Part shown: positions 1 to 48,554 of the stretch, in pieces | Layout of the letters: each line of letters begins with the position of its first letter | Position numbering within the stretch: the stretch's first letter is position 1 | From: Actinomycetota bacterium | GTDB taxonomy: Bacteria > Actinomycetota > Thermoleophilia > RBG-16-64-13 | NCBI GenBank assembly: GCA_012729575.1 | Contig: JAAYCW010000034.1 | Span: 1-48,554, forward strand | Length of the DNA stretch: 48,554 bases | Reading direction: 5' to 3' | Notes under the pieces: generated by a model | What the model saw: the letters and a program-made list of their open reading frames with translations, nothing else | What the model was told of the DNA's origin: nothing | Databases searched by the model: none | Translations under genes and position numbers: made by a program

Positions 1-73
1 CCTTCTGAGGGATACTGGCTCCTATGCTGGGGAACGAAGGCTGGGAGGCGATATTGCGTAGGAAACGTCGCTG

Positions 74-1318
74 GTGGTGAGGCAAGCGAGACTGGGCATC
101 GGTCTTACCCTTCTGGCTACTGTCGCCTACATCTCGCTTGGTCTGCCGGACGGGCTTCTTGGGGTGGCCTGGCCTTCCATGCGCAGCGATTTCGGCGTAC
201 CTCTTGATTCTCTTGGCGGTCTCTTTGTCTCGATGACGGTAGGCTACTTCACCTCCAGCTTTTTCGGAGGCCGTCTCACTGCGCATCTCCGTCTGGGCAC
301 CGTCCTTGCGCTTAGCACACTTTTCGCGGGCGGCGCTCTTGTGGGTTATGCCATCTCGCCCCAGTGGTGGATGGTGGTGATCATAGGGATCGCAGCGGGT
401 TTGGGCGGGGGCGGCATCGATGTAGCTCTCAACATCTACGTCGTGAATCATCACGGCGACAGCATGATGCAATGGCTGCACGCGACCTACGGGATTGGGG
501 CAACGGTGGGTCCGGTGGTCATGACCCTGGCCATTGGGTCACTAGGCAGCTGGCGCTGGGGTTACGCGCTGGTGGGGGGTCTTGAGCTTGTTCTAGCTGC
601 CGCCTTCTTCCTTACCCTTTCCCGCTGGGAAGATGGAGCAGGAGCATCCGATGGTGCAACAGCTGCTCGCAAAGACGCGCCGGAGAACGAGCGAGGTGGG
701 CATGGTCAGCACACTCCCACTCACGACACACCCATGTTGGAGACGCTGCGCGAAGGACGGGTATGGCTCAGTGTGCTCCTCTTCTTCCTGTACATGGGGA
801 TAGAGGTCACTCTTGGGAGTTGGGCCTATACCTTGTTAACCGAGGGCCGAGGCGTATCTCCCCGTCTTGCCGGGTTCTTCATGGCGAGCTACTGGGGGAT
901 CTTCACGGTCGGGAGGATGGCGGCCGGGATCTACGCGCAGCGGTTGGGCCAGCGGACCATCATTGTCGGCAGTCTGCTCGTGGCCTTAATAGGCGCAGTC
1001 CTCCTTTCCCTCAACGCGCCCGGTCTCCTTAATCTCCTCGCGTGCGCCCTTATCGGCGTCGCGATAGCTCCCGTGCTTGCCTCTCTGCTCTCGGGGACGT
1101 CGGGTCGCGTAGGCGCGCGTCACTTGGGTAATACCATCGGCATCCAGATCGCGGCTATGGGTGCCGGGAGCGCGGTGCTGCCGTCTATCACCGGGGTCAT
1201 CGCGAGGCACCTCTCTCTTCAAGCTATCCCACCTTTTCTGGCGGTCCTCACGATTATCCTAATCGGGGCTTATCTATTCTCCCTGAGAACGGGTCGGGAG
1301 ACGGCAGTCACGAGCTGA
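74..1318 (+). CDS. MFS transporter
   Basis: 414-aa ORF with about 12 hydrophobic segments and an MFS-like glycine-rich pattern (GIAAGLGGGGIDVALN, GRMAAGIYAQRLGQR). Confidence 0.85.
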   Translation: MVRQARLGIGLTLLATVAYISLGLPDGLLGVAWPSMRSDFGVPLDSLGGLFVSMTVGYFTSSFFGGRLTAHLRLGTVLALSTLFAGGALVGYAISPQWWMVVIIGIAAGLGGGGIDVALNIYVVNHHGDSMMQWLHATYGIGATVGPVVMTLAIGSLGSWRWGYALVGGLELVLAAAFFLTLSRWEDGAGASDGATAARKDAPENERGGHGQHTPTHDTPMLETLREGRVWLSVLLFFLYMGIEVTLGSWAYTLLTEGRGVSPRLAGFFMASYWGIFTVGRMAAGIYAQRLGQRTIIVGSLLVALIGAVLLSLNAPGLLNLLACALIGVAIAPVLASLLSGTSGRVGARHLGNTIGIQIAAMGAGSAVLPSITGVIARHLSLQAIPPFLAVLTIILIGAYLFSLRTGRETAVTS

Positions 1319-1601
1319 CCCGTATATCGGAAGCGTTAAAAAAAGTCCGCACCGGGACTTTCCTTGGCCCTTTAACTCTTGCAGCGAAGTGCTAATCTTG
1401 TAGCGCCGTCTATTGCATCGATGGAGGGGTCTTTCTGGTGGCCGATGGCTGCTTTAGCCTGCCCTTCTGCCTGGGTATCAATCCTGGGAATGTCGGCGTC
1501 CCCTATATCTCCTCAATGGCGGTACCGTGTGAGAGAGGTGACCGGCCACGACCCTGACGAGCACCCGGTCCGTCTCTCTTCCTTTCGGAGCTCTGGCCCT
1601 G

Positions 1602-2492
1602 TTGTCCCTTCTCTGGGGCTACAACTGGGTGGTGATGAAGGTCGGCCTGGAGAGTGCCGAGCCCTTCACGTACTCTGCTCTTAGAAATCTGGTCGGCGCC
1701 TTGGCCATTCTGGCGGTGGCTGCTGTGTTGCGCCGGCCTCTCCGACCCAAAGCCATCGGCTGGACGGCGCTGTTCGGTCTGTTCCAGACCAGTGGCTCCG
1801 CAGGTCTGGCCATGTGCGCCGTTTGTGTGGGCGGGGTGGGCAAGGTGTCGTTCCTAACCTACACCATGCCCTTCTGGCTGCTCTTGATCGCTTGGCTTGT
1901 TCTTAAGGAGCCGGTGCACGATCTCCAATGGGTCGCAGTGGGTGTCGCGATCCCCGGATTGGTTCTGATACTCGAGCCCTGGCACCTGAGAGGCATCTCC
2001 AGCAGCCTGCTGGCGATCGGAGCCGGGGTTACATGGGCGATCGCCTCTCTGATCGTGAAGCACTTGCGGGCCCGCCAGGACGTGGAGCCGCTTTCGTTCA
2101 TCGCTTGGCAGGGCATCTTCGGCTCGATCCCTCTGATCGTGATCCATTTTCTCATGGCTGAAGGCTTTCCCAGCTGGAACGCGAGCTTCATCTCCTCGCT
2201 CTTCTTCAGCGCTGTGCCCGCGAACGCCATCGCATGGGTATTGTGGCTGTACGCACTCGAGAAGCTTCCGGTGAACACGGCCGGCCTCGGCAGCCTGGCC
2301 GTTCCGGTGGTCGGAGTCGCCTCGGCTTGGGTGCAACTCGGGGAAGAACCGGGATTGCTGGAAGGCGCCGGCATGGGCCTGATAGTGGTCGCGCTGGCGG
2401 TTCTGACTGCGAGGGAGATGCGCGGAGCGCGTTCGCTCGCGAACATCCGGTTCCATCGGCGCCCGGTCCAATCACAGGCAAGCACATCGTAG
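1602..2492 (+). CDS. EamA/DMT-family permease
   Basis: About 10 hydrophobic segments; SLLWGYNWVVMKVGLESAEPFTYSALRNLVGALAIL is typical of EamA. Start codon uncertain (TTG at 1602). Confidence 0.8.
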   Translation: MSLLWGYNWVVMKVGLESAEPFTYSALRNLVGALAILAVAAVLRRPLRPKAIGWTALFGLFQTSGSAGLAMCAVCVGGVGKVSFLTYTMPFWLLLIAWLVLKEPVHDLQWVAVGVAIPGLVLILEPWHLRGISSSLLAIGAGVTWAIASLIVKHLRARQDVEPLSFIAWQGIFGSIPLIVIHFLMAEGFPSWNASFISSLFFSAVPANAIAWVLWLYALEKLPVNTAGLGSLAVPVVGVASAWVQLGEEPGLLEGAGMGLIVVALAVLTAREMRGARSLANIRFHRRPVQSQASTS

Positions 2493-2657
2493 GGTTCTGG
2501 CTGCGGGCCCGTAAGGCCTTGGACCACGGAGATCGGGCCCAGTTCTCCGTGTCGTCATCCGACCTCGGGTGATCTCCGGGTGCAACCCGCACGCTCGCAG
2601 TGAGGTAACATCGAGCAGAACGGAGTCTCGTGGCACCGCTTCGAAAGTGGGGTTACC

Positions 2658-3203
2658 GTGGATTCAACCCGTTCTGTGTCGGGCTGGCCGGCGGAAGAGG
2701 ACTTGGCTTCAAAGGAAGAGGATATCCAGGTTGTCTCCGGCCGTTGTTATGAGTGCCATGTCCAATGCGGCGTGCTCGTCCATGTCCGGCATGGAAAGGT
2801 CGTGAAGGTCGAGGGCGACCCGAACTACGTCAACCAGGGAGCCCTCTGCCCCAAGGGGCTCGCCGCGATGCGCAACCTCTATCATCGCGAACGTCTGAAC
2901 TACCCCCTCACGCGCACCCGACCGAAGGGGGAAGCCGACCCGGGTTGGGTCAGGATCACCTGGGAAGAGGCTCTCGACAGGATAGTGGCGAAGCTCAGGC
3001 AGGTGAAGGCGGAGTACGGCGCGCACGCCATCGCCATAGGACAGGGGACTGGGCGCTTCACCGTCGCCCAACATCTGCGGCTCAAGAACTCGCTCGGTTC
3101 AGCCAACACCATCGGCCCGAGCCATGTCTGCCGGGGGGATGCGGGCACCGATCCTGGAGGACGCTTCATACTCACCCGTCAGGCATGGCAAGATCGTTTG
3201 TAG
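2658..3203 (+). pseudogene. Truncated molybdopterin oxidoreductase (N-terminal fragment with the 4Fe-4S motif)
   Basis: CYECHVQCGVLVHVRHGKVVKVEGDPNYVNQGALCPKG matches the Mo-bisPGD N-terminal domain. Homology ends near ...IGPSHVCRG, so about 500-700 aa of the usual protein are missing. Confidence 0.75.
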
Positions 3204-3303
3204 GGAGGGAGCCTGCCGAACTCGTTTAGCAATAAGCACTTCAGAGGAATATAAAATACCTGGGAAAGCGGAACCTATCGAGGTGGCACAAGGGGGAATC
3301 AGT

Positions 3304-3591
3304 ATGCCTACCTACATCGTCCTCACCACTCTTACCGATGAAGGTCGCAAGACACTCCGAGACAACCCAGGCCGTATCAGAGAGGTCAACGCCGAGATGG
3401 AGGCCATGGGGGTCACCCTCAAAGACCAATACGCCCTGTTCGGCCCCTACGACTTCGTCAACGTTCTGGAGGCTCCGGATGACGCGGTCCTGACCAAGAC
3501 GCTTATGCAGTTGGCCTCCAGGGGAACCGTCTCCACCCTTACTCTGCCGGCCACGCCCACGGAGGATTTCATCGCCAGGCTGGAACACTGA
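3304..3591 (+). CDS. GYD domain-containing protein
   Basis: MPTYIVLTTLTDEGRKTLRDNPGRIREVNAEMEAMGVTLKDQYALFGPYDFVNVLEAPDD is typical of the GYD family. ATG at 3304 inside ORF 3124..3591. Confidence 0.85.
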   Translation: MPTYIVLTTLTDEGRKTLRDNPGRIREVNAEMEAMGVTLKDQYALFGPYDFVNVLEAPDDAVLTKTLMQLASRGTVSTLTLPATPTEDFIARLEH

Positions 3592-3602
3592 GGGGAGCCC
3601 GC

Positions 3603-3632
3603 GGTCGGGGTCTCCTGGTAGAGACCCCGACC
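3603..3632 (+). terminator. Rho-independent-like hairpin downstream of the GYD gene
   Basis: Perfect 12-bp inverted repeat ggtcggggtctc-ctggta-gagaccccgacc just after the GYD stop codon; short T content downstream. Confidence 0.6.
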
Positions 3633-3726
3633 TTGTCACCAGCTCCCTCGGGACCGCACGTAGGCCGGTGTGTTCCGTCGGGTGCGGGAGCTTTGAAGGC
3701 CTGAGTACACGCCGAAAGGAGTCGAG

Positions 3727-6249
3727 GTGCTTAGCGGGATTGATGAACTTCGCCGATTCAGGATCTTCGCCGAACTCGATGAGGAGGATTTCGAGGCTAT
3801 CGGGAAGATCTCCCGCGTGCGGGAGTACGAGACCGCCGAGAAGCTGACCACCGAGGGGGCTGAAGCCGATAACCTGTATCTCTTCCTGAAGGGCAAAGCA
3901 GCAGTCAAAGTGCGGGGAGCCGATGACAGGCAGATCCTCATCGACGAGTTGGGGCCGGGAGAGATGCTGGGCTGGGCGGCGGTGGTCGAGCCGCATGTCT
4001 ACACTGCCTCCGCGTGGACGACGAAGCGGTCGGAGGTAATCGTTGTCGACGGGAGCCAACTCCGCGAGCTGTGTGAAACCAACAAGCACATCGGGTACCA
4101 GGTAGCCAAAGGCATCGGCGAGATCATCTCCAAACGCTTCGGGCAGGCCGTCGGGGGCCGCGGTGGCCAGGCCATCGGAAAATACGGGATCGACGAATTG
4201 CGCCAATTTAAGATCTTCGCCGAGCTCGATGTTGCCGATCTCGACTCCATCGCACAGATAGCGCTGGTCGAGGAGTTCGAAGCCGGAGAACAATTGACCG
4301 GGGAGGGCTCGTCGGCCGACCGACTCTTCCTCTTCTTGAAGGGTAGAGCAATGGTGACGGTTCGGGGACCGAGTGGCGGCCAGGTTCTCATCGACGAACT
4401 GGGTCCGGGCGAGTTGCTCGGATGGGGAGCGGTGATGGAGCCTCATGTCTACACCGCTTCCGCGTGGACTACCGAGCCGTGTGAGCTCTTCGTCGTGGAT
4501 GGCCGTGAGCTCCGCGAGCTGTGCGACACCAACAGGCGCGTTGGATACCAGGTGGCCAAGGGTGTCGGTGAGGTGATGTCGAGGCGGTTCGGCCAAGCCA
4601 TCTCCGGGCGTCCTGAAGAGGCTCTGACCGGTCTGGGGCCTGAAGAGCTCAAGCAGTTCGACATCTTCGCCGAGCTTGACGAGTCCGAACTGGAATCGAT
4701 TGCGCAGATCTCGCACGTGCAGACTTACGACATCGGCGAGGAGCTCACGGCAGAGGGGGCCGATGCCGACAAGCTCTACCTTTTCTTGCGGGGGAAGGCG
4801 GCGGTGAAGGTGCGTTCCTCGGAGGGTCGCCAGGTGCTGATCGATGAATTGGGCCCTGGGCAGATGCTTGGTTGGGGGGCGGTGACCCCGCCTCACGTCT
4901 ACACCGCCTCTGCGTGGACTACCGAGCCCTCGGAGCTGATCGTCGTCGACGGTGAGCGACTCCGCGCCCTAGGGGAGACGAACAAGCACCTCGGATATCA
5001 GGTGGCGAGGGGCGTAGGTGAGATCATTTCTAAGCGGTTCGGACGGGTGTTGGCGGGGAAGGGCGGGCAGGTCCTCGGTGGCTATGCGATCGACGAGCTG
5101 CATCAGTTCAAGATCTTTGCCGAACTCGATGTGGCGGAGTTGGAGGCCATCGCGGGCGTATCGGACGTCCAGCAGTTCGAACCGGGTGAAGAACTCATCA
5201 CCGAGGGGAGACCGGCCGACAAGCTCTACCTCTTCCTGAAAGGCAGGGCGGCGGTGGAGGTACAGCTTCCCGAGGGTGACCAAGTGCTCATCGACGAGCT
5301 TGGTCCGGGGGAGCTCATCGGGTGGGGGGCGGTGATGGAACCCCATGTATACACGGCCACTGCCTGGACGGTCGAGCCGTCTGAGTTGATCGTGGTGGAC
5401 GGAGCCCGGCTACGAGAACTGTGCGACGACAACAAGCAGATGGGCTACAAGGTGGTCAAGGGTGTCGGCGAAGTCATGTCGAAGCGGTTCGGCCACGCAG
5501 TCGGCGGGCACGGTATCGCTGAACTGCACCAGTTCAAGGTCCTGGCCGGATTGGATATGGCCGATCTGGATGCCATCGGGAGGATCTCCTACGTGCGGGA
5601 GTTCGAAGCCCGTGAGGAGCTCATTACGGAGGGGGGTGCGGCCGACAAGTTCTACCTCATCCTCAAGGGAAAGGTGGACGTGAAGGTACGCTCGCCCGAG
5701 GGCCGCCAGGTACTGATCGACGAACTTGGAGCCGGCGAGATGCTTGGCTGGGGAGCCGTGATGGAGCCGCATGTGCACGCGGCTTCGGCTTGGACGGTGG
5801 AGCCCTCGGAACTGATCGTGGTAAACGGAGACAGTCTTCGCGAACTCTGTGAGCAAAACAAGCGCTTGGGTTACCAGGTGGTACGAGGCATTGGTGAGGT
5901 GATCTCCAAACGGTTTGGGGAGGCCTTCGGAGAGCGGGCGGAACTGCACGAGAAGGACCTTCGGGCTTTCGGCGGAGAAGAGCGGGTCATCTGGGAGAAC
6001 GGTGAGCTACAACTGACGACGCGGGCGGTCCTCATCGGCATGGAGAGCGATGCTCCCGAAGTCCTGCCGCTTGAAGCCGTCTATGACGTAGAGGTGCAGG
6101 GCGATCGGGTTGTCTTCCACGCCCACGGCGGCGATGTCACGTCGCCCCCGGTCGACGAACCGGAAAGGCTGGCTGCTCTCGCGGAGGACGAGATGCGCCG
6201 GACCCGTTACGCCCGGAGGCGCAAGGACTACTACGTCGGCTCTAACTAG
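3727..6249 (+). CDS. Protein with five tandem cyclic-nucleotide-binding-like domains and a unique C-terminal domain
   Basis: Five repeats of the pattern IDELxxFxIFAELDxxDLEAIxxIS...LYLFLKGxAxVxV...QVLIDELGPGEMLGWGAVMEPHVYTASAWT..ELIVVDGxxLRELCExNKxxGYQVxKGxGEVISKRFG. Confidence 0.93.
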   Translation: MLSGIDELRRFRIFAELDEEDFEAIGKISRVREYETAEKLTTEGAEADNLYLFLKGKAAVKVRGADDRQILIDELGPGEMLGWAAVVEPHVYTASAWTTKRSEVIVVDGSQLRELCETNKHIGYQVAKGIGEIISKRFGQAVGGRGGQAIGKYGIDELRQFKIFAELDVADLDSIAQIALVEEFEAGEQLTGEGSSADRLFLFLKGRAMVTVRGPSGGQVLIDELGPGELLGWGAVMEPHVYTASAWTTEPCELFVVDGRELRELCDTNRRVGYQVAKGVGEVMSRRFGQAISGRPEEALTGLGPEELKQFDIFAELDESELESIAQISHVQTYDIGEELTAEGADADKLYLFLRGKAAVKVRSSEGRQVLIDELGPGQMLGWGAVTPPHVYTASAWTTEPSELIVVDGERLRALGETNKHLGYQVARGVGEIISKRFGRVLAGKGGQVLGGYAIDELHQFKIFAELDVAELEAIAGVSDVQQFEPGEELITEGRPADKLYLFLKGRAAVEVQLPEGDQVLIDELGPGELIGWGAVMEPHVYTATAWTVEPSELIVVDGARLRELCDDNKQMGYKVVKGVGEVMSKRFGHAVGGHGIAELHQFKVLAGLDMADLDAIGRISYVREFEAREELITEGGAADKFYLILKGKVDVKVRSPEGRQVLIDELGAGEMLGWGAVMEPHVHAASAWTVEPSELIVVNGDSLRELCEQNKRLGYQVVRGIGEVISKRFGEAFGERAELHEKDLRAFGGEERVIWENGELQLTTRAVLIGMESDAPEVLPLEAVYDVEVQGDRVVFHAHGGDVTSPPVDEPERLAALAEDEMRRTRYARRRKDYYVGSN

Positions 6250-6261
6250 GAGGTCCGGTCG

Positions 6262-7092
6262 ATGCACACTATCATCGACCGCCGGGAGTTGACCAAGGGA
6301 GACATGATCTCCATCACGGTTGAGGCCCCGGCCATCGCCAAGAAGATCCACCCCGGGCAATTCGTCGTGCTCCGAGTAAACGAGACCGGGGAGCGCACGC
6401 CCCTCACCGTGGCTTACAAGGATGAGGTGCACGGCACCATAACCATCATCTTCCAAGTGTTGGGCAAGACCACCGCCATGCTCGCGTCTCTCAAGATTGG
6501 CGATGCCATCAAAGACCTGGTGGGTCCCTTGGGTTGCGACGAACGCTTCACCAAGGTGGGTACGGTGGTCGGCATCGGAGGGGGCTCGGGGATCGCTGTC
6601 CTGCACCACATCATGCAGGGGTACGCTGAGGTGGGCAACACGCTGATAGGAATCATAGGCGCCCGGGAGAAAGCCCTCCTCATACTCGAGGACGAGATGG
6701 AGGCCCTCTGTGAACGGCTGCTCGTCACCACCGACGACGGCAGTTACGGAATGCACGGCTTAGTGACAGATGCCCTTTCGAGGCTGGTGGAGGAGCAGGT
6801 ACACATCGACCAAGTGGTGGCCGTCGGGCCTCTCATCATGATGCGTGCCGTATGTGAAATGACCAAGCTGTATGAGATACCGACCCTGGTGAGTCTGAAC
6901 CCTATCATGGTGGACGGCACCGGCATGTGCGGCGGGTGCCGGGTGACCGTGGGTGGGGAGACCAAGTTCGCCTGCGTGGACGGCCCCCATTTCGACGGTC
7001 ACAAGGTGGACTTCGACGAGCTGATGCAGCGCAATATGATGTATGCGCGTGATGAGCGGACATCGCTACTGACCTCTATCCGGGCGCGTTGA
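6262..7092 (+). CDS. nfnA: NfnA-like FAD/NAD(P)-binding subunit (sulfide dehydrogenase/DHODH electron-transfer subunit family)
   Basis: MHTIIDRRELTKGDMISITVEAPAIAKKIHPGQFVVLRV...ERTPLTV; C-terminal DGTGMCGGCRVTVGGETKFACVDGPHFDGHKVDF 2Fe-2S motif. Confidence 0.85.
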   Translation: MHTIIDRRELTKGDMISITVEAPAIAKKIHPGQFVVLRVNETGERTPLTVAYKDEVHGTITIIFQVLGKTTAMLASLKIGDAIKDLVGPLGCDERFTKVGTVVGIGGGSGIAVLHHIMQGYAEVGNTLIGIIGAREKALLILEDEMEALCERLLVTTDDGSYGMHGLVTDALSRLVEEQVHIDQVVAVGPLIMMRAVCEMTKLYEIPTLVSLNPIMVDGTGMCGGCRVTVGGETKFACVDGPHFDGHKVDFDELMQRNMMYARDERTSLLTSIRAR

Positions 7093-7103
7093 GGAGGGCG
7101 GCG

Positions 7104-8915
7104 GTGAAAAAGAGCGAGAACGAGTCCAGGAGCATACTAGCCGGTACCGAACTCTCGACCTTCTGTCCGCATTGTCATCAGGCTCTGAATGTCTTTGACC
7201 CCGCCACCAGAAAGATCTGGGTCAGGCTGGCTGTATCAGTCCACGGGGCGAAGGGCGAACTCCTGCTGAGTCCGCAGTTCGACGTCTTCGAACGCCAGGC
7301 CGATATCGAACTGAGCGAAGGGATCGTGGTCGACGATCTCTCCTGTCCCCGTTGCGGAGAATCGCTGGTCGAGCAGCAGGCTTGCGAGGAGTGTGGTTCC
7401 CCGGCTGCGCGTCTAGTCATTTATGCTCAGTCCAAGTTGGTGGACTTCTCCATATGTACCAAGGTGGGCTGTCACTGGCACGGCATGTCGCGAGCCGACC
7501 AGGCCAAGATCAAGCCCAAGGTGTCCAGGCAGAAGAAACCCGAACAGGATGCCCTGCTGCGTATCCGTAATTTCAACGAGGTGTCTTACGGCCTCGATAG
7601 GGAACTGGCTTTGGTGGAGGCGAGCCGGTGCCTCGACTGCAAGAAGCCGGCTTGCATCGCCGCGTGCCCGGTGGAAGTGGATATCCCCGGGTTCATCAGA
7701 TTGATCAGAGAGGGGAACTTCGTGGAGGCGGCGCGTCTGGTTAAACAGAAGAATGCTCTGCCCGCCGTCTGCGGCCGTGTCTGCCCCCAGGATGACCAGT
7801 GCGAGAAGGCCTGTCTGCTGGGCAAGAAGGAGGAGCCGGTCGCCATAGGCAACCTGGAGCGGTTCGTGGCCGATTTTGAACGCGAAACGGATTCGGTCGC
7901 AATTCCACGGAAGGCTCCACCCACCGGCAAACGTGTGGCTGTGGTTGGCAGCGGTCCGGCCGGGCTTACGATGGCCGCCGATATGGTGACCAAGGGGCAT
8001 TCTGTGACCGTCTTCGAGTCGCTGCATAAGCCAGGCGGTGTGTTGGTGTACGGCATCCCGGAGTTCCGCCTGCCCAAAGCCATCGTTGAATCCGAGATCG
8101 ACTACCTGAGAAGACTCGGGGTCAAGATCGAACTCAACTCTATCGTCGGGCGCCTCTACACCATCGAAGAGCTGTTCGCTTCAGGGTACGACGCTGTGTT
8201 TGTGGGCACCGGTGCCGGACTGCCGGTGTTCATGAAGCTGCCGGGAGAGAACCTCTGCAACATCCTCTCGGCCAACGAGTACCTCACCCGCATCAATTTG
8301 ATGAAGGCCTACGCCTTCCCGGAGTACGACACCCCAGCGCCGCGAGGCCGCCAGGTGGCGGTGCTCGGCGGTGGCAATGTCGCCATGGACTGCGCGCGCA
8401 CAGCCGTCCGCATGGGCAGCCGCGAAGTATCCATCATCTACCGCCGCACCCGCGATGAGATGCCGGCCCGCACTGAGGAGACAGAACATGCCGAGCAGGA
8501 GGGGGTGAAGTTCCGCCTCCTCACCAACCCGATCCGCTTTATCGGAGATGACCGGCGCTGGGTCAAGCAGATGGAGTGCGTCCAGATGCAACTGGGAGAG
8601 CCGGACGCCTCCGGCCGGCCTAGGCCGATTCCCAGAGCGGGGTCCAACTTCCTCATGGATGTCGATATGGTCATCGTCGCCGTGGGCGCGGGTCCCAACC
8701 CGGTCCTGTTCTCCGGGTCGCCGGACCTGGAGCGTACCGACCGAGGCTACGTCAAGGCCTACACACCGTCCGGGCGTACCAGCATACCTGGGGTGTGGGC
8801 AGGTGGTGATATCGTCACCGGCTCGGCGACGGTCATCCTGGCGATGGGCGCAGCCCGCCAGGCGGCCAACGACATGCACGCGTACCTGATGGATGGGAAG
8901 AAAGAGTGGGTCTAG
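7104..8915 (+). CDS. nfnB: NfnB/GltD-like NADPH-dependent oxidoreductase large subunit with extra N-terminal Cys-rich (zinc-ribbon-like) domain
   Basis: SRCLDCKKPACIAACPVEVDIPGFI, GSGPAGLTMAADMVTKGHSVTVFE and GGGNVAMDCARTAVRMGSREVSIIYRRTRDEMPA. GTG at 7104 is preceded by AGGAGG at 7092-7097, so the provided TTG at 7089 is less likely. Confidence 0.87.
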   Translation: MKKSENESRSILAGTELSTFCPHCHQALNVFDPATRKIWVRLAVSVHGAKGELLLSPQFDVFERQADIELSEGIVVDDLSCPRCGESLVEQQACEECGSPAARLVIYAQSKLVDFSICTKVGCHWHGMSRADQAKIKPKVSRQKKPEQDALLRIRNFNEVSYGLDRELALVEASRCLDCKKPACIAACPVEVDIPGFIRLIREGNFVEAARLVKQKNALPAVCGRVCPQDDQCEKACLLGKKEEPVAIGNLERFVADFERETDSVAIPRKAPPTGKRVAVVGSGPAGLTMAADMVTKGHSVTVFESLHKPGGVLVYGIPEFRLPKAIVESEIDYLRRLGVKIELNSIVGRLYTIEELFASGYDAVFVGTGAGLPVFMKLPGENLCNILSANEYLTRINLMKAYAFPEYDTPAPRGRQVAVLGGGNVAMDCARTAVRMGSREVSIIYRRTRDEMPARTEETEHAEQEGVKFRLLTNPIRFIGDDRRWVKQMECVQMQLGEPDASGRPRPIPRAGSNFLMDVDMVIVAVGAGPNPVLFSGSPDLERTDRGYVKAYTPSGRTSIPGVWAGGDIVTGSATVILAMGAARQAANDMHAYLMDGKKEWV

Positions 8916-9039
8916 GAGAGTATGGTCCCTGCTTCGACTGGGGCAGGGTGAAGAGATGGGATTCCTTAAACCGTCGTCGGACACCGTCCCAGCGGAGCAT
9001 CGATCTTGCCATTATTCCACACGTGAACTCCTGCTAGTG

Positions 9040-9058
9040 TATAATAATAACCGGTTAT
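9040..9058 (+). promoter_or_regulatory. Putative arsM promoter: TATAAT -10 box next to palindrome ATAACCGGTTAT
   Basis: TATAAT at 9040-9045 and a perfect 12-bp palindrome at 9047-9058, about 50 nt upstream of arsM. Confidence 0.5.
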
Positions 9059-9108
9059 ACGGGTTTATATTATGCGCAGGAGGCCAATGATGCGAGAGGG
9101 GACGGACG

Positions 9109-9927
9109 ATGTCAGGCACTAATCGGAACGACAGAGTGCGTGAGGCAGTGCGTGAACGCTATGCAGAGATCGCCCGGAATGACTCCTCATGCTGTTGCTC
9201 GGGGCGATCGTCGGAGGAAGGTGGCCAATCCCCCTTGGTCCGCAAAGTGGGGCACGAGGAGGCTTTGCGGCTCGGCTATACCGAGGAGGAATTGACGGCG
9301 GTCCCGGAAGAAGCCTATCTGGGTCTTGGGTGCGGCAATCCGCAGGCGATAGCTTCTCTGAAGCCCGGTGAGACCGTGGTCGATCTGGGTGCGGGCGCAG
9401 GATTCGATTGCTTCCTGGCTGCCCGGGCGGTAGGACCTAAGGGCTTGGTCATAGGCGTGGATATGACCCCAGAGATGATCGCGAAGGCTCGTGAGAACGC
9501 CCACAAATCGGGCTTCGATAACGTCGAGTTCCGTCTGGGCGAGATCGAGCATCTGCCGGTCGCCGATTCAACGGCCGATGTGGTCATCTCCAACTGCGTT
9601 ATAAACCTCTCTCCTGACAAGTCTGGGGTGTATGGGGAGGTGTCCCGGATCCTGAAGCCCGGTGGGCGCTTGGCGGTGAGCGACGTCGTGGCTACGGCCG
9701 AGCTTCCGCAGGAGTGGCGGGAAGACATGCGGCTACTTTCGGCATGTATCTCGGGTGCCTCCACCGTGCAGGAGGTCAGAGAAATGCTTGAAAACGCGGG
9801 CTTTGTCCAGATTGATGTGCGGCCGAAGGATCAAAGCCGGGAGTTCATTCAGGAATGGGAACCAGGTAGGAAGCTCGAGGAGTACGTGCGCTCCGCTGCC
9901 ATCCGTGCGGTCAAGCCTGGTCAGTAG
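9109..9927 (+). CDS. arsM: Arsenite S-adenosylmethionine methyltransferase ArsM
   Basis: GLGCGNPQAIASLKPGETVVDLGAGAGFDCFLAARAVG...VISNCVINLSPDK...LLSACISGA; three ArsM-type Cys residues are retained. Linked to arsR. Confidence 0.9.
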   Translation: MSGTNRNDRVREAVRERYAEIARNDSSCCCSGRSSEEGGQSPLVRKVGHEEALRLGYTEEELTAVPEEAYLGLGCGNPQAIASLKPGETVVDLGAGAGFDCFLAARAVGPKGLVIGVDMTPEMIAKARENAHKSGFDNVEFRLGEIEHLPVADSTADVVISNCVINLSPDKSGVYGEVSRILKPGGRLAVSDVVATAELPQEWREDMRLLSACISGASTVQEVREMLENAGFVQIDVRPKDQSREFIQEWEPGRKLEEYVRSAAIRAVKPGQ

Positions 9928-10129
9928 AGGGGCGGAGTAGCGCTAGTCTGGGCGCCGGGAGTGCCTCACAGCGGACCGGGTATCGGCGTCCCTGTCTTGC
10001 TGTCACTTGGTGTGGACCGGGTGTATGGTCTATGGGAATGCGCAAGAGTCGGTTCCCCGGCTGCGTCGGCCCAGACGGCGGCCCAAACAGTCAAGAGGGT
10101 ATCGATTCAGGGTTCAGGACGGCACAAGC

Positions 10130-10510
10130 ATGGATGTCCTTGGTGAAACGTTCAAAGCGCTGTCCGACGAGACGAGACTGCGTATCATGGCGCTCCTTCT
10201 GGAGAACGACGAGCTGTGCGTATGCGATTTTGTCGGTGCACTGGGCGAGACGCAATCAAAGGTCTCGCGCCACCTCCGTTACCTCTACCACGCCGGACTC
10301 ATAAAGGACCGCCGTGAGGGGTTGTGGATGCACTACCGGATCTCTCCGGACCTTACCCCCGAGCAGACCATCATTGTGCAGGCGCTTTCGGAGGCGTTCA
10401 GAGAGGAGCAGAAGCAGAAATTGCGTGACGCGTTGGAGGAGTGGCGTGCGCGCAAAGAGGCACCCTGCGCGCCGCGAGGTGCGGACGCAGCCTCCTGTGG
10501 CGAAGTCTGA
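10130..10510 (+). CDS. arsR: ArsR-family transcriptional regulator
   Basis: FKALSDETRLRIMALLLENDELCVCDFVGALGETQSKVSRHLRYLYHAGLIKDRREGLWMHYRI; ELCVCD metalloid-binding box. ATG at 10130 is more likely than the ORF-track start at 10007. Confidence 0.9.
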   Translation: MDVLGETFKALSDETRLRIMALLLENDELCVCDFVGALGETQSKVSRHLRYLYHAGLIKDRREGLWMHYRISPDLTPEQTIIVQALSEAFREEQKQKLRDALEEWRARKEAPCAPRGADAASCGEV

Positions 10511-10576
10511 GCACTGCAGGAGCGAGGATGGGCCTGTCCGGCCCGGGGTCGCTCTCGGGGTAGGCGCTACGGTTGA

Positions 10577-11782
10577 CTACTCAGCGGTGCCGCTTGGGCC
10601 CGCGGGCTCTGTTTGGAGACCGGGAAGGGCGATTACGTCGAGCGTGCGGATGGCTTCAAGGTTCTCCGTGTAGAGCGAGAGCATGGGCGGGGGCAACTGC
10701 CCTTCGTGAGTCAGCAGAAGGATGCCTTTGTCCAGCGCCAGATAGGGCACCGCGGCCAGAGCGTCGGGAAAGGCGTCTCCCGTAGCGATCACTGTGTGAA
10801 GATAGCTCATGCCTTGGGTATCCGCGTACTCGATGACGGAAGCAGCGGTGCCGAAACTGTCATCCTCCATGCGCCTCTCCACGTCGTCCAGATCCACCTC
10901 GGCACCGGTACCCACCATCAGCACCGATTCCACTTCCAGCTTCTCCATAGCACGGCTGGTTGCTCTTGGCAGATCGTCCCCAGAGGCAAGGAGAATAGGC
11001 CAGCCCTCGGCTGCGGCCAAAGGCGCTACCGCCAGTCCCTCTACAAAACTGTCGGAGGGAACAATCACCACCTTCGGAACGGACTCCAGCTCGGAGTTGA
11101 GCTGCTCGGCTATGAGGGCCGCAGTCTCATAGGCGTCGTCACCGGTCAGGTTCGTCACCGCCGGTTCATCCAGAATCTCTTCCAGCTGCTGGGTGACTGT
11201 TCTGGGCTTGGAGACTCCGACAAGGAAGACCAGAGAGGGGCTGAGTCTTTCGATCTCAGCGCTGATATCATCTCGGATTCCCTCAGGAGGGACGAGCAGC
11301 ATCGGGCCTCCGTAAGCCGCGGCCAGAGGAGCGGCCGAGATGGCCTGTGCGTAGTCGTTGCCGGCCACCAGGACCAGCGCTGGAGCTCCTTCGGGGAAGC
11401 CAAGCTTTGAGATAGCCGCAGCTGTTGCGTATCGGTCTGCTCCCGCGCGGACCGTACGGTCTGTGCGGGCTAGGGTGGTCGTGGTGGCGTCGGTGCCGGT
11501 GGTCGTCGTCCTGACGATGCTTGTGCCTGTGGTGGTATCTTCCTCGAACAGGGGCAGCAGATATCTGTCTACCGCGTAGTAGAGACCGCCGGCCACAGCG
11601 ACCACCGCAGCGATGCCGATGATCCACTTCAGACCGAAGACGACCCATCCCCCCGTGGTCCGTCGTTCAGCGAACCCGAACCATCTCCGTCGGAGGGGAG
11701 CTCCGCAGAACCAGCAGAACTCGCTCCCGGGCTGGTTGAGTCCACGACAAGCACGGCACACTACGCCTTTGGTCGATTTCAT
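10577..11782 (-). CDS. Cell wall-binding repeat 2 (CWB2) protein with N-terminal zinc ribbon and TM segment
   Basis: CRACRGLNQPGSEFCWFCGAPL zinc ribbon, one TM helix, then RTDRTVRAGADRYATAAAISKLGFPEGAPALVLVAGNDYAQAISAAPLAAAYGGPMLLV, a CWB2 hallmark. RBS-like GGGGGAG precedes ATG at 11782. Confidence 0.85.
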   Translation of the reverse strand: MKSTKGVVCRACRGLNQPGSEFCWFCGAPLRRRWFGFAERRTTGGWVVFGLKWIIGIAAVVAVAGGLYYAVDRYLLPLFEEDTTTGTSIVRTTTTGTDATTTTLARTDRTVRAGADRYATAAAISKLGFPEGAPALVLVAGNDYAQAISAAPLAAAYGGPMLLVPPEGIRDDISAEIERLSPSLVFLVGVSKPRTVTQQLEEILDEPAVTNLTGDDAYETAALIAEQLNSELESVPKVVIVPSDSFVEGLAVAPLAAAEGWPILLASGDDLPRATSRAMEKLEVESVLMVGTGAEVDLDDVERRMEDDSFGTAASVIEYADTQGMSYLHTVIATGDAFPDALAAVPYLALDKGILLLTHEGQLPPPMLSLYTENLEAIRTLDVIALPGLQTEPAGPSGTAE

Positions 11783-12068
11783 CAGGGGCTCCCCCACGTT
11801 CTATACGATGCTGCCCGCGACCTCACGGGCGGCTTTCTATCAGAACTCATCGGTTGAGACTATCAGCAGTTGAGACTATTAGTCGAGACTGTTCGCAGGC
11901 TAGAGTCAGTGTACGAGCCCGCGCTTCCACAGTCCAGCGGCCGGTCACGAACCGATGGCAGGGGCAGTGAGTCTTCTCAAGGGTCTGGGCGTCGGAGCGT
12001 GCAGGCATTACACTGTGCCACATTGAGGAATGCACTGCGTTCGAAGTATCTAGGCGCACGGGAGTCTT

Positions 12069-12722
12069 GTGAGGACCATCATCGTCGTGATATTGCTGAT
12101 GTGTTTGGTGTTCGTCGGGGCGGGAGGCTGCACCGGTACGTCGCCTGCGAAAGAGAGTACAACCGGCGATATCCGGACCGAGTCGACCGAGCGGGTCGCA
12201 GAAACGACCACTTCTACGGTCAAGGAGGCGCTTGCGGAGGGGCCGGGGGCAGTCACCGAAACCACGTCGATCGAGGAGACCAAGATTGGGGCCCTGGGCG
12301 AGCGGCGCAACCCTATTCCTGTCGATCAAGAGGCCCGGGTGGGTGATTGGGAAGTCAGGGTGGTGGATGCCAGACCCAACGCCAACCAGATCATACTCGA
12401 CGAGAACATGTTCAACAATCCTCCCAAGGAGGGCAACCAGTACGTGCTGGTGTCGCTTGAGGCTACCTACGTGGGGGATGGATCCAGCACTTTCTGGATT
12501 GACATGCTGTACAGCTTCGTCGGGGGCAAGGGGGGTTCGTTCGATGTGGCCGTTGCCGTTGCGCCCGATGCGATCACCAGTGCGGACGAGGCCCTTTCGG
12601 GAGGCTCCATCGCCGGCAATCTGGTCTTTGAGGCGCCTTCTGATCAGGTTCCCGGCGGCACCCTTCTGCTGGAGGAGGCCTTCTCGCACGACCAGGCCCG
12701 CGTGTTCTTCGCCGTGAGATAG
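12069..12722 (+). CDS. DUF4352-like lipoprotein
   Basis: Signal peptide with lipobox-like VGAGGC; GDWEVRVVDARPNANQII...EGNQYVLVSLEATYVGDGSSTFWIDM is typical of DUF4352. Confidence 0.7.
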   Translation: MRTIIVVILLMCLVFVGAGGCTGTSPAKESTTGDIRTESTERVAETTTSTVKEALAEGPGAVTETTSIEETKIGALGERRNPIPVDQEARVGDWEVRVVDARPNANQIILDENMFNNPPKEGNQYVLVSLEATYVGDGSSTFWIDMLYSFVGGKGGSFDVAVAVAPDAITSADEALSGGSIAGNLVFEAPSDQVPGGTLLLEEAFSHDQARVFFAVR

Positions 12723-12790
12723 GCCGACCGAACATTTCTCGCCGGCTGCTTTGGCGCGTACCTGCGCTTGCGTGAGGCTCCAAGCACGGC

Positions 12791-13522
12791 TCACTTCGAC
12801 GAGCCGCCTCGACCGTCCAAGTACTCGTTCTGTACGTCTTGGGAGACAAGACCGTCCCTCACCTCGATGATGCGGTCCGTCTGTTGGGCGATGGCCCGGT
12901 CGTGGGTGACGATCACGAACGTGGTCCCCATCTCCCTGTGGATGCGCCGGAACAAGTCGTATACCAGAGCCGAGTTCTCGGTGTCCAGATTGCCGGTGGG
13001 TTCATCGGCCAGCAGGATGTCGGGTGAGTTCATGAGGGCGCGGCCGATGGCGACCCGCTGCTTCTGCCCTCCCGATATCTGCTCCGCGCTCTTGTCGGCC
13101 ACTTGGCCCACCCCAAGGAAATCGAGGATCTCCTCGGCACGCTTGCGGGTCTCCGCAGGGACCCCGGCAGCTCCCTTTGAACCACCGATCCACGTGGGTA
13201 TGAGCAGGTTCTCCCGCACTGAGAATTCAGGTAGCAGGTGGTGGAACTGAAAGACGAAACCCAGGTGCCGGTTGCGGAACGCCGCTCGCTCCTTCTTGCT
13301 GAGTGCACCGACGTCGGTCCCCAGGAGGCTCACCGAGCCCTCGGTGGGCCGGTCGAGAAGACCGAGCAGATTGAGCAGAGTGGACTTCCCGCTGCCGGAC
13401 TGCCCGATGATGGAGAGGAACTCCTTGCCTGCTACGCGGAAGGAAACTCCGCGCAGGGCCTTGGTCTTGACCGCAGTGCCGTACTCCTTGGTTACGTTGC
13501 TCACTGTGATGGTATCAGCCAC
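12791..13522 (-). CDS. ABC transporter ATP-binding protein (MacB/LolD type)
   Basis: Walker A GQSGSGKST, signature ISGGQKQRVAIGRAL, Walker B ILLADEPTGNLD. Confidence 0.93.
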   Translation of the reverse strand: MADTITVSNVTKEYGTAVKTKALRGVSFRVAGKEFLSIIGQSGSGKSTLLNLLGLLDRPTEGSVSLLGTDVGALSKKERAAFRNRHLGFVFQFHHLLPEFSVRENLLIPTWIGGSKGAAGVPAETRKRAEEILDFLGVGQVADKSAEQISGGQKQRVAIGRALMNSPDILLADEPTGNLDTENSALVYDLFRRIHREMGTTFVIVTHDRAIAQQTDRIIEVRDGLVSQDVQNEYLDGRGGSSK

Positions 13523-14663
13523 CCTGGATCACCTGTATCGGGTCGAGACGCGCTGTCTTTCGATAGGGAATAATGGCCGATATCAGGGCGATGGCGATAC
13601 CGATACCGGCCGACAGAAGCACGAAACCCAATCTGGGCTCGATGGGGAAGAGCCCGGAGTCACCACTTGCGGCTACGACGCCGAACACCGCTATCAGCGC
13701 CAGACTTACGACGATGCCGAGCACCGTCCCGATCACGCCGAGAATACCTGCCTGGTAGAGAAACACCAGGCCGGTCTTGGCATCGGACATGCCGAGTGCC
13801 TTGAGAATCCCGATCTGGCGGGTCTTCTGCACCGCTGAGATGGCCAGAGTGGAGGCGATGCCCAGCATCACCGCGATGATGACGAAAACCTGGATCATGT
13901 ACGACGAGGTGCTCTGACTCTGGAGGGCGGTGAGCAGGTCGCTGTTCTTGGCCTGCCACTCGCTGACTGTGATTTGCGGGAACACCGACTGCAGGCCCGC
14001 TGCAACTTCGGGAGAGTCGAACACGTCGGCTATCTGCACCTCCACGCCGCTCACCCGATCGAGCGGCAGGCCGAGGGCTGAACTCGCCAGCTCCAGCCCG
14101 GAGAAGACAGAACGTTCGTTTGCGGCTTGGGCCCCCAGGTCGAACACCCCCTCCAGCACCGTCTCCACCGTCGATCCGTCGGCCAGGACCAATTGTACGG
14201 CGGCCCCGGGAGCAAGACCGTTCTGCTCGGCCAGATCTTTGCCGACCGCTATGTGATTGCCGGTCAGCGAGATCTCCCCCGAAACCAGCTTATCCGACAG
14301 CCCATAGACGGAATCGAGATCGGCCAAGGTGCCGCCCTTCACAGACACCGGCACACTTCCGTCACGAAGCGGTACGAGTGCCGAAAGGTTCTGTACGGCG
14401 GCCACCGCCGTCACGTGCGGGTCGGCACTCACCGTCGCTCTGTCCTGCGCCGTGAAGGGGAAGGCTACTTGGCCGCCGGCCGGCTCCAGGCTCACGTGCG
14501 CGCTCGAGCCGACAGTCTCGTCGACCAACGAATCCTGCAGGCTGGTGATGAGCGAGCCCACAAAGACCTGGACGGCGATCCCTATGGCAATGCCCAGGAT
14601 GATTAGAACGGATTGGACCTTGTTGCGCCACAGGAAGCGCAAGGCGATGCGCAGCTCAAGCAT
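13515..14663 (-). CDS. ABC transporter permease (FtsX/MacB type)
   Basis: MLELRIALRFLWRNKVQSVLIILGIAIGIAVQVFVGSLI...TRQIGILKALGMSDAKTGLVFLYQAGILGVIGTVLGI. Overlaps the ATP-binding subunit gene. Confidence 0.9.
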   Translation of the reverse strand: MLELRIALRFLWRNKVQSVLIILGIAIGIAVQVFVGSLITSLQDSLVDETVGSSAHVSLEPAGGQVAFPFTAQDRATVSADPHVTAVAAVQNLSALVPLRDGSVPVSVKGGTLADLDSVYGLSDKLVSGEISLTGNHIAVGKDLAEQNGLAPGAAVQLVLADGSTVETVLEGVFDLGAQAANERSVFSGLELASSALGLPLDRVSGVEVQIADVFDSPEVAAGLQSVFPQITVSEWQAKNSDLLTALQSQSTSSYMIQVFVIIAVMLGIASTLAISAVQKTRQIGILKALGMSDAKTGLVFLYQAGILGVIGTVLGIVVSLALIAVFGVVAASGDSGLFPIEPRLGFVLLSAGIGIAIALISAIIPYRKTARLDPIQVIQGG

Positions 14664-15363
14664 CGGCGTGCTCCCCCTGACTTGCAGTGCCGGCGCTGTG
14701 TGCCGGCGGCGCAAGCTCGTCCAGCAAGGAATCCACGGAATTCACCACGTACTCGTCCCATCCCCGGTCGGAGTGGGCGAAGGCCGGTCCGCCGACCACG
14801 ATGCGTGTCTCTGGAAGGGCCTGGCGCAGATGCTCCACAACGTCGTGAAGAGCGGCGCGCTGGAAATGGGTTGAAGCCGACAGGCATATCACCGACGCTC
14901 CGGTAGCCCGCACACACTCCACCATTTGGCCGACGGGGGTCATCGCCCCAATGTATATGGTCCGGAAGCCACGCAGATCGAAACGGTCGGCCAGCATTCG
15001 CAGGCCTACGTCGTGAGTCTCCTCCGGAGGGCAGAAGAAGGCCACCGTGACCGGCACAGGTTCGACGCCTGCCTTGCGCTTGAGGACGATGGGATAAAGG
15101 GCCTCGATGGCAGTGCGCACCGCTCCCACGATAAAGTGTTCTTCCCATACGGCGGTGTGTCCTTCCTGCCAGCCTCGTCCCACGGCTGCGAGGAAGGGTT
15201 CCAGAACGTTGGTATAGAGGTTCTCGAGGGATAGCCCGTCCTGTACTGCGGCGAGGATGCTGCTTACCGTTTCCTCACGGTCGTGCGTCGCCAAGCACCG
15301 CTCAAGTCGAGCGGCGAGGTCGTCGGAGAGGTCGTTGGTCACGCGATCACCGGGCACGGACAA
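14656..15363 (-). CDS. Cobalamin (B12)-binding domain protein
   Basis: Helical cap GRGWQEGHTAVWEEHF plus PEETHDVGLRMLADRFDLRGFRTIYIGAMTPVGQMV, with a His in a DxHxxG-like ExHxxG position. Confidence 0.8.
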   Translation of the reverse strand: MSVPGDRVTNDLSDDLAARLERCLATHDREETVSSILAAVQDGLSLENLYTNVLEPFLAAVGRGWQEGHTAVWEEHFIVGAVRTAIEALYPIVLKRKAGVEPVPVTVAFFCPPEETHDVGLRMLADRFDLRGFRTIYIGAMTPVGQMVECVRATGASVICLSASTHFQRAALHDVVEHLRQALPETRIVVGGPAFAHSDRGWDEYVVNSVDSLLDELAPPAHSAGTASQGEHADA

Positions 15364-15534
15364 GGGGTCGCCTCGTTTGTTGGGTTCATCAGGGTCCTGA
15401 GACTTCTACCCAGAACCCGTGCGCTAAACACCCGCGGGTACCTGCCCTGGAGAACCTCTATCAAGTAGGTCCTTGGGAAGCAGGCTGTTGGCCGAGTGAG
15501 TCTCTCGGGCCCACAGGCAGACACACGGCTCCGC

Positions 15535-16281
15535 TCAGCGGTCTGGGGCCGAGAACCCTGATTCCGCCAGGGCTTTGTCGGTGAGCTCTCTGATGAGTTC
15601 GATATGCCGGCCCATCTCGTGAGCGGCCGCGGTCGCGTCGCCGGCGCAGATCGCGGCCAGTATGGCCGTGTGGGTGTCGTGGACTTGGTTCTCTCTGTCC
15701 TCGAGACGGGCCAAGTCAACCGGGATGAAAAGGTCCGCTCGGGCGGCCAGCATGGCCCGCTCCAGCCGGGGACTGCGCGCGGCTCGGGCGATGCTCCTGT
15801 GGATGTCCATGTCGAGCCTGAATCGGGACGACCACTCCTGGCTGCGACCGGTCTTGATGATGGCCCTCTCGATGCTCTCAAGGTCTCCATCGGTTCGTCT
15901 CTGGGCGGCCAACGCGGCAAGCCGTGTCTCAACGGTCTGCCTGAATTCAAAGATGTCGTCCAATTCACCGGCGTGCTGGTGCATCCAGTGGTTCCAGCAC
16001 TGGATGAGAGAGGCGGCGTCTCCTACTCGAGAACCGCCGTGCGAACCACGAGTCGTGACGATGTACCCCGTGCTTTCAAGTGCTTTCAGTGCCAACCGAA
16101 GGGTCACGCGGGAAACGCCCAGACGCGCACCGAGATCTCTCTCCGGAGGGAGTCTATCACCGGGTCCGAGCTCGCCCGAGAAGATCATGGCCCGCAAGAA
16201 GCGGACAACACTATCGCTGGCCGTTTCGGGAGTGGGCAAGATGGTCTCTGGCAGGTCGGTATTCACGTTGTCTGCAGGCAT
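15535..16281 (-). CDS. GntR/FadR-family transcriptional regulator
   Basis: FSGELGPGDRLPPERDLGARLGVSRVTLRLALKALESTGYIVTTRGSHGGSRV wHTH followed by an FCD-like domain. Confidence 0.9.
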   Translation of the reverse strand: MPADNVNTDLPETILPTPETASDSVVRFLRAMIFSGELGPGDRLPPERDLGARLGVSRVTLRLALKALESTGYIVTTRGSHGGSRVGDAASLIQCWNHWMHQHAGELDDIFEFRQTVETRLAALAAQRRTDGDLESIERAIIKTGRSQEWSSRFRLDMDIHRSIARAARSPRLERAMLAARADLFIPVDLARLEDRENQVHDTHTAILAAICAGDATAAAHEMGRHIELIRELTDKALAESGFSAPDR

Positions 16282-16506
16282 TCGTACTCCCACGGTATGT
16301 GCTGTGGCATAAAGACTATACCAAAGAACCGTACCGCGACAAGTTTGTGGCGGGGCGCAGGAGAGGACGCCTGTGAGGACTGACGGATTGTGGGGTTGAC
16401 TAATAGGTATAAAGCGTTATCATATAGACCGATACCGTAGTGGAAGCCCCGCTTCGGGAGACTCCGGGGCTGACCGGTTGGATGTCAAGGATGTAGGAGC
16501 GCACGA

Positions 16507-18681
16507 ATGGATCAATCACATGTTCTCGACCCGGCCGGTGCCGCCCGTCTGATCGAAGATGCTCTGGCCGCCGGGAGCTCGGCTCTTGATGAGTGGCAGT
16601 CGAAAGCTCTTTTTTCCGCGTATGGGATACCGGTCCCAAAGGGAGCGCTCGTGAAGAGCGCACTCGAGGCCGCCTCAGCCTCTGCCGAGATCGGCGGAAA
16701 GGTGGTCATGAAGGGCATCGGCGCGGAGTTTCATCACAAGACCGAGGCCGGGCTCGTCGTTCTGGGCGTGGAGGGTTCTGAGGCCGTGGCCGCAACCTAC
16801 CGTCTGCTGGAAGAGCGGGGAGGAAGAGGGCTCGAGGCGGTCTTGGTAGAGCAGATGGTGAGCAGCAACCGTGAGCTCATCGTGGGTATGAAGCGGGACT
16901 CGACTTTCGGGCCGGTGGTGGCCTTCGGGGTCGGCGGTGTGCTGACGGAAGCCTTGGGCGATGTGGTGTTGGGCGTAGCTCCCCTCAGTGACCAAGAAGC
17001 CGCGGAGATGCCCGACCTCATCAAAGCTAAGCGCCTGCTGGACGCGTTCAGGGGCTATCCCCCGGTCGACCGAGTCGCGCTGGCGAAGATCATTCAAGCC
17101 GTCGGACAGATGGCGATAGACCATCCCGAGATCGCCGAGATCGACGTCAACCCGGTTCTGGTGAGCGGCTCCAGGCCCGTAGCTGCCGATGCGCTCGTCA
17201 TCCTGTCATCCGATGTTGTCAAGCATAAGGAACCGTCATCGTTCGTTCCCGATTTCAAGGCGCTGCTGGCTCCCAGGTCCATGGTGCTGGTGGGTGCGTC
17301 AGGCGATGTCTCAAAATGGGGTGGCTCGGCTTTCAAGAGTGTCCTCGACGGCGGATACACCGGTGAGCTGTACGCGGTCAACCCGAAAGGTGGGGAGATC
17401 TTCGGCCAGACTGCCTACACCAGCATCGAGGATCTGCCGGAGGCACCCGATCTGGCTCTGCTGGCAGTGGGCGGTCATCAAGTGGCTCCCATGCTGGAGC
17501 AATGCGTCCGCAGAGGTGTGAAGAGCGCCATCGCCATCGCGGCCGGCTTCTCCGAGACCGGTGAGTCTGGTGCCGCGGCCGAGCGGGAGATTGCCCGCAT
17601 CGCCACCGAGGGCGGCGTCACCCTCATGGGACCCAACTGTATGGGCCTCATCTCGAACGAAGTCAGTCTCCACGCCATCGGTTTCGTCAGCCTTCACCCG
17701 CCAAAGGGTACGCTCAGCTTCATCTCTCAATCGGGCAACATGGGCGTCACCACTTCGAATGCCTGCGACCGGCGCGGTATCGGCATCGACAAGTTCGCGA
17801 GCGTAGGCAATGAGGCGCAGATAGGCGCGATCGACATTATCGAATACCTGCGCGACGACCCCAACACGACGTGCGTGATGACCTATATCGAGGGCATCGA
17901 CGACGGCCGGCGCCTGATGGAGGTCGCCCGCAAGGTCACGGCGGTGAAGCCCGTGGTCGTACTGCGGACGGGGCTCACGGAGTATGGGAGCAAGGCGGCC
18001 GCGTCTCACACCGGCGCAATGGCTGGGTCTGCGGGTGTGTGGGAAGCGGCGGCGCGGCAGTGTGGGCTTGTGACCTGTACTTCACCTGACGAGGTGGTGG
18101 ATCTGGGGACCTGCATGGCCTATCTGCCGCTACGGACCGGCAGACGCGTTGCCATAATCACCCAAGGCGGGGGTGCCGGAGTCATCGCGGCCGACGAGGT
18201 GGCGCGGCATGGCCTACAGCTCGCGGAATTGCCCGCGGAGCTTTATGAGTCGATCGATCCGCTGCTACCCCCGTTTTGGAGCCGGCAGAACCCTCTCGAT
18301 ACAGTCGCGTCGGCCGACGCCGAGGCTCTCTCGAAGATACTGGCGGGCGTCATAGAATGCGACGCGGTGGATGCGATAATAGTGATGTCTGTATTGGGTA
18401 TCCCGACCAGTGTTCACGGTGACCGCGAGGTGAGCGCGCACGGGGACTTTGTGGGGCTGAGTTCCCTGGAGGACGCGCTGATGGCGCAGATCGCTGAGCT
18501 CATGGAGAGGACGGGCAAACCGGTCATCAATGTACCGGATTCGCCCATCCGGGGCTCGGTCTTCGACTATGGCAGGCGCTACCGGCCTATAGTACTATCG
18601 TCGGCTCGGGCTGCGGCTCTGGCACTTGATCGTATGGAATGGTATGCATCGTACAGACGTGCTCACAACCCTTCGGCCTAG
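16507..18681 (+). CDS. ADP-forming acetate/acyl-CoA synthetase, fused subunits with ATP-grasp domain first
   Basis: ATP-grasp GGKVVMKGIGAEFHHKTEAGLV; CoA-binding LAPRSMVLVGASGDVSKWGG; MGPNCMGLIS; ISQSGNMG; AASHTGAMAGS. Confidence 0.9.
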   Translation: MDQSHVLDPAGAARLIEDALAAGSSALDEWQSKALFSAYGIPVPKGALVKSALEAASASAEIGGKVVMKGIGAEFHHKTEAGLVVLGVEGSEAVAATYRLLEERGGRGLEAVLVEQMVSSNRELIVGMKRDSTFGPVVAFGVGGVLTEALGDVVLGVAPLSDQEAAEMPDLIKAKRLLDAFRGYPPVDRVALAKIIQAVGQMAIDHPEIAEIDVNPVLVSGSRPVAADALVILSSDVVKHKEPSSFVPDFKALLAPRSMVLVGASGDVSKWGGSAFKSVLDGGYTGELYAVNPKGGEIFGQTAYTSIEDLPEAPDLALLAVGGHQVAPMLEQCVRRGVKSAIAIAAGFSETGESGAAAEREIARIATEGGVTLMGPNCMGLISNEVSLHAIGFVSLHPPKGTLSFISQSGNMGVTTSNACDRRGIGIDKFASVGNEAQIGAIDIIEYLRDDPNTTCVMTYIEGIDDGRRLMEVARKVTAVKPVVVLRTGLTEYGSKAAASHTGAMAGSAGVWEAAARQCGLVTCTSPDEVVDLGTCMAYLPLRTGRRVAIITQGGGAGVIAADEVARHGLQLAELPAELYESIDPLLPPFWSRQNPLDTVASADAEALSKILAGVIECDAVDAIIVMSVLGIPTSVHGDREVSAHGDFVGLSSLEDALMAQIAELMERTGKPVINVPDSPIRGSVFDYGRRYRPIVLSSARAAALALDRMEWYASYRRAHNPSA

Positions 18682-18692
18682 GTGGAGGAGAT

Positions 18693-20537
18693 ATGGCAAA
18701 CAAGATCGAGACTACTGACGCTGTGGAGATCCTTTCGGGTAATGAGGCGATAGCCCGCGGTGCCTGGGAAGCCGGCGTGAAGCTGGCCGCAGCCTATCCC
18801 GGGACGCCCAGCACCGAGATACTTGAAGCGTTGGCGCACTATGACGATGTTTACTGCGAATGGTCGCCGAATGAGAAGGTGGCCATGGAAGTGGGCATTG
18901 GCGCTTCCATGGGCGGCGGCCGGGCTCTCGTGTGCATGAAGCACGTCGGTTTGAACGTGGCGGCCGACCCGTTCTTCTCCTCCTCTTATGTCGGCTTGGA
19001 GGCCGGCATGGTGGTTGTCTCCGCCGACGATCCGGGGATGCACAGCTCCCAGGATGAGCAGGACAACCGCAACTACGCCAAGTTCGCCCGCGTACCCCTG
19101 CTCGAACCCGCTGACAGTGCGGAAGCCAGGGAATTTATGATCTCTGCCTACGAACTCTCGGAGCAATTCGATACCCCGGTCTTGTTCCGTACCACCACTC
19201 GGACGTCGCATTCCAAGAGTATCGTTGCGCTGGGAGAACGGACCACGGCAGAGCCTCTCGCGAAGGCCAGGCGCGATTGGAACAAATACCTCATGATGCC
19301 GGTGAATGCGATCGCGCGCCACGTGGTCGTGGAGCAGCGGGCCGTCGATCTGGCCGACTACGCTGAGACGTGCCCGTTCAACCGAGTGGAGATGGGAGAC
19401 ACCCGGGTCGGCATCATCACGTCGGGCGCTATCTACGGCTACGCCCGCGAGGCCGTGCCGGAAGCCAGCTTCTTGAAACTGGGCATGACGTATCCTCTGC
19501 CGAAGAAACTCATCGCCGATTTCCGCTCTAAGGTGGACAAGCTGTACGTAGTAGAGGAACTGGACCCCTTCCTGGAAGAAGCCATCCGTCTGATGGGCGT
19601 CGAGATCGACGGTGGAAAAGAGTTGAACACCCTCCAGGGCGAACTGAACGCCCGCTCGGTGGCTGCGTCTCTGGCCAGAGCGGATGTCCCGGGGATCAAT
19701 CAAGAGCTTCTCTCGGAGCTCGGCCCGGAACCGTCCGATCTGCCCAGCCGGCCTCCGACGTTCTGCCCGGGCTGCTCTCATCGGGGGATCTTCACGGTAC
19801 TGAAGAAGCTCAGGGTGTTCGTCAGCGGAGACATCGGCTGCTACACCATGGGTGCTCTACCTCCCTTCAATTCAGTGCACTGCAGCACCTGCATGGGGGC
19901 CAGCATCAGCATGGCTCATGGGATGGCCAAGGTGCTGGCGCCGCCGGCCGATGATGCCAAGCCGGATCTGAGGAGCAAAGTGGTCGGGGTCATCGGAGAC
20001 AGTACTTTCTTCCATTCGGGAGTCACCTCGTTGATGGACGTGATCTACAACGGGGGCAGGACGGTGAACATCATCGTCGACAACAGCACCACTGCGATGA
20101 CCGGCGGCCAGGAGAACCCCGGCTCGGGCAAGACCTTGCTGGGCGATCCCTCCGCCACTGTTGATATCCCCGCGTTATGTAAAGCGTTGGGCGTGAAGCG
20201 GATCGCCACTATCGATCCCTACGATCTGGAAGAGGTGGAGCGGGTGCTGCGCGAGGAACTGGCGGTCGATGAGCCTTCGGTGGTGATTGCGAAGGCGCCC
20301 TGTGTCCTTCAGTTCAAGGTGAGAAAGCCCGTGTACCAGGTAGATGCCGGATTGTGTACCGGCTGCAAGCGCTGCCTGCAGGCAGGCTGTGGAGCGCTCA
20401 ACCTGTACATCGATGAGGGTGGGGAACGGAAAGTGGAGATCAACCCCTTTGATTGCGCGGGGTGCGGAGTCTGCTCTCAATTGTGCCCACAGGATGCTAT
20501 CGCCCGCCCAGCGCCGGCCGAAGGGAAGGGATCCTGA
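18693..20537 (+). CDS. iorA: Indolepyruvate ferredoxin oxidoreductase subunit alpha
   Basis: LSGNEAIARGAWEAGVKLAAAYPGTPSTEILE; FCPGCSHRGIFTVLKKL; TPP motif GDSTFFHSGVTSLMDVIYN; C-terminal 2x4Fe-4S. ATG 18693 with upstream GGAGGAG. Confidence 0.92.
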   Translation: MANKIETTDAVEILSGNEAIARGAWEAGVKLAAAYPGTPSTEILEALAHYDDVYCEWSPNEKVAMEVGIGASMGGGRALVCMKHVGLNVAADPFFSSSYVGLEAGMVVVSADDPGMHSSQDEQDNRNYAKFARVPLLEPADSAEAREFMISAYELSEQFDTPVLFRTTTRTSHSKSIVALGERTTAEPLAKARRDWNKYLMMPVNAIARHVVVEQRAVDLADYAETCPFNRVEMGDTRVGIITSGAIYGYAREAVPEASFLKLGMTYPLPKKLIADFRSKVDKLYVVEELDPFLEEAIRLMGVEIDGGKELNTLQGELNARSVAASLARADVPGINQELLSELGPEPSDLPSRPPTFCPGCSHRGIFTVLKKLRVFVSGDIGCYTMGALPPFNSVHCSTCMGASISMAHGMAKVLAPPADDAKPDLRSKVVGVIGDSTFFHSGVTSLMDVIYNGGRTVNIIVDNSTTAMTGGQENPGSGKTLLGDPSATVDIPALCKALGVKRIATIDPYDLEEVERVLREELAVDEPSVVIAKAPCVLQFKVRKPVYQVDAGLCTGCKRCLQAGCGALNLYIDEGGERKVEINPFDCAGCGVCSQLCPQDAIARPAPAEGKGS

Positions 20538-21151
20538 TGACCGCTCGTCCTACCACAAACGTACTTCTTACCGGAGTCGGGGGCCAGGGAGTCGTTCTGG
20601 CCAGTTATGTGCTCAGCCAAGTGGCCATGAGCGAGGGCTACGACGTCAAGCAGAGTGAAGTCCACGGCATGGCTCAGCGCGGTGGCAGTGTTACCAGCCA
20701 CTTCCGCTTTGGCGACAAAGTCTGGTCTCCTCTGGTGTCCCCGGGCACCGCCGATCTCCTCATGGCCTTTGAAGCGCTTGAAGGTCTGCGATACGTCAAC
20801 TGGCTGAAGCCGAATGGTGTGCTTGTGTATAACGCCTTGCGCATCAACCCCAGCCCTGTTTCTGCGGGCCTGGCTACCTACCCGGAAGACGTTGACTCCC
20901 TTATAAGAGCGGCTTGGCCGACTGTCAAGTGTGTTAACGCCAATGAGTTGGCTGCGCAGGCGGGAACCGTCAAGGCCGCCAATGTCGCCATGCTCGGGGC
21001 CATCTCGGCCACCCTCCCGTTCGCTCCCGAGATATGGGAAGCGGTCATCCGCAAGGCCGTACCTCCGAAGACGATCGATGTCAATCTGGAGGCCTTCCGG
21101 CTGGGAGCCGCAAGCGCGTCAGCGCCCGCTGCGGAGTGTAAGACTCGGTAG
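20537..21151 (+). CDS. iorB: Indolepyruvate ferredoxin oxidoreductase subunit beta
   Basis: LLTGVGGQGVVLASYVLSQVAMSEGYDVKQSEVHGMAQRGGSVTSHFRFGDKVWSP; ATGA overlap with iorA. Confidence 0.92.
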   Translation: MTARPTTNVLLTGVGGQGVVLASYVLSQVAMSEGYDVKQSEVHGMAQRGGSVTSHFRFGDKVWSPLVSPGTADLLMAFEALEGLRYVNWLKPNGVLVYNALRINPSPVSAGLATYPEDVDSLIRAAWPTVKCVNANELAAQAGTVKAANVAMLGAISATLPFAPEIWEAVIRKAVPPKTIDVNLEAFRLGAASASAPAAECKTR

Positions 21152-21154
21152 AGC

Positions 21155-22594
21155 TTGAGAACACGTCCTGACTCAACGGCGGGGGCGGCCCCGAGCAGGG
21201 GCCGCCCCCGCCGCGACTATCTGCGCTGGGCTCAGCGGCCCTCTTACCGCTGGGTGGTGCTCTTCATGGGCTTTGTGGCGGTCTTCGGAGCGATTGGCTT
21301 TGGTCGCTTTGGATACAGCGCCATCCTGCCGACTATGCAGGAGGGCCTCGGCATCAGCAGCGCAGCCGCGGGGTCGCTGGCTTCGTGGAACCTGGCCGGC
21401 TACGTACTCATGGCTGCAGTCGGCGGCATAATCGCCTCGCGGTTCGGACCTCGTCTGGTGGTGGGCGTTGGCTCCTTCGTCGCGGCGGCGGGGATGCTGT
21501 TGAGTGGATTGGCGAGCGGCATGGTGCTGGCGTCTCTCGCCCGGTTGTTGACCGGTGTAGGCGCAGGGATGGTGCTGGTGCCTTCGGTCGCGCTCATGTC
21601 GGCCTGGTTCGATGTCCGCCGCCGGGGCATGGCCTCAGGAGTAGTGAGTTCTGGTTCCTCGTTGGCGCTTGTCATCACAGGGCCGGTCGTACCTCGGATC
21701 ATAGAGGCCGGGGGAGCCGATGGTTGGCGCACGGCCTGGTATTTCTTCGCAGCCCTGACTCTGGTAGTAGGCGTTCTCACCGTCGTCATCCAGCGAAACC
21801 GCCCGGGCACAGCTGCAGATGAACCTGCCATGAAGGGATCCATCTGGACGGCCGAGACCGGTAGAAACAGGCTGAAGAGCCTGGACGACGCTGCCCTGTC
21901 GGCGACCATCGCCTCGTGGGCCATCAAGCCAACCCGGACTGCGAGGGCTACGTTCGACCTGAGCCGGGTCTTTCGATCCCGCTATGCTTGGCACCTGGGG
22001 TTGGTGTACTTCCTGTTCGGCTTTGCCTACATGGTCTACTTCACCTTCTTCCAGAAGCGCCTCACCGCTGATCTAGGACTGAGCGCCAATGCGGCGGGGA
22101 ATCTCTTCTTGATCTTGGGTGTGGCAAGCATCGTGTGTGGGCTCCTGTGGGGGATCATCTCCGATCGCATCGGGCGGGGTCGAGCTATCGCCATCAACTG
22201 CTTCATACAAGCTGTTGCCGCGACGCTGTTCGCGCTATGTCCCAGCATGCCCGGACTAGTCATATCGGCGTTCCTCTTCGGACTCACCTCCATCGCTGTT
22301 CCGGGCATCGTTGGGGCGGGTTGCGGAGACCAGTTCGGACCTATGTTGGCTTCTGCTTCACTGGGATTCGTTACCGTCTTCCTGGGGATTGGTCAAGTGC
22401 TGGGGCCGTATCTGGCCGGGGTCATGGACGACGTCTTCGGATCGCTTACATATTCGTATCTGCTTGCCACCGGGGTGTTCTTCGTAGGCGCCGCTCTTGC
22501 CGGCTTCCTGCAGGAGACGGGCTGGGCGGCAGAGAAGCGGGCCGGCAGTGTGACCTTGAGCGCGGTTGGGCAATCGACCACTGGGAGGAAGTGA
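21155..22594 (+). CDS. MFS transporter (true start probably downstream of the 21177-21213 hairpin)
   Basis: GFGRFGYSAILPTMQEGLGISSAAAGSLASWNLAGYVLMAAVGGIIASRFGPRLVVGVG; 12-TM pattern. Confidence 0.87.
   Translation: MRTRPDSTAGAAPSRGRPRRDYLRWAQRPSYRWVVLFMGFVAVFGAIGFGRFGYSAILPTMQEGLGISSAAAGSLASWNLAGYVLMAAVGGIIASRFGPRLVVGVGSFVAAAGMLLSGLASGMVLASLARLLTGVGAGMVLVPSVALMSAWFDVRRRGMASGVVSSGSSLALVITGPVVPRIIEAGGADGWRTAWYFFAALTLVVGVLTVVIQRNRPGTAADEPAMKGSIWTAETGRNRLKSLDDAALSATIASWAIKPTRTARATFDLSRVFRSRYAWHLGLVYFLFGFAYMVYFTFFQKRLTADLGLSANAAGNLFLILGVASIVCGLLWGIISDRIGRGRAIAINCFIQAVAATLFALCPSMPGLVISAFLFGLTSIAVPGIVGAGCGDQFGPMLASASLGFVTVFLGIGQVLGPYLAGVMDDVFGSLTYSYLLATGVFFVGAALAGFLQETGWAAEKRAGSVTLSAVGQSTTGRK
21177..21213 (+). 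terminator. Strong GC-rich hairpin downstream of iorB
   Basis: Perfect 16-bp inverted repeat cggcgggggcggcccc-gagca-ggggccgcccccgccg. No clear U-tract. Confidence 0.5.
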
Positions 22595-22751
22595 TGACGA
22601 TGAACCTTCGGCCCGATCACGCCGGCATCAGCGTCGGCGACCTGGAGGCGTCTATTACCTGGTACCGGGACATGCTGGGCCAGACGGCAGTCCGTGTGCC
22701 TTCGTTCGCTACAACACCGGCAACCTGGTGGACTTCGTAGAATGGCTCTGA
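22594..22751 (+). pseudogene. Degraded VOC/glyoxalase-family gene remnant
   Basis: Frame 1 gives MTMNLRPDHAGISVGDLEASITWYRDMLGQ. The C-terminal piece CAFVRYNTGNLVDFVEWL is in another frame, with the middle of the domain missing. Confidence 0.65.
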
Positions 22752-22862
22752 GTCGCTTACTGATTGACGAAGAAGGGTGATCCGTGCCGCTCCATGGAGG
22801 GCGTCCAGAGCTTGCCGATTTCGCAAGGTGTCATCTGTTCTCGCGCTGACGAGCGCACGCAA

Positions 22863-22898
22863 GAAGCCCCCGGACGGCTATCGCCGCCCGGGGGCTTC
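22863..22898. terminator. Bidirectional terminator-like hairpin
   Basis: gaagcccccgg ... ccgggggcttc 11-bp inverted repeat between convergent genes. Confidence 0.7.
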
Positions 22899-22944
22899 GG
22901 GGGATCAGTGGTGGCTATGAGTCAGCAGACGCCGGCCTATTCGC

Positions 22945-25143
22945 TCAGTCCTCTTCATCCTTAGGTGGAACGAAGCCGTATTCCTCGCTGCGGAAGACCT
23001 CCTCCGTCAACTCCTCGTCCTTGGCCTTGTACACCTTGCAGAGCAGGCAGGTCAGGTCGGGCGAGCCGTACATGGGGTCGAGGTGGTCGTTGCTGGTGAG
23101 GACGTTCGGGTTGGAGATCATCAGTCCGTGGTACCCCTCGGACGGTTCTTCAGGGTAGAAGCAGTTGGCGGTGGCCATCAACACGCCCTTCTTGATGCCG
23201 GGGAAGACGTGCAGCTTCTGACGGATCTTGCCACGGGGCGACTCGATCCAGATGATATCGCCGTCCTCGACACCATACTGCTTAGCGGTGTCCGGATGGA
23301 GCTGGCACTGCGGGAACTCCATGAAGCTGCGCAGCCAGGGGATGTTGCGGTACTGGCTCAGGAAGTACCAGGGCTGCCGGAAGCCCGTGCTCATCACGAT
23401 CGGATATTCCTTGAAGAGGTCGGGGCGCGAGACCGGACTTTCCCCCGGCTCATTGTAGACGGGAAGAGGATCGTAGCCGAGACTCTCCAAATGGTTCGAA
23501 TGGAACTCGAACTTCCCGGTGGGTGTGGGGAATCCACCGCCCTCTTTCCAGTAGTCGGTCTTGTACTTGTAGTACACCTGATCGGGGCCCCAACAGCCGC
23601 TCACCAGATTCTCGCTGAACTTCTCCCAGGTAAGGCCACCCTTGCGTAGCTGATGGTCCAAGGACTTCTCTTCGCTCTCGAACCAGGCTTCGGGGTTGAT
23701 CCTCTTGCCCACCTCGTTGAAGATCCAGTGGTCCGACTTGGCTTCCCCCGGAGGGTCGACTACCTTGTTGTGGGCCTCGATCATGAACCGGGGGTGCATG
23801 TCGTAGATATCGTCGATCTCCAGCCAGTGAGCGGCCGGCAGGATGATATCGGCGGCTTCGCACATGGGGCCCATGAACAGGTCGCAGTGGACCATAAACT
23901 CGACCTTCTCGATGGCCTCCACCACTTCTTTTGTGTTCGCCATATGAACGATCTGCTGTCCGCCCACGCTGAACCAAACCTTGATGGGCGCTTCTCCCGC
24001 GATGACCTTCTTGACCAAAGTGTCCGGGTTGCAGGTCCGCGCCGCGCCCATCTTGTACTTGTCGATGCCGATCACGTGGCTGCGCATCTCGTCGGTGTAC
24101 GGGAGCTCGAGGAATACGTCCTCGATCAGGCCGGTCTCCGGAAGCACCCAGCTGATCATGCTGCCCGGCCGCTCAATATTGCCGGCCAGACCCATCAGGC
24201 AGGTGATAGCCCTGAGCGTGTGGCCGCAGTTGGCCTGGCGCTCCAGGGAGCTACCCACCTGGATGCAGCCGGGAGTGTCAATAGCCCACATCCGCGCAGC
24301 CTCGATGACCTGCTCCTTGGGTATCCAGCAGATCTCTGAGACCTTCTCGGGCGTGAACTCCTTGACCCGTTCACGGAGCTCATCAAAGCCGAAGGTCCAG
24401 TTGTCGACGAACTCCTTGTCCCAGAGTTCTTCTTCGATGATGACATTCATCATGCCCATGGCCAGAGCACAGTCCGTGCCCGGACGGGGCTGGATCCACA
24501 GGGTGGCCCGAGTCGCGTACGCGCTGGCCCGTGGGTCGATGACGATGAAGTTCTTGCAGTAATCGAGCGATTTCATGAACCAGTAGCACATCTCGGAGTC
24601 GGCGCTACTGATCTCCAATTGTTTGGCCCAGACGATGTTGGTCTTGGGAAATTCGCCGCCCCAGCCATGGTAGTCGCAGTAGAGCCGGCCGTAGCCTGTC
24701 ACCAGTCCATAGAGGCCGAGCCGAGGGCTGTGACAGACGTAGCCTGGGGTGATGATGTTGGCGGTTCCCAGCGAGCGTGCCAGGCGGTGGGTGTAGCGGT
24801 TGTAACCGCGGCCCGTGCCCTGGGAGATGGCGACGGTATGGGCGCCGTAGTTGTCTATGGCATCCCGCATCTTGGCCTCGATGGTATCAAGCGCCTCGTC
24901 CCAGGAGATCCGCTTCCACTTGCCGGTGCCTTTCTTACCCACCTGCTTCATGGGGTATTTGAGGCGGTAGGGGTTGTCGACATGCTGGATGCTCGACAGG
25001 CCCTTGGAGCACATGGTGCCGCCGGTTAGGGAGTTGGGGTTGCCTTCGATGTGTACGATGACCCCGTCTTCCTTCGTCACCTTGACGCCACACCCGCCGT
25101 GGCAACTCTTGCATGTCGAATAAATGACTTCTCTATTTGCCAT
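22945..25143 (-). CDS. Mo-bisPGD oxidoreductase catalytic subunit (PsrA/PhsA/DMSO-reductase superfamily)
   Basis: CKSCHGGCGVKVTKEDGVIVHIEGNPNSLTGGTMCSKG 4Fe-4S motif; full-length molybdopterin domains. No Tat signal peptide visible. Confidence 0.9.
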   Translation of the reverse strand: MANREVIYSTCKSCHGGCGVKVTKEDGVIVHIEGNPNSLTGGTMCSKGLSSIQHVDNPYRLKYPMKQVGKKGTGKWKRISWDEALDTIEAKMRDAIDNYGAHTVAISQGTGRGYNRYTHRLARSLGTANIITPGYVCHSPRLGLYGLVTGYGRLYCDYHGWGGEFPKTNIVWAKQLEISSADSEMCYWFMKSLDYCKNFIVIDPRASAYATRATLWIQPRPGTDCALAMGMMNVIIEEELWDKEFVDNWTFGFDELRERVKEFTPEKVSEICWIPKEQVIEAARMWAIDTPGCIQVGSSLERQANCGHTLRAITCLMGLAGNIERPGSMISWVLPETGLIEDVFLELPYTDEMRSHVIGIDKYKMGAARTCNPDTLVKKVIAGEAPIKVWFSVGGQQIVHMANTKEVVEAIEKVEFMVHCDLFMGPMCEAADIILPAAHWLEIDDIYDMHPRFMIEAHNKVVDPPGEAKSDHWIFNEVGKRINPEAWFESEEKSLDHQLRKGGLTWEKFSENLVSGCWGPDQVYYKYKTDYWKEGGGFPTPTGKFEFHSNHLESLGYDPLPVYNEPGESPVSRPDLFKEYPIVMSTGFRQPWYFLSQYRNIPWLRSFMEFPQCQLHPDTAKQYGVEDGDIIWIESPRGKIRQKLHVFPGIKKGVLMATANCFYPEEPSEGYHGLMISNPNVLTSNDHLDPMYGSPDLTCLLCKVYKAKDEELTEEVFRSEEYGFVPPKDEED

Positions 25144-25170
25144 CAGTGTCTCCTCAACGCAGACTTGCGA

Positions 25171-26142
25171 CTAGTAGGCGCGGCCTTTGGGCAGGATTGG
25201 TCTGTAGATGCCGACCTTGAGCACCCCGTACTTGAGCGAGAAGGCTCCGATCGTATGGCAGATGATCGCGAAGACGAGCAGTCCTGTTGACGCCTCTTCT
25301 CCCGTGAAATAGCTGACGACGGAGACCACCAACGGTACGATGATGCCCAGCAGTACTATGCCCAGCCAGAAGACCCAGGCCACGCGCCCGCGGACCAGTT
25401 CTTTCACCGATAATTCGGCCGTGGCCGACTGGTAATTCGCGTTGACCAAGTACATGATGATCAGCAGGGCGTTGACGATCAGCAAGATGCGCGTGGCCGA
25501 CTCTGCGGTAGGGATGACATCCTCGCCAGTGACCATCCCGACTCCCATGATGAGCGCCAATCCGTCCGCCACTCCCATGAGTAGGAACACGATCGGCAAC
25601 AGTCCTGTGTTCCAGAAGGGAACGCTTTTGCAGTAGCTCATGGCGAATCCGCAATACACGGCGGTCATCACGCCGAAGATGCCGGCCAGAACCATGAAGA
25701 CGTAGTTGGCCGCCCACACGCCGGAACTATCGGCCACATCGTAGGCGATGAGACCCTGCAGGATGAGTTGAATGGCCCCGAAGACCAAGAAGATCATGGT
25801 CATCACGATACCGCGGGCGAACCATGAGGTCCGCCACGCCTTACTGAATGGTGGGAAGGCCCTCCAGAAGCGGTACCACTTTCCAAGGTAGAAGGCGTGC
25901 AATGGCAACTTGAAGATCGCGATGCCGATCCAGCCGAGGATGCCTGCCCAGAAGGCTGTGACGGCGAATTCCTCCCGAAGGGCAAAGAAGATGGACACCA
26001 AGTAGAGGCCGGTGCCGAGGGCCGAGAAGACCTCAGCCCACCAAACCAGCAATCCTTTCCCAGAGATCCACTCGGTCTGAGCCATGGGCTTGATCATCCA
26101 CTCGTGGGTGACCATCCATTGACGGGCTGTCCGTGCGTTCAT
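25171..26142 (-). CDS. NrfD/PsrC-like integral membrane subunit
   Basis: About 8-9 TM helices, located between the 4Fe-4S subunit and the Mo catalytic subunit; WWAEVFSALGTGLYLVSIFF, AWRTSWFARGIVMTMIFLVFGAIQL. Confidence 0.75.
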   Translation of the reverse strand: MNARTARQWMVTHEWMIKPMAQTEWISGKGLLVWWAEVFSALGTGLYLVSIFFALREEFAVTAFWAGILGWIGIAIFKLPLHAFYLGKWYRFWRAFPPFSKAWRTSWFARGIVMTMIFLVFGAIQLILQGLIAYDVADSSGVWAANYVFMVLAGIFGVMTAVYCGFAMSYCKSVPFWNTGLLPIVFLLMGVADGLALIMGVGMVTGEDVIPTAESATRILLIVNALLIIMYLVNANYQSATAELSVKELVRGRVAWVFWLGIVLLGIIVPLVVSVVSYFTGEEASTGLLVFAIICHTIGAFSLKYGVLKVGIYRPILPKGRAY

Positions 26143-26158
26143 ATAAGCACTCCCCTAC

Positions 26159-26932
26159 CTAGTCCGCATTCTTCTTGGCAAGTTTCTCTTTGGATGGAGC
26201 GTAGACGGAGCTCAGATGCTGGATGTGGCTGCCGGTCTGCGCTTCGATAGGCGCCTTGTTGGACGGCGCGCCTCCCAGCTTGTAGTCGATGTAGTAGACG
26301 GAGGGCTCTGTGCCGTATTCGTCGTGGAGTACAAACCCGTTCTTCTCCCGGATCAGCTTGGAAACGTTGCTATTCGGATCGTCCAGATCGCCGAAGGTCA
26401 GAGCCCGGGCCTGGCAGATGTTCACACAAGCGGGGGTGGCTTCACGGTCGATTCCCGGTTTCAGTCCTTTGGCCAACCCGGCGTCAATGCGCTCCATGCA
26501 GAAGTTGCATTTCTCCGTGGTGCCTACCTGATGAGGGTAGATCTGCTTTCCCTTCTTCTCGAACCCGGTCTTGGCGTGCTCGGGGAAGTAATTGGGGTTG
26601 CGCTTGCGCGATAGATAGGTGCGGTTCTGATACGGGCAGGCGATGACGCAGTACCGGCAGCCGAAGCATTTGTTTGAGTCGATGGCTACGATGCCGTCCT
26701 CACGTTTGTATGAAGCCTCGGTAGGGCAGACCTCGACGCAAGGCGCCTCTTTGCACTGGTTGCAGCGGACCGGGTACGTGGAAACGTCGACGCTGAAGCC
26801 GTCATCGGTTTCAAGAGCTATCAGCCGCGGCCAGGTCATGCGCAACGGGAGGAAGTGCTCGATCCGGCACGCGGCGATACACCCGTGGCATCGGGTGCAC
26901 TTCGCAAGGTTGATGACCATACCCCATCTCAT
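26159..26932 (-). CDS. 4Fe-4S ferredoxin electron-transfer subunit (PsrB/DmsB-like)
   Basis: CTRCHGCIAACRIEH, CNQCKEAPCVEVCPTEASYKREDGIVAIDSNKCFGCRYCVIACPYQNRTY, CNFCMERID...CVNICQARALTFGDLDDP. Confidence 0.92.
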   Translation of the reverse strand: MRWGMVINLAKCTRCHGCIAACRIEHFLPLRMTWPRLIALETDDGFSVDVSTYPVRCNQCKEAPCVEVCPTEASYKREDGIVAIDSNKCFGCRYCVIACPYQNRTYLSRKRNPNYFPEHAKTGFEKKGKQIYPHQVGTTEKCNFCMERIDAGLAKGLKPGIDREATPACVNICQARALTFGDLDDPNSNVSKLIREKNGFVLHDEYGTEPSVYYIDYKLGGAPSNKAPIEAQTGSHIQHLSSVYAPSKEKLAKKNAD

Positions 26933-27267
26933 GAGTCAGTACTCCCTTCGTTGCAGCCAGACCGTTCACGTGCTGTCATCAGACACCCCCTTTGCTTATG
27001 CCGGTGTCCAGCGCCAAACACCACAGGCGATTCGCTACGCCGGCGCCGACCAAGACGGACGATGGTTACGATATCTCAATATTGTTGAGTAATATGGCCG
27101 ATATCGTAGACTAGGAATGGGCGATTTGCAAGGTAAAAGTGCTGCGTGGCGACTGTGGTCCGAGCCTCACGGGCGGCGCGGGCTTCTTGGGCGCCACCCC
27201 TTTGCGGTGGCGGTCGTCGGGCGTAGACTTCGTATATGAGCAAATCACCGGAGATAGGTATAAAACG

Positions 27268-27531
27268 GTGACAGCTGAAGCGGATACCATCTCAGTCAGC
27301 GTCCAGTTCCATCCTCTTTTGCGTGCGTACTTGCCGCGCCCGGACGACAAGGGTCCCCGCACTGTGTCTGCCCCGGTGAACACGACCATCGGTGAGATAG
27401 TGCGCCTCTTCTGGGGGCTTCCCTCTGATATCCAGGTATTTGCGGTAGTCAATGGCCGATCGAGGACTCTCTCGACCGTGCTGAATGACGGCGACACGGT
27501 GAGCGTCTTCCTGGCCGTGGCCGGCGGGTAG
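27268..27531 (+). CDS. MoaD/ThiS-like ubiquitin-fold sulfur carrier protein
   Basis: SVSVQFHPLLRAYLP...NTTIGEIVRLFWGLPSDIQVFAVVNGRSRTLSTVLNDGDTVSVFLAVAGG; C-terminal GG. GTG at 27268 favoured. Confidence 0.75.
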   Translation: MTAEADTISVSVQFHPLLRAYLPRPDDKGPRTVSAPVNTTIGEIVRLFWGLPSDIQVFAVVNGRSRTLSTVLNDGDTVSVFLAVAGG

Positions 27532-27663
27532 CCACTGATCTCAGGTCGGCGAATTGCGTCGCCGGAGGGCCTAACTGTGAAATCCCTAGTCTATATCGCG
27601 GTATACTGATACCAGCAACAACCCCCAAATGCCTCCGGAACAACTAGCGTAGGGAGCAGGCGC

Positions 27664-28623
27664 GTGGAACTAGATGACGTCAAGAAAGTAGCGATCTATG
27701 GTGCGGGCACCATGGGGCCCGGCTTGGCCCAAGTGTTTGCCTCTGCCGGATATGACGTGACCATGTATTCGCGCAAGCAGGAGACTCTTGAGAAGGCCAT
27801 GAGGGTCACGAAGGCAAATCTGGACACTTTTGTCGAACAAGGGTTGACCTCCAAAGATGCAGTTCCCACTATCCTCGCGCGCATCAAGACTACCCAGTCG
27901 GTCGAAGAAGCGGCGGTAGACGCCGACTTCGTCATCGAGACCATCGCAGAGAAGTTGGATGCCAAGAACGCGCTGTACGTAGAACTCGATCGCCTCCTAC
28001 CCGAAGAGACCATCATCACCAGTAACACCTCTTACCTCAACATCTATGAAGTGATGCCGGCGGCAAGGCTTCCGTATACGGTTATCGCCCACTGGTTCGC
28101 CCCCCCGCACATCGTCCCGTTGGTCGAGGTGGTCAAGGGCCCGGAGACCGCTCAGAAGACCGTAGATCTGATCGTGGAACTCCTCAAGACAGTGGAAAGA
28201 GTGCCTACCGTACTAGAGAAGTTCGTGCCCGGGTTCTGCATAAATCGTTTCCTGCGGATCATCGGTCGCGAGATCTTCTTCCTGCTAGATAACGGCTATA
28301 TGACCGCTGAGCAGCTCGACCTGGCCGTCAAGGCCAGCATCATCCCTCGGGCGATGGTCCTGGGCTTCGTCCAACGGTATGACTTCACCGGCATCGATCT
28401 GAGCTATGGCAACCTGCAGAACCCCAACTTCATCGAGCCGCCCATCGACAACAATCCCCGCAGCCTTGCGGAACTGATGGAGAAGGGTGAACTTGGAGTC
28501 AAGAGCGGCAAGGGCTTCTTCGACTACAGTGACCGGCCCCTGGAGCAGGTCTTGAAGGAACGCGATGCCGCTCTCATCAGAGTGTTCGAGGACGTCAAGG
28601 ACCTCATCTACAAGCGCATATAG
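27664..28623 (+). CDS. 3-hydroxyacyl-CoA dehydrogenase-family NAD-dependent dehydrogenase
   Basis: VAIYGAGTMGPGLAQVFASAGYDVTMYSR Rossmann motif; ITSNTSYLNIYEVM; AHWFAPPHIVPLVEVVKG (His/Glu dyad spacing retained); GKGFFDYS. Confidence 0.9.
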   Translation: MELDDVKKVAIYGAGTMGPGLAQVFASAGYDVTMYSRKQETLEKAMRVTKANLDTFVEQGLTSKDAVPTILARIKTTQSVEEAAVDADFVIETIAEKLDAKNALYVELDRLLPEETIITSNTSYLNIYEVMPAARLPYTVIAHWFAPPHIVPLVEVVKGPETAQKTVDLIVELLKTVERVPTVLEKFVPGFCINRFLRIIGREIFFLLDNGYMTAEQLDLAVKASIIPRAMVLGFVQRYDFTGIDLSYGNLQNPNFIEPPIDNNPRSLAELMEKGELGVKSGKGFFDYSDRPLEQVLKERDAALIRVFEDVKDLIYKRI

Positions 28624-28651
28624 TGGGTAGAGACAGAACAGGAGCAAGATC

Positions 28652-29506
28652 ATGAAGCTACCAGCCGGCAAGGTGATCGTGACGGCGGCGCTCGACGGAG
28701 CGATGGTCACGAAAGAGATGAATCCCAACGTGCCGGAGCAGCCGGACGAACTCGCCCAGGCGGCGCTCGACTGCTACAACGCGGGGGCTGCCATCGTACA
28801 TATCCACGCGCGTGACGAGCAGGGCAAGCCGACCGGGACCAAGGAGAAGTTCGAAGAGATCCTGGCTGCTGTTCGTGGCAAGTGCAAAGACATCATCATC
28901 CAGTTCTCAACGGGCGGCGGAGCCAATCTCACCATCGAGGAGCGGGTCCGGTGCTTGGACGCCCTCCCCGAATCCGCCTCTTTGAACATGGGCACCCTTA
29001 TGCGCCAGACCGGGCCCTACGCCGGCCAGCCTTTTGCAAACCTGACCAAGGACATTGAAGCCTGGGCAACCAAGATGAGGGAACTCGGCATCAAGCCTGA
29101 GATGGAGTGCTACTCACAGAGCATGTACCGGGATGTCAACAACCTGATCAAGAAGAATCTGATCAATCCTCCGTACTACGTCAACATCGTACTGGGGATG
29201 CAGTACCAGGGCGCTATGGAGGCTACACCCGAAGCGCTGAACTCCATGATCGAGTTTCTTCCGCAGGAGTGCTACTTCAACTGTTGCGCTACTGCTGCCG
29301 CACAGTTGCCCATCACGACAATGTCGATGATCAGGGGCGGCGCGATCCGCGTCGGGCTGGAGGACAACATCTATTACTCTCGAGGCGTCTTGGCCGAGAG
29401 CAACGCACAGTTGGTGGAGCGTTCGGTGCGCATCGCCCGCGAACTCAATATCGAGCCGGTCTCTCCCGACGAAGCCCGGGAGATCCTGGGCATAGACAAA
29501 CGCTGA
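28652..29506 (+). CDS. Beta-keto acid cleavage enzyme (BKACE/DUF849 family)
   Basis: KVIVTAALDGAMVTKEMNPNVPEQPDELAQAALDCYNAGAAIVHIHARDEQGKPT; IRGGAIRVGLEDNIYYSRGVLAESNAQLVER. Confidence 0.93.
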   Translation: MKLPAGKVIVTAALDGAMVTKEMNPNVPEQPDELAQAALDCYNAGAAIVHIHARDEQGKPTGTKEKFEEILAAVRGKCKDIIIQFSTGGGANLTIEERVRCLDALPESASLNMGTLMRQTGPYAGQPFANLTKDIEAWATKMRELGIKPEMECYSQSMYRDVNNLIKKNLINPPYYVNIVLGMQYQGAMEATPEALNSMIEFLPQECYFNCCATAAAQLPITTMSMIRGGAIRVGLEDNIYYSRGVLAESNAQLVERSVRIARELNIEPVSPDEAREILGIDKR

Positions 29507-29570
29507 GACCCCGGCTCACACACGCAGGCCGATGGGGAGCTTTGGACCGCGAAAGGATGGTGGCTGGATC

Positions 29571-30344
29571 ATGGATGACCTGTTCTCCCTGAAGGGTAAG
29601 AACACCGTGGTGGTGGGCGGAGCCGGTGGCATCGGCCGGGGCCTCGCGAAGGGGTTCGTACAGTATGGGGCCCAGGTGGCCATCGCCGATATCAACGAAG
29701 CTTCGCTGGAGACAGCTGCGCAGGAGATCGAGGAGGCCACCGGCCAGAAGGTCTTGACCTATACGGTCGACACCGGAGAAGAGGGCAACGTGCAGGACCT
29801 GGTGGCGAGGGCTGTCGCCGACTTGGGCCGCGTTCACGTGCTCGTCAACGCGCAGGGTTTCAACACCAAGGCCCCGGCGACGGAGTTCCCGCTGGCCGAC
29901 TGGGACAAGTTGTTCAATGTGAACGTCCGTGGCGTCATGCTTTGCTGCAAGCATTTCGCGGCGCACATGGCCGAGCAGGGGGGCGGTAAGATCATCAACC
30001 TGTCCTCCATCCGAGGCGCACGTGCAGCTCTGGGCGGCAATCTGGCATATTGCGCCAGCAAGGGTGCCGTGAACATGATCACGAAGCAGCTGGCGGTTGA
30101 ACTGGCTTCCCGGAAAGTCTTGGTCAACGCCATCGCTCCGATCATCACTATCACCCCCATGACTGAGGAGCGGGTTAGGCGGGAGGCCGACCGGTATGAG
30201 AAGATGTTGGTCAACGTTCCCATGGGACGCATGGGTACCGTGGCCGATCTCGTGGGGCCGGCAGTTTTTCTGGCCTCACCGGCTGCCGACTTCGTGACCG
30301 GGACGATTCTCTACCCCGACGGCGGTACCATGTCATTCGTGTAG
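29571..30344 (+). CDS. SDR-family oxidoreductase
   Basis: LKGKNTVVVGGAGGIGRGLAKGFVQYGAQVAIADIN; YCASKGAVNMITKQLAVELA. ATG 29571 downstream of the ORF-track start. Confidence 0.92.
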   Translation: MDDLFSLKGKNTVVVGGAGGIGRGLAKGFVQYGAQVAIADINEASLETAAQEIEEATGQKVLTYTVDTGEEGNVQDLVARAVADLGRVHVLVNAQGFNTKAPATEFPLADWDKLFNVNVRGVMLCCKHFAAHMAEQGGGKIINLSSIRGARAALGGNLAYCASKGAVNMITKQLAVELASRKVLVNAIAPIITITPMTEERVRREADRYEKMLVNVPMGRMGTVADLVGPAVFLASPAADFVTGTILYPDGGTMSFV

Positions 30345-30375
30345 TTGCGGAACGCCCCCGGGGGTGGGGTTGATT

Positions 30376-31194
30376 ATGGCTGAACCAGCGGAGACGAAGG
30401 AAGGCGTGAAGTCCGCGAACGGTGGAGACGGCGCATTCATGGTGCGGGCGCTGGCGAAGGGCCTCACCATCCTGGGTCTCTTCGATGCCGAGAATCGCGA
30501 ATGGACGCTGGACGAGATCGCCAAGGCAACGGGTCTCCCCAGAATGACCGCCTACCGGATGATCCGGACCATGGAATCCGCACGGTATCTAGTGCGGGAT
30601 CCGGTCACCAATCGCTATCATTTGGGACCCGCTCTGCTTGCGACTATGTATCTGTCCGGGGGCTACTCCGAGCTCGCCGGGATAGTCCGCCCCTATCTGG
30701 TGGATCTTGCCGACACCACCGGAGAGGCCGCGACCTTGGCCATAGAGTACGATGGGGTGGCGGTAAGCGTAGACATGGTGGACACCCCTCGTCCTCTCAG
30801 GCGGGAAGTGGCTCTTGGCCGTATCATCGGTGACACCGCCAGCGCGAACGGCAAGATTTTTGCCGCCTTCAAGACCGGTGAGGAGAGGGAAGAGATCCTT
30901 TCCGCACCCCATCCGCAACTCACAGAACACACCATAACCGACCCAAAGGCGCTCGCGGAAGAGTTGGACCGCGTGGTGCGCGATGAAGTGGCTTTCGATA
31001 TCGAGGAGCGAAACATCGGCACGTGTGCCGTAGCGGCTCCGGTGCGCGATCAGGTGGGCAAGGTCATAGCCGCGCTTTGTGTGATCGTGCCCACCGGGCG
31101 TTTCGGCTCTGAGGAGAGAGTGGCGTATGCGGAGGCCGTCAAGGCTTCAGCCGCCTCTCTCTCCGCGTTTCTGGGGTATTCCAAGCGGGACTGA
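30376..31194 (+). CDS. IclR-family transcriptional regulator
   Basis: [53 protein letters not shown] wHTH plus IclR effector domain. Confidence 0.92.
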
Positions 31195-31271
31195 CGGCCT
31201 TGTGCCCGTAGGCCCCGGAGACCCCTCGGCCCTCGCATCTGTCCCGCAGCTCGTTAGAACAGGAGAACGTG

Positions 31272-32387
31272 ATGATCGTCGGTGTGCCGAGGGAGATCAA
31301 GACCCACGAGTATCGGGTGGCCATCGTGCCGGCCGGCGTGCAGAGCCTGGTGGCCGATGGACACACCGTGCTGGTGGAGCGGTCCGCCGGCGAAGGGTCG
31401 GGCATCTCCGACGCGGAATTCACGAAGGCCGGTGCCCAGATACGGCCGGGGGCGGAGGACCTTTTCGCTGAAGCGGATATGATCGTCAAAGTGAAGGAGC
31501 CTTTGGAGCAGGAGTATCCACTCCTTCGTGAGGGCCAGATACTCTTCACCTACCTGCATCTTGCTCCCAACCAGGCTCTTACGGCTGCGCTTCTCGAACA
31601 GGGGATCGTCGGCATAGCATATGAGACGGTGCAGGTCGAGAACGGGTCGCTTCCGCTGCTCATCCCTATGAGTGAAGTGGCCGGCAGGTTGTCCATACAG
31701 GTGGGAGCTCACTACCTGGAGAAGGCGAACGGCGGCTCGGGGGTGCTTCTTGCCGGTGTCCCGGGTACTCCGTCGGCTCAGGTGACCATTCTGGGGGGAG
31801 GCGTCGTGGGTACCAACGCTGCCAAGATCGCTCTTGGCATGGGCGCCAACGTCACCATTCTCGACGTGAATATGGATCGGCTCCGTTACTTGGCCGACTT
31901 CCTACCGGGCCGGCTCACCGTGCTCGCCTCCAACGATTACAACGTGAAGCGGGCGGTAATTGAGGCCGACCTGGTGGTGGGTGCTCTTCTTGTCGCGGGA
32001 ACGAAGACGAAGAAGGTCGTGACCCGGGAAATGATGGCCAACATGCGGGACGGCTCCGTGGTTATGGATGTCGCCATCGATCAGGGCGGCTGTGTGGAGG
32101 GGGCGGTTCCAACCACCCTAGACGACCCGGTTTACAGCCTTGAAGGAGTGAACTTGTGCTGTGTGTCCAATTTGCCCGCGACTGTTTCGCGCACCTCCAC
32201 CTTTGCTCTTACCAACGCCACCTTCCCCTATGTCTCCAGGTTGGCCAACCTGGGCTATAAGGAAGCCATGGCGTCCGATCCGGCTCTGTTTAAGGGGCTG
32301 AATGTCTACCGGGGAAAGCTGGTCTGCCGGGCGGTGGCTGAGGGAGTGGGGATAGCCTACACGACCTGCACCGTCGCCGACCTCTAG
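31272..32387 (+). CDS. ald: Alanine dehydrogenase
   Basis: [80 protein letters not shown]. Confidence 0.92.
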
Positions 32388-32439
32388 GGCCCCCATGGGT
32401 GCGGGCCGCTACCGGCGAAGGACGGAAAGGGACGCTTGA

Positions 32440-33366
32440 GTGTCGATCAAGTACAGGATCTTTCTCCACAGCTACCTTGGCTTCAATAGCAATTCCACCC
32501 TTTTCTACGGGGAGCGGGATGCCATTCTGATCGACACATCCCAGCTGCTGAGCGATGCCCACAGGATGGTCGCCGAGATGATCCCGCTGAGGAAGAACCT
32601 GACACACATATATGTGTCGCACTTCCACCCTGACCACCACTTCGGACTCGCGGTTCTCACTGCGGCTTTTCCGCGGGCGAAGGTCGTGGCTCTGCCGAGT
32701 GTGGTCAAAGACGTGGTCTTCACCTCCAGTGACAAGGTGGACATGTGGGCCATCGATCGCTTCGGTCCTGATATACCGGATAGGACCACTATCCCCAGGC
32801 CAATGCAGGAGCCCCGTCTTGAGCTGGAGGGACACGAGTTGCTGTTCTCCGACGGATGGGAAGGCGACAGCGTGAACAACTCCGTCGTCTGGGTGCCCTC
32901 GATCGGTGTCGTTTGTGCAACCGATGTGGCTTTTCACGACTGCAACTTGTGGCCTATCGAGAGCAACGTTGAGCGGCGGATCAGATGGCGCAAGGACATT
33001 AGGAGACTCATGGACTTCGATCCGCGCATCGTCATCCCCGGCCATCATGACGAGGCGAAGCTGGCGGTGCTCGAGGAGGTGCAAGAAGACCCCTCCCGCT
33101 CCTACACAGACTGTGTTGATTGGTCGGTCGAGTATCTCGACGTTTATGAGGATGCTTACAACCACGCGAAAGACGGTGCCGATCTGGTCGATCGGATGAA
33201 CAAGTACTACGGTGACGTCAAGGCGGAGGACTTCGCTCTCCACTGGCAGGCGAGGCTCTTGTTCCCACGTAGTTGCCCGGATTGGTTCACCCCTTTGCCG
33301 GGCGAGCCCGGTAGAATCTTCCTAAACCCAGCCGGCGGATACGACGGTGATCCGCCCAGAGAATAG
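32440..33366 (+). CDS. MBL-fold metallo-hydrolase
   Basis: YVSHFHPDHHFGL (HxHxDH motif); VIPGHHDEAKLAV. Confidence 0.85.
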   Translation: MSIKYRIFLHSYLGFNSNSTLFYGERDAILIDTSQLLSDAHRMVAEMIPLRKNLTHIYVSHFHPDHHFGLAVLTAAFPRAKVVALPSVVKDVVFTSSDKVDMWAIDRFGPDIPDRTTIPRPMQEPRLELEGHELLFSDGWEGDSVNNSVVWVPSIGVVCATDVAFHDCNLWPIESNVERRIRWRKDIRRLMDFDPRIVIPGHHDEAKLAVLEEVQEDPSRSYTDCVDWSVEYLDVYEDAYNHAKDGADLVDRMNKYYGDVKAEDFALHWQARLLFPRSCPDWFTPLPGEPGRIFLNPAGGYDGDPPRE

Positions 33367-33377
33367 GGGGCTTGAAC

Positions 33378-34193
33378 ATGCAGCTCGAAGGCAAGGTAGC
33401 GCTTATCACAGGTGGTGGGACGGGCATCGGTGCCGCGGTCACCGAACGGTTCGTGGCCGAAGGTGCGAAGGTGTGCATCACCGGCCGGCGGCGGGAGAAG
33501 CTGGAGGAGGTCCAGAAGTCACTGCCGGCCGGTAGCGTGAGCTTGTTTGCCGGAGATGTCTCCGGAGAGGGGAACGCGCCGCGGATGGTAGATACCGCTC
33601 TCAAGTTCACAGGGAAGCTGGACATTCTGGTCAACAACGCAGCAATCGAGATCAACAAACCCGTTGTCGACATGGATCCGGCCGACTGGCGTCAGATGCT
33701 CGAGGTGAATCTGACCGGACCTTTCCTGATGATGCAGGCGGTCATCCCCCGAATGATTGAAGGAGGCGGTGGGTCGATAATTAACGTGTCCTCCCTGGCA
33801 GGGGTAGTAGCAGTGCCCGGCGGGCCGGCCTACTGTACGACCAAAGCCGGTCTGATCCACTTCAGCAAGCAGGTAGCGCTGGACTACGGCAAGCAGAACG
33901 TCCGCTGCAACGCGGTGTGTCCGGGTCCCGTGCGCACGAGCATGCTCGAGTCGAACTTCAAGCCGATGGCCGAGGTGCTTCGGACCGACATGGACGGCGT
34001 CTTCGAGAAGATGGGCACCCATGTACCCATCGGATATGCCGCTAGGCCTGCCGATGTGACCGGCTTGTTTGTGTTCCTGGCGAGCGACGATTCGAAGTTC
34101 ATGACGGGCTCGACCCTTCTCATCGACGGCGGTGTTCACTTTGTCGATTCGTTCGCGGCCGCCATCGGTCAGTACGGTGCCAGTTGGGCGTAG
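33378..34193 (+). CDS. SDR-family oxidoreductase
   Basis: LEGKVALITGGGTGIGAAVTERFVAEGAKVCITGRR; NNAAIE; YCTTKAGLIHFSKQVALDYG. Confidence 0.92.
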   Translation: MQLEGKVALITGGGTGIGAAVTERFVAEGAKVCITGRRREKLEEVQKSLPAGSVSLFAGDVSGEGNAPRMVDTALKFTGKLDILVNNAAIEINKPVVDMDPADWRQMLEVNLTGPFLMMQAVIPRMIEGGGGSIINVSSLAGVVAVPGGPAYCTTKAGLIHFSKQVALDYGKQNVRCNAVCPGPVRTSMLESNFKPMAEVLRTDMDGVFEKMGTHVPIGYAARPADVTGLFVFLASDDSKFMTGSTLLIDGGVHFVDSFAAAIGQYGASWA

Positions 34194-34264
34194 GCCGCGG
34201 CCGACAGACGGACGACAGCATCGCTTCCGTATCCGCTGTCTCCGGGTGACCGGCAGGTCGGGCT

Positions 34265-36250
34265 CTAGACGCTGAGACGATCCAGCTGGTCTGCGACGTT
34301 GACCAGACCAAGCTCTGTGAGTACCTCTCTTGTGGGGATGCCTGTGCCGGGATCCCAACGCATGAGCCGGTAGTACTCGCCGAGGAGATGCTGCATGGTC
34401 TCTCTTGATACGACTGTTCCCTCGTGGGGGCCGCCCGCTACCGGCTCCTCGTAGAAGCGGTCTGGTATGTCGTCGTGCTCCCTTCGGACTCCCGCTCGTA
34501 CCAGAAACGCTCTCATCAAGTTGCACACGCGCTCTCCCTCTCGGACAAGCTGGTCGGCCGAGACCGGCTCGCCTCGATACGCCGAGAGGAGCTTCGCGTA
34601 GTGCGTGGGGCCGAGGGCGCAGAAGTAATTGGCTGAGTAGAGACAGAGGCCCAGCGAGTCGAAGAGGGGGGTCAGCTTGGACTGCCAGGCCGCGGTGGCC
34701 GCCTTGCCCTTAGGGTTGAGGGGATGGAGGCTCTCTGGGTCCAGGGGATCGCCGAATATCTGTCGCTTGGCGTCCTCGGTCATGTCGAGGGAATCCACGA
34801 AGTACTGCATGCGCTCCTCATCCTCCGCCTCTTTGGGACCGGTGGCTCTGTACACTTCCTCGAGCGCGAATCCCCGGGTGGTCAGAGCGTCGTCTCCACC
34901 CCGCGGGTTGATCATCAGGCCGAGGGTATCTTTGAGATTCCCCCCACGGGGCTCAACGGCCATGAGCTCCACACCTTTGGTGGTCATCGAGTACTTCTTG
35001 GCGCCTTGGCCGATCTCACGCGCGAGGTACACGCCGCCCTCGGCGAGGACGTCACCAAGACCTTCGCGGTGGGCTATCTTCCGGATCAGCTCAAGCGTCG
35101 TCGCTTCGTTTCCCCACGACAGGTCCAACCCGTCGCACTGTTCTCGGGTGAGCAGCCCTCTCTCGTAGAGCTCCATAGCGAAGGGGATGGGTATCCCGGG
35201 TGCGTCGAGCCCATATCTCTGGCAGAGTTCGTGGCATTTGAACATGGCCGGGTAGCTTCTGAGTTGGCAGGCCGTACCCCAGGTCGGGATGTAGCAGTAG
35301 CCGCCCACCTTGGTCCCCGCATAGGGGCCGTCCTTGATATCCGCGGCGACTTGGCAGCCGAAGTACTTCTCGAGCACGCAGTGGTAGCCGAAATGATCGC
35401 CCAAGACGAGATGCTGCTGTGCCGTCTCACGGGTCCTAAGGATGTCGCTACCCTCAGGGAGGATCGTGGACTGGTAGTTCTTACTCTGGAACATCCCGCA
35501 GCTCGCCATCCGCTGAAAGTCCTCGTAATAGACCCCGATCGGTCTCTCGTCGTGAGGATCTCCGGCCGCCCGGTCGACGATGCGCTGCGTCGATTCTTTA
35601 ACAGCACTTCGGAAGGCATCTGGATCCGCTACCCGTACCTCGCCGGTCCCTCTGACGACTATCGCCTTCAACCGCTTGGCTCCCATGACGCACCCGGCGT
35701 TACTCCGGCTGGGAGAGTGATTGTAGTCGGCGACCGGACAGGCGTACTTGACCAGGTTCTCGCCGGCTTGACCGATGGCCAGCACGCTGATGTCATCACC
35801 CAGTTCGCTCTTGAGAGCGTCCTCAGTCTCCCAGGCATCTTTGCCCCACAGGTGCGAAGCATCCTGGAGTTCCACACGGTCGTCGTCTATCAGAACATAC
35901 GATGGGGTCTTTGCCGATCCAGTCACGCGAAGAGCCAGATACCCAGCCTTGCGCAAGCGGGGTCCCCACGAGCCTCCGAAGTTCCCTACGCCCATGAGTC
36001 CGTTCAACGGCGACACCGTGGCCACGGAAGTGCGCCCGTTCGTGGGGGCCGAGGTGCCGGAGAGGGGCCCCGCTGCCACCACGAGGATATTGTCGGGGCC
36101 CAGCGCATCCGTCCCCGGATCGACCGCATCGTAGACATACTTGACTGCCAGGCCGAGGCCGCCGAGGTAGTCGCGGAGGAGTTCCTCTTCTATGTCTACG
36201 ATGCTGGTCTCAGCTTCGCTGAGTCTTACGTCGATCAGTCGGTCTCTCAT
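34265..36250 (-). CDS. Aldehyde:ferredoxin oxidoreductase (AOR) family protein
   Basis: LLRDYLGGLGLAVKYVYD...GTSAPTNGRTSVATVSPLNGLMGVGNFGGSWGPRLRKAGY; GVELMAVEPRGGNLKDTLGLMINPRGGD. ATG 36250 with upstream GGAGGACT. Confidence 0.88.
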   Translation of the reverse strand: MRDRLIDVRLSEAETSIVDIEEELLRDYLGGLGLAVKYVYDAVDPGTDALGPDNILVVAAGPLSGTSAPTNGRTSVATVSPLNGLMGVGNFGGSWGPRLRKAGYLALRVTGSAKTPSYVLIDDDRVELQDASHLWGKDAWETEDALKSELGDDISVLAIGQAGENLVKYACPVADYNHSPSRSNAGCVMGAKRLKAIVVRGTGEVRVADPDAFRSAVKESTQRIVDRAAGDPHDERPIGVYYEDFQRMASCGMFQSKNYQSTILPEGSDILRTRETAQQHLVLGDHFGYHCVLEKYFGCQVAADIKDGPYAGTKVGGYCYIPTWGTACQLRSYPAMFKCHELCQRYGLDAPGIPIPFAMELYERGLLTREQCDGLDLSWGNEATTLELIRKIAHREGLGDVLAEGGVYLAREIGQGAKKYSMTTKGVELMAVEPRGGNLKDTLGLMINPRGGDDALTTRGFALEEVYRATGPKEAEDEERMQYFVDSLDMTEDAKRQIFGDPLDPESLHPLNPKGKAATAAWQSKLTPLFDSLGLCLYSANYFCALGPTHYAKLLSAYRGEPVSADQLVREGERVCNLMRAFLVRAGVRREHDDIPDRFYEEPVAGGPHEGTVVSRETMQHLLGEYYRLMRWDPGTGIPTREVLTELGLVNVADQLDRLSV

Positions 36251-36334
36251 GAGTCCTCCCGGCGGCCTTTCCACTAGTTGTCACCCTTGCCGTGCGTCGG
36301 CTCTTCGACCAGACATTACCAGACTGTGCTGAAA

Positions 36335-36373
36335 GAACGGACCCCCGCCGAGTGTCGGCGCGGGGGTCCGTTC
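36335..36373 (-). terminator. Terminator-like hairpin between the AOR gene and the small Fe-S subunit gene
   Basis: gaacggacccccgc ... gcgggggtccgttc perfect 14-bp inverted repeat. Confidence 0.7.
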
Positions 36374-36416
36374 GTCTGCCCTAGGGCAATGAGCCGCACG
36401 TTCTCCGTGTGGCTCT

Positions 36417-37235
36417 CTATTTGGTGAGTGCGATATCTCCCAGGTTCACGTCCTTCTCGGTGTTGATCTCCTCGAGCGTCTTCGGCGCGAATCCATCGGC
36501 CGAGATCTCCAGCTTGTACGTATCTCCCTCGGCCAACCCCTCGAACCAGAAGTCCCCGAAACCGTCGGTGGTGACGCTCCAATTGCCGCCGTTGCCGTCG
36601 GTCAGAGCACAGGCCGCGCCTTCGACGATCTCCTTGGTGATGGGATCGTACACAGTACCGCCGATGAACTTCTTCGGGATGTTGAGGTAGTACACCCGCG
36701 GCTTGGCACCCAGTTCCGGCTTCAGGACTTCTGCCTCGGCGATCTCGGCGGCGAAATCGCCCTCTTCGCCGAACTTCAGGGCCTCGGTGGGGCAGGCGTC
36801 CACACACCGGGGGACCGTCCATTCGCCGCCATCGAGGAGGTGAGCGCACCCGGTGCACTTCTGCGCCAGGTTGAGATCGTCATTGAAGTAGATGGCGCCA
36901 TAGGGGCAGACGTCGACGCAAAGCCGGCACCCGGTGCACTTCAGCGAATCGATGATGACGAGTCCATCTTCCCGCTTGTAGATGGCTCCCTCGATCGGGC
37001 AGGGGGGAATGCACGGAGCTTCGTCGCAGTGCATGCATGGATTGGCGATGTAGTGCATCTTGACTTTGGGCACGGTGCCGCGAATGTGCTCGTCGAGCCT
37101 CATCCAGAACTGACCGGTGTCAGGCTGGGGCTTCGCGATCGGGGACCAATCGTTGCCGACGTGCTCGTCTTTGCAGACGAACTGGCAGGCGTAGCAACCC
37201 ACGCACAGGTTGACGTCCATAACGAAGACCTTCAT
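36417..37235 (-). CDS. 4Fe-4S small subunit with C-terminal transthyretin/Cna-B-like domain (transhydroxylase AthS-like)
   Basis: CVGCYACQFVCKDEHVGNDW; CMHCDEAPCIPPCPIEGAIYKREDGLVIIDSLKCTGCRLCVDVCPYGAIYF; C-terminal GAACALTDGNGGNWSVTTDGFGDFWFEGLAEGDTYKLEISADGFAP. Confidence 0.88.
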   Translation of the reverse strand: MKVFVMDVNLCVGCYACQFVCKDEHVGNDWSPIAKPQPDTGQFWMRLDEHIRGTVPKVKMHYIANPCMHCDEAPCIPPCPIEGAIYKREDGLVIIDSLKCTGCRLCVDVCPYGAIYFNDDLNLAQKCTGCAHLLDGGEWTVPRCVDACPTEALKFGEEGDFAAEIAEAEVLKPELGAKPRVYYLNIPKKFIGGTVYDPITKEIVEGAACALTDGNGGNWSVTTDGFGDFWFEGLAEGDTYKLEISADGFAPKTLEEINTEKDVNLGDIALTK

Positions 37236-39859
37236 TTGTCGCCCTCCTCGATCCAAGCGTCGAAGCGTAACCCGGCACCGGGGTCGTACTTCCTCGCGAA
37301 GGCCTCGGGGTAGTCCCTGCGCCACTCTTCCCATTCTTCGTTCTTGACCTTCTGCACATCGACCAAGTAGCCGCTTGTAGCTTGACCGACCGCGTTCTTG
37401 GACGTGATCCCGTTCGGTGCGATGGTGTTGATCGCTCCACCACGGCAGACCTTACCGGGGACCAACGGGTCATGTCGGGAGCCATGGTCGACGTACACAA
37501 CGCCGGGCTTTATCCTCTCCCAGACGCGTGCTCCCACGAGCACGATACCGCGCTCGTTAAAGATCTTGACCACGTCGCCGTCCTTGATGCCCCGAGGTTC
37601 CGCGTCGACGGGATTGATCCAGATAGGCTCGTACTTGTAGCCGTCGAATCCGAGCACCTTTCCTGTCGGGGTCTCACGTGCCCAACTGTTGTCGTCGCCC
37701 TGCGCATGTGTGCGCCAGCGCGGGTGATTCGAGACCAGGAGTAGCGGGAACATGGCCGCACGCTCGCTGGACAGGGCCTCGTCGTGGGTCTCGCCCTTCT
37801 CGATCCATTTCGGGAAGGGAGGACGCTCTTTATCATCGGGGAAGTGCTGGGCCAACCGCTCGGAATAGAACTCCAGAAGGCCGCTCGGGGTCTTCAAGGG
37901 GTTGTTCTTGGGGTCTATATAGAACTTGCGGAACCCCGGCGAGTCTTCCTCCCAATCAGTCGCCGTCTTGTACACGTAGGTCTTCTTCTCGTAGAAGTCC
38001 TCCCACGTGGTGAGGTTGTCGAGGTGCATGCTATCGAAGACCAGTTTCTGAAGGTCGAGCGTGGTCATACCCGTGGTAAATTCGTCGTAGAGTCCCAACT
38101 TCTCGGCGATAGCCGCCACGATCTCGTAGTCGCTCTTGGACTCACCGATCGGTCGAATAGACTGCTCCTGGATGGAGACGCTGGCGAAATGTGGTCCCTG
38201 ACGGGTGGTGGTGACGATATCCTCGACCTCGAGAGTCGTGTTGGCCGGAAGGATGATGTCGGCATAGAGACAGTCGTTCTCCAACCACGGATGCTGGGCA
38301 ACAACGCATTCGATGCTGGGGTCTTTCATGGCTTCTATCGTCCAGTTGCCGTGGTTCCAGCAGGTGATGCGGCAGGGAGTGTCTGTCCAGATCATGTGGA
38401 TCCGTACCCCGCCCTTATCCTTGGAAATGGGGTACGTGTACCGATCGAACTGCTCCTCAGTGGGGCTCTCCTGGCCGCCGGCGCCGTGGAAGACCAAAGG
38501 CGGCTTCAGGATGGCGTCCTGGATGAGGGTCTTGGGGATGAGCTGTGGACCCCAGGAGTGGACCGTGGTCCAGCAAGGCTTGGTGAGCCGCTCGGGCAGT
38601 TCGGGATTGAAGAAGCGGATACTGCCCAAGCCCTCCGCTCGTGGCATGCCGAAATAGGTCATCTGGCATTGATGGACTCCGGGCTTACCCAGTCCCTGCA
38701 TCCCGAGCAGGATGCACTCCAGCCGCCCCGGTTCGTGCGAGTACGGACCGCGGAACGCCGAGCCCCCGAAGTAGTGGATGATGGAGGTGGTGTTCTTGGC
38801 GAACTGCCTGGCAAGGGCCTTGATGGTCCACTCCGGTACGCCGCACTTGGGCGCAGCCCATTCAGGAGTCTTGGGGATGCCCTCCTCGTCCTCGCCGAGG
38901 ACGTAGGCGGCCACCTTGTCCATACCCACAGCGTGAGCGGCGACATACTCCTTGTCCCAGGTGTCCTCAGTCAGCCACACATAGATGATGGCCAACTGTA
39001 GCGCGGCGTCGGTGTTAGGCAGCACGGGGATCCATTTGTCGGCGTGCACCGCCGCAGCGTAGTTGAGGTCCGGGCAGATGTAGATCTGTTTGATGCCTGC
39101 TCGGGTCCAGAACTGCGAGATACGGCTGGCGTACTGGCCCGTGAAGCCCCAGGGCGTGGTCTCCTCATCGCACCCCCACTTAAGGACCAGGTCGGCATGC
39201 TCAGAGATGTCCTTGATGAGGTTTGCTGCGGGGGACATCATGCCTTGGAAGCCTTGACCCCATACATGCTTGGCCCCCCAGTACCAGCCCTCCCAGCTAT
39301 CCGGATTGCGGACCTGCTGGGTGAAGCCTCCCATCATGTCGAGCAATCGGGCCTGGTGGCCATGAGGAGTATGGATGGTCTTGCATTCCCCGTGACCGTC
39401 CCCCTGAGCAAGGATGGCGAGGGGCCCGTACTCCTTGTGGACCCGCCGTATCTCAGAGGCGATGATGTCGGTGGCTTCGTCCCAGGAGATCCTCTTGTAC
39501 TTGCTCTTGCCCCGATTCTGTGTGTTGCGTTCTCCATCGGGGTCCCAGTCGACCCGCTTCATGGGGAACTTGATGCGGTTAGGTGAGAACGTCCTCTTCT
39601 TGTAGGCGAGAGAGAAGGGAGCAGGAAGGGCCTTGGGTAGAGGCTGTAAGGTCTCGCCGTTACGCTCGATCTTCCATGGTCTGAGTGATTGGAAATCGTA
39701 TTTCCAGTCGTACTTGAGAGGCCTGATCCGAACGGCCTTGCCGTCCTTCACGTCGACGAAGCATTCCCCCCCGCCTCCGAGCAGACCACCCATCGCTAGG
39801 TTCTTGATGGTGACCTTGTCGACACTTACGTCGACCTTCTTGCGTTCCTCGTCTGCCAT
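37232..39859 (-). CDS. Mo-bisPGD large subunit, pyrogallol-phloroglucinol transhydroxylase/catechol dehydroxylase-like paralog
   Basis: 875 aa; FPMKRVDWDPDGERNTQNRGKSKYKRISWDEATDIIASEIRRV; NPDSWEGWYWGAKHVWG; overlaps its small-subunit gene. Confidence 0.85.
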   Translation of the reverse strand: MADEERKKVDVSVDKVTIKNLAMGGLLGGGGECFVDVKDGKAVRIRPLKYDWKYDFQSLRPWKIERNGETLQPLPKALPAPFSLAYKKRTFSPNRIKFPMKRVDWDPDGERNTQNRGKSKYKRISWDEATDIIASEIRRVHKEYGPLAILAQGDGHGECKTIHTPHGHQARLLDMMGGFTQQVRNPDSWEGWYWGAKHVWGQGFQGMMSPAANLIKDISEHADLVLKWGCDEETTPWGFTGQYASRISQFWTRAGIKQIYICPDLNYAAAVHADKWIPVLPNTDAALQLAIIYVWLTEDTWDKEYVAAHAVGMDKVAAYVLGEDEEGIPKTPEWAAPKCGVPEWTIKALARQFAKNTTSIIHYFGGSAFRGPYSHEPGRLECILLGMQGLGKPGVHQCQMTYFGMPRAEGLGSIRFFNPELPERLTKPCWTTVHSWGPQLIPKTLIQDAILKPPLVFHGAGGQESPTEEQFDRYTYPISKDKGGVRIHMIWTDTPCRITCWNHGNWTIEAMKDPSIECVVAQHPWLENDCLYADIILPANTTLEVEDIVTTTRQGPHFASVSIQEQSIRPIGESKSDYEIVAAIAEKLGLYDEFTTGMTTLDLQKLVFDSMHLDNLTTWEDFYEKKTYVYKTATDWEEDSPGFRKFYIDPKNNPLKTPSGLLEFYSERLAQHFPDDKERPPFPKWIEKGETHDEALSSERAAMFPLLLVSNHPRWRTHAQGDDNSWARETPTGKVLGFDGYKYEPIWINPVDAEPRGIKDGDVVKIFNERGIVLVGARVWERIKPGVVYVDHGSRHDPLVPGKVCRGGAINTIAPNGITSKNAVGQATSGYLVDVQKVKNEEWEEWRRDYPEAFARKYDPGAGLRFDAWIEEGDK

Positions 39860-39938
39860 CGCACTCTTCGTCCTTTCAATCCGTGGTTGCCGTGACCGTG
39901 ATTATCGGGACGCCTGCGCTTCCACTCACCTCCCCATA

Positions 39939-40742
39939 CTAGTACGTAGGTTCTCTCGGGTTCCATCCCAGGTAGGCAGAGAACGAAGCAGCGGCTGCCT
40001 TGACAGCCTCGGTGCAACGGGCGCTCTCGGCCGGTCCGAAGCGACCCGTCGGTACTACTACAGAAATGGTAGCCGCGATGGCTCCGAACTGGTCGCGGAC
40101 AGGAGCGCCGACTGCGCAAAGCCCCATGTAGCGGCCCTCGATGTCGTAGGCCACGCCCTCTCTCGCCACCTGTTCCAGTTCGGCGGCCAGCACGTCGCGG
40201 TCCGTGATCGTGTGTGGGGTCTCTTTGGGAATGGGCCTAGCCAGGATGGCCTCTCTATCCTGGGGAGACTTGAAGGCGGCGAAGATCTTTCCATGGACGG
40301 TCGCTATATCGCCCAGGATGCGTCCGGGTGCGGTTCGGCGCTTAAACGGACGAGAGGTGTTTATGATGTCGACGCAGACAGGAAACCCGTCGACCTCCAC
40401 AGCCAGGGTGACCGACTCGCCGGTCTCTTCAACCAGCGCTCGGAGGAAGGGCCTTGCCGAGTCGATGAAAGCCGATTGATCGTCGGCGACATAGCACAAA
40501 GCCAGTGCAGCCGGTCCCAAACGATAACGGTTGCTCGCGGGGTCGCGGACAAGAAAGGCCATGGATTCAAGGGTTCGCACCATCCGGTAGGCAGTCATGC
40601 GAACCAGACCGGTCTGCTCGGCTATCTCATCGACCGTCCATTCGCGGTGGTCCACATCGAACAGTCCGAGAACCAGCAGCCCGCGAGTCAGCGCTCTAAC
40701 CGAGAGGGGATCAGTCTCTCGCGATCCGTTGCTCTCCGACAT
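39939..40742 (-). CDS. IclR-family transcriptional regulator
   Basis: VRALTRGLLVLGLFDVDHREWTVDEIAEQTGLVRMTAYRMVRTLESMAFLVRD; close paralog of the IclR at 30376-31194. Confidence 0.92.
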   Translation of the reverse strand: MSESNGSRETDPLSVRALTRGLLVLGLFDVDHREWTVDEIAEQTGLVRMTAYRMVRTLESMAFLVRDPASNRYRLGPAALALCYVADDQSAFIDSARPFLRALVEETGESVTLAVEVDGFPVCVDIINTSRPFKRRTAPGRILGDIATVHGKIFAAFKSPQDREAILARPIPKETPHTITDRDVLAAELEQVAREGVAYDIEGRYMGLCAVGAPVRDQFGAIAATISVVVPTGRFGPAESARCTEAVKAAAASFSAYLGWNPREPTY

Positions 40743-40836
40743 CCTTCCCCCATTGGCGTATGCTGAGCGTGGAGCCGAGCGTCTGTCTTGCAAATCAGTT
40801 GTACCTACTCTACGATACTAGCAGTATTACGGAATA

Positions 40837-40848
40837 ATATCGAGATAT
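40837..40848. promoter_or_regulatory. Inverted-repeat element ATATC-GA-GATAT in the divergent iclR / transhydroxylase intergenic region
   Basis: Exact 5-bp inverted repeat with 2-nt spacer, AT-rich context. Confidence 0.4.
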
Positions 40849-40901
40849 CGTTTTATCCCCCAAATCACGACCATCTTTGGTCACATGGGAGCTGATGCTT
40901 G

Positions 40902-43430
40902 ATGGCTGAAAAGGTGTTCTCGAGTTGCACGAACAGCGGACCGGTATCGGTCTACGTCAAGGACGGCAAGATCGTCCGCATCCGTCCCTTGGTCGTGGAC
41001 GAGAAGGATTTCAAACCCTGGGTCATCGAAGCCGGTGACAAGAAGTATTCTCCTCCGAAGAAGGTCACTCTCTCTCCGTACATCCATGCCGAGCGGCGGC
41101 GGATCTACTCCGATGAGCGCATCAGGTACCCCATGAAACGCGTGGACTTCGATCCGAATGGTGAGCGGAACCCTCAGAATCGGGGCAAGTCTCGGTACGA
41201 GCGGATCTCGTGGGACGAAGCAGCCACGTTGGTCGCGAACGAGCTCACCCGCGTGAAGGAGACCTACGGCGGCTCGGCCATCAGCGGTATCACCTCCTCA
41301 CACCATAACTGGGGCATCGTCGGCTACAAGATGGGCCCGTTCGCCCGGTTTCTCAACATGATGGAAGGGACCCCGGTGCTGGATAATCCCGACAGCTGGG
41401 AAGGGTGGCATTGGGGAGCGACTCACAGCTACGGCTTCTACTGGCGCCTCGGCATGCCCGAGCCGTACGACATGCTGGGTGACGCCCTGCAGAACGCGGA
41501 GATGATCATCTACTGGTCCAACGACCCGGACAGCACCCGGGGCACCTACTCGGGTCAGGACTCCGCTCTGTGGCGGCAGTGGCTGAAGGAGAAGGGCGTG
41601 AAGATGGTCTTCATCGACCCCTTCTACAACTACACCAACGCCGTGATGGGCGGCAAGTGGATCGTACCGCGCATGGGTACAGACACTGCCTTGGCCATGG
41701 CCATAGCCTTCGTGTGGATCACTGAAGACATATACAACAAGGACTATGTGGCGAACCGTACCATCGGTTTCGATGAGTTCAAGAAGTACGTGCTCGGCGA
41801 GATCGACGGCGTCCCTAAGACCCCCGAGTGGGCTGAGGAGGAGTGCGACGTTGACGCTCGTGTCATCCGCACCCTGGCCCGGGAGTGGGCCGCCAAACGC
41901 ACCATCCTCTCCGGCGGCTCCCGCGGTGGAGAGGGAGGGGCCTGCCGGCAGGCCTACGCCACCGAGTGGGCCCGGATGATGGTCCTCCTGCAGGCCATGC
42001 AGGGGCTGGGTGCGCCGGGGCGTAGCATCTGGGGTACCACGATGGGAGCTCCCAACAACACCACGCATTGGGTGCCCGCCTATGGCGAGCCTCAAGGCCG
42101 GATATCGATGGCGACCAAAGTGGCCAAGTACGTTCCGACCAATCCCAACCCGCAGCGCCTATGGCGTCTCACGGTGCCTGAGGCTATCCTCGATCCGCCC
42201 GTGGAGTGGTACGGAGAGGGCTTCTGCGGGCAGAGTCTCGAGCAGCAGTTCAAGCACTTCGTCTATCCCGCCCCCGGTTGCTCGGAGATCAAGCTGTGGT
42301 ACCGGTACGGCGGTTCCTTCATGGGGACGATGAGCGACACCACCAAGTGGGTGCGGATGTATCAGAGTCCGAAACTCGAGTTCGTGGTGAATCAGGATAT
42401 CTGGTGGAATAGCGAGACCCGCATGGCCGACGTGATTCTGCCGGCCTGCACCAACTTCGAACGGGACGATCTGGGTGAGTGGGCCGCCGTCAACGGCTAC
42501 ACCTGGCACGCCAGCAGCGGCTGCAACTACCGCGTGGTCGTCCGCGAGCAGAAGTGCATCGAGCCCTTGTGGGAGTCGAAGTCCGACTACGAGATATTCG
42601 CCCTGATCTTCGAGAAAATGGGGATGCGGGATCTCTACACCGACGGTGGCAAGACCGACGTCGACTGGGTGAAGGGCTTCTTCGACGCTTGTGATCTGCC
42701 CAAGCTGGTCAGCTGGGAGGAGTTCAACGCGAAGGGCTACCACATCATCAACATCGAGGATGACTACAAGCCCACTCCGGGTCTGCGCTGGTTCTATGAT
42801 GGGCGGCCCTGCGATACTCCGGACGTGGGCAATGCGAAGCGCCTCGATCCAGAGAAGTCGGGAGAGCTTGGGACCTTCAGCGGCAAGATCGAGTTCGTTT
42901 CGGAGAGCTTGAAGCAGTACTTTCCCGATGACGAAGAGCGCCCTGTGGCGCCGCGCTACATCCGAAGCTGGGAGGGGTACGGCACGCCCGGTCTGTACGA
43001 GAAGTACCCGTTGCAGCTTCTATCGCCGCATCCGCGCTTCAGCTTCCACTGCCATTACGACAAGCACACCGACTGGCTGAACGATATTTCCGTCCATCGC
43101 ATCAAGAAGGACGGCCACCCCTGGTGGCCGGCGCGCATCAATCCGGAGGATGCTGCGGAGCGGGGCATCAACACCCACGACATCGTGCGGCTGTACAACG
43201 ACCGGGCTTCTGTACTCTGTATCGCCGTGGTCACCGGGCGGGTGCGGCCCGGAGTGATACACAGCTATGCGTCCTCAGCTATGTATGACCCCCTACAGCC
43301 CGGTGAACCGGATTCTATAGACAGAGGCGGGTGCGTCTCCATGCTGACCCCGTCGCGGATGCTCTCGAAGAACGTACCGGGCATGACGCCGAATTCCTGC
43401 CTTATCGAGATCGAGAAATGGGAGGGCTGA
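40902..43430 (+). CDS. athL: Pyrogallol hydroxytransferase (pyrogallol-phloroglucinol transhydroxylase) large-subunit-like Mo enzyme
   Basis: SVYVKDGKIVRIRP; YPMKRVDFDPNGERNPQNRGKSRYERISWDEA; SSHHNWGIVGYKMGPFARFLNMM; NPDSWEGWHWG; LSPHPRFSFHCHYDKHTDWLNDI, as in Pelobacter-type transhydroxylase recalled from knowledge. Confidence 0.85.
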   Translation: MAEKVFSSCTNSGPVSVYVKDGKIVRIRPLVVDEKDFKPWVIEAGDKKYSPPKKVTLSPYIHAERRRIYSDERIRYPMKRVDFDPNGERNPQNRGKSRYERISWDEAATLVANELTRVKETYGGSAISGITSSHHNWGIVGYKMGPFARFLNMMEGTPVLDNPDSWEGWHWGATHSYGFYWRLGMPEPYDMLGDALQNAEMIIYWSNDPDSTRGTYSGQDSALWRQWLKEKGVKMVFIDPFYNYTNAVMGGKWIVPRMGTDTALAMAIAFVWITEDIYNKDYVANRTIGFDEFKKYVLGEIDGVPKTPEWAEEECDVDARVIRTLAREWAAKRTILSGGSRGGEGGACRQAYATEWARMMVLLQAMQGLGAPGRSIWGTTMGAPNNTTHWVPAYGEPQGRISMATKVAKYVPTNPNPQRLWRLTVPEAILDPPVEWYGEGFCGQSLEQQFKHFVYPAPGCSEIKLWYRYGGSFMGTMSDTTKWVRMYQSPKLEFVVNQDIWWNSETRMADVILPACTNFERDDLGEWAAVNGYTWHASSGCNYRVVVREQKCIEPLWESKSDYEIFALIFEKMGMRDLYTDGGKTDVDWVKGFFDACDLPKLVSWEEFNAKGYHIINIEDDYKPTPGLRWFYDGRPCDTPDVGNAKRLDPEKSGELGTFSGKIEFVSESLKQYFPDDEERPVAPRYIRSWEGYGTPGLYEKYPLQLLSPHPRFSFHCHYDKHTDWLNDISVHRIKKDGHPWWPARINPEDAAERGINTHDIVRLYNDRASVLCIAVVTGRVRPGVIHSYASSAMYDPLQPGEPDSIDRGGCVSMLTPSRMLSKNVPGMTPNSCLIEIEKWEG

Positions 43431-43434
43431 GATC

Positions 43435-44274
43435 ATGGCGCGTCTGAGCCTACTGATCGATGTGACCAAGTGTAGCGGGTGCCACAACTGTTTCTTGGCC
43501 TGCCGTGACGAGTTCTACGGTAACGACTACACCCCCTACTCCGCTCCCCAGCCTCTTGAGGGGCAGTTCTGGATGCAGATCAAGGAAGTCGAGCGGGGCA
43601 CCTATCCAAAGCCGAAGTTGGACTACATACCGCTCCCTTGTTTGCACTGTGAGGAGGCGCCCTGCGTAGCGGCGGCTGCGGATGGGGCTGTGTACCGCCG
43701 CGCAGACGGAATCGTGATCATCGATCCCGAGAAGGCCAAAGGGCAGAAGGACATCGTGAATTCCTGCCCGTATCGGGTGATCTTCTGGAACAAGGAACTC
43801 GAGATCCCCCAGAAGTGCACTCTTTGCGCCCACCGGCTGGACGAAGGTGAGAAACAGCCCCGTTGCGTGGAAGCCTGCCCTACGGGTGCCCTTGTATTCG
43901 GCGATCTGGACGATCCGGAGAGTGAGATCGCGAAGCTCTCGGCCTCTCTGGATGTGGAGGTCTATCATCCCGAGTATGCTTCTCTGCCGACGGTCAAGTA
44001 TGTCGGTATCCCCAAGCGCTTCATTGCGGGTGAGGTAGTACGTCGGGACGTTCCAGGCGAGTGTGCCGAGGGGGTGAAGGTCACGCTCGAAGGCGGTGGT
44101 GTCAGTTTGGAGACCCTGTCCGACAGCTACGGCGATTTCGAGTTCGACGGGTTGGAGAAGAACACCGATTATCGAGTGGGCGTCGAGTGCGATGGCTATG
44201 CGCCGATGATCATTGAGGTCTCCACGCAGACGGATGTCGATCTGGGGGAGATCGTTCTCGAACCGTTCGACTGA
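43435..44274 (+). CDS. athS: Transhydroxylase small-subunit-like 4Fe-4S protein with C-terminal beta-domain
   Basis: LLIDVTKCSGCHNCFLACRDEFYGNDY; RGTYPKPKLDYIPLPCLHCEEAPCVAAAADGAVYRRADGIVIIDPEKAKGQKDIVNSCPYRVIFWNKELEIPQKCTLCAHRLDEG; C-terminal GGVSLETLSDSYGDFEFDGLEKNTDYRVGVECDGY. Confidence 0.87.
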   Translation: MARLSLLIDVTKCSGCHNCFLACRDEFYGNDYTPYSAPQPLEGQFWMQIKEVERGTYPKPKLDYIPLPCLHCEEAPCVAAAADGAVYRRADGIVIIDPEKAKGQKDIVNSCPYRVIFWNKELEIPQKCTLCAHRLDEGEKQPRCVEACPTGALVFGDLDDPESEIAKLSASLDVEVYHPEYASLPTVKYVGIPKRFIAGEVVRRDVPGECAEGVKVTLEGGGVSLETLSDSYGDFEFDGLEKNTDYRVGVECDGYAPMIIEVSTQTDVDLGEIVLEPFD

Positions 44275-44332
44275 TGCGGACGCGTCGGTGTGTGACCGAT
44301 TGACTGTAGAAAGACTAGTGAAGAAAGAGGCC

Positions 44333-45529
44333 ATGGAAGAAGTAGTAGTTGTAAGTGCGGTGAGAACAGCGGTTGGCAAACTAGGCGGCGGTCTGAGAGA
44401 CGTCGAGCCGGAAGACCTGGCGGAGCTAGTCATCCGGGAGGCCATGGCACGGGCGCGTGTCGAGCCGGGCGAAGTCGATGAGGTGATCATGGGCCAGGCC
44501 AAACAGAGCGCCGATGCGGCCAACCTAGCCCGGGTAGCGGCGCTGAAAGCCGGTATACCGGTAGAGGTACCCGCCTACACCGTCATGCGTCAGTGCGGAT
44601 CGGGTCTTCAGAGTGTGCATAACGCTGCTCAGGCCATCATGATCGGTGAAGCCGACATCGTTGTGGCCGGCGGTGTCGAGAGCATGAGCAAGGCTCCCTT
44701 TTACTTGAGGGATGCCCGCTATGGCTATCGCGCGGGTAACGGTCTGCTGCTTGACTCCAACACCGAGAGCCAGCCCAGGTCTCAGCCTTACGAAGTGTAC
44801 GGCGATCTCACTATGGGGTTGACCGCGGAAAACCTGGCGGAGCGGTACGGCATCACCCGCGAAGAGTCGGATGCTTTCTCTTTGCAGAGTCAGGAGCGTG
44901 CATTCGCGGCCATCGAGTCGGGACGGTTCAAAGACGAGATCATCCCGGTGGAGATCAAAAAGAAGAAGAGCACCGTGGTCTTCGACACCGATGAGCATCC
45001 GCGCAGAAGCACCCTAGAGGGCTTGGCCGCTCTGCCGCCTGCGTTCAAGAAGGGTGGTCAGGTGACTGCCGGGAACTCGTCCGGTCGTAACGATGGGGCG
45101 GCTTGTACCGTGGTCATGTCGGCCAAGGAAGCGGGCAGACGGGGCATCAAGCCGATGGTGGTGATTCGTGGCATGGGTGTGGCGGGAGTGTCGCCGGACA
45201 TCATGGGCCTGGGACCGGCCCCCGCTTCGCGCCTCGCTCTTAAGCGGGCAGGTCTGACCTTTGACGATATGGGCCTCATAGAACTGAACGAGGCCTTTGC
45301 GGCGCAGTCTCTGTCGGTCATCAAGGAACTGAGCATCGGAGACCGCATGGACGTCCTCAATGTGAACGGGGGGGCCATCGCTCTCGGCCATCCGATCGGA
45401 TGCTCGGGCGGCCGGGTTTTTACCACGCTGCTCTATGAGATGCAGAAGCGGGGCACGCGTTACGGTCTTGCCACGCTGTGCATCGCAGGCGGCCAAGGCA
45501 TTGCCACGGTGGTGGAAGCAGCCAATTAG
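44333..45529 (+). CDS. Acetyl-CoA C-acetyltransferase (thiolase)
   Basis: MEEVVVVSAVRTAVGKLGGGL; VMRQCGSGLQSVHNAAQ; NVNGGAIALGHPIGCSGGRVFTTLLYEM; ATLCIAGGQGIATV. ATG 44333. Confidence 0.93.
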   Translation: MEEVVVVSAVRTAVGKLGGGLRDVEPEDLAELVIREAMARARVEPGEVDEVIMGQAKQSADAANLARVAALKAGIPVEVPAYTVMRQCGSGLQSVHNAAQAIMIGEADIVVAGGVESMSKAPFYLRDARYGYRAGNGLLLDSNTESQPRSQPYEVYGDLTMGLTAENLAERYGITREESDAFSLQSQERAFAAIESGRFKDEIIPVEIKKKKSTVVFDTDEHPRRSTLEGLAALPPAFKKGGQVTAGNSSGRNDGAACTVVMSAKEAGRRGIKPMVVIRGMGVAGVSPDIMGLGPAPASRLALKRAGLTFDDMGLIELNEAFAAQSLSVIKELSIGDRMDVLNVNGGAIALGHPIGCSGGRVFTTLLYEMQKRGTRYGLATLCIAGGQGIATVVEAAN

Positions 45530-45584
45530 CCGACCAAACGGCTTCGTACATACGATTCCGCGGATTTGCGGCTCACGTTCTGTT

Positions 45585-45618
45585 GTGTGGCCGGCGCTCG
45601 ATGGGGCGCGGGCCACAC
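45585..45618. terminator. Hairpin between convergent thiolase and B3/B4-domain genes
   Basis: gtgtggcc ... ggccacac inverted repeat. Confidence 0.45.
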
Positions 45619-45641
45619 TCGCTCAAGTCTGCTGTCTCGAC

Positions 45642-46358
45642 CTAAGGCGCGAGTGAGATAAGCGGGTTCTCAGCACTCAGGTAGTCGATCCGAGTGGCGC
45701 CGCCGCAGAAGCGTTGTATCAACTCCTCCACCTCGATACAGGCTGCCTCTACTTCGTCGCGGGTCACCGGGGGCAGCCCGTCGACGTTGAACTCGATGGC
45801 TGTGGTCTCCGGGAGGGTCAGCGTGTGATTGCCTTGGCGCCAAGTCCAGCGGCGCGTGAGTACGGTGTTGCCCTCCACGAAGACGACCTCGCCCGGAAGC
45901 GGATGCTCCAACTCCTCGGAGCCGAAGGCCACGAAGTCCTCATCACCGCTTGCGAAGCGCAGTTCAATATCACCGTTCAGAAGGTCGATGGCATGGGCTC
46001 CGGCCGGCAGCAGATGCCGCAGCGACATGACGTTGCCCAGGTCAACGAGAGCGCTGATGGAAGGCAACTGGTCTCCTCTCACCGCTCGACGGACCATGGC
46101 TTCCACCGAGGAGCGGAACTCGGAAGGCTTGGCTCCGAACGCGCGATATGCCTCGCGCCAAGACCTGATCCGTGATTGCTCGGCCACCTTGTCGGGGTCG
46201 ACACGGGATCGTACCGACTCCTCCGCGTCGCGAAGCATCTGGACCAGGGCTGCCGGAGAGGGTCCGTTGGTTACCCCGTGGGCGATCACGACTCCACGCA
46301 CATATCCGGGAAAACGCTCGAATATCTCTGGCCGGATGCTATAGCTGAAGTGTTCCAT
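45642..46358 (-). CDS. B3/B4 (PheRS-beta tRNA-binding-like) domain protein
   Basis: GYVRGVVIAHGVTNGPS...SWREAYRAFGAKPSEFRSSVEAMVRRAVRGDQLPSISALVDLGNVMSLRHLLPAGAHAID is typical of standalone B3/4 proteins. Confidence 0.85.
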   Translation of the reverse strand: MEHFSYSIRPEIFERFPGYVRGVVIAHGVTNGPSPAALVQMLRDAEESVRSRVDPDKVAEQSRIRSWREAYRAFGAKPSEFRSSVEAMVRRAVRGDQLPSISALVDLGNVMSLRHLLPAGAHAIDLLNGDIELRFASGDEDFVAFGSEELEHPLPGEVVFVEGNTVLTRRWTWRQGNHTLTLPETTAIEFNVDGLPPVTRDEVEAACIEVEELIQRFCGGATRIDYLSAENPLISLAP

Positions 46359-46619
46359 GGATGAGACCCACCTATGGTCGAAGTGCCGGACCCTGATTCT
46401 ATCGGAAAAGCGACCGCCAGGCAGCGGGGTGACTGTGAGCTGGATAGGCTCGAGTGAGTATCGCCATGTGGTTCACACTCCGGCGCCTTGTACCGGGGGA
46501 TTCGTGTGCGTTAGGCTGTTGTAGCATGTTTCGAGTCACATGGCCGGCGATCCTGAGGCCCGATCGAGCAGCGCGGACACGACTGACGATTCTGGCCCGG
46601 GCGGACAAGGAGAAGGTGG

Positions 46620-47912
46620 ATGCGAATCGACGTACCCTGGGGCACGGGGACGACCTCTGTTGAGTTGGATGCCGAACGGGTTACGGGCGTATTGGGGGCG
46701 AATGTCGCGACGGCCGACGATCCCGAGGAGATCTTGCGAGTGGCCATCTCGCGGCCGGAAAGTGATATGCGGAGCTTCCTGGCTCGGGCGGCCTCTCCCC
46801 TTGTTGTGGTGGTCAACGACGCGACCCGCCCTACGCCGTCGGCCGACGTTCTTCGCGTATTACGCGCCGATCTTGAGGAGTGGCTTGAACCCCCGGGTAG
46901 GGAGTTGGCCTTCGTCATAGCCACCGGGACTCATCGAGCCGCACTCCCTGAGGAGATCGATCGCATCTTTGGCAAAGAGTTCGTCGATGCCCACGCCGGA
47001 CGGATCTTCTCGCACGATTCCAAGGACAAGACACGGTTGGTGCATCTGGGGCCGACAAAGCGCGGGGTCCAGGTGTGGGTGAACCGGCTCCTGGCGGATG
47101 CCCGCAGCGTGCTGCTCATCAACTCCGTGGAGCCGCACTACTTCGCGGGTTACACGGGGGGACGTAAGTCGCTCTTTCCGGGATTGGCCGGCTATGAGAC
47201 AGTGTGGGCCAATCACAGCCTGTCAATGGAGGCCGGGTCGGAACTCCTCGCCCTGAGTGGCAATCCGGTCCACGAGGATCTCCAGGATGAGCTCGCTCTC
47301 GGTGTTCGGGGCAAGAGCGTCTACTCTATACAGCTCGTGCTCGATAAGGACCACCGGGTGGGCTTCGCGGCCGCGGGCGGGTTGGACGATACGTTCGGTC
47401 GGGCCGTGGCGGTGGCGGACAAACAGTTCGTCCTTGAGATCGACCGTCGTGTCGACTTGGTGGTGGCGGTCGCTCCTCATCCCATGGACTGCAATCTCTA
47501 TCAGACCAACAAGGCCATCCAGAGTGGAGCTTTGGCCGTCAGCGACGGGGGCATACTGATCGTGGTTTCTGAATGCCCGTTCGGTCTGGGGGAGAACCAG
47601 ACTCTCTTCGATATGCTGGCGGCAGCGGACTCGCCCGCTGAGGCGCTTGAGCGGGCCAAACGGCAGGAGTACATCTTGGGAGTCCAACAGGCGGCTCGGA
47701 TCGCCACCATCCTCGAACGGGCCGAGATCTGGACTGTCAGCACGCTTAGAGATGAGGATGTGCGGGCCATGTTCATGACGCCCTACCGCGACCTGCAAAT
47801 CGCCGTGGACCGGGCCCTGCAGCAGAAGGGACCGGAGGCGCAAGTCCTGTTCCTTACAGAGGCGAGCATCACTGTACCTCGGGTGAGGGAGGACCGTCAG
47901 CAGGACACCTGA
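46620..47912 (+). CDS. LarA-family (nickel-pincer lactate racemase-like, DUF2088) protein
   Basis: VVVVNDATRPTPSADVLRVL; VIATGTHRAALPEE; HYFAGYTGGRKSLFPGLAGYETVWANHSLSM. Confidence 0.87.
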   Translation: MRIDVPWGTGTTSVELDAERVTGVLGANVATADDPEEILRVAISRPESDMRSFLARAASPLVVVVNDATRPTPSADVLRVLRADLEEWLEPPGRELAFVIATGTHRAALPEEIDRIFGKEFVDAHAGRIFSHDSKDKTRLVHLGPTKRGVQVWVNRLLADARSVLLINSVEPHYFAGYTGGRKSLFPGLAGYETVWANHSLSMEAGSELLALSGNPVHEDLQDELALGVRGKSVYSIQLVLDKDHRVGFAAAGGLDDTFGRAVAVADKQFVLEIDRRVDLVVAVAPHPMDCNLYQTNKAIQSGALAVSDGGILIVVSECPFGLGENQTLFDMLAAADSPAEALERAKRQEYILGVQQAARIATILERAEIWTVSTLRDEDVRAMFMTPYRDLQIAVDRALQQKGPEAQVLFLTEASITVPRVREDRQQDT

Positions 47913-47918
47913 GCTGGT

Positions 47919-48341
47919 TCAGTCCTCAACGATGCGGAACGTCGCGTGGATGGAAGTCCCCGGTCTGAGCATGGCCCAAACCGGGCATAACTGCGTTTCA
48001 GCCAGCTTCAGGGCCTGATCCACTCGCTCCCGGTCGATGCCCGACCCTCGCAACTCGAACTCCAAGTGGATGTCGGTGATGACCGTCGGATGCTCGTCGC
48101 GACGCTGTCCCTTGGCCTCAACGGTGAGACCGGCGAGCGGCAACCGCATGTGTTCCAACACCAGCGAGACGGTGCTTCCGGCGCAGACGGCTAGGCTGGC
48201 CAGCAGCATCTGGAGCGGTGTGGGCCCGAGGGTAGCTTCCTCATTCAGCGGGTAGTCGAGGCAGACGGTGTGTTCTCCGGCGTTGGCCGTGAAGCACATC
48301 CCTTCTGCGCGCACGGCGGTTACGGACAGCTCTTGCGGCAC
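47919..48341 (-). CDS. OsmC-family protein
   Basis: LNEEATLGPTPLQMLLASLAVCAGSTVSLVLEHMRLPLAGLTVEAKGQRRDEHPTVITDIHLEFELRG. Confidence 0.88.
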   Translation of the reverse strand: MPQELSVTAVRAEGMCFTANAGEHTVCLDYPLNEEATLGPTPLQMLLASLAVCAGSTVSLVLEHMRLPLAGLTVEAKGQRRDEHPTVITDIHLEFELRGSGIDRERVDQALKLAETQLCPVWAMLRPGTSIHATFRIVED

Positions 48342-48513
48342 GGAAGTCCTCCTGTAAGAAGCGAAAGGCGGTAGCCCATCAGCGCAGATAACGGCACTGT
48401 ACCATCCTCTCCGACGCCGGATAATCCGATGCGATGTAGGGCTTTCTGTGCATTGAAAAGGACCTGGCCTTTGGGTATCATCCGTGTTCGCCTCCGCGCG
48501 GGGTTTCGCGTGT

Positions 48514-48554
<41 letters not shown>

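Follow-up and report, generated by a model that had tools for sequence, protein, structure and literature searches.

The 48,554-nucleotide stretch of Actinomycetota DNA analysed here (the window) carries two gene pairs related to the pyrogallol–phloroglucinol transhydroxylase PgTH, and the altered active-site motif of one of them raises the question of what reaction this diverged pair catalyzes. The source is a 2.2 Mb metagenome-assembled genome, 97% complete, related to Actinobacteria bacterium RBG_16_64_13, whose orthologue is 90% identical. We refer to PgTH-type sequences as clade A and to the diverged group as clade B; residue numbers are those of PgTH unless given for the pair's own subunits. 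The relevant genes are:

27664–28623, plus strand: 3-hydroxyacyl-CoA-dehydrogenase (HCDH)-type protein, candidate triacetate-forming dehydrogenase (TfD) by family (pathway, PMC10470551)
28652–29506, plus strand: BKACE-family protein (Pfam BKACE, 312 bits), candidate triacetate acetoacetate-lyase (TAL)
29532–30344, plus strand: SDR, candidate phloroglucinol reductase (PGR)
33372–34193, plus strand: second SDR of the island, found next to clade-B genes in loci L054 and L078 too
34265–36274, minus strand: aldehyde ferredoxin oxidoreductase (AOR)-family protein, downstream of and co-directional with the clade-B beta gene
36417–37235, minus strand: clade-B Fe-S/beta subunit, 272 aa, with four [4Fe-4S] Cys motifs and a C-terminal CarboxypepD_reg-like domain (Pfam, alignment, PDB match)
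37232–39859, minus strand: clade-B catalytic Mo (bis-MGD) subunit alpha, 875 aa, ATG start (Pfam, PDB match, alignment, Foldseek)
39939–40793, minus strand: IclR-family regulator between the head-to-head alphas, 80 bp upstream of and co-directional with clade-B alpha
40899–43430, plus strand: clade-A (PgTH-like) alpha, which keeps His144, His145, Tyr152, Tyr404 and Tyr560 and has Lys for Arg153 (alignment)
43435–44274, plus strand: clade-A beta, without the fourth-cluster Cys (Pfam, alignment)

The clade-B pair is built as the initial annotation had proposed, with an 875-aa Mo subunit overlapping an Fe-S subunit: both reading frames are present, and the beta ATG lies inside the alpha stop codon in a 4-bp ATGA overlap. 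The resulting 272-aa beta translation starts MKVFVMDVNLCVGC; the frame is also listed as 305 aa from 37334, merely its longest ATG version, and the 272-aa start is preferred. Alpha matches PF21423 (AhtL-like domain 1, pyrogallol hydroxytransferase-type; 36.6 bits vs a cut-off of 27) together with PF00384 (molybdopterin) and PF01568 (dinucleotide-binding), both above cut-off, and with no PF04879 match in Pfam it lacks an N-terminal [4Fe-4S] domain; beta joins Fe-S domains to PF13620 (CarboxypepD_reg). The closest solved structure for alpha is PgTH of Pelobacter acidigallici (PDB 4v4c; E 9e-128, 431 bits), and that for beta is 4v4c_B (E 3e-54, residues 3–268). An AlphaFold2 model of alpha (pLDDT 86.6, pTM 0.89) places 4v4c_A at Foldseek rank 1 (TM 0.84), and TorA/DorA come next among solved relatives; apart from PgTH, no member of the phenol-modifying family with a solved structure was found here. 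Acetylene hydratase, far from alpha in sequence (E 8e-15 vs 9e-128 for PgTH) and in fold (Foldseek rank 32), was rejected as an identity. Alpha lacks a twin-Arg motif at its N-terminus and the pair has no neighbouring membrane-anchor gene, so the clade-B enzyme looks soluble. A promoter scan gave nothing above shuffles.

For PgTH we take the pocket roles of His144, Tyr152, Arg153, Asp174, Ser175, Trp176, Tyr404 and Tyr560 to be those reported by Messerschmidt et al. 2004, and each residue letter agrees with the sequence at its number. In clade-B alpha, H156 corresponds to PgTH H144 and D187-S188-W189 to D174-S175-W176. The NPDSWEGWYWG motif is retained, as first annotated; S188 is the predicted Mo ligand, and the equivalent Ser of NPDSWEGW is aligned in 110/110 clade-B sequences. 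The exchange of the SSHHxWG stretch for GDGHGECKTIH, also noticed earlier, holds against SSHHNWGIVGY with flanks that align gap-free, and one of the two adjacent His is indeed left: the PgTH His144 equivalent is kept, and the His145 position is Gly.

Aligned on PgTH numbering, 110 sequences of clade B and 26 of clade A separate cleanly by signature, QxDxHGExK...HG in clade B and SSHHxWG in clade A. Position 145, by which sequences were assigned to A or B, is His in 26/26 of the former and Gly, Ser, Ala or Cys in 110/110 of the latter; this assignment does not bear on the other positions. Tyr occupies positions 152 and 404 in every clade-A sequence, whereas nearly all of clade B has Thr, Ala, Pro or Gly at 152, 86 of the 110 have a gap at 404, and the deletion of positions 559–562 in all 110 means that Tyr560, invariant in A, is always absent. 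His144, Ser175 and Glu177 are invariant across both clades, and Asp174 and Trp176 nearly so. Clade B in turn has a conserved set of its own (n = 110): Gln140 (103), Asp/Glu142 (110), Glu146 (109), Lys148 (105), His154 (109) and Lys184 (108). Since the 110 homologues conserve Asp/Glu142, His144, Glu146, Lys148 and His154, the GDGHGECKTIH change is not a matter of chance. From the PgTH substrate-contact set (His144, Tyr152, Arg153, Tyr404, Tyr560) the clade-B alpha keeps only His144, and with Tyr404 and Tyr560 absent the PgTH mechanism is not transferable residue for residue.

The proposal of a diverged paralogue with an altered pocket is thus borne out. Far from high pocket identity to the 40899–43430 paralogue, we find different pocket residues and 36% identity over 848 columns (863 bits to PgTH for the paralogue, 431 for clade-B alpha), and the changed pocket suggests that the clade-B enzyme probably has a different substrate or regiochemistry. 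Compared with PgTH, the pair shares the alpha-beta architecture, the fold, the Ser Mo ligand, His144/Asp174/Trp176, and a beta subunit with [4Fe-4S] clusters and a C-terminal barrel-type domain; it differs in the replacement or deletion of His145, Tyr152, Arg153, Tyr404, Cys557 and Tyr560 and in a fourth [4Fe-4S] motif in beta, with about 32% identity. The clade-A paralogue shares family and island with the pair, but its pocket is of the PgTH type and its beta has three clusters. That Tyr152, Tyr404 and Tyr560 are lost, and that beta carries an additional cluster motif, goes beyond the changes first annotated.

The fourth motif comprises Cys78, 99, 102 and 105 of the pair's beta, which by the usual ferredoxin pattern we take to be ligands of one [4Fe-4S] cluster. 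Among 78 clade-B betas these Cys are present in 87, 87, 65 and 87%, respectively, and 68 have at least three of the four; none was found in 16 clade-A betas, in the PgTH small subunit or in further clade-A betas. The pair's own beta has all four and so is not of the three-cluster type seen in PgTH. The ten clade-B betas without the motif fall mostly in one group (Moorella, Sporomusa, Gordonibacter, Peptococcaceae).

In phylogenetic analysis clade B is a sister group of PgTH that is large and seems to have no characterised members. In a tree whose outgroups are TorA, DmsA and catechol-dehydroxylase-like proteins, bootstrap support is 100 for the A+B family and also for clade B, but only 58 for clade A as a whole, which may therefore be paraphyletic; an earlier large tree had given clade B a support of 0.37, which we attribute to the long outgroup used there. 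Instead of clustering with an orthologous clade of known function, the pair lies in one in which we found no characterised member. The suggested kinship to catechol dehydroxylases did not hold up: alpha branches with PgTH next to TorA/DmsA (bootstrap 100), and tree, domain content (no N-terminal [4Fe-4S] domain) and Mo ligand (Ser) led us to reject membership. In a second tree more than 20 catechol-dehydroxylase-like proteins of Ca. Gordonibacter avicola, which serve as proxies and are not individually assayed enzymes, form a separate distant clade with the product of window gene 22945–25143, itself a distant relative of the catechol-dehydroxylase clade. The characterised enzymes of Eggerthella and Gordonibacter (Dadh, Hcdh, Cadh, Dodh, Cldh, Eadh) resemble the pair in belonging to the DMSO reductase superfamily, in their anaerobic polyphenol context and in being multicopy in gut Actinomycetota. 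However, their own clade is distant and lies close to acetylene hydratase (PMC7028382), and their sizes of about 770 or 1193 aa (PMC11585353) differ from the 875 aa of clade-B alpha.

Clade B is widespread, occurring in Actinomycetota, Chloroflexota, Desulfobacterota, Acidobacteriota and Bacillota from sediment, rumen and gut genomes; because the locus scan covered the best 80 of 588 loci (1.22 Mb), this distribution is a lower bound. In the source genome we count about seven alphas of clade B and three to five of clade A, some of them truncated where a contig ends, and Ca. Gordonibacter avicola has about nine clade-B copies. Among cultured hosts Moorella stamsii and Sporomusa silvacetica have one copy each and S. 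acidovorans three.

The neighbourhood points to phloroglucinol breakdown. TfD, TAL and PGR of the Clostridium scatologenes phloroglucinol pathway belong to the HCDH-type, BKACE and SDR families (PMC10470551), and genes of all three types lie near clade B in the window, L054 and L078. The phloroglucinol-degradation genes beside the pair are likely such by family membership; the BKACE protein falls below cut-off for NCBIfam equivalogs, and PRK08213 is among the best matches of the SDR at 29532–30344 and likewise of SDRs in L113 and L081. Beside clade B we also find TAL-, TfD- and DPGC-family (PF04199) genes in Bacillota L111 and L113, TAL and TfD family genes in Actinomycetota L054, L057 and L078, and PF04199 genes in L071, L077, L079, L080 and L081; the window has no PF04199 gene, and other contigs of the source genome hold four matches. 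Head-to-head A/B orthologues separated by 1.0–1.1 kb occur in seven genomes of the window's family (its own included), with an IclR gene in the gap in the window, L054 and L055. The two clades are co-located in 14 of the best 80 of 588 loci, spanning five phyla (four of the 14 being orthologous Actinomycetota loci), against a rough chance expectation of two or three, based on three to five clade-A genes per 2.2 Mb. The AOR gene was considered as a conserved partner and rejected, with no homologue in the other scanned loci (best 80 of 588).

The reading we favor, tentatively and a little short of calling it probable, is that the clade-B pair is a cytoplasmic alpha-beta bis-MGD enzyme that performs PgTH-like hydroxyl transfer on a polyhydroxylated ring other than pyrogallol and feeds phloroglucinol breakdown. 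Sequence and model together establish family membership, fold, a predicted Ser ligand, retained His/Asp/Ser/Trp, replaced substrate-contact residues, the extra Fe-S motif, conserved head-to-head pairing with a PgTH-like gene, and phloroglucinol-type neighbours; what we infer is the type of reaction, hydroxyl transfer, together with the substrate and which way electrons flow. The residues retained at the Mo site suggest ring chemistry involving oxygen or hydroxyl; loss of the Tyr residues and the new charged set suggest another substrate or orientation, and the phloroglucinol-type island a product that enters phloroglucinol breakdown. The ring would bind over Mo held by Ser188, with Asp187 and His156 as acid/base; one OH would pass to Mo, and a second ring would receive the oxygen at a different position. 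The next station for the product would be the neighbouring PgTH-like enzyme and on to phloroglucinol reduction and ring opening. Counting against hydroxyl transfer are the complete fourth [4Fe-4S] motif, absent in PgTH and expected for electron exchange with a partner, the missing Tyr404 and Tyr560, the solitary clade-B genes of Dehalococcoidia and the catechol-dehydroxylase-like neighbours seen elsewhere.

Such electrons could enter through the four-cluster beta while Mo removes one OH as water, making clade B reductive phenol dehydroxylases, a second lineage beside the catechol dehydroxylases. The motif's contrasting frequency in the two clades, the catechol-dehydroxylase-like genes near clade B in about ten of the scanned loci (as immediate neighbours in L065, L066 and L086) and the roughly nine copies in Ca. 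Gordonibacter avicola, which is related to gut polyphenol dehydroxylators, would fit, but we consider this unlikely: there is no conserved electron-transfer partner or membrane anchor, the Moorella, Sporomusa and Gordonibacter group does without the fourth cluster, which may be simply ancestral, and the phylogeny groups clade B with a redox-neutral enzyme. The beta subunit could also export electrons from an oxidative hydroxylase that adds OH from water to a resorcinol-type ring, like the phenol-acting RhLS of Azoarcus anaerobius, whose RhL belongs by published placement to the same Ser-ligated RhL/PgtL family (PMC10100899). Relatives on proteobacterial plasmids adjoin VOC-family and fumarylacetoacetase-like genes in keeping with this, yet these hydroxylase-like relatives are clade A, and several clade-B hosts look fermentative or acetogenic with no obvious electron sink, so that we think it quite improbable. 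A non-phenol substrate such as an S- or N-oxide, suggested by the TorA/DmsA neighbours and by TorA/DorA as next closest solved relatives, is very improbable given the conserved pairing with PgTH-like and phloroglucinol-type genes, the AhtL-like domain 1 and the PgTH-type beta with its C-terminal domain. Hardly credible is a PgTH isozyme converting the same pair, pyrogallol to phloroglucinol: architecture, island and fold are all shared, but a clade-A gene is already adjacent, with others elsewhere in the genome, and the replacement or deletion in B of the three Tyr invariant in A led us to reject it.

Returning to hydroxyl transfer on another ring, the finding bears on how these genes are read. 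Metagenome homologues are annotated 'pyrogallol hydroxytransferase' (e.g. PMC3971608, PMC4959651), and among the open-access papers found none describes clade B or its pocket; they treat the genes as pyrogallol hydroxytransferases, or name PgtL and RhL only. Because a whole sister clade lacks the pyrogallol-binding residues, these labels, and pyrogallol degradation inferred from them, may be wrong in many genomes. Pelobacter massiliensis reportedly (in a 1992 paper) carries out further transhydroxylations, from hydroxyhydroquinone to tetrahydroxybenzenes, and we know of no genes for them. It is possible, if on the unlikely side, that clade B forms an independent second lineage of reductive phenol dehydroxylases within the DMSO reductase family, or comprises such hydroxyhydroquinone/tetrahydroxybenzene transhydroxylases, expanded in gut and sediment anaerobes and supplying the phloroglucinol pathway. 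The presence of clade B in cultured Sporomusa and Moorella means that its reaction can be assayed. The rebuilt pocket, the true transhydroxylase-like neighbour and the likely phloroglucinol genes suggest that the enzyme probably performs O2-free hydroxyl moves on a different plant polyphenol, and clade B is a source of candidates for anaerobic steps, transhydroxylations or dehydroxylations, that have no assigned genes.

A better candidate for reductive dehydroxylation in the window than the clade-B alpha-beta pair at 36417-39859 is a three-gene set, because the set is distantly related (about 35%) to the many catechol-dehydroxylase-like genes of Ca. Gordonibacter avicola. Its molybdoenzyme has 732 aa and a [4Fe-4S] domain.

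22945-26932 (-), molybdoenzyme, NrfD membrane protein and DsrO-like Fe-S protein

The single gut genome of Ca. G. avicola (the genome of L114; loci L137, L139, L142, L144 and L146-L151) holds about nine clade-B enzymes, and in several cases catechol-dehydroxylase-like genes lie no more than a few kb away. In three loci, clade-B genes stand immediately next to a co-directional catechol-dehydroxylase-like gene and seem to form one operon with it.

L065, 303-5731
L066, 4459-11907
L086, 6641-13420

The window has three other features of note.

32440-33366 (+), metallo-beta-lactamase-fold protein, phloroglucinol-type operon
16507-20537 (+), ATP-grasp/CoA-binding acyl-CoA synthetase-like gene and TPP-dependent ferredoxin oxidoreductase (indolepyruvate type)
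46620-47912 (+), LarA-family nickel-pincer racemase, beside the island

The metallo-beta-lactamase-fold gene, kept in the phloroglucinol-type operon of the Actinomycetota loci L054 and L078, occupies the spot at which one might look for a dihydrophloroglucinol cyclohydrolase of family PF04199, and its product is possibly an alternative ring-opening hydrolase. The acyl-CoA synthetase-like gene overlaps that of the ferredoxin oxidoreductase, and a role for the two in energy conservation from aromatic acids is plausible. For the racemase the best match is the malate racemase LarAH6, at a score below the curated cut-off.

Plasmids of Burkholderia, Salipiger and Ensifer carry clade-A (PgTH-type) alpha-beta pairs.

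L050, 4594-13418
L052, 9557-15772
L053, 9557-18420

Here the adjoining VOC-family and fumarylacetoacetate hydrolase genes suggest that the pairs are used as anaerobic-type hydroxylases before oxygen-dependent ring cleavage.

Clade-B alpha genes also occur as tandem pairs, overlapping or separated by a few bases and followed by no more than one beta gene.

L077, 9692-16050
L097, 896-7083
L110, 9887-15838
L120, 626-6192

Since the paired alphas of L097, L110 and L120 come from different subclades, these arrangements suggest alpha-alpha'-beta complexes.

Follow-up and report, generated by a model that had tools for sequence, protein, structure and literature searches.

The question raised by this locus is whether two adjacent genes of an actinobacterial contig encode the transhydroxylase of Pelobacter acidigallici (AthLS; PDB 4v4c) or a relative with another role. 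The window, i.e. the whole 48,554-nucleotide stretch of DNA that was analysed, carries the pair as follows.

40902..43430, + strand: divergent AthL-like large subunit (Mo-bisPGD) of 842 aa, counted from the ATG; phmmer match to 4v4c_A with 863 bits
43435..44274, + strand: small subunit, AthS-like; phmmer 227 bits to 4v4c_B, PF13247, weak PF13620, Cys pattern

The open reading frame of the large subunit opens at TTG 40899, with the ATG at 40902. Both genes lie on the same (+) strand, separated by 4 nt, and each is preceded by a Shine-Dalgarno-like GGAG. Both subunits are complete, homology to P. acidigallici AthLS spanning their full length. Using phmmer against the PDB, the large subunit was matched to 4v4c chain A with an E-value of 1.4e-258 and the small subunit to chain B with an E-value of 2.5e-66; as judged by sequence comparison, this match is not due to chance. 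The runner-up for the large subunit was DMSO reductase (269 bits), and acetylene hydratase (2e7z) obtained only 50.8 bits. All NCBIfam scores were far below the respective cut-offs, and there were general matches to the DMSO reductase family. Following MAFFT alignment, identity between the large subunit and AthL was 49%. The original prediction had called the pair transhydroxylase-like, to be abandoned if acetylene hydratase or the catechol dehydroxylases proved closer. The P. acidigallici enzyme was by far the best solved relative of both subunits, and the comparison with acetylene hydratase, the closest characterised relative of the catechol dehydroxylase group (PMC7028382), came out negative.

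The small subunit contains 12 Cys arranged as in P. acidigallici AthS, a pattern that predicts three [4Fe-4S] clusters. Its alignment to AthS extends through the C-terminal beta-domain, for which the PF13620 match was weak (31.4 bits vs. a curated cut-off of 32.3). The three-cluster subunit with a C-terminal beta-domain that had been proposed was in this way recovered.

Active-site positions were assigned by alignment with AthL. At all 11 AthL positions considered, the PDB sequence has the anticipated residue, which supports the numbering.

41301..41303, + strand: His135, corresponding to AthL His144
41328..41330, + strand: Lys144, corresponding to AthL Arg153; Lys marks the window subfamily
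41391..41396, + strand: Asp165-Ser166, corresponding to Asp174 and Ser175 (the Mo ligand) of AthL
41931..41933, + strand: Glu345, corresponding to AthL Trp354; the window subfamily has Glu, Gln or Phe
42081..42083, + strand: Tyr395, corresponding to AthL Tyr404

The motif SSHHNWG, expected in the large subunit, was present at about 41295-41315. The predicted Asp-Ser of the motif NPDSWEGWHWG was located to the exact nucleotide (Asp165 at 41391-41393, Ser166 at 41394-41396), with Ser166 aligned on the Mo-ligand Ser175. The alignment with the P. acidigallici enzyme, proposed as a check on the Mo-ligand Ser, His, Asp and Tyr, found all four conserved; His144, Asp174 and Tyr404 are residues that we take to be catalytic in AthL. 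In full, the AthL residues His144, Tyr152, Asp174, Ser175, Trp176, Tyr404, Phe468 and Tyr560 are kept in the window protein. Three others, presumably further residues of the pocket, are altered, Arg153 being replaced by Lys, Trp354 by Glu and Cys557 by Val.

A true AthL orthologue was found elsewhere in the genus. Two congeners (G001 and G002) carry a separate gene 78-79% identical to AthL, with a 13-position pocket identical to it; across genomes of this family, the true AthL is 76-79% identical to that of P. acidigallici. In G002, this gene is part of an operon with the order TAL, cupin, PGR, TfD, DPGC, AthL, AthS and IclR, followed by a second pair; PGR, DPGC, TfD and TAL constitute the anaerobic phloroglucinol pathway of Clostridium scatologenes (PMC10470551). 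In G001, the genes of this operon type are spread over two contigs. The window operon of the congeners is located apart from the operon with the true AthL, so that both sets occur in the same genomes. In the genome to which the window belongs, contig C29 runs from TAL to DPGC, with PGR, TfD and the enzyme bearing a WPY motif, and stops inside DPGC, while contig C11 carries an AthS fragment, an IclR gene and an AthLS-like pair. The phloroglucinol operon of this genome thus seems split between C29 and C11, and its AthL probably lies in the assembly gap. Orthologues of the window gene itself were found in eight relatives, being 75-90% identical.

Phylogenetic analysis separated the two types. A 33-protein tree placed the window-type sequences on one side of a branch with support 98/98, and grouping the window protein with AthL and three near relatives of AthL in a single clade was rejected (p-AU 1.3e-73); a wider tree of 110 sequences agrees. 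On these trees and alignments, the window protein falls in a sister subfamily distinct from AthL and is not its orthologue. The mark of window-type proteins is Lys at position 153 together with Glu, Gln or Phe at 354, and that of the AthL type is Arg at 153 together with Trp, Met or Leu at 354. A third group, about 1000 aa long, has Trp or Tyr at 153. Positions 153 and 354 change together, suggesting that the two residues touch.

The family is also common. One scan of species genomes yielded 340 relatives of the window protein. The best 80 of these 340 are 59-89% identical to it, all closer than AthL (49%), and their hosts include Actinobacteria, Desulfobacterota, Rhodospirillaceae, SAR324, Dehalococcoidia, Moorella, Sporomusaceae and rumen Firmicutes. 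RBG_16_64_13 (MELN01000020.1) holds a relative with an 88% match. Among cultured strains, Desulfopila aestuarii, Desulforhopalus singaporensis and Moorella sulfitireducens have window-type copies of 78%, 77% and 60% identity, respectively. At E <= 1e-100, the family was found in 12 of 41 related genomes, most with several copies, up to a maximum of 22 in one of them and with 10 in the window's own genome. AthLS-like pairs had previously been reported from Chloroflexi sediment genomes (PMC3971608, PMC4959651). Of the original prediction, the family assignment stood. Equivalence to the P. acidigallici enzyme was contradicted by the separate congener gene near AthL, the rejected joint clade and the three altered pocket residues; the supposed rarity outside a few gallate fermenters was ruled out by the 340 relatives and the 12 positive genomes. 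The window enzyme is a new, widespread variant within a known enzyme family.

Further genes of interest were found around the pair in the window.

27664..28623, + strand: 3-hydroxyacyl-CoA-dehydrogenase-family protein, candidate 3-hydroxy-acid dehydrogenase (TfD-like); PF02737/PF00725
28652..29506, + strand: BKACE (beta-keto acid cleavage enzyme), candidate triacetate-lyase-like; PF05853, 312 bits
29532..30344, + strand: SDR1, short-chain dehydrogenase/reductase, candidate ring reductase; PF13561
32440..34193, + strand: weak metallo-beta-lactamase-fold protein (32440-33366) and second SDR (from 33372); order kept in one congener
36417..39859, - strand: second AthLS-like pair, distant paralogue; large subunit 39%
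39939..40793, - strand: IclR-type regulator, divergent; synteny
44333..45529, + strand: thiolase, directly downstream of the AthLS-like pair; Pfam Thiolase_N/C and synteny

The order 3HCDH, BKACE, SDR, metallo-beta-lactamase-fold protein, SDR, second pair, IclR, AthLS and thiolase was matched in one congener. The thiolase reading frame is listed from 44213, with ATG 44333 as the likely start, and thiolase was retained as a neighbour in both Actinobacteria and Firmicutes clusters. The large subunit of the second pair has the DSW motif and no equivalent of Tyr404; the small subunit (36417-37334) contains 16 Cys. The window BKACE has Met at the position of KCE Glu14. Trp at this position was considered as a mark of triacetate lyase and discarded, being present in the C29 enzyme and replaced by Met in the same-operon enzymes of the congeners.

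No match to the PF04199 cyclase was obtained on the window contig; the CycA/CycB pair of this genome sits outside the window, on contig C161. The metallo-beta-lactamase-fold protein (32440-33366), which had no PDB match, was considered as a substitute for ring opening and rejected, since the genome has the WPY DPGC on C29 and other phyla use CycA/CycB. In these other phyla, window-type clusters contain SDR1, cupin, thiolase, TRAP transport or CoA-ligase genes and the CycA/CycB tandem, and often TfD-like and BKACE genes. The SDR1 gene co-clusters with the window-type AthL, as does the TfD-like gene in Firmicutes; Firmicutes and Desulfobacterota loci of the subfamily come with a reductase, a dehydrogenase, a keto-acid cleavage enzyme and a thiolase of their own, and with tandem cyclase-family hydrolases that differ from the known ring-opening enzyme. 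CycA/CycB of Desulfopila, Desulfobacula, Moorella, Sporomusaceae and others are 72-81% identical to the C161 pair.

The two cyclase types differ by motif, CycA/CycB having YPG/WPS and the DPGC of the phloroglucinol operon WPY, the site of the DPGC substrate residues Trp20 and Tyr22 (PMC10470551). The CycA/CycB pair was found in 12 out of 12 window-type-only loci and the WPY enzyme in none of these 12. Conversely, the WPY enzyme was found in six out of six clade-I-only loci, two of which were scored by script and four read from locus listings; the loci being mutually related, this association is not a clean statistical test. A DPGC-type enzyme and the window-type set occur together in the window's genus, in G012, in Moorella and in two rumen genomes. 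The presence of both sets in one genome suggests two substrates, isozymes being possible. A search of seven genomes (G041, G042, G044-G046, G048 and G051) found no close DPGC in any of them, and G044-G046 and G048 have the window-type set without it.

On the basis of these observations, we consider it fairly probable that the window pair is a Ser-ligated Mo-bisPGD hydroxyl-transferring enzyme of a subfamily other than AthL's, in which pyrogallol is replaced or joined by another polyhydroxybenzene and which serves a second reductive ring-opening route. Hydroxyl transfer, the order of the pathway and the differing substrate are what we infer from residues, trees and partner genes. In short, a polyhydroxybenzene would be bound at the Ser-ligated Mo centre in a reshaped pocket, where the kept His, Asp and Tyr would move or add a hydroxyl group on the ring. 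SDR1 would then reduce the ring of the product, CycA/CycB would open the reduced ring, and the TfD-like dehydrogenase would oxidize the ring-opened product. The resulting C6 keto acid would be cleaved with acetyl-CoA by the BKACE, and thiolase would carry out the last step, forming acetyl-CoA. The subfamily would in this way open a second, uncharacterised anaerobic polyhydroxybenzene route. More tentatively, the window-type enzyme could be the entry to an undescribed pathway parallel to that of phloroglucinol across Actinobacteria, Desulfobacterota, Firmicutes and others, with the tandem hydrolases opening a ring other than dihydrophloroglucinol. Transhydroxylase activities on hydroxyhydroquinone have reportedly been described in Pelobacter massiliensis. 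To our knowledge, no gene is known for these activities, and the window-type enzyme may represent one of them.

The most serious alternative, which we regard as rather unlikely, is that of a divergent isozyme catalysing the same reaction as AthL (pyrogallol + 1,2,3,5-tetrahydroxybenzene -> phloroglucinol). Retention of the catalytic His, Asp, Ser and Tyr is consistent with an isozyme, as are the reductase, dehydrogenase and BKACE partner families common to both sets and the occurrence of the window type alone in some genomes. However, the separate subfamily with its altered pocket positions argues against it, the cyclase partners differ from those of the phloroglucinol pathway, and close relatives have a separate AthL-like gene adjoining true phloroglucinol genes.

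A hydroxylase resembling resorcinol hydroxylase (RhLS) would use water as the oxygen donor, electrons exiting via the small subunit, and would give hydroxyhydroquinone-type products. The three-cluster small subunit could conduct these electrons, several hosts respire, and a single Ser-ligated family comprises both RhL and PgtL (PMC10100899). The partner genes, however, fit reductive ring opening, and none of the hydroxyhydroquinone dehydrogenase genes was noticed adjoining the window enzyme, making a hydroxylase of this kind improbable. RhL was also sought by a plasmid search, the matches of which were aerobic Tyr/Trp153-type enzymes with dioxygenase-like genes and no RhL. That an S- or N-oxide reductase or a catechol dehydroxylase has been misread as a transhydroxylase is hardly credible: the general matches to the DMSO reductase family would allow it, but 269 bits for DMSO reductase and 50.8 for acetylene hydratase compare with 863 for AthL, NCBIfam cut-offs were missed by far, and the active-site residues are those of AthL. 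The preferred reading thus remains that of a transhydroxylase-family enzyme which probably acts on a phenol other than that of AthL.

Annotation as pyrogallol hydroxytransferase has been taken as a sign that gallate or tannin is fermented in sediments and peat (PMC3971608, PMC4959651). Should the majority of family members fall in a separate subfamily with partner hydrolases of its own, such readings would name a substrate other than the actual one, and plant or algal phenols would have a further, widespread route of anaerobic degradation. The sequence marks (positions 153 and 354; YPG/WPS vs. WPY) render the subfamily split testable.

Compared with the C. scatologenes phloroglucinol pathway, the window likewise has SDR, 3HCDH and BKACE families, plus a thiolase. 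It lacks DPGC, the DPGC-bearing set being on C29 of the same genome, and window-type clusters elsewhere have CycA/CycB with YPG/WPS, not WPY. A W-x-Y cyclase with PGR, TfD and TAL beside the enzyme, as in a canonical phloroglucinol cluster, is therefore not what the window contains. The Chloroflexi RBG-2, RBG-1351 and DEH-C11 have two or three pyrogallol hydroxytransferase pairs per genome, all ascribed to pyrogallol degradation (PMC3971608, PMC4959651); the Dehalococcoidia relatives found here mostly belong to an Arg153/Glu354 branch. RhLS of Azoarcus anaerobius is a member of the Ser-ligated RhL/PgtL family (PMC10100899), in which the closest solved member to the window enzyme is PgtL/AthL. 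With AthLS of P. acidigallici (4v4c), the window pair shares two full-length subunits, the Mo-ligand Ser, the 12-Cys small subunit and the C-terminal beta-domain; it differs in being 49% identical in the large subunit, in belonging to another subfamily and in having other partner hydrolases.

Two other contigs of the same genome and a second region of the window carried the following features:
C29 (L130), 2-3945: canonical phloroglucinol gene set, comprising DPGC (with the WPY motif), TfD, PGR and TAL
C161 (L131), 923-3877: cyclase-family hydrolases in tandem
Window, 36417-39859, minus strand: second AthLS-like pair, DSW motif present

C29 breaks off within DPGC; in a congener, AthL comes after DPGC. 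The tandem hydrolases of C161, adjoined by a saccharopine-dehydrogenase-like gene, are of the type co-clustering with window-type AthL in other phyla. The second AthLS-like pair lacks a Tyr404 equivalent, has 16 Cys in its small subunit and forms a separate clade; genomes of the host's lineage hold several copies each.

Elsewhere in the window, an 840-aa protein with five tandem cyclic-nucleotide-binding domains (3727-6249, plus strand) is directly followed by an NfnAB-like flavoprotein pair (6262-8915). An indolepyruvate:ferredoxin-oxidoreductase-like pair adjoins an NDP-forming acyl-CoA ligase (16507-21151, plus strand), possibly providing a route from acyl-CoA to ATP. Genes for a quinone-linked-type complex (Mo oxidoreductase, FeS and NrfD subunits; 22945-26932, minus strand) immediately precede the TfD-like gene and are kept in relatives. 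A LarA-family racemase-like gene (46620-47912, plus strand) lies 3′ of the AthLS-thiolase block, its position being kept in the host's lineage.

In Firmicutes, window-type AthL is often immediately preceded by an acetylene-hydratase/catechol-dehydroxylase-like Mo enzyme, found at these loci:
L102, 5345 and 11400
L071, 5356
L076, 5358
L081

Plasmids of Salipiger, Ensifer and Burkholderia (L137, L138 and L139) carry AthLS-like pairs of the Tyr/Trp153 type (∼990 aa), adjoining VOC-family (possible dioxygenase) and fumarylacetoacetate-hydrolase genes; these pairs perhaps represent an oxygen-dependent variant.
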